A stretch of DNA of 23,140 bases from positions 1 to 23,140 of the IMG/VR virus record IMGVR_UViG_3300031629_000087; one strand, 5' to 3'. Shown in pieces: positions 1-23,140 of the stretch. The notes under the pieces are model-generated. The model was not told the DNA's origin, did no database searches, and saw only the letters and a program-made list of their open reading frames with translations. Made by a program: the position numbers and the translations under genes. The stretch comes from a virus. Every line of letters begins with the position of its first letter. Positions within the stretch are counted from its first letter, which is position 1.

Positions 1-5
1 TTGGA

Positions 6-728
6 ATGAGCCGTGGAGGCTCCGTTAGAGCAGAGTATAGTCCCGAAAGAATTAACTTGATGGCGCAAGAAATACTGGCCGAGGGATACTATGAAGGTGG
101 ATTAGTTGGCGGCGCAATTGAGCTAGGCGCTAGGGCACTAGGGTTCGGTCCCGAAAGGCAAGTAGCTATTACTAGAGAGGCGGCAGACCTAACCAATCAA
201 ATGGCGGACTTAGGTCTGATAGAAGATCGATCTAGAGTTGAAGTGGTATCCTCCAAGGATGAAAAAAATCCTACTCGACTAAACACAAATATTGAGGGCG
301 ACGAAGAGGTGTTCAACGCGGTAAATCACGCGCTGTTTGCTTACGATGCTGGGCAAAGCAAGATTACTCAAGCCGCAGCTCAAGCCAAAGAAGTCTATCA
401 AGGATTAAATGTAAAGCTAAGAGGTGGAGATCCTAAGTCAGAGTACCTAGATTACTTTAATAACAAATTTGGATTTAACCTTGCCGAGCAGGGATTGAGT
501 CGAGACGAAGCAAAATTAAAGATTATGGAAAGCCTTGGCAATATTGATGACGTTGGCCTAGCTGGGAAAATTATTCGCAATGAAGAATTGGTCGGAGGTG
601 AAGTCTTAGTAACAAATCCAGAGGATATAAATTACCCTTGGGCTGACGACTACGCAGAAGGAGGATTAGTAACTTACAATCCTGAACGAATTAATCGAAT
701 GGCTGAACTCATACTACAGGAAGCTTAA
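6..728 (+). CDS. Unknown phage protein with terminal GG/PERIN repeats (possibly 5'-partial)
   Basis: I do not recognise a function. The 240-residue product carries the same short module at both ends. At residues 4-17 it reads GGSV, three residues, then YSPERIN. At residues 219-230 it reads GGLV, one residue, then YNPERIN, followed in each case by an amphipathic helix (LMAQEILAE and RMAELILQE). A third GGLV sits at 31-34. The middle is mixed-charge and probably helical, with no signal peptide or membrane segment. The ATG at 6 lies five bases from the window edge with no in-frame stop before it, so the gene may start further upstream. It ends two bases before the portal start, and its last codons hold the portal ribosome-binding site. 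The location suggests a head-associated role, but that is inference only. Confidence 0.6.
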   Translation: MSRGGSVRAEYSPERINLMAQEILAEGYYEGGLVGGAIELGARALGFGPERQVAITREAADLTNQMADLGLIEDRSRVEVVSSKDEKNPTRLNTNIEGDEEVFNAVNHALFAYDAGQSKITQAAAQAKEVYQGLNVKLRGGDPKSEYLDYFNNKFGFNLAEQGLSRDEAKLKIMESLGNIDDVGLAGKIIRNEELVGGEVLVTNPEDINYPWADDYAEGGLVTYNPERINRMAELILQEA

Positions 729-729
729 C

Positions 730-3447
730 GTGGCTGATGAACTAGAAGTTGAAGTAGAACAAGAAATCACGATGGTAGAGATTCCAGAGGAAGAGCTGGA
801 CTTTGAAGACACCGAGGACGGCGGCGCTGTCGTCATGATGGAGAAGATCTCTGTCAGAGAAGCGTCCGATCACTTCGCCAACATTGTTGACGACGTTGAC
901 GCCTCGCTACTCAAGACCTCAATCAACGACTTGATGACTAAGATCGAGCGAGACAAGGAGGCCCGTCAGAAGAGAGATCTGCAATACGAAGAAGGGCTGA
1001 GACGTACTGGCCTCGGAGATGATGCGCCTGGTGGTGCTCAGTTCAGCGGAGCCAACAAGGTTGTTCATCCAATGCTTGTAGAGGCTTGCGTCGATTTCTC
1101 GGCTCGATTCATCAAGGAGATATTCCCGCCGACCGGCCCCGTAAAGTCTAAGATATTAGGCGAAGCGGACAAGGCTAAGGTTGGCAAGGCTCAGCGTAAG
1201 ACTGAGTTCATGAACTGGCAGACAACCGAGCAGATGGTCGAGTTCAGGTCCGAGCTTGAGCAGCTCAGCACCCAGCTACCACTGGGCGGCGGTCAGTACA
1301 TGAAGTTTATGTGGAACTCTAGATTCATGCGACCCACGTCTGAGTTTGTCCCAATTGACGACATCTACCTCCCATTCTCTGCGACCAACTTTTACACCGC
1401 CGAGCGAAAGACTCACGTACAGTACATCACCGAGATGGAGTACGAAAAGAGAGTCGAGGCCGGTATGTACGCCGACGTGGACCTTCCGTCTCCGACAGAG
1501 CCTACTTTCAGCGCGGCAGAGAGAGCTAACGAAAAAATCGAAGGAAAGCAGAATACCTCTTACAACGAGGACGGCCTGCGAACAATCTTTGAGATATACA
1601 CCTTCATGGACTTTGAAGACGGAGAAGGCTTAGCGCCATACATTCTTAGCGTCGATAAGTCTAGCGAGCTGCCGCTGTGCCTTTACCGAAACTGGGAAGA
1701 GGATGACGAAAGGCAGGCAGAGCTTCACTGGCTTGTTGAGTTCCCGTTCGTACCGTGGCGCGGCGCTTACCCTATCGGTCTGACGCACATGATCGGCGGA
1801 CTGAGCGGTGCCGCTACTGGAGCACTGAGAGCGTTGCTGGACTCCGCGTACATTCAGAACGTGCCAACTCTGCTCAAGCTAAAGGGCGGACCTAACGGTC
1901 AGACCCTTAACGTGCAGCCTACCGAGATTGTCGAGATGGAAGGCGGGGCGTTGATTGACGACGTTAGAAAGCTGGCTATGCCGCTACCGTTCGCAGGACC
2001 AAGCCCCACACTGTTTCAGTTGCTAGGATTTTTAGTTGACGCCGGAAAGGGCGTTGTCCAAACGTCTTTCGAGAAGTTCAACGATCAGAACCCTAATGCG
2101 CCAGTCGGCACAACGATGGCAATTATTGAGCAGGGAATGGTCGTGTTCAGCTCAATACACTCGCGCCTACACTCTTCGATGGCGAGAAGCTTTAACATCC
2201 TGCATCGCATCAACAGCATGTACTATACTGACGAAGAGCTGGATGCGCTCGACAACGGGCTAGAGATATCGGCAGAAGACTTTGACGGACCCGCAGACGT
2301 GGTCCCGATTAGCAACCCAGCCATCTTCAGTGAGGCGCAAAGATTCGCTCAGATACAGGCAATCATGGCCCGCGCTCAGGTTGTGCCGCAACTGTACGAT
2401 CCAATCGCTATCGAAGAAATGTTTCTGAGAACGCTAAAGGTTCCGGCTTCGGAAGTTATGGCACCAAAGGTTGGCGAAGAGGACAGAGATCCGGTAAGTG
2501 AGAACGTGGCTGCGGCTATGGGTCAGGGAATATACGTCCTGACTGAGCAGGATCACATGGCTCACTTGCAGGTCCACTTACCCTTCTTAAAGTCTCCGTT
2601 GTTTGGGTCTAATCCGGCCATCGCAAGCACGTTCTTGTACCCTATGTCAATGCATTTAAAGGATCATATCCTTAATTATTACTTGGCGGAGGCTCACAGC
2701 GCGGTTGATACAGCTCAGAGTGAAGGATTGATACCGGAGGAGGCTGAAGATCAAGTTCAGGTGATACTGCAGGTTCAACAGTTCATTGAAGAGCAGCTTG
2801 GATCTACCGGAATTGCTGAAGAGCTGGGCATGATTAATCAGGCCGCAGAACAGTTCAAGCCTCAAGACCCTGCAGCTCAGACAGGTGACGCGATGCAGAT
2901 TGCTCAGCTTAGTGCCGAGATAAAGCAAGGAGAACTCCAGCAGCGCACTGAGCGTGACGGCGCTAGGCTCCAGATTGATCAGGCTAAGATGCAGGCAGAT
3001 ATGCAGCTTGATCAAGCTAAGATTCAGATAGAGCAGGCCAAGATGGAAACCTCTATGCAGCGCGACGGAGCTAAGATCCAGATAGATCAAGCCAAGCTGG
3101 ACGCATCTACGCAGATTGCTCAGCTTAAAATGCAGCAGTCCTCGGAAATTGAGATGGCTAGGCTCGCGTCTCAAGAAGCTAATCGTCAACAAGACTCTGA
3201 GACTGCTGGGCTTCGTGAGCTGTCCGCGACAGAGAGAAATAACATTAGCGAGATGTCCGAGACAGACCGCATGAATACTCGCGAGCAGAACGAGAACGCT
3301 CGTAAAGCGGAAGACTTAGCGGCAAGAGAGCGCATGAATACTGCGGATAACATGACGGCCAAGGAGCTTGCAGCTCTTGAGGTCATTAGCGGCGAGAAGA
3401 CATCGCTCACAAACGGGAAGGGAATAGACCCTGGGGCTGACGTGTGA
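730..3447 (+). CDS. Portal protein with long C-terminal helical repeat
   Basis: The 905-residue product is the probable dodecameric portal at the capsid vertex, through which DNA is packaged and ejected. The acidic N-terminus is followed by a region (about 75-145) reading EEGLRRTGLGDDAPGGA then VVHPMLVEACVDFSARF, as I recall from portals of podovirus-like marine phages. The core (150-650) has the mixed alpha/beta character of the family. Residues 720-885 are a charged helix built partly from an 18-residue repeat, comparable in placement to the P22 portal barrel helix (P22 portal is 725 residues, so this one is long). Translation starts at GTG 730, with AGGA at 718-721 and no closer ATG. Its position ahead of the scaffold and capsid genes is typical. 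The family call is from sequence feel and context, without a search. Confidence 0.85.
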   Translation: MADELEVEVEQEITMVEIPEEELDFEDTEDGGAVVMMEKISVREASDHFANIVDDVDASLLKTSINDLMTKIERDKEARQKRDLQYEEGLRRTGLGDDAPGGAQFSGANKVVHPMLVEACVDFSARFIKEIFPPTGPVKSKILGEADKAKVGKAQRKTEFMNWQTTEQMVEFRSELEQLSTQLPLGGGQYMKFMWNSRFMRPTSEFVPIDDIYLPFSATNFYTAERKTHVQYITEMEYEKRVEAGMYADVDLPSPTEPTFSAAERANEKIEGKQNTSYNEDGLRTIFEIYTFMDFEDGEGLAPYILSVDKSSELPLCLYRNWEEDDERQAELHWLVEFPFVPWRGAYPIGLTHMIGGLSGAATGALRALLDSAYIQNVPTLLKLKGGPNGQTLNVQPTEIVEMEGGALIDDVRKLAMPLPFAGPSPTLFQLLGFLVDAGKGVVQTSFEKFNDQNPNAPVGTTMAIIEQGMVVFSSIHSRLHSSMARSFNILHRINSMYYTDEELDALDNGLEISAEDFDGPADVVPISNPAIFSEAQRFAQIQAIMARAQVVPQLYDPIAIEEMFLRTLKVPASEVMAPKVGEEDRDPVSENVAAAMGQGIYVLTEQDHMAHLQVHLPFLKSPLFGSNPAIASTFLYPMSMHLKDHILNYYLAEAHSAVDTAQSEGLIPEEAEDQVQVILQVQQFIEEQLGSTGIAEELGMINQAAEQFKPQDPAAQTGDAMQIAQLSAEIKQGELQQRTERDGARLQIDQAKMQADMQLDQAKIQIEQAKMETSMQRDGAKIQIDQAKLDASTQIAQLKMQQSSEIEMARLASQEANRQQDSETAGLRELSATERNNISEMSETDRMNTREQNENARKAEDLAARERMNTADNMTAKELAALEVISGEKTSLTNGKGIDPGADV
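2899..3168 (+). repeat. Five tandem 54-base (18-codon) repeats inside the portal gene
   Basis: Portal residues 724-813 form five consecutive 18-residue units starting IAQLSAE, RDGARLQIDQAK, LDQAKIQIEQAK, RDGAKIQIDQAK and IAQLKMQ. The central three match closely at protein level and less closely at DNA level because synonymous codons differ (for example gatcaggctaag versus gatcaagccaag). Eighteen residues equal five alpha-helical turns, so the unit predicts a straight helix. Confidence 0.85.
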
Positions 3448-3486
3448 TGAGTTCGTGTGATTGATAACTTCCACAAGGTAGGTGAG

Positions 3487-4011
3487 ATGGATATCACATC
3501 ATGGCTCACCAATGTGGATACACTAACCTCTAAGGTATGGGGTGAAGACTATTGGCGTCAAGAGACTTTCAGCGTACATCAAGACACGCAAACTGTACCA
3601 TTAGTGTTCGATAAGTATTTTGAGAAACCAATCAAGACAGAACACTACAAAATGTTTGAAACCAACCTGATGCCATTAGAGTCCTTGCTGTCAACACACT
3701 ATGGCAATGGCTTTACCGCACGATTGATACTGACTAAACTCAAACCGAAAGGTGTCATACCAGAACACCGAGACAATGGTGAGTGTTTTCAAGTATCACA
3801 CCGAGTACATCTGCCATTGATAACCAATGATGAGGTGTTGTTCAGTGTCGGTGAGGAAACTATCACTATGCAGCCTGGTGAGTTATGGGAAATCAACAAC
3901 ACCAACCGACCGCATCAAGTGGTAAACATGAGTGACAGTGAGCGTATACACTTAATAATAGACTGGGAACCATATAATGGCGTTTCTTCAGGGCAACATA
4001 CCGCACTTTAA
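3487..4011 (+). CDS. Aspartyl/asparaginyl beta-hydroxylase-like Fe(II)/2-oxoglutarate dioxygenase
   Basis: This is a probable non-heme iron, 2-oxoglutarate-dependent hydroxylase. With the ATG at 3487 as start (174 residues), the iron ligands are H94 and D96 in PEHRD, with the distal H143 in RPHQ. R153 in RIHLIIDW is placed to bind 2-oxoglutarate, and RVHLPL (106-111) matches the conserved core strand of the AspH (PF05118-type) family. A GTG at 3457 would add ten residues, but AAGG at 3475-3478 lies eight bases before the ATG. Such enzymes hydroxylate Asp/Asn or free amino acids; the substrate here is unknown. The gene sits between portal and capsid genes, so a virion protein or host translation factor could be a target. 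Its codon choice (cca, acc, cac) looks different from its neighbours, hinting at acquisition. The 3' end overlaps the next gene by 35 bases. Confidence 0.8.
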   Translation: MDITSWLTNVDTLTSKVWGEDYWRQETFSVHQDTQTVPLVFDKYFEKPIKTEHYKMFETNLMPLESLLSTHYGNGFTARLILTKLKPKGVIPEHRDNGECFQVSHRVHLPLITNDEVLFSVGEETITMQPGELWEINNTNRPHQVVNMSDSERIHLIIDWEPYNGVSSGQHTAL

Positions 4012-4657
4012 GTGCTGGGTCAGGAAGGAATACACTCACAACCATGAGAAGTATCATGGTGAGTTTATTCACGCGATGGCCGTAGCAGTAACGACACTGC
4101 CAAGCAGATGTCTAAGCTTTCAGATGATTTTTACGGGAGCTGAAACCTACGACACAGAGGAGCCGAATGTTCACGGCGGAGCTATGTGGGCGAGAATGCC
4201 TATAACAGCTCTGATGGGAGACACCGCTGTAGCGGAGTGGCCCGAGGCAATGGCTACGCACGACGCTCAACCGTGGGATTGTGCATCACGAACCCATAGC
4301 GTCTATGTCCTAGAGAGATGCTCGCCAAGTCCTTGGCTGGCAAAAATAGACGGAGAGTTCTATCCGGCTAAGTATTACTTCACGGTTGACTACACCGACT
4401 CAGAGATTGCAGACGATCCAGCTCAGCATAAGCAGGCGCACGTCTTGGAACTTCTAGACGCCGGAAAGTGGACTGGGAACATAGTGGCGCTACCAAACAA
4501 CCGCGTGAGGGTCAGTCACCCCGCTTGGTTTGAAATGGGCGAAGGCGCTCCTGACTTTAGACCGTCTCAGCATATCCATTACAGTAAATCTGACTTGGAT
4601 TACACGCTGGACGTTAATCGAGTTTTTGATAACTTATACGCGAGGGAAGAAGAATGA
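3977..4657 (+). CDS. Conserved phage protein of unknown function
   Basis: A 226-residue soluble protein. The N-terminal third has FIHAMAVAVTTLPSRCLSFQ then FTGAE, and about twenty residues on HGGAMWARMPITALMG. I recall this pattern from unassigned proteins beside the portal gene in marine phages, but I know no function. It has four cysteines, several conserved-looking Trp/His and no obvious catalytic motif. A role in head assembly is possible from position alone. It starts at ATG inside the 3' end of the dioxygenase gene (overlap 3977-4011) and ends with an ATGA overlap onto the next small gene, so it is probably translationally coupled on both sides. Confidence 0.65.
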   Translation: MAFLQGNIPHFKCWVRKEYTHNHEKYHGEFIHAMAVAVTTLPSRCLSFQMIFTGAETYDTEEPNVHGGAMWARMPITALMGDTAVAEWPEAMATHDAQPWDCASRTHSVYVLERCSPSPWLAKIDGEFYPAKYYFTVDYTDSEIADDPAQHKQAHVLELLDAGKWTGNIVALPNNRVRVSHPAWFEMGEGAPDFRPSQHIHYSKSDLDYTLDVNRVFDNLYAREEE

Positions 4658-4821
4658 GCACCAAGATGAAAACAAAAGGTTATTCCAAAGGCGGAAAGAT
4701 GAAGACTAAAGGCTATGCTAGAGGCGGATCGGTCAATATGGCTTCAGATGCAGTGCCTCAACATAAGCGAATGGCTGCAGGCATTACGATAAAGCAAGGC
4801 ACTAGCACCACTCAATCTTAA
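4654..4821 (+). CDS. 55-residue basic protein with duplicated KGY..GG motif
   Basis: Short gene read directly from the sequence: ATG at 4654 overlaps the previous stop (ATGA), and the stop TAA is at 4819-4821. The product begins MSTKMKTKGYSKGG and repeats KMKTKGYARGGSV, so residues 5-14 and 16-25 are near copies. The remainder is polar with HKRM and ends in STTQS. It is strongly basic and Lys/Gly-rich in the first half. The GY[SA][KR]GG tag recurs in the gene at 10392 and, in shorter form, at 6 and 9869. No function is known to me. Coding is supported by the overlap, the in-frame duplication and the related protein elsewhere in the window. Confidence 0.65.
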   Translation: MSTKMKTKGYSKGGKMKTKGYARGGSVNMASDAVPQHKRMAAGITIKQGTSTTQS

Positions 4822-4824
4822 AAA

Positions 4825-5022
4825 GTGAATACAGAATCTAAATTTCTGAACATCCTCAAGGCAGATCAAGCAGAGTTTGCGCTTGAAGCCTTGAGGAAAC
4901 CTCAGAAGCGCGATGGCTTCGAGTACGGCTATCGCGTTGGAATGGTTGCGGGTTATGAGGCAGCTATTGACGTGCTCTTAAATCTAATAGATGAGGATCA
5001 AAATGGAAATAACGACTTATGA
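4825..5022 (+). CDS. Small unknown phage protein
   Basis: A 65-residue protein beginning with GTG three bases after the preceding stop. No clear Shine-Dalgarno is visible, so reinitiation after the upstream gene is the likely entry route. It is helical in character: ADQAEFALEAL, then FEYGYRVGMVAGYEAAIDVL and an acidic end (LIDEDQNGNNDL). The FEYGYRVG..AGYEAA pattern resembles small unassigned proteins found beside phage co-chaperonin genes, as far as I recall. Its 3' end overlaps the start of the GroES-like gene and carries that gene's ribosome-binding site. Confidence 0.55.
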   Translation: MNTESKFLNILKADQAEFALEALRKPQKRDGFEYGYRVGMVAGYEAAIDVLLNLIDEDQNGNNDL

Positions 5023-5419
5023 GGACGCGCTCGCGGAGGCTTTCCCAGCAGTAGATGCTGGTATTCGGCCTTTCGGTAGCCGTGTTCTGATTCAGATACG
5101 CACCGCTAAAAGCAAGACTTCTGGCGGAATCATACTAACTAACGACACTACTGACACAGAGAAGTGGAATACTCAAGTTGGAAAGGTTGTTGCAGTTGGT
5201 CCGTTAGCTTTCAAGAATCGAAACACTATGGAAAGCTGGCCCGAAGGAGACTGGTGCAAAGAAGGCGATATGGTCAGAGTAGCCAAGTACGGTGGAGACA
5301 GGTGGGAAGTTGAGCTGTCTGAAGTAAAAGGCGATACCGCAATGTTTGTAATCTTTAATGACCTTGACATCATGGGGAGCGTTACAGGCGACCCTCTGAA
5401 GATCAAGGCTTTCATCTGA
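5003..5419 (+). CDS. GroES-like co-chaperonin (Cpn10)
   Basis: The product is the heptameric lid that cooperates with host GroEL. RPFGSRVLIQI (about residues 23-33) is the first strand, where GroES has its conserved RPL.DRV. KTSGGIILTND follows as the GroEL-binding mobile loop, matching the GroES ..SAGGI.L pattern. Further on are KVVAVGP, the GD-valine/leucine turn (EGDMVRVAKYGGD) and a C-terminal strand. At 138 residues it is longer than bacterial GroES (about 97), as with phage versions such as T4 gp31, which has the same task of folding the capsid protein. I choose ATG 5003 over ATG 4991 because GAGG at 4993-4996 lies six bases upstream. Its place between portal and scaffold/capsid suggests the capsid protein as the client. 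Confidence 0.88.
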   Translation: MEITTYEDALAEAFPAVDAGIRPFGSRVLIQIRTAKSKTSGGIILTNDTTDTEKWNTQVGKVVAVGPLAFKNRNTMESWPEGDWCKEGDMVRVAKYGGDRWEVELSEVKGDTAMFVIFNDLDIMGSVTGDPLKIKAFI

Positions 5420-5434
5420 TAAAGGAGATGAGTA

Positions 5435-6379
5435 ATGAGTGAAGAAATAGATGACACCGTTTTAATCGAAGACGATGTGAGTGAAAGCGAGCACGACAAT
5501 ATAATCATTGTCGAGGACGATCCCGATGCAGCAGCCGATGATCAGGAAGATGATCGGGTCACGGTCGAAGTTGACGATGACGACGACTCCGAGCGTGAGG
5601 CTATCCGGCAACGCCGCAGAAAAGAAAAGGTAGACCGAAAAGAGCGCCGCGATAGCGCGATCAAGCGTGACAAGACTGAGCTGGACTTCTTGCGAGGTCG
5701 AAACGACGATCTGGAAAGACGTTTAACGGATCAGGAGCTTCGCTCTCGGCAGCAGGACCAGAGCGGATTTGATCAAGCAATTGCCCAAGCTCAAAAAGAA
5801 GTAAAAATGGCCGATAGAGTTATCGCCAAGGCTGTCGAAGATAATAACGGAAGTGACGTTACTAAAGCCATGCAGTATCGCGACGAGGCGAAAACTAAGG
5901 CTCAGCAGCTAAACTACCGAAAGCAGCAGCTTGCTCAGCAGACGGCGGCTAAGCCTGCGGTTGACGACAGGACTATGCACTTTGCTCAGCGGTTTATGGA
6001 AGACAACCCTTGGTACGACAGTAATGGCTTAGACGAAGATTCCGCTATTGTTATGGCGATTGATCAGGCGCTCAGCAGGGACGGGTACAACCCTCAAACT
6101 GAAGAGTATTGGGACGAGCTAACCTCAAGGGCTGCTCGTAGACTGCCAGACCTTTTTGACGACGAGCCTCCGGCTAAGTCTCAGAAGAAAACTCGCAAAG
6201 CTAGAGGTGGGCCGGCGGTAGGCTCGGGCAAGGAACATGCGCCCAATTCCACCAGAAAGGAAGTGTATATCAGCCCAGAACGAAAGGCAGCTCTTGTAGA
6301 GGCCGGCGTTTGGGACGATCCGGTTCTAAGGACTCGATACGTTAAGCGGTACGCTGCTTACGATAAGACCAATGCTTAG
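5435..6379 (+). CDS. Scaffolding protein (capsid assembly)
   Basis: The 314-residue product is the probable internal scaffold that directs procapsid assembly. Residues 1-50 are extremely acidic (runs of D/E including DDDDD), about 52-80 are strongly basic (QRRRKEKVDRKERR), and about 80-175 are a charged, Gln-rich helical region. A compact part follows (FMEDNPWYDSNGLDEDS). The C-terminus is basic (KSQKKTRKAR), with ISPERKAALVEAG and VKRYAAYDK at the end. A disordered acidic start, central coiled coil and basic C-terminal capsid-binding tail are typical of scaffolds, as is its place ahead of the capsid genes. AAAGGAG at 5421-5427 precedes ATG 5435. I see no protease motif fused to it. Confidence 0.75.
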   Translation: MSEEIDDTVLIEDDVSESEHDNIIIVEDDPDAAADDQEDDRVTVEVDDDDDSEREAIRQRRRKEKVDRKERRDSAIKRDKTELDFLRGRNDDLERRLTDQELRSRQQDQSGFDQAIAQAQKEVKMADRVIAKAVEDNNGSDVTKAMQYRDEAKTKAQQLNYRKQQLAQQTAAKPAVDDRTMHFAQRFMEDNPWYDSNGLDEDSAIVMAIDQALSRDGYNPQTEEYWDELTSRAARRLPDLFDDEPPAKSQKKTRKARGGPAVGSGKEHAPNSTRKEVYISPERKAALVEAGVWDDPVLRTRYVKRYAAYDKTNA

Positions 6380-6394
6380 TGCTAATAAAGCACT
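6378..6394 (+). other. Short perfect hairpin after the scaffold gene
   Basis: AGTGCT and AGCACT pair perfectly around a five-base AATAA loop, beginning at the scaffold stop codon. It is followed by TTGCG rather than a T-run, so it is a poor intrinsic terminator. It could be an mRNA processing or stabilising element between scaffold and the following genes. The rest of the 76-base gap (6380-6455) holds only a Shine-Dalgarno (AAAGGAG near 6439) for the next gene. Confidence 0.35.
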
Positions 6395-6455
6395 TGCGTT
6401 ACCGATGATCTATAGAACATACTAAATCAATCGCTGAATAAAGGAGCGACTAGAC

Positions 6456-6992
6456 ATGAGCAAAACAGACGAACGAGTAAAGAAATCCGTAGACGAAGGA
6501 CGGGAAAACCGTGCGATGGTAGATCGTGCTCATACCGAAAATCGAGAAGTCACAGAAAGTGAGCGGGTAGAAATGTTCCGTCAACAACTATTTCAGACAT
6601 CACTGCCTGATTTACCCGAATTACCCGGCTGGCATATGTGCTGGCTTACGACGACTAACCCTCGCGATTCAATCCAAGCTCGTATCCGTCTCGGTTACGA
6701 AGCTGTAAAGCCAGAAGATGTTCCTGGCTGGGAATACGCCACCCTTAAATCTGGGGAGTGGACAGGATTCATTGGGGTTAACGAAATGCTAGCATTCAAG
6801 TTGCCTATGTCTTTGTACGAGAAGTATATGATGGAAGCTCATCATGACGCTCCACAAAGAGAAGAGGGCAAATTGACAGATACGGCGGACTTCTTACAGC
6901 AGCAAGCTGAAGCGAGCGGTAGTAGCATTATGCAGGGAGACGGTAATAAAGAGCTTGGTGAAAAGCGACTTGGTCAATTTGACCTTGTCTGA
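6456..6992 (+). CDS. Conserved phage protein between scaffold and capsid genes, function unknown
   Basis: A 178-residue hydrophilic protein. The N-terminus (1-45) is highly charged and probably helical. The middle contains LPGWHMCWLTTTNPRDSI, RIRLGYEAVKPEDVPGWEY and a compact beta-like stretch. The C-terminus is polar with QGDGNKELGEKRLG. I recall similar PGWHMCWLTTTN.RDSI proteins between scaffold and major capsid genes of several marine phages, always unnamed. It is probably a head-associated or head-assembly protein, by position. It starts at an ATG preceded by AAAGGAG, and the next gene follows 31 bases later with its own ribosome-binding site. Confidence 0.65.
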   Translation: MSKTDERVKKSVDEGRENRAMVDRAHTENREVTESERVEMFRQQLFQTSLPDLPELPGWHMCWLTTTNPRDSIQARIRLGYEAVKPEDVPGWEYATLKSGEWTGFIGVNEMLAFKLPMSLYEKYMMEAHHDAPQREEGKLTDTADFLQQQAEASGSSIMQGDGNKELGEKRLGQFDLV

Positions 6993-7023
6993 CGAGCAAT
7001 CTATTTAACCAAAGGAGTTCAGT

Positions 7024-7617
7024 ATGTCAGCGACTACTGAAGCATTTGGCTTCCGCGCTTCTTATCACAACAGTGGTAGAATTACGGCGAAAGCCTACAC
7101 TATTGCCTCTGGATACAATCAAAATGTATTCTCTGGCGACCCCGTAAAACTAGTTGATGCAGGAACCGTTCAACTAGCAACTTCCAACGGAACTCGTGGC
7201 GGCACAGTTGCAGGTGTCCTTAATTTGGGCATCTTTGCTGGCGTTCAATATGACGACGCTTTAGGAAAACCAACTCTCTCGCCATTTTGGCCTGCGAGCG
7301 CAACAGCAACAAATATTGTGGCATTCGTTTATGACGATCCAGAAACTATATTTGATGTTGAGTACCCCAACCCAGCGGCTGGAACGACTGTTCAAACAGC
7401 GGTTGGCGAGGAGTGTGATTGGACCGTAGCAACACCAGGCGGTGCAACCGCAACAGGTTTGTCAAGCACTTCCCTCACAGCTATCCAAACTACCTCTGGT
7501 CAGTACCAGATTACAGGTATTGCGGGTGGTCCCAACAACTTGATTACAGATGCATTTGTAAAGGTCTCAGTTCGTATAAATGAGCACCAGTACAAAGCTT
7601 CCGTAAACTCAGTCTAA
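7024..7617 (+). CDS. Probable capsid decoration / head stabilisation protein
   Basis: A 197-residue beta-rich protein immediately before the major capsid gene. Its start (EAFGFRASYHNSGR), a motif around YTIASGYNQNVFSGDPVKL and the following GTVAGVL...VQYDD are the pattern of small beta-barrel proteins that sit next to capsid genes and stabilise the shell. The rest is Ala/Thr/Gly-rich strands without cysteine clusters or catalytic motifs. AAAGGAG sits upstream of ATG 7024. The decoration role is inferred from position and composition. It could instead be a minor capsid or head-completion protein. Confidence 0.55.
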   Translation: MSATTEAFGFRASYHNSGRITAKAYTIASGYNQNVFSGDPVKLVDAGTVQLATSNGTRGGTVAGVLNLGIFAGVQYDDALGKPTLSPFWPASATATNIVAFVYDDPETIFDVEYPNPAAGTTVQTAVGEECDWTVATPGGATATGLSSTSLTAIQTTSGQYQITGIAGGPNNLITDAFVKVSVRINEHQYKASVNSV

Positions 7618-7624
7618 AGGAGGT
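7617..7624 (+). promoter_or_regulatory. Perfect Shine-Dalgarno of the capsid gene
   Basis: AAGGAGGT is fully complementary to the 3' end of bacterial 16S rRNA. It starts within the upstream stop codon (TAA at 7615-7617), and its GGAGG core ends eight bases before ATG 7632. It is the strongest ribosome-binding site I noticed here, fitting a protein needed in hundreds of copies. Confidence 0.8.
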
Positions 7625-7631
7625 CTAAGAT

Positions 7632-8546
7632 ATGGCTACTCCAATGCGTAGTACGGACTTCCGTTCGGTAGTTGAGCCTATTCTCAACGAAGTATTTGAC
7701 GGAGTTTATGAGCAAAGAGCTGACGAATGGAAGGCGGTTTTCCGCGAGCAGAAAGGTATTCCACGCAACTATCATGAAGAACCCGTTCTTTATGGTTTTG
7801 GTGCGGCACCTGAGCTTCCAGACGGTATGGCTGTAACTTACCAATCAGGCGGCATCTTGTTTGTGCAGCGTTACCTTTACCACGTCTACGGCCTTGCGTT
7901 TGCATTGACCAAAGTCTTGGTTGAAGATGGCGATCACATCCGTATCGGTCAAACTTACGCTAAGCACTTGGCGCAATCTTTGATTGAAACGAAAGAGACG
8001 CTAACCGCTAACATCATGAACCGTGCGTTTAACGCAGCCTTTACAGGTGGTGACGGTGTTTCTTTGAGCAGCAATGCTCACCCGATTGTCAACGGAACCT
8101 TCAGCAACGTACTTAATGTCGCTGCTGCACTTTCTCAAACCTCTCTCGAGCAGATGCTCATTCAGATCCGCAACGCTGTTGACAACAACGGCAAGCGTAT
8201 CCGGTTGACTCCTACTCAGATTGTTACTGGCCCAAGCAATGTCTTCCAAGCGGAAACTCTGCTCAAGTCAGTTCTGAGAAGCGGAACTGCTGATAATGAC
8301 ATTAACGCTATTAAGTCAATGGGGCTTTTGGCGGACGGTCAAGCTAACCTTTCCCGTATTACTTCTACCACCGCTTGGTGGGTACAGACTGACGCGCCTG
8401 AAGGCTTAAAGCTTCTCATGCGTCGTGGTCTAGAGAAGTCTATGGAAGGCGACTTTGCGACTGACTCTATGCGCTACAAAGCGACAGAGCGTTACACTGT
8501 TGGTTGGACAGATCCTCGCGGTGTGTTCGGTACGGCTGGTGTCTAA
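7632..8546 (+). CDS. Major capsid protein (HK97-fold type)
   Basis: The 304-residue product is the probable shell protein. Evidence: the order scaffold, decoration, this gene, terminator; a helical N-terminal arm (VVEPILNEVFDGVYEQRADEW); a long spine-type helix region (HIRIGQTYAKHLAQSLIETKETLTANIMNRAF); and then NAHPIVNGTFSN with LSQTSLEQMLIQIRNAVDNNGKRI and LTPTQIVTGPSNVF. This last series is characteristic of Mu gpT-like/HK97-fold capsid proteins, in which the peptidase-free A-domain follows. It ends in YTVGWTDPRGVFG. No delta domain or cleavage site is obvious, in keeping with a separate scaffold. It has the best ribosome-binding site in the window and a strong terminator right behind it. 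Confidence 0.85.
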   Translation: MATPMRSTDFRSVVEPILNEVFDGVYEQRADEWKAVFREQKGIPRNYHEEPVLYGFGAAPELPDGMAVTYQSGGILFVQRYLYHVYGLAFALTKVLVEDGDHIRIGQTYAKHLAQSLIETKETLTANIMNRAFNAAFTGGDGVSLSSNAHPIVNGTFSNVLNVAAALSQTSLEQMLIQIRNAVDNNGKRIRLTPTQIVTGPSNVFQAETLLKSVLRSGTADNDINAIKSMGLLADGQANLSRITSTTAWWVQTDAPEGLKLLMRRGLEKSMEGDFATDSMRYKATERYTVGWTDPRGVFGTAGV

Positions 8547-8553
8547 GTAAGGA

Positions 8554-8610
8554 CTCCCTAACCTCAAGTTTTTTGTGTACTCCCATTTTTCCTTGGGGTT
8601 AGGGAGAGTT
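8554..8610 (+). terminator. Strong hairpin terminator after the capsid gene
   Basis: CTCCCTAACCTCAAG (8554-8568) pairs with CTTGGGGTTAGGGAG (8592-8606): 15 pairs with one G-T wobble around a 23-base loop. The distal arm is followed by AGTTTTACC, giving a four-T tract. The position seven bases after the capsid stop suits an intrinsic terminator or a 3' mRNA stabiliser that raises capsid transcript relative to downstream genes. The unusually large loop and short T-tract make efficiency uncertain. Confidence 0.75.
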
Positions 8611-8622
8611 TTACCAAATTTA

Positions 8623-8678
8623 ATTTTGTTGCTGACAGTCTAAGGCTGACGACATGCAGACAGCAGCAAAATCTTTTA
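8623..8678 (+). terminator. Second hairpin in tandem, with U-rich tail
   Basis: TTTTGTTGCTG (8624-8634) pairs with CAGCAGCAAAA (8661-8671), with one G-T wobble and one extra A-T pair at the base. It is followed by TCTTTTAAC. The loop is 26 bases and includes a direct repeat GCTGAC (8631-8636, 8645-8650). Coming only 16 bases after the first hairpin, it could be a backup terminator, or part of a structured leader of the next gene, whose ribosome-binding site GAGGAA lies at about 8689. Confidence 0.55.
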
Positions 8679-8700
8679 ACTCGCATGTGAGGAATTTATT

Positions 8701-9180
8701 ATGAGTAGCACAACTTTTTCAGGTCCAATTAAGGCTGGCACAATTGCAGCCACTACTGGGACAGACCTTGGCTCTAATGTAAAAAACACTGGTCAAGTCT
8801 TAATGGCTCAAAGCTTTGCGTTCGGAACAGAAGGCGGCGCTCAAACAGCCACAGCTACAGGTATTACAATACCTGCTAACTCACAGATCGTTGACGTTGT
8901 TATTGACGTTGTAGAGGCAATGGCTGGCGCAACTTGCGTGTTCAGCATAGGCGACACTAGTGGTCCGCCATCATCCAACACTTCAATTGTTAACATTTTC
9001 AGTATTACTGTCGCCAGCGGCGCTGGCCGAAAGTATCCTGGGGTGAACTCAGGCGGTGCTCTTCTCTGGGCTAACACTGGAGTAAAAGATATTGCGGTTA
9101 CTGTAACCACAACTGGGGCTACTACCAACGGTACTATTCGATTTACTATCCTTTATCAGCAAGCAGTTAATTACGTCTAA
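8701..9180 (+). CDS. Beta-rich virion structural protein
   Basis: A 159-residue Thr/Gly/Ala/Val-rich protein with no cysteine pairs or catalytic motifs. It starts MSSTTFSGPIKAGTI...GTDLG and contains ATGITIPANSQIVDVVIDV, GVNSGGALLWANTG and a final strand block TIRFTILYQQAVNYV. I recall proteins with this opening and with IPANSQI, encoded just after capsid genes in marine podovirus-like phages, where they are listed as structural. A head-surface or head-fibre role is plausible. It is the first gene after the capsid terminators and has GAGGAA upstream of ATG 8701, so it needs read-through or a separate promoter that I could not identify. Confidence 0.6.
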   Translation: MSSTTFSGPIKAGTIAATTGTDLGSNVKNTGQVLMAQSFAFGTEGGAQTATATGITIPANSQIVDVVIDVVEAMAGATCVFSIGDTSGPPSSNTSIVNIFSITVASGAGRKYPGVNSGGALLWANTGVKDIAVTVTTTGATTNGTIRFTILYQQAVNYV

Positions 9181-9209
9181 CTATATAATCGTATAAAGGA
9201 GACGCAATT

Positions 9210-9869
9210 ATGCGACCAGTAAAGATAGGTACGTTAACTCCGTTAGCTGCCAGCACCACGTTTTTTAATGCACAGAGCTTTACTAGCACTGGCGCGGCTG
9301 TGGCACCAACTACTACTAGCACTACTGATGGTTTGGCGCACAAAGTCACGTTAACTTCTCCAACTCAAGCGACTTTGGCAGGGATTACTTTTACAATCCT
9401 AGGGACGGATGGCGGCAATAATCCTGTCCAAGAAAGTCTAGTTGGTCCAGCAAGCGCGGCTACGGTATCTACTAGCAGGCAATTTAAAACGATTGTATCT
9501 ATTACGCCCAGCGCGACAATGGGTGGGTTGGTTATTTCTGTTGGAATATCGGCTAGTGAAGCAATCACACAATGGGTAAATCTAGAAAACACTACGACAT
9601 CTCCGATGATATTTGTTCACGTTACAGGCACTATTAATTACACAGTGTTTCAAACGCCAGCTAATATCTTTGATGATTACGCTCAAAATGTTAATGATTC
9701 AGAGTTTTATTTAAATCTCGGTGCTCCAATCGCTGCGTTAGCGTCTAAAACTTCAGACACTTTAGCTAACGGAAACTCAAGCTGTCGAGCTGTTTTGCTA
9801 CGAATTAATTCGTACACGGCAGGAGCTACTGTTACATTCTATGTAAATAGTGCTGGAGGCGGTTACTAG
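9210..9869 (+). CDS. Probable virion structural protein (beta-rich)
   Basis: A 219-residue, Thr/Ser/Ala-rich protein. The first half reads as strands (GLAHKVTLTSPTQATLAGITFTILGTDGGNNPVQESLVGP), in the style of small phage beta-sandwich proteins. The second half holds TPANIFDDYAQNVNDSEFYLNLGAP and ends ATVTFYVNSAGGGY. No known enzyme motif is seen. AAAGGAG at about 9196 precedes ATG 9210, and its stop codon overlaps the GTG start of the next gene (TAGTG). Lying between head and adaptor genes, it is probably a minor virion protein. I do not recognise the family. Confidence 0.5.
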   Translation: MRPVKIGTLTPLAASTTFFNAQSFTSTGAAVAPTTTSTTDGLAHKVTLTSPTQATLAGITFTILGTDGGNNPVQESLVGPASAATVSTSRQFKTIVSITPSATMGGLVISVGISASEAITQWVNLENTTTSPMIFVHVTGTINYTVFQTPANIFDDYAQNVNDSEFYLNLGAPIAALASKTSDTLANGNSSCRAVLLRINSYTAGATVTFYVNSAGGGY

Positions 9870-10381
9870 TGACTATTAACTACACAGACGAGTTTGAGTT
9901 TCCTTCGGACTTCGGATTTACAAAGTCATCTACTCCTAAGAAAATGAGTCGTGGCGGAAGAAATCTTCGGGACGAAGAAGCTCGCGTTATAGGCGTTCAA
10001 GACAACGCTTCTGACGAAATGCGTAGAGTTAAAAAGCGCAATCCAAAAGATGCTGCAGAGCGCAAAGACAAGCGCGCTCAGGAAGCTAGAGTTGGATCTC
10101 GCGAGAGAAATGCTCGAGATGAGATGGATCGTTTGCGCGGAGAAGCTAAAAAAGGTTTTCGAGCATCGTCAGGCGGATCGAAGAAGGACTGGATCAAAGG
10201 AGCTGTAAAGAAACCAGGCGCTCTACGTGAGTACATGGATGTCAAAGAGGGGCAGTCGATCCCTAAAGGCAAAATCAACAAGGTTGCCTCTGGCAAGCCA
10301 GCTACCGCAGGCGGTCCAAAGCCGTCAGCAACAACAATGAAGCGAGCTAATCTCGCTAAATCATTTTCTAAGATGAAGTAG
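9869..10381 (+). CDS. Very basic small phage protein (KKPGALRE motif)
   Basis: The product is 170 residues from GTG 9869 (overlapping the previous stop), or 145 residues from ATG 9944 (MSRGGRN). It is extremely rich in Lys/Arg and charged helical segments (DEMRRVKKRNPKDAAERKDKR). The C-terminal half has KKDWIKGAVKKPGALREYM, then KEGQSIPKGKINKVASGK, then a final MKRANLAKSFSKMK. This W..GA.KKPGAL...RANLAK arrangement recurs, as I recall, in many unnamed phage proteins. The charge suggests contact with DNA inside the head, or a capsid-interior role. The function is unproven. The MSRGG start of the shorter form echoes the first gene of the window. Confidence 0.55.
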   Translation: MTINYTDEFEFPSDFGFTKSSTPKKMSRGGRNLRDEEARVIGVQDNASDEMRRVKKRNPKDAAERKDKRAQEARVGSRERNARDEMDRLRGEAKKGFRASSGGSKKDWIKGAVKKPGALREYMDVKEGQSIPKGKINKVASGKPATAGGPKPSATTMKRANLAKSFSKMK

Positions 10382-10391
10382 GGGAATTAAC

Positions 10392-10631
10392 ATGATGAAA
10401 AGTAAAGGCGGCAGAAAGCAGGGCTACAACGCTCGCTTAGACGACTCTATGGGCGCTAGAAACGGCAAGAAAAGCCAGCCTATGAAGGCTCGACGTGACG
10501 AAAGCAGGGGCATGGAAAAGTCTATGGGAAATCGTGCTAACTCAGGCAATAAGAGCAGCGCCCAAGGCTATAGCAAAGGTGGATCAGTCACAGGCTTCAC
10601 GCAAATGGGAACGATGAAGAACCACTGGTAA
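10392..10631 (+). CDS. Basic Gly/Lys-rich small protein with GYSKGGSV tag
   Basis: A 79-residue protein of low complexity, rich in Lys, Arg, Gly, Ser, Asn and Met, probably disordered. It contains MKSKGGRKQGY near the start and AQGYSKGGSVTGFTQMG near the end. The latter is the same tag as in the 55-residue gene at 4654 (GYSKGG and GYARGGSV). AGGGGAA just upstream of ATG 10392 is a fair ribosome-binding site. It follows another very basic protein by ten bases, and the pair may form a functional unit such as head-interior or DNA-associated proteins. No family is recognised. Confidence 0.55.
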   Translation: MMKSKGGRKQGYNARLDDSMGARNGKKSQPMKARRDESRGMEKSMGNRANSGNKSSAQGYSKGGSVTGFTQMGTMKNHW

Positions 10632-10654
10632 AAATCAACTACCATTCTTCAGAG

Positions 10655-10674
10655 GGTATGCTGTATCAGCAACC
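10655..10674 (+). other. Small hairpin in the gap before the adaptor gene
   Basis: GGT-A-TGCTG (10655-10663) pairs with CAGCA-ACC (10667-10674): eight pairs with one bulged A and a TAT loop. It lacks a T-run, so it is a weak terminator candidate. The remaining gap to 10703 is AT-rich (CATAATAG, TTAAAATTT), but no convincing -35/-10 pair is seen. Confidence 0.3.
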
Positions 10675-10703
10675 ATAATAGTTAAAATTTATGTGGGAAC
10701 GAT

Positions 10704-11714
10704 ATGGCTTACTCAGGCAACATTGGCGTAAAAACATTTAACGCCCTGAAGGTGATTGATCATGCCTTCAGGAGATGTCGCCTACCCGCTCAAGCAATAA
10801 CGTCAGAGATGCAAGAGTACGCTCTTGATTCTCTGTCGTTTATGCTGGATGAGCTTGCAAATATTCGGACACCGGCTTGGTGTGTAGAGCAGCAGATTCT
10901 TCCGCTGTACGAAAACAATCAAATCGTAAAGCTGCCAAAAGGCACGATAGACGTTCTTAATTTAAACTTGAACGTGCTTCAGACGCTTAGCGGAACGGTT
11001 ACAGCCGCTAATACCTCTTATTTAGTCAACTTTACTACGCCGACAATCGTCAACTTTATTGGAATAAAGTGGTCCGCAGGGGCTATTCCTGTCACGTTTC
11101 AAACGAGTCCAGACAATGCTGCATGGACTACGGTCGGAACCTCTACTAGCTTAGATTTATCGACTAATGCAACGGCGGTAGCGGGAAATATCACTTGGAC
11201 TCAGATAAACGGCGCTTTAGCTAGGCAATACTTCAGAATAGTTCCTACAGACGGAGCTTCTACGATTTCTTACACGTCAATAACGCTAGGAAACATGCCT
11301 CAAGCGATCCCTTTAGGGATTTTGAGCAGAGATAATTACGTCAATCAGAGTAATTTAGTGTTTTCTGGGCGTCCAAGCAGCTTTTATTATCAGCGCGACA
11401 TTCCGCAGCCGGTAGTAAACCTTTGGCCTGCGCCAAACGCTGCTGCTGAACAATACCAACTAGTTCTCTGGCGACACCGTCAGATAATGGACACAGACAA
11501 CCTGCAGCAAGAGATAGAAATACCTAATCGTTGGCTTGAGGCTATAATCAACGGACTTGCCTCTAGGGTTTGCTCTGAGACTCCTGCTGCTGACGCAGCT
11601 CTAATGCCAATGCTTGAGGCTAAAGCTGCTCAGAGCGTACAGAGAGCATGGGACGGAGACAACGACGGATCTCCGATTCAGATCAACCCAGGTATAGGGG
11701 TTTATACCGCGTGA
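10704..11714 (+). CDS. P22 gp4-like head-to-tail adaptor with inserted discoidin-like domain
   Basis: The 336-residue product probably docks under the portal. The N-terminal helices (TFNALKVIDHAFRRCRLPAQAITSEMQEYALDSLSF, cut here by family pattern) and the C-terminal helices (IPNRWLEAIINGLASRVC ... EAKAAQSVQRAWDGD) fit the gp4-type tail accessory fold. The family's GRPSSFYYQRD...LWPAPN strand block is at 222-245. P22 gp4 has 166 residues. The excess is mainly residues 92-197, a beta-rich insertion with SPDNAAWTTVG and ARQYFRIV, reminiscent of F5/8 type C (discoidin) domains. The start is ATG 10704 with a modest GGGAAC upstream. It overlaps the next gene by GTGA. Family assignment is from motifs, not a search. 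Confidence 0.72.
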   Translation: MAYSGNIGVKTFNALKVIDHAFRRCRLPAQAITSEMQEYALDSLSFMLDELANIRTPAWCVEQQILPLYENNQIVKLPKGTIDVLNLNLNVLQTLSGTVTAANTSYLVNFTTPTIVNFIGIKWSAGAIPVTFQTSPDNAAWTTVGTSTSLDLSTNATAVAGNITWTQINGALARQYFRIVPTDGASTISYTSITLGNMPQAIPLGILSRDNYVNQSNLVFSGRPSSFYYQRDIPQPVVNLWPAPNAAAEQYQLVLWRHRQIMDTDNLQQEIEIPNRWLEAIINGLASRVCSETPAADAALMPMLEAKAAQSVQRAWDGDNDGSPIQINPGIGVYTA

Positions 11715-12016
11715 GCGTTTACCTGAACCCTGAAGGCCAGCCAACATTTGGAGTTGCCATCTGTGCGAGGTGCTCTAGGAAGTTTTTGCTGGCCGAGCTG
11801 TCTCCTGACCCAAATTTTCCAGGGCTTATGGTTTGCTCAGTTGATAAGGATGAATACGACCCTTATTTACTGCCTCCACGCCGCCCAGATCAAATTGTTT
11901 TGCCCTTCAATCGGCCAGACACCAACATAGACACGCATCCCTCTGGAGTTATCCAAGAGGCTGGTGATGAATTTATTGTCACTGAAGACGGCAATAAGTT
12001 TTTGGAGATGGATTAA
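11711..12016 (+). CDS. Small zinc-ribbon-like protein downstream of the adaptor
   Basis: I place the start at GTG 11711, overlapping the adaptor stop (GTGA), giving 101 residues. An in-frame ATG at 11648 would lie wholly inside the adaptor gene. ICARCSRKF (about residues 18-26) is a zinc-knuckle-type CxxC, followed by LLAELSPDPNFPGLMVC and DEYDP. Related phage proteins carry two CxxC pairs with ...GL.VC..C.DP; here the second pair is reduced to one Cys, so metal binding may be lost or completed by Asp/His. The C-terminus is acidic (EFIVTEDGNKFLEMD). Its place directly behind the gp4-like adaptor is the usual one. The role is unknown, perhaps in head-tail joining. Confidence 0.65.
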   Translation: MSVYLNPEGQPTFGVAICARCSRKFLLAELSPDPNFPGLMVCSVDKDEYDPYLLPPRRPDQIVLPFNRPDTNIDTHPSGVIQEAGDEFIVTEDGNKFLEMD

Positions 12017-13689
12017 TGACCGTAGACGTTCCTAGTAATTTAATACCTAGCAGGGTAACTCAGTTACCCGTAGCTCCAGAGGCATCGCCTGACGGACTGC
12101 TTCTTTTTACTTATCAAGGCGTAAGCTATCAAGTCCGCGCGGGAGACTTGCTTCAAGTTGCAGGCGTTCCAACGACTCGACAAATTCTTGCCGGAACCGG
12201 CCTGACAGGCGGCGGATCGTTAGCCACTACCGTGACGCTAAGCGTTGCGAACGGAGGTATCGGGTCTACGCAACTAGCGACAAGCGGAGCTGCTGCAGGA
12301 ACTTATGGTAGCGGGACCGCTATTCCCGTTTTGACCGTAGACGCCACAGGGCGCATCACAGCGATAAGCTCTGTTGCGGCCACACTAACGGGCTATGTTC
12401 CTATAAGCCGCCAGATCATAGCCGGAGCAGGCTTAGAAGGCGGAGGTAACCTTAACGCTAACGTAACTTTGACCGCTGACTTTGAAGACACGGCACCTCT
12501 GGCGGGAACTACTAACGGCTCAGCGGGTACTTTAAACGAGCTTTCTAGGGGAGATCACCGGCACCCTCCTGTAGACCTCAGTAATCAAGATCAAATTGAC
12601 GGTACGCTGCCGATCGACCAAGGCGGCACCGGAAGGTCAAACACTAACACGCCAGGTGGCGTTGCTTACGGCGGCGGAAATGACATTAGCCTCAGTGTTG
12701 TAGGGCTTTCGGGGCAAGTGCTAGTTTCCGGCGGTGCCGGAGCGCCGACATGGGGGTCTGCTTTAATTGCGACCGATCAGCCGGCAAACTTGTTCTACGG
12801 AGGACCAGCGGCTGGAGCTGATGCTCCTACAGCCTTTAGGGCAATGGTCAACGCTGATCTTCCGGCTTCTGGCGTAACGGCTGGGACTTACGGTAGCTCA
12901 TCGTTAATACCCGTCGTTACTGTGGACGCCAAAGGCGTAGTAACCGGCGTTTCAACAACGTCTTTTCAGACAGGTTTAGACTTTCAAGGCACATGGAATG
13001 CGGCAACAAATACTCCCACTTTAGCTTCAGGAACGGGTACTTCGGGACATTATTACATTGTTGATGTAGCCGGCACGACTAATCTAGACGGTATAACCGA
13101 CTGGGCCGTGGGTGACTGGGCTGTATTTAGCGGCGCTGTCTGGCAGAAACTTGATCAGTCCAACACTGTTGTATCGGTGAACGGTCAGACAGGCGTTGTT
13201 GTCTTAACTGCGGCAAATGTGGGCGCAGCCGCAACTGACGGAACTGGCGCTACGGGAAATTGGAATATATCAATATCTGGAACGGCTGCAAGCGCAACTA
13301 CGGCTACGAGCGCAAACAACGTCGTTGGAGGAGCTGCCAATCGCATAGTATATAATACAGGCTCTGGGGCGAGTAATTTTTTAACAGCTCCCACAGTAAC
13401 TAACACCTTTTTAAAATGGAATGGCGCTGCTTTTGTTTGGACTTCCGCTGTTACTTCTGCGGTTGCAACTTTCAGCGCAGGAAGCACAGGGCTTACTCCA
13501 AGCTCAGGAGCTACCGGAGATGTAACCTTAGCTGGAACATTAGTTCGAGCAAACGGCGGGACAGGATTGACAGCGGCGGGGGCAAGCGGAAATGTTTTAA
13601 CCTCCGACGGCACAAATTGGACCTCGGCCACACCAGCGGTTGGAGTGACTACTGACGACGTGATTGCATTAGCGATTGCATTAGGATAG
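12016..13689 (+). CDS. Tail fibre-like repeat protein
   Basis: A 557-residue, Gly/Thr/Ala/Val-rich, cysteine-free elongated protein. Residues 1-50 look like a short conserved virion-attachment end. Internal duplications follow. RQILAGTGLTGGG (55-67) is repeated as RQIIAGAGLEGGG (132-144). AGTYGSGTAIPVLTVDA (94-110) is repeated as AGTYGSSSLIPVVTVDA (289-305). The fibre signature GDHRHP is at 179-184. NGQTGVVVLTAANVGA (389-404) is common in phage fibres. NGGTG...SGNVLTSDGTNWTS (513-537) is shared with the gene at 17062. The probable role is host-receptor contact or a fibre shaft. It starts in TAATG overlap with the preceding gene. Homotrimeric assembly is expected for the class but not shown. 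Confidence 0.8.
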   Translation: MTVDVPSNLIPSRVTQLPVAPEASPDGLLLFTYQGVSYQVRAGDLLQVAGVPTTRQILAGTGLTGGGSLATTVTLSVANGGIGSTQLATSGAAAGTYGSGTAIPVLTVDATGRITAISSVAATLTGYVPISRQIIAGAGLEGGGNLNANVTLTADFEDTAPLAGTTNGSAGTLNELSRGDHRHPPVDLSNQDQIDGTLPIDQGGTGRSNTNTPGGVAYGGGNDISLSVVGLSGQVLVSGGAGAPTWGSALIATDQPANLFYGGPAAGADAPTAFRAMVNADLPASGVTAGTYGSSSLIPVVTVDAKGVVTGVSTTSFQTGLDFQGTWNAATNTPTLASGTGTSGHYYIVDVAGTTNLDGITDWAVGDWAVFSGAVWQKLDQSNTVVSVNGQTGVVVLTAANVGAAATDGTGATGNWNISISGTAASATTATSANNVVGGAANRIVYNTGSGASNFLTAPTVTNTFLKWNGAAFVWTSAVTSAVATFSAGSTGLTPSSGATGDVTLAGTLVRANGGTGLTAAGASGNVLTSDGTNWTSATPAVGVTTDDVIALAIALG

Positions 13690-13698
13690 GAGAAATAA

Positions 13699-14031
13699 AT
13701 GGCTAACGTATTTGCACGAAAACTATCTACGGGAGTTGGCACCGCGTTGACGGCTGTAGGCGGTTATGTTGTTGGGTCTTCAACTCAAGCAACGGTGATC
13801 GGCTTAACCGTATCAAACACAACCGCTGCGCTAATAACTGTAGACGTAACATTAAATAACGGATCGGCTGACTTTTACTTAGTAAAAAACGCGCCCATTC
13901 CTCTTGGCGGCGCTCTCGTCCCTATTGGCGGAAACCAAAAAATAGTGCTTGTTACGGGAGATTCTATAAAGGTTAACTCAAGCTCTGCTTCTTCGATTGA
14001 TGCAGTGCTGAGCATTCTGGAGATAACATAA
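13699..14031 (+). CDS. Small beta-sandwich virion protein
   Basis: A 110-residue protein with regular alternating hydrophobic strands: GYVVGSSTQATVIGLTVSN, LITVDVTLNNG, FYLVKNAPIPLGG, KIVLVTGDSIKV and a final AVLSILEIT. No catalytic motif or cysteine is present. I recall small proteins of this pattern in fibre regions of marine phages, where they are listed as structural. It could form a collar or fibre-attachment layer. AGGAGA precedes ATG 13699, and its stop overlaps the next ATG (TAATG). Confidence 0.55.
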   Translation: MANVFARKLSTGVGTALTAVGGYVVGSSTQATVIGLTVSNTTAALITVDVTLNNGSADFYLVKNAPIPLGGALVPIGGNQKIVLVTGDSIKVNSSSASSIDAVLSILEIT

Positions 14032-14894
14032 TGTCTAATTCGTACATCGGCAATCAACCTTCAGACGTACCTCTGACATCGGAGCAGCTAGAACCTAATA
14101 TTGTCAATACTCAAAATATAGTTAACCTAGCCGTTACTACTTCAAAGATAGCACTCGACGCTGTAACGGGAGCACAGCTTGCCAACAATATTGATATTGC
14201 GGGAACGCTGGACGTTACAGGGCTGCTCACGGCAGATGCTGGGGTAACCGTAGTTGGTGCGCTTACCTTGGGCGGTACTGCTGTCACCTCCACAGCAGCA
14301 GAACTTAATATCCTTGATGGTGTGACGGCAACTGCCGCAGAAATTAATAGGTTAGACGGCGTTGCTAGTGTAATAAGAACGGCGGGGCTTGAAACTATCT
14401 ATGTGCCAGCCGCAGCGATATACCCAAACACAACTGCCGGCTCTGCCAATCTTGAGCAAATTGAGCTATCAAATGGGCCAGAGCTTAAATGTTTGGACTT
14501 TGACCCAAGCTCTGCTGAGAACGCTCAGTTTACTGTTGCGTTTCCAAAGTCTTGGAATGAGGGAACAGTTACTTTTCAGGCTTTTTGGACAGTAACTGGA
14601 ACTGACACTGGAACAGTTGCATGGGGATTAAGTGGTATATCCTTTGCAGATAATGCCAGTATTAACACTGCGTTTGGAACTCAAGTTGTAGCTACAGCTA
14701 AAGCATTTAGCGGTACGTCTAATAACATGACTGTGTCGGCAGTTAGTGGAGCGGTCACAATTCCTGGCGCGGCAGTAGACACGATGACATACTTTCAAAT
14801 CTCTAGAGATGTTTCAGCGGACACCCAAACTGGTGACGCTCGACTGCTTGGGATTAAGTTATTCTTCACCACTGATGCGGCAAATGACGGGTAG
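14031..14894 (+). CDS. Tail fibre-like protein with AAELN-LDGV repeats
   Basis: A 287-residue protein. The N-terminal part (1-85) is a repetitive shaft (IVNLAVTTSKIALDAVTGAQL, then IDIAGTLDVTGLLTADAGVT). At 89-111 are two copies of the phage fibre unit TAAE[LI]N.LDGV. The C-terminal domain (about 120-287) is different: YVPAAAIYPNT, GPELKCLDFDPSS, AFPKSWNEGTVTFQAFW and ARLLGIKLFFTTDAANDG. I recall this end as a widespread beta-rich domain in marine phage structural proteins. The likely role is host recognition or a fibre tip/hub. It is coupled to the preceding gene by TAATG. Confidence 0.72.
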   Translation: MSNSYIGNQPSDVPLTSEQLEPNIVNTQNIVNLAVTTSKIALDAVTGAQLANNIDIAGTLDVTGLLTADAGVTVVGALTLGGTAVTSTAAELNILDGVTATAAEINRLDGVASVIRTAGLETIYVPAAAIYPNTTAGSANLEQIELSNGPELKCLDFDPSSAENAQFTVAFPKSWNEGTVTFQAFWTVTGTDTGTVAWGLSGISFADNASINTAFGTQVVATAKAFSGTSNNMTVSAVSGAVTIPGAAVDTMTYFQISRDVSADTQTGDARLLGIKLFFTTDAANDG

Positions 14895-14903
14895 GAGCGA
14901 TAC

Positions 14904-15800
14904 ATGAGTTTTGGCTATAACGTACTTGGATTTGGTAGTCATCCTTCAAGAGGAGTCCCTTTAGCCGTGGAATGGTTATTGATTGCCGGCGGAGGAGCGT
15001 CTCATACGGGTGGCCCAGCAGGGGGTGGTGGTGGCGGAGGATATTTAACAGCAGTAACAGATGGAATTACACCCGCTACCAGCTTTTTTCCAGGCATAGC
15101 ATATACCGTGACTGTTGGTGCCGGTGGCGCTAATGGGGGAAATCCAGGCGTGGACTCGTCGGTAACAGGCGCAGGACTAACAACTATATTATCGATAGGT
15201 GGCGGGAGAGGTGGCGCGGGGCGTACCTTTTTCCCTTCTATTGGAGGCGCTGGCGGCGGAGGCGCTGGCGGGCAATCGGGCGGATACCCTTTTCCTCAAG
15301 CGGGCGCTGTTGGAACGGTTGGGCCTCCAAGACAAGGATATACTGGCGGCGCTGGGTATTTTGTAAATACTTACCAGAGTTATGTAGGGGGCGGCGGTGG
15401 CGGCGCTGGTGGCAATGGGGTGAGTTATGTGAATGCGTACTTTAGCTCGACAGGCGGTGGCGGCAGAAGCGGTAATGTTGACAGCGTAGGCCGAGGCGGC
15501 GGCGGCGGTGGCTCGGGCAATGATGCCTCGCGTGGCGGTGTAGGATCATCCGGCGGTGGAAGTGGAAATAGTTATTACTACAACCGTGGCAACCAAGCTG
15601 GATACGCCAACACGGGCGGTGGTGGCGGAGGTGGTGCCCAGACCGCGTATGCCCCGCCAAATCGCCCTGCACCCGGAGGATCAGGTATTGCTATTTTTAA
15701 ATACGAAGGAGGGACTAGGGCTACCGGAGGAACGATTACATTTGTATCGGGTTATACCTTACACACTTTTAATAGTTCAGGGACGTTTACACCCTTATGA
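14904..15800 (+). CDS. Polyglycine-rich fibre-tip adhesin-like protein
   Basis: A 298-residue protein dominated by glycine runs (up to seven in a row) between residues 29 and 255. VEWLLIAGGG at the front and YTVTVGAGG (about 67-75) are typical of the glycine-rich domain of phage fibre tips. The C-terminus GGSGIAIFKYEGG then LHTFNSSGTF is the closing strand pair of that domain. In structurally known relatives (for example the Salmonella phage S16 gp38 adhesin), such runs pack as polyglycine helices that display variable loops binding the receptor. Here the loops between runs are rich in Ser, Asn and Tyr. AGGAG precedes ATG 14904, and it ends by ATGA overlap with the next gene. Confidence 0.75.
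   Translation: MSFGYNVLGFGSHPSRGVPLAVEWLLIAGGGASHTGGPAGGGGGGGYLTAVTDGITPATSFFPGIAYTVTVGAGGANGGNPGVDSSVTGAGLTTILSIGGGRGGAGRTFFPSIGGAGGGGAGGQSGGYPFPQAGAVGTVGPPRQGYTGGAGYFVNTYQSYVGGGGGGAGGNGVSYVNAYFSSTGGGGRSGNVDSVGRGGGGGGSGNDASRGGVGSSGGGSGNSYYYNRGNQAGYANTGGGGGGGAQTAYAPPNRPAPGGSGIAIFKYEGGTRATGGTITFVSGYTLHTFNSSGTFTPL
15059..15076 (+). repeat. 18-base exact repeat shared by adhesin and sulfotransferase genes
   Basis: AGATGGAATTACACCCGC occurs here and again at 16949-16966. In both places it is read in the same frame and encodes DGITPA(T). It may mark past recombination or be chance. Confidence 0.6.
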
Positions 15801-16171
15801 GTCATTTTGCAAAAGTTGAAGACGGGATTGTTGTTAATGTCATTGTTGCGGAACAAGATTTTGTAAATAGTCTTGAAGGCGCATGGATTCAAACCTCATA
15901 TAATACTCATGGAAATGTCCATTTGGGGCAAGATGGAGAACCTGATGGAGGCATAGCTCTACGAAAAAACTTTGCGGGTCTTGGGTTTATTTATGACTCC
16001 ACAGCAGATGGTTTTCACAGCCCTAAGCCTTTTCCAAGCTGGAGCCTAAACTCTACAACTTTTGAGTGGGAACCTCCTGTCGAAAAACCAGATAACACTG
16101 TAGAAGGTTTTTATGAGTGGGATGAAGAGATAACAAATTGGGTATTCATAGAGACAGGTGATTTAAATTAA
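15797..16171 (+). CDS. Conserved phage protein in fibre region (MSHFAKV type)
   Basis: A 124-residue protein beginning MSHFAKVEDGIVVNVIVAEQ, then WIQTSYNTHGNVHLGQDG, then GGIALRKNFAGLGFIYD, then PKPFPSWSLNSTTFEWEPP. I recall this pattern from many cyanophage and other marine phage proteins encoded beside fibre genes, without a settled function. Length and place are compatible with a fibre-associated or fibre-chaperone protein. It starts in ATGA overlap with the adhesin gene, suggesting a functional link. Its last codons supply the ribosome-binding site for the downstream sulfotransferase. Confidence 0.65.
   Translation: MSHFAKVEDGIVVNVIVAEQDFVNSLEGAWIQTSYNTHGNVHLGQDGEPDGGIALRKNFAGLGFIYDSTADGFHSPKPFPSWSLNSTTFEWEPPVEKPDNTVEGFYEWDEEITNWVFIETGDLN
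16156..16169 (+). promoter_or_regulatory. Ribosome-binding site and ATT start of the sulfotransferase gene
   Basis: AGGTGA at 16156-16161 lies five bases before ATT at 16167-16169. In this frame there is a stop at 16164-16166 and no ATG, GTG or TTG until 16224, which is beyond the codons for the essential nucleotide-binding loop. The ATT overlaps the TAA stop of the previous gene (16169-16171). This is the best-supported entry point. Confidence 0.6.
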
Positions 16172-17000
16172 ATCATTCGATCAACTTGTATGTTTAAGCG
16201 GTCTTCCAAGAACAGGCAGTACCTTGTTGTCTAGCTTGTTATCACAAAACCCGACTATACATTCAGAAGGTTATTCTGGGCTGTGTGAACTTATGTGGCA
16301 GACTGAAAAAACTTGTGAATCTATAAAGCACATATTTGCTTCAAACAATAGATTGCACACCTCAAAGGATATTATTTCTCAACTGCCTCACTCTTATTAT
16401 AAAAACAATAGTTCGCAAGAAAAAATTGTTGTTGATAAATCTAGGTCGTGGACAAATTCAGACTGTTCTTCTTTGCTTGATGATTTTGTCGGCGATGATA
16501 TTAAAATAATTGTTATGGTTCGCCCTATTGTTGAAATTTGTAAATCCTTAGTAAGGATATTTAAAAGTAATGGAATTTATACAGAGCAGCGTGAAAAAGA
16601 CCTATTTGAAGAGATAATAATACAGCCATTAACCGGAGTACAGGTTGCAAGGGAAAGTAACAGCAATCGTTTTATATTTGTTTCGTATCAGGACTTGGTG
16701 GAAAACACTTCGCAAACATTAAAAAGAATTTATAGTTTTTGCGGCTGGCCTCCGTTTATACATAACACAAACAATGTAGATACAAAGTATGTTGAAAGAG
16801 ATGATTTTTATCGCCTAAAAGGTATGCAAGTTGATGGCTTAAAAGGTATGCACGATGTAAGAAAAAAAATTGAATATCGTAGTAACGATACGGTGTTAAT
16901 GGATAGAACAATAAGAATATGTGAGGGCTTAGAAACAGGGTCTTTAAGAGATGGAATTACACCCGCAACACTACCCGATTTAATATTGGAGAACTTTTAA
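16167..17000 (+). CDS. Sulfotransferase family protein (ATT start proposed)
   Basis: The product is a probable PAPS-dependent sulfotransferase of 277 residues when started at ATT 16167. SGLPRTGSTLLSSLL (11-25) is the 5'-phosphosulfate-binding loop. VRPIVEICKSLVR (about 118-130) has the Arg-x7-Ser pair (R119, S127) expected for 3'-phosphate binding. FIFVSYQDLVENTSQTLKRI and YSFCGWPPF are typical later elements. A TTG start at 16224 would remove the loop. The substrate is unknown: a glycan, lipid or virion sugar. The gene is visibly richer in A/T and in aaa, aat, tta codons than its fibre neighbours, consistent with acquisition by transfer. It interrupts the fibre cassette, so modification of a surface receptor or fibre is a reasonable guess. 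Confidence 0.82.
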   Translation: MKSFDQLVCLSGLPRTGSTLLSSLLSQNPTIHSEGYSGLCELMWQTEKTCESIKHIFASNNRLHTSKDIISQLPHSYYKNNSSQEKIVVDKSRSWTNSDCSSLLDDFVGDDIKIIVMVRPIVEICKSLVRIFKSNGIYTEQREKDLFEEIIIQPLTGVQVARESNSNRFIFVSYQDLVENTSQTLKRIYSFCGWPPFIHNTNNVDTKYVERDDFYRLKGMQVDGLKGMHDVRKKIEYRSNDTVLMDRTIRICEGLETGSLRDGITPATLPDLILENF

Positions 17001-17061
17001 ATGACTATGGTTTTTAGGAAAACCCATACAATAACTTTATTTTTTATGCGCGGAGGCTGAA

Positions 17062-17757
17062 ATGGCTGAGACAGGATTTACACCAATACAATTGTATCGA
17101 ACTGCGACTGCTTCAGCCGTACCCGTTGCTGGAAAGTTGGCAGACGGCGAGTTAGCGATAAACACAAACGACGGAAAGTTATTCTACAAGAACTCTTCCG
17201 GCGTAGTCACTCAGATGGCGTCTGCAGGCAGCGGAACGGGAACAGTTAGCTCTGTTTCTGGGGCAGGCACTGTTAACGGAATAACGCTAACCGGAACCGT
17301 CACGACATCAGGAAGCCTGACTCTCGGAGGAACATTAGCTAACGTCAATCTGACGAGCCAAGTTACCGGCACTCTTCCTGCGGCCAACGGAGGCACCGGA
17401 CTAGCTGCCCCAGGAACTTCAGGAAACGTGCTCACCTCCGACGGAACCAACTGGACTTCCTCCTCATCCTCGACAGTCGGCGCGTACAATTTGTGGCTTG
17501 TAAAAACCTCTGCTTATACCGCTGTAACTGGGGATCAAATAATAGCTAACAACGCCACTGCGTTTACTATTACACTTCCTGCAAGCCCATCTGTAGGCGA
17601 TACAGTTGTATTAGTTAATGCCCCAGGGGGCGGATTATTGACGGTCGATCGGAACGGACATAACATCAACTCAACGGCTGCGAACGGTGAGCTTAGCGCA
17701 GAACAGAGCAGCCAGCTTGTCTACGTTTCAGTTGCTGTCGGGTTCTTACAAATTTAA
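17062..17757 (+). CDS. Tail fibre-like protein
   Basis: A 231-residue protein. Residues 1-53 contain TPIQLYRTATASAVP and GELAINTNDGKLFYKNSSG, the widespread ELAIN..DGKLFYK start of phage fibre/appendage proteins. The middle is a Gly/Thr/Ser-rich shaft with GTVNGITLTGTVTTSGSLTL, followed by NGGTG...SGNVLTSDGTNWTS (109-133), which is shared with the gene at 12016. The end (145-231) is a compact beta module (FTITLPASPSVGDTVVLVN ... LLTVDRNGHNI) related to three modules in the gene at 19095. GGAGG at 17052-17056 gives a good ribosome-binding site for ATG 17062. The 61-base gap before it holds nothing else convincing. Confidence 0.75.
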   Translation: MAETGFTPIQLYRTATASAVPVAGKLADGELAINTNDGKLFYKNSSGVVTQMASAGSGTGTVSSVSGAGTVNGITLTGTVTTSGSLTLGGTLANVNLTSQVTGTLPAANGGTGLAAPGTSGNVLTSDGTNWTSSSSSTVGAYNLWLVKTSAYTAVTGDQIIANNATAFTITLPASPSVGDTVVLVNAPGGGLLTVDRNGHNINSTAANGELSAEQSSQLVYVSVAVGFLQI

Positions 17758-17769
17758 AGGAGTTTCAAG

Positions 17770-18114
17770 ATGGCCGTAATATTAGGGTCAAGTCCGATAA
17801 AGTCTATTCAGAGAGGTCAAATGACTATGTCTATACAAGGCAGCTCTGGAATAGGGCAGGATTCCACCGCCACAATTAACTCGGTAGACGTTACAAAATC
17901 TTTTATTAGCGCAAGCTGTAACAGCGCAGCAGGTTTCTCCACGTCATCCGGTGCATCGGGCGCTTCACTGGGAACCGGAACGCCGACTGCAGGGGTCAAG
18001 CTAACCAGCGCCACAACACTACTGGCAACTTTAGGGAATGTTCCGTTCGCTGGAACTGCCCCGCAATCCTTGTCAACGGGTGTTCTTTACTTTGAGGTTA
18101 TAGAGTATGTCTAA
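17770..18114 (+). CDS. Small virion structural protein (IKSIQRG type)
   Basis: A 114-residue, Ser/Thr/Gly-rich protein. It starts MAVILGSSPIKSIQRGQMTM, continues STATINSVDVTKSFISASC with a Ser/Gly/Ala-rich centre, and ends TGVLYFEVIEYV. The IKSIQRG start followed by a strand carrying TATI..V...KSF is a pattern I recall from small structural proteins in marine phage tail regions. A small beta-sandwich that caps or decorates fibres is possible. AAAGGAG before ATG 17770 is a good ribosome-binding site. The last eight bases overlap the next gene. Confidence 0.55.
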   Translation: MAVILGSSPIKSIQRGQMTMSIQGSSGIGQDSTATINSVDVTKSFISASCNSAAGFSTSSGASGASLGTGTPTAGVKLTSATTLLATLGNVPFAGTAPQSLSTGVLYFEVIEYV

Positions 18115-18466
18115 TATAAATTACGCAGTAATAGATGAAGGCGGAGTCTGTGAAAGAATTCTAGGATATGAGCAAACTTTAAACGCCGTACCTCATAACT
18201 ACATATCAATTCCTACATTTGATCTATCTTATGTCGGTCGAACTTGGAGCGGCTCCGAGTGGAGCGAAGTCGTAGTCTCAACTCCTACCGAAGAAGAAGC
18301 GGCAAGAACGTGGCGAGATAAAGAGCTTTTTGAATCAGACTGGATTGCAAACTTAAACGATCATCCGCAAAATTCTGACTATATAAGCTATAGAGTTTTG
18401 CTCCGAGACTGGCCTTCTACAGCAGGCTTTCCTGCAACTAAACCTACAAGCCCCGCCTCGTCATGA
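18107..18466 (+). CDS. Tail fibre assembly chaperone-like protein
   Basis: A 119-residue protein. The N-terminal half (YAVIDEGGVCERILGYEQ, then YVGRTWSGSEW) is a small beta domain. The C-terminal half reads ARTWRDKELFESDWIANLNDH, then YRVLLRDWPSTAGFP, which is the RD..L..(S/T)DW ... YR..LRD.P signature of phage tail assembly chaperones (Phage_tail_APC type). Such proteins help fold or attach fibres and are normally encoded directly after a fibre gene, as here. It overlaps the upstream gene by eight bases and the downstream gene by ATGA. Confidence 0.75.
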   Translation: MSNINYAVIDEGGVCERILGYEQTLNAVPHNYISIPTFDLSYVGRTWSGSEWSEVVVSTPTEEEAARTWRDKELFESDWIANLNDHPQNSDYISYRVLLRDWPSTAGFPATKPTSPASS

Positions 18467-19095
18467 GCTATACAATGACATACGACTCGCTTCTTGTAGA
18501 CCTTCGTCGATATCTAGAACGAGGATTTACTGAAGCGAGCGATCAGATTGTTTTTGACCAGCTCCCGCGCCTGATTACGCTCGGAGAGAGGCGTATTGCG
18601 CGCGAGTTAAAAATAGAAGGCTTTATTCGCGCCGTAAATCTTACTCTTTCGATCGGTGTTTCGACGTACTTAAAGCCTGACAGGTGGAGAGATACGGCCT
18701 CAATGAATATTGCTGGGTCTTCTATCTTTTCTCGATCTTACGAATACTGCAGAAATTACTGGCCGGATGAGTCTGAGACCGCTACGCCTGAATTTTATGC
18801 CGACTACGATTATCAGAACTGGCTAATTACTCCCACGCCTAACGCGGCGAGCAATCTAGAGATTTTATACTACGAACAGCCTGCGTTGCTCGGAGATGAC
18901 TTTCAAAGCAATTGGCTAACTGAGTACGCTCCTGACGTATTGCTTTACGCGGCGCTCTTGGAGGCGACTCCATTCTTAAAGAATGACGAGAGAGTTCCGA
19001 TGTGGCGAGAAATGTATGATAGGGCTGCTCAAGCATTAAACGGCGAAGATCTGGCTAAGATAATGGACCGATCCGCAAATAGGAGTGAAGCATAA
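18463..19095 (+). CDS. SU10-like adaptor / tail-tubular-type protein
   Basis: The 210-residue product is likely a ring protein of the neck or short tail. The N-terminal helices (SLLVDLRRYLERGF, then FDQLPRLITLGERRIARELK) and the C-terminal helices (WLTEYAPDVLLYAALLEATPFLKNDERVPMWREMYDRAA, cut by pattern) frame a central beta domain ending ILYYEQPALLGDD. This layout and the NWLTEYAPD.LLYAALLEA series match phage adaptor proteins of the SU10 type, which are distantly like T7 gp11. It begins in ATGA overlap with the assembly chaperone and ends in TAATG overlap with the next structural gene, so the tail genes appear to form one translation unit. Confidence 0.72.
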   Translation: MSYTMTYDSLLVDLRRYLERGFTEASDQIVFDQLPRLITLGERRIARELKIEGFIRAVNLTLSIGVSTYLKPDRWRDTASMNIAGSSIFSRSYEYCRNYWPDESETATPEFYADYDYQNWLITPTPNAASNLEILYYEQPALLGDDFQSNWLTEYAPDVLLYAALLEATPFLKNDERVPMWREMYDRAAQALNGEDLAKIMDRSANRSEA

Positions 19096-20297
19096 TGCCC
19101 AGTTATACCGATGTGTTTGGGGGCGCAAACATATACCCCAGCGAGATAAGCTATAGCTCGGTCAGCCTGAGCGCAAGCATAACGCTTTCGTGGCCGGAGG
19201 AAACCTCTACCAGCGTTAACTTAGCCACACGAATAATGGATGTGACTCCGACTGGAGCTGGCTTTAACATCACACTGCCTGACGCTAAAAAAAGCGGAAC
19301 GGGAAACACAATTCTGTTTAACAATAAAGGCACCGCAATATTTACGGTGCTAAATGCTGGCGGCGTTCAGGTAGGAACAGTTGCTGGAGGCCAGCTCTGG
19401 CAGGTATACCTTACTGATAACACGACGACAAATGGTGTTTGGCAGTTTTTGCAGTACGGCGCAACAACGTCAACTGCAAATGCTTCGTCTTTGGCCGGAA
19501 CCGGAATAGTCGCGGTCGGCACGTTTCTGTCTCAGTCAGTGCCAATAACGGCATTCTCTGCGAATTATGTAGCAGGCGCGAATGATCGAGCAAAAATGTT
19601 TAACTGGACAGGAGCGGGAGGAGTTTTAACCCTGCCAGCTCCTGCTTCGGTTGGAAATAACTGGTTTATGTATCTAAGGAACTCTGGCTCTGGTCAGATA
19701 GCCGTCACTCCCTCGGGAACAACGACGATAGACGGAACCTCTCCTTTATCCTTTCAACCAGGCGAGTCATCAATAATAGCCTCTGACGGCACAAACTTTT
19801 ATACCATCGGTTTTGGGCAAGCGGCGACTTTTGCTTTTGATTACACGGTAATTGCCGTTGCCGGTGCCGGCGATTTTACGCTGTCGGGCGCTCAACTTAA
19901 TAGGGTAGTGTACAAATTTACAGGAGTCTTGACCGGCGCTAGGACCATCATAATTCCCGCCACTGTGCAGCAGTATTGGATAGATAATCGCACCACGGGA
20001 TCGTATACGTTCACTGTTAAAGTGGCATCGACTACGGGCGTAGTTCTAGCGACTAACGAGCGAGGCATATATTATTGTGACGGAAGTCAAATAATAGACG
20101 CTGATACCTCTTCAGTTGCGTCCCCGCTGGCAATTGCAAATGGCGGTACTGGCGCAACCTCGTCAGGACAAGCTTTGCTGAACCTTGGCGGAACTTCTTT
20201 TGGCATCTCTCTTTTCCAAGCCGCAAATCAAGCTGCAGGGTGGACCGCGCTAGGAGTAGCTCAGGCTGGTAGCATAAACGGAGGCACGTTTACCTAA
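19095..20297 (+). CDS. Tail/fibre protein with three tandem beta modules
   Basis: A 400-residue protein. Three related modules of about 80-87 residues occur at 42-122, 157-241 and 250-336. Each has a strand with LTLP, NITLP or IIIP, then a loop with N.G or N..TG, then a TV/VTP strand, and ends in a W/Y-rich strand (GVWQFLQYG, TNFYTIGFG, GIYYCDGSQI). The gene at 17062 carries one such module. The C-terminus has NGGTGATSSGQALLNLG (349-365), another fibre-type linker, and ends without a distinct tip domain. Sandwiched between the SU10-like adaptor and the stabilisation protein, it may be a fibre hub or fibre anchored to the neck. TAATG overlaps occur at both ends. Confidence 0.68.
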   Translation: MPSYTDVFGGANIYPSEISYSSVSLSASITLSWPEETSTSVNLATRIMDVTPTGAGFNITLPDAKKSGTGNTILFNNKGTAIFTVLNAGGVQVGTVAGGQLWQVYLTDNTTTNGVWQFLQYGATTSTANASSLAGTGIVAVGTFLSQSVPITAFSANYVAGANDRAKMFNWTGAGGVLTLPAPASVGNNWFMYLRNSGSGQIAVTPSGTTTIDGTSPLSFQPGESSIIASDGTNFYTIGFGQAATFAFDYTVIAVAGAGDFTLSGAQLNRVVYKFTGVLTGARTIIIPATVQQYWIDNRTTGSYTFTVKVASTTGVVLATNERGIYYCDGSQIIDADTSSVASPLAIANGGTGATSSGQALLNLGGTSFGISLFQAANQAAGWTALGVAQAGSINGGTFT

Positions 20298-22471
20298 TGC
20301 CAATTGAAACAGCCGTACTAAAATCATCCCCAGGAATAAAAAGAGACGGGACAAAGTTTGAGGGAGATAACTACACTGACGGTCAGTGGGTTAGATGGCA
20401 GCGCGGCTTACCGAGGAAAATGGGCGGCTACAAGACCACTCAAAAATTACTGCAAGAAGTAAGCAGAGGATTATCTACGTTTACGCAGATGACTTTTGTT
20501 TATTGCCACTCGGGCGGAGCAAATACGGTAGAGCGTTTTACGCTAGATGGCACTGGAAACAGCTCGATAATAGACGACAGAACTCCGGTAGGTATAGGCG
20601 CATACGGCACAGTAACCTTAGCTGGAGCAAGCGGCTCGGTAAACATGATTGCTGTTGATGGCGTAAACGTAATGTCTGGAGCCGTAGCTTTTAACGCGAG
20701 CCTAGCTCAAACGGCGACTGACGTTGCGGCAAATATAACAGCGTTTGCTTCGTCTGTAACTAGCCTTGCGGTAACTGTCGTTAACCCAGGTTCTGGAAAT
20801 AAGTATTACATAGACGGTGTTCAGCAAGACACGGTCAGTTTAAGTGAAGGAAACATTTACAGGTTTGATCAGTCAGCGGCCACTAACAGTGGGCATCCCT
20901 TACGTTTTTCAACCACCTCAAATGGAACTTGGGCTGGAGGAATACTGTATGCGGATGGAGTCACGGCTGTCGGTACGCCTGGTAATGCTGGCGCATACAC
21001 TCAGATTACAGTAGCTGTCGGCGCTCCAACTTTATACTACTTCTGCATTAATCATTCTGGCATGGGGGGGCAGGCAAATACACCCGCCGCCTCAGTTCCA
21101 AAATATACTGCTGCAGCGGTTGGTCCTGTTATCACCATCACGTCGGTGACTACTGGAGATCAGACAAACGGATTTGTTATTACAAACACGTTGAACACGT
21201 TGACCTCGACCATCGTCAACCTTAACTACGGATCTGACGCATTACTCAACAATCCATTTAATTATTGGATGTTTGACGTTCAATACGATTCTTCGACTAA
21301 TCAGAACTATTTGATTGCGGCTGTAAGCCCCAACGGCACATGCGTCTGCAACGATCAAGACGGCCAGATATTCTTTGGAGAAGTCAGGGGAACTCAAGAT
21401 CTACAAAGCATAACCCTTCCGGCAAACGCTAACGCTACGGGCGGTATTGTCAGCCTACACCCTTACCTTTTTTATTACGGTACTGACGGAGTGATAGGCT
21501 GGTCTGTTCCTGGAGAGCCTACAAATTTAACTGGATCAGGGTCAGGTCTTGCGCGAGTTTGGGGCCAAAAGATTATAAAAGGTCTACCCATGCGAGCTGG
21601 CTCAGGCACGGCACCAGCGGGAATTTTCTGGGCGTTTGACGCGGTCCTAAGAGCCACTTTTACGGGCGGATCTACTGTATTTCAATTTGACGTTATTGCG
21701 ACCGGCACCTCGATTATAAGTCAGTTCTGCGTTGTAGATTACGACGGCGTATTCTACTGGGCCGGTGTAGATCGTTTTTATATGTTTAACGGAGTTGTAC
21801 GAGAAGTACCAAACTCCATGAATTTAGATTACTTTTTCGATGGCATTAACGTCAATGAGCGGAGCAAGACGTTTTGCTTTCAAGTGCCAAAGTATGGAGA
21901 GATCTGGTGGTGTTACCCTAGAGGGACCGCTACCGAATGCACTCATGCCGTAGTCTACAACGTCAGAGAGAACACTTGGTACGATACTGAGCTTCCAAAC
22001 GAAGGAAGATCTGCCGGTCACTTTAATAACTCATTTGCAGCCCCGATTCTAACCGGCGTGAAAGTAGAAGGATCTGGTTATAAGGCTTGGCGACATGAGT
22101 TTAAAGTTGACGAGTACGACGGGCAAACCGTCCGTCCTATCAGCAGTTTTTTTGAGACTTCGGACCTTTCGACTCTCGTCACCGGCACCAATAAATATTT
22201 AAGATGCACTACAATTGAGCCAGATTTTGTTCAGTCTGGGCCAATGACTGTCAACGTGACGGGTAGAGCTAACGCGAGAGCGCCAGACGTTACCTCGACT
22301 ACGTTTACTTTCCCTGAGTCTGCCGTAGAGCCTTATGAGCAGATTGTCATGCTAAAGGAGCAGAGAAGAGAGCTTAGGATCAAGTTTGAGTCTAACTCGC
22401 TGTACGGCGACTATCAGATGGGGCAAGTAATAGCGCACTTTGACAGCGGCGACGGGACAGATTTAGGATGA
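20297..22471 (+). CDS. DNA stabilisation / tail nozzle protein with nested cupredoxin-like insertion
   Basis: A 724-residue protein. The start DGTKFEGDNYTDGQWVRW and GLPRKMGGY, and the long later part (GVFYWAGVDRFYMFNGVVR ... GEIWWCYPRG ... VVYNVRENTWYDTELP), have the repeated strand pattern of beta-propeller nozzle/DNA-stabilisation proteins (P22 gp10-like). Residues about 104-155 and 269-300 look like two halves of a small beta insert domain (SVNMIAVDGVNVMSG...; YTAAAVGPVITITSV). Between them, 166-262 form a cupredoxin-like domain with candidate copper ligands H200, C250, H253 and M256 (SGHPLRFS; YYFCINHSGMGG). The acceptor protein probably sits at the tail end where DNA exits. Start in TAATG overlap; end in ATGA overlap. 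Confidence 0.72.
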   Translation: MPIETAVLKSSPGIKRDGTKFEGDNYTDGQWVRWQRGLPRKMGGYKTTQKLLQEVSRGLSTFTQMTFVYCHSGGANTVERFTLDGTGNSSIIDDRTPVGIGAYGTVTLAGASGSVNMIAVDGVNVMSGAVAFNASLAQTATDVAANITAFASSVTSLAVTVVNPGSGNKYYIDGVQQDTVSLSEGNIYRFDQSAATNSGHPLRFSTTSNGTWAGGILYADGVTAVGTPGNAGAYTQITVAVGAPTLYYFCINHSGMGGQANTPAASVPKYTAAAVGPVITITSVTTGDQTNGFVITNTLNTLTSTIVNLNYGSDALLNNPFNYWMFDVQYDSSTNQNYLIAAVSPNGTCVCNDQDGQIFFGEVRGTQDLQSITLPANANATGGIVSLHPYLFYYGTDGVIGWSVPGEPTNLTGSGSGLARVWGQKIIKGLPMRAGSGTAPAGIFWAFDAVLRATFTGGSTVFQFDVIATGTSIISQFCVVDYDGVFYWAGVDRFYMFNGVVREVPNSMNLDYFFDGINVNERSKTFCFQVPKYGEIWWCYPRGTATECTHAVVYNVRENTWYDTELPNEGRSAGHFNNSFAAPILTGVKVEGSGYKAWRHEFKVDEYDGQTVRPISSFFETSDLSTLVTGTNKYLRCTTIEPDFVQSGPMTVNVTGRANARAPDVTSTTFTFPESAVEPYEQIVMLKEQRRELRIKFESNSLYGDYQMGQVIAHFDSGDGTDLG

Positions 22472-22707
22472 GTGTAACGGTAACGCTTCCAATCGGGATC
22501 GGTCTTCAAGACTGGGCTGACTGCTTGATTACTGACTTTTCTAGCTCAGGCGCTTTCTATCCGCTGTATGACCCAGAAAAGTGGCAAGACTGGGCCTCTC
22601 AGTACAATAGAGCGAGCAACCTAATAGAAGACTTCCCAGATCCTTACAGCTACGCTGTAGAAGACTGGAGAGAGTGGGCGCAGCGGTTTGTGCAGACTAC
22701 GCTATGA
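22468..22707 (+). CDS. Small Trp-rich unknown phage protein
   Basis: A 79-residue acidic protein with six tryptophans, mostly in W-A/D pairs: LQDWADCLI, KWQDWASQYN, EDWREWAQRF. Two or three short amphipathic helices are likely, with no signal peptide. The start codon overlaps the preceding stop (ATGA), and its own stop overlaps the next start the same way, so it is probably translated in a coupled series with the stabilisation protein and the acetyltransferase-like gene. I recall similar short Trp-rich genes at this position in marine phages but know no function. Confidence 0.55.
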   Translation: MSVTVTLPIGIGLQDWADCLITDFSSSGAFYPLYDPEKWQDWASQYNRASNLIEDFPDPYSYAVEDWREWAQRFVQTTL

Positions 22708-23140
22708 GATACATTGGCTATCAAGACGAAGAAAAGGCTGAAAAGTGGGCCAGCAAAAAGCTAGGCGTTAAGGGCGGTCCTGAATTATTCAGAGCCTTGT
22801 CTGCGGTTAATGACGAAGGTCAATATTGCTGCGTAATACTGTTGACAAACTTTAGTCCTAGAAACATTGATATAAATATTGTCGTTGACGGAACGCTAAC
22901 GCCAAAAAACACTGTATTAATGTTCAACGGACTTTTCAGGATGGTGTTCGATCAGCTCAAGGCTGTTCGCGCTACGGCGCTAGTAGCTCAATCAAATACA
23001 CCATGTCAGTCGTTGGTCACTACGGCTGGCTTTGTAAAGGAAGGAGTGATGAGAAAGGCGTATGATGATGACGAAGACATGGTCATTTACAGCATTTTAG
23101 ATAACGAATACCGCGAGCATAATTGGTTTAGGGGCGTCAA
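22704..23140 (+). CDS. GNAT acetyltransferase-like protein (3'-partial)
   Basis: An open frame from ATG 22704 (ATGA overlap) runs to the window end without a stop, giving 145 codons plus two bases. It begins MRYIGYQDEEKAEKW. The core reads GLFRMVFDQLKAVRATALV, then NTPCQSLVTTAGFVKEGVMRKA, then DMVIYSILDNEYREHNW. The F...F..L...R..A.V...N ... GF..EG..R pattern is that of GNAT N-acyltransferases resembling ribosomal-protein acetyltransferases. GNAT-like genes are often found beside phage tail genes. The acceptor is unknown. The strict Q/R-x-x-G-x-G/A acetyl-CoA motif is not clear, so catalytic competence is uncertain. Confidence 0.68.
   Translation, partial: MRYIGYQDEEKAEKWASKKLGVKGGPELFRALSAVNDEGQYCCVILLTNFSPRNIDINIVVDGTLTPKNTVLMFNGLFRMVFDQLKAVRATALVAQSNTPCQSLVTTAGFVKEGVMRKAYDDDEDMVIYSILDNEYREHNWFRGV

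Follow-up and report, generated by a model that had tools for sequence, protein, structure and literature searches.

Genes of the PF05118 (AspH) type are already known in phages; the pairing of such a gene with a sulfotransferase or a GNAT acetyltransferase is the new part of the present analysis. Two PF05118-type genes are reported from P-HM1 and P-HM2 in the cited passages of PMC3037559, an AspH-type protein belongs to the core proteins of the pelagimyophages in those of PMC7029224, and ORF8 of Limnohabitans phage DC33 is annotated as AspH in those of PMC12195039. These annotations carry the same Pfam name as the hydroxylase studied here, and the passages cited mention no partner enzyme. The DC33 protein is a direct relative of the one studied here (31% identity). 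A search of open-licence PMC papers found no report of a pairing of this hydroxylase with a sulfotransferase or a GNAT.

The window, by which we mean the whole stretch of DNA analysed, is a complete IMG/VR record of 23,140 bases and represents a phage genome fragment. Contigs matching it at 99.98-100% identity were found in sample 3300031660 (L002, over positions 1-3755 and adding 2,169 bases upstream; L090, over 15390-22726) and in sample 3300031658 (L091, over 11921-20064). The gene order is that of late phage genes: portal, hydroxylase, a phrog_3704 gene, GroES and capsid, followed by tail and fibre genes. The features discussed below are as follows.

730..3447, + strand: portal gene (phrog_1216, E 2e-16), upstream flank of the insertion site
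3457..4011, + strand: AspH-like Fe(II)/2OG hydroxylase gene (PF05118), probable GTG start, 184 aa
3766..3774, + strand: HxD metal motif, H94 (95/95 aligned rows) and D96 (94/95)
3802..3804, + strand: R106, conserved in the family (95/95)
3913..3915, + strand: distal metal histidine H143 (93/93)
3943..3945, + strand: R153, presumed 2-oxoglutarate ligand (93/93)
3977..4657, + strand: phrog_3704 gene, downstream flank of the insertion site, overlapping the hydroxylase gene by 35 nt
4991-5419: GroES gene
7632-8546: capsid gene
14904..15800, + strand: gene for a glycine-rich protein (PF21722, phrog_2295), candidate substrate
15797..16171, + strand: phrog_7759 gene, whose relative in L110 lies between sulfotransferase and hydroxylase
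16167..17000, + strand: PAPS-type sulfotransferase gene (PF13469, PF00685), proposed partner
22674..23138, + strand: GNAT-like gene (phrog_4470, E 1.9e-16), cut by the end of the record

The portal protein is closest to that of Caulobacter phage RW (50% identity). The GroES co-chaperonin gene lies close to the head genes; Caulobacter phage RW, MW202545 and HTVC023P likewise have an annotated GroES.

The hydroxylase was first delimited as an open frame at 3487-4011, with 174 codons and a stop. Alignment showed that close relatives have about 10 extra N-terminal residues. Because the family profile aligns to the window from position 3460, the relatives share this N-terminal segment and the frame is open back to a GTG at 3457, the gene probably spans 3457-4011 and encodes 184 aa, the ATG at 3487 being internal. 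Residue numbers are nevertheless counted from that ATG. The protein matched PF05118 (Asp_Arg_Hydrox) with an E value of 3.8e-15 and 56.5 bits, against a curated cut-off of 22.6, and with the phrog_1216 portal and phrog_3704 genes on its flanks this bears out the preliminary description, which had placed an AspH-like hydroxylase between portal and head genes. The three motifs in which that description had seen all the iron and 2-oxoglutarate ligands, H94-R-D96, R-P-H143 and R153-I-H155, are present, and the ligands are nearly invariant across an alignment of 96 hydroxylase loci, which includes near-duplicates and, as L001 and L002, the phage of the window itself; counts are over rows with a letter at the position. 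H108 was also kept in 95/95 rows. The role of R153 is presumably the one it has in the PF05118 family. Together with the predicted fold described below, the kept ligands are consistent with an active enzyme, as had been proposed.

A different codon choice had also been noted there and taken to suggest an acquired gene. The codon deviation is real but not special to this gene: the mean codon preference z is -3.4 for the hydroxylase and -5.9 for the portal gene, and the codon chi-square is 4.6 versus 17.7 for the portal, 8.3 for the sulfotransferase and 7.2 for the capsid gene, so that codon bias is weak as proof of transfer. Acquisition is supported instead by empty sites. In three relatives with portals 60-73% identical to that of the window, the distance from the portal stop to the phrog_3704 start is 23 nt (L178), 24 nt (L179) or 65 nt (L193), with no hydroxylase between them. 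Therefore, the hydroxylase gene is cargo between the portal and phrog_3704 genes. A fourth relative, L180 (portal 74% identical), has a gap of 364 nt that holds other small frames and no hydroxylase, and this may be a hotspot for cargo genes; one of the small frames in this gap, upstream of position 5001, is cysteine-rich. The remaining 76 of the 80 phrog_3704 loci were uninformative on the site, having either no portal found or a distant one (30-34%) elsewhere. The hydroxylase was found in none of nine records searched whole (L178, L179, L193 and L180, which are fragments, and Caulobacter phage RW, MW202545, CRP-902, HTVC023P and HTVC027P), in a search run without a positive control. An origin in a host genome was also considered, and a scan of genome contigs with query A1 returned 75 stretches and no relatives.

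The phrog_3704 neighbour was considered as a partner enzyme and set aside, as it has no Pfam match or convincing PDB match and occurs without the hydroxylase in relatives. A Pfam search of the window protein at E 0.01 gave no match, and a PDB search with a profile of five members gave a best E value of 0.84, which is unconvincing. The family, with members in the window, L169, L006, L170 and L171, matched 108 phage records, and among the 30 listed, 23 bear the name PurM (phosphoribosylaminoimidazole synthetase) or ferredoxin. Its proteins, about 209-227 aa long, are shorter than true PurM; the cyanophage auxiliary gene name purM may be a misnomer for this family.

The sulfotransferase gene of the window lies 12 kb from the hydroxylase gene, in a separate cluster. 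Its product matched PF13469 (E 3.8e-14, 53.9 bits, cut-off 27) and PF00685 (E 2.2e-11, 44.1 bits, cut-off 22), and the frame is intact with the N-terminal motif in frame. No ATG, GTG or TTG precedes that motif, and a candidate start, ATT at 16167, overlaps the stop of the preceding gene. In other phages a relative of this gene stands next to the hydroxylase: sulfotransferases located immediately upstream of the hydroxylase in L012 (L331), L017/L018 and L122 are 35-37% identical to it (compared for L012, L018 and L122). The one in L110 is 42% identical and opens a run of sulfotransferase, phrog_7759 and hydroxylase genes, each homologous to a gene of the window, with a phrog_2295 gene upstream. 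In the window, too, the phrog_7759 and phrog_2295 genes adjoin the sulfotransferase gene. The GNAT-like gene at the end of the window, which matches the Pfam GNAT family only below its cut-off, was tried as the partner and rejected, since at E 1e-3 it is not matched by the profile of the partner GNATs.

To this sulfotransferase group belong the 80 best of 109 relatives found by a scan with window-type hydroxylases; near-duplicates are included, and some contigs stand under two or more locus numbers (for example L010/L282, L012/L152/L331 and L017/L130). In-house profiles found a sulfotransferase in 37 of these 80 loci, at a distance of at most 2.5 kb in 33 and of at most 100 nt in 21, the last figure being perhaps slightly low as small gene overlaps were scored as 900 nt. 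When the scan was started from the sulfotransferase, 11 of the best 80 of 110 loci contained the hydroxylase, a count biased by the query. The neighbouring sulfotransferases belong to PF13469 and PF00685 in some loci and to PF03567 in others, and since the families differ, a single common substrate is not obvious. The iterated profile S2 broadened to more sulfotransferase types, and its sequences were inspected; PF03567 backs its matches in L266, L275, L285 and L318, and not in L271 and L303. A distance of 3.3-4.3 kb separates sulfotransferase and hydroxylase in L271, L273 and L303, and Pfam at E 1e-3 did not confirm it in L271 and L303.

Several arrangements are notable. Two PF03567 sulfotransferases flank the hydroxylase in L177 and L318, and by profile or BLAST two sulfotransferases also flank it in L317, L010 and L011, in the last two of which the contig end truncates the upstream gene. 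APS kinase makes the sulfate donor, and a gene with an APS kinase domain lies within 2.7 kb together with sulfotransferase and hydroxylase in L332. An APS kinase is found within two genes of the hydroxylase in 3 of the 42 clusters defined below (L271, L303 and L332), and nine of the 42 cluster records have one, six of them farther away than two genes. In L012, positions 3081-5236 carry three consecutive genes, for a sulfotransferase, for the AspH-like hydroxylase and for another oxygenase (PF13640), and L321 is a short contig with two hydroxylase-profile matches about 600 bases apart.

Five contigs (L258-L262) carry sulfotransferase and hydroxylase fused in one uninterrupted frame, which is complete in four and cut by the contig end in one. 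From ATG the frame encodes 419 aa in four of them; the L260 and L262 proteins are the same, and L258, L259 and L260 are 89-94% identical. The N-terminal part is a sulfotransferase, with a PF13469 match of E 5.7e-14 in the 423-codon frame of L260, on which Pfam was run; the other fusions are at least 89% identical. Comparison of this domain with the window-type sulfotransferases by hhalign was weak (probability 16.5%), and a structure model of the fusion is poor there, the N-terminal half being mostly below pLDDT 60; the assignment rests on Pfam and motifs. The hydroxylase part, at the C-terminus, shares 41-43% identity with the window protein.

The second group of relatives pairs the hydroxylase with a GNAT. 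Scanning with four phage proteins yielded 384 relatives, and among the best 80, which include near-duplicates, a GNAT starts within 100 nt downstream of the hydroxylase in 65, while in 8, from four clusters, the two are fused in a single frame. The partner GNAT is a phrog_1249 acetyltransferase in both of the loci scanned (L007 and L008). PF00583 was found above its curated cut-off (20.7 bits) in five of nine partner GNATs or fusions scanned (L007, L034, L049, L021 and L030) and was below it or absent in L008, L056, L057 and L024. In DC33 (L007, PQ492659.1) the pair sits between the terminase and a portal-type gene; L083, L034, L081, L021, L056 and L032 have a similar size pattern, and a tally of 49 neighbours around the pair is consistent with this layout (phrog_332 in 7, phrog_2 terminase in 6). 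DC33 and Pseudomonas fluorescens phage PfAn1 are cultured phages of this GNAT type. The GenBank lineage of DC33 is Inoviridae, yet terminase and portal-type genes are present and, in the cited passages of PMC12195039, the phage has a tail by microscopy.

We propose that hydroxylase and transferase act in sequence on one substrate, the phage of the window having the sulfotransferase version, and put the probability of this reading at about 0.5. The Fe(II)/2-oxoglutarate hydroxylase would put a hydroxyl group on the substrate, and the phage sulfotransferase would then move sulfate from PAPS onto the new hydroxyl; in phages of the sister group this second step would fall to a GNAT acetyltransferase. 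A hydroxyl is a natural acceptor for sulfotransferases and enzymes that catalyse successive steps are often fused, and for these reasons we infer a common substrate with hydroxylation coming first. GNATs mostly acetylate amines, and the acetyl version would need either an O-acetylating GNAT or an amine close to the new hydroxyl. Against the proposal stand this preference for amines, the 12-kb distance between the two genes in the window, the clusters with neither partner and the weak clustering of the sulfotransferase label described below, and the differing sulfotransferase families. A narrower form of the proposal, that phages carry a two-enzyme kit for a new kind of protein modification, in which a residue of a phage or host protein is hydroxylated and then sulfated (one group of phages) or acetylated (the other), sometimes by one fused enzyme, is tentative and, as we judge it, rather unlikely; in this form the added sulfate or acetate might also act as leaving group in a later elimination or cross-link.

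An alternative, in line with the preliminary description, is that the hydroxylase alone modifies an Asp, Asn or Pro of a virion protein, the transferases acting at other sites and the genes lying together because cargo pools in the gaps of late operons. The insertion of the hydroxylase as cargo in a head operon fits this alternative, as do the other small frames in the L180 gap and the position of the GNAT-type pair, which is flanked by terminase and portal-type genes in DC33 and, judging from gene sizes and the neighbour tally, in other clusters as well. Grouped at 60% identity, 162 hydroxylase loci gave 42 clusters. The cluster representatives had a sulfotransferase in 13 cases (that of the window at 12 kb), a GNAT in 12 and both in none, and 17 of the 42 had neither within the available stretch of sequence. 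In a maximum-likelihood tree a single change divides the GNAT from the sulfotransferase clusters, and the latter fall in a branch of 28 rows with support of 95/99. With the partnerless clusters counted, label shuffling gave no value as low as that observed for GNAT (0/500), which is thus clustered, and 24/500 for the sulfotransferase, which is weakly clustered. Over whole records, the sulfotransferase side of the tree had matches to PF13469 or PF03567 at E ≤1e-3 in 14 of its 26 records (11 of the 14 above the family cut-off), the other side in 0 of 16 (Fisher p 1.9e-4); this 2-by-2 test was set up after the tree had been seen, and support is weak for the root split and for the placement of L013. 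The two kinds of fusion in one frame and the lack of mixed clusters (0/42) exceed what random pooling of cargo would give, and argue against an enzyme acting alone.

The neighbourhood counts bear on the same alternative from both sides. Among 143 proteins encoded within two genes of the hydroxylase (of 144 such neighbours, a 1235 aa protein of L019 being left out), Pfam found PF00583 in 6, APS kinase in 3, Sulfotransfer_2 in 4, Sulfotransfer_1 in 4 and Sulfotransfer_3 in 2. At five or more genes away (147 proteins), Sulfotransfer_1 and Sulfotransfer_3 were found in 2 each, and GNAT, Sulfotransfer_2 and APS kinase were absent from the first 25 families; this drop in sulfotransferase and GNAT counts speaks against mere pooling. 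Gene calling preferred frames matched by the hydroxylase, GNAT or sulfotransferase profiles, equally near and far. PF13640 oxygenases occur in 7 of the 143 near and 6 of the 147 far proteins, and as other 2OG oxygenases are equally common close by and farther off, the regions are cargo-rich, which favours the alternative. None of 80 control loci fetched with phrog_3704, which are close relatives of one another and shorter (median 6.4 kb), matched the sulfotransferase or GNAT profiles, and no hydroxylase hit in them reached 60 bits; 10 of these loci gave weak matches to the hydroxylase profile, at 19-26 bits. On balance we consider it unlikely that the hydroxylase acts alone.

The nature of the substrate leads to the next alternative, in which the substrate of the enzyme, like that of L-proline cis-4-hydroxylase, is a free amino acid or some other small molecule, which the transferase then conjugates. 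An AlphaFold2 model of the hydroxylase, built with 36 sequences (pLDDT 88.8, pTM 0.85), is a compact single domain with a predicted 2OG oxygenase fold. Among PDB structures it comes closest to human AspH (Z 14.2), in a tie with a nucleoside-antibiotic hydroxylase (7v4m, 13.7), L-proline cis-4-hydroxylase (13.6) and proline 3-hydroxylase (13.5), and with Z scores tied at 13.5-14.2 the fold cannot separate a protein from a small-molecule substrate. Human AspH (PF05118) shares the fold with an rmsd of 2.8 over 147 residues, and the distal His and the Arg of the family are present in the window protein. The two are only 15% identical, however; the single domain of the window protein aligns only to the oxygenase part of AspH, whose TPR domain is absent from the 184-aa protein, and it has an HxD metal motif unlike AspH, in which the carboxylate metal ligand is missing. 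In sequence, a single PDB entry matched with E below 0.01, the L-proline cis-4-hydroxylase 4p7w (E 5.1e-5), which has the HRD motif in common with the window protein, at 19% identity and with a longer chain, and this match favours a small molecule. So do the polyketide synthase sulfotransferase domains 4gox (E 5.2e-5) and CurM (E 9.7e-4), the PDB entries that the profile of the partner sulfotransferases matched best. CurM sulfates a hydroxyl that a different domain of its assembly line has produced, and neither CurM nor 4gox is known to have a PF05118 oxygenase attached. Against a small molecule stands the position of the genes among virion genes in the window and many relatives, which suggests late expression together with structural proteins; no biosynthetic operon was noticed around them, and we regard this alternative as improbable. 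That the enzyme and its partners change a lipid or polysaccharide of the host envelope, for example to block superinfection, is very unlikely: LpxO, the lipid A hydroxylase, belongs to PF05118, sugars are frequent substrates of these sulfotransferase families and a neighbour in L010 matches phrog_3347, named Galactose-3-O-sulfotransferase, but LpxO is membrane-bound, in contrast to the compact single domain modelled here.

Returning to the proposed two-step reaction, its likeliest substrate seems to be a tail or surface protein of the phage or a molecule of the host surface that is produced late in infection. Tail or virion genes are found in the vicinity of the pair in several sulfotransferase-group loci. 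Distant relatives are found between uvsX and gp41 in the cyanophages S-SM2 and Bellamy, and near a primosomal gene in Itty13; as these lie among replication genes, a general virion reading is weakened. Collagen-like Gly-X-Y repeats of tail proteins were considered as a substrate and rejected, as none was found in the proteins of the window; the longest Gly-X-Y run, of 5 units, sits in the glycine-rich protein and is not collagen-like.

PF05118 relatives are spread over hundreds of environmental phage contigs (384 relatives), and no phage function is assigned to them in the cited passages of the works above. The mass shifts to be expected are +16 Da for the hydroxyl, +96 Da for hydroxyl and sulfate and +58 Da for hydroxyl and acetyl, and the fused protein could be expressed whole. 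The pairing, the fusions and the nearby APS kinase thus make of a vague annotation a testable two-step reaction.
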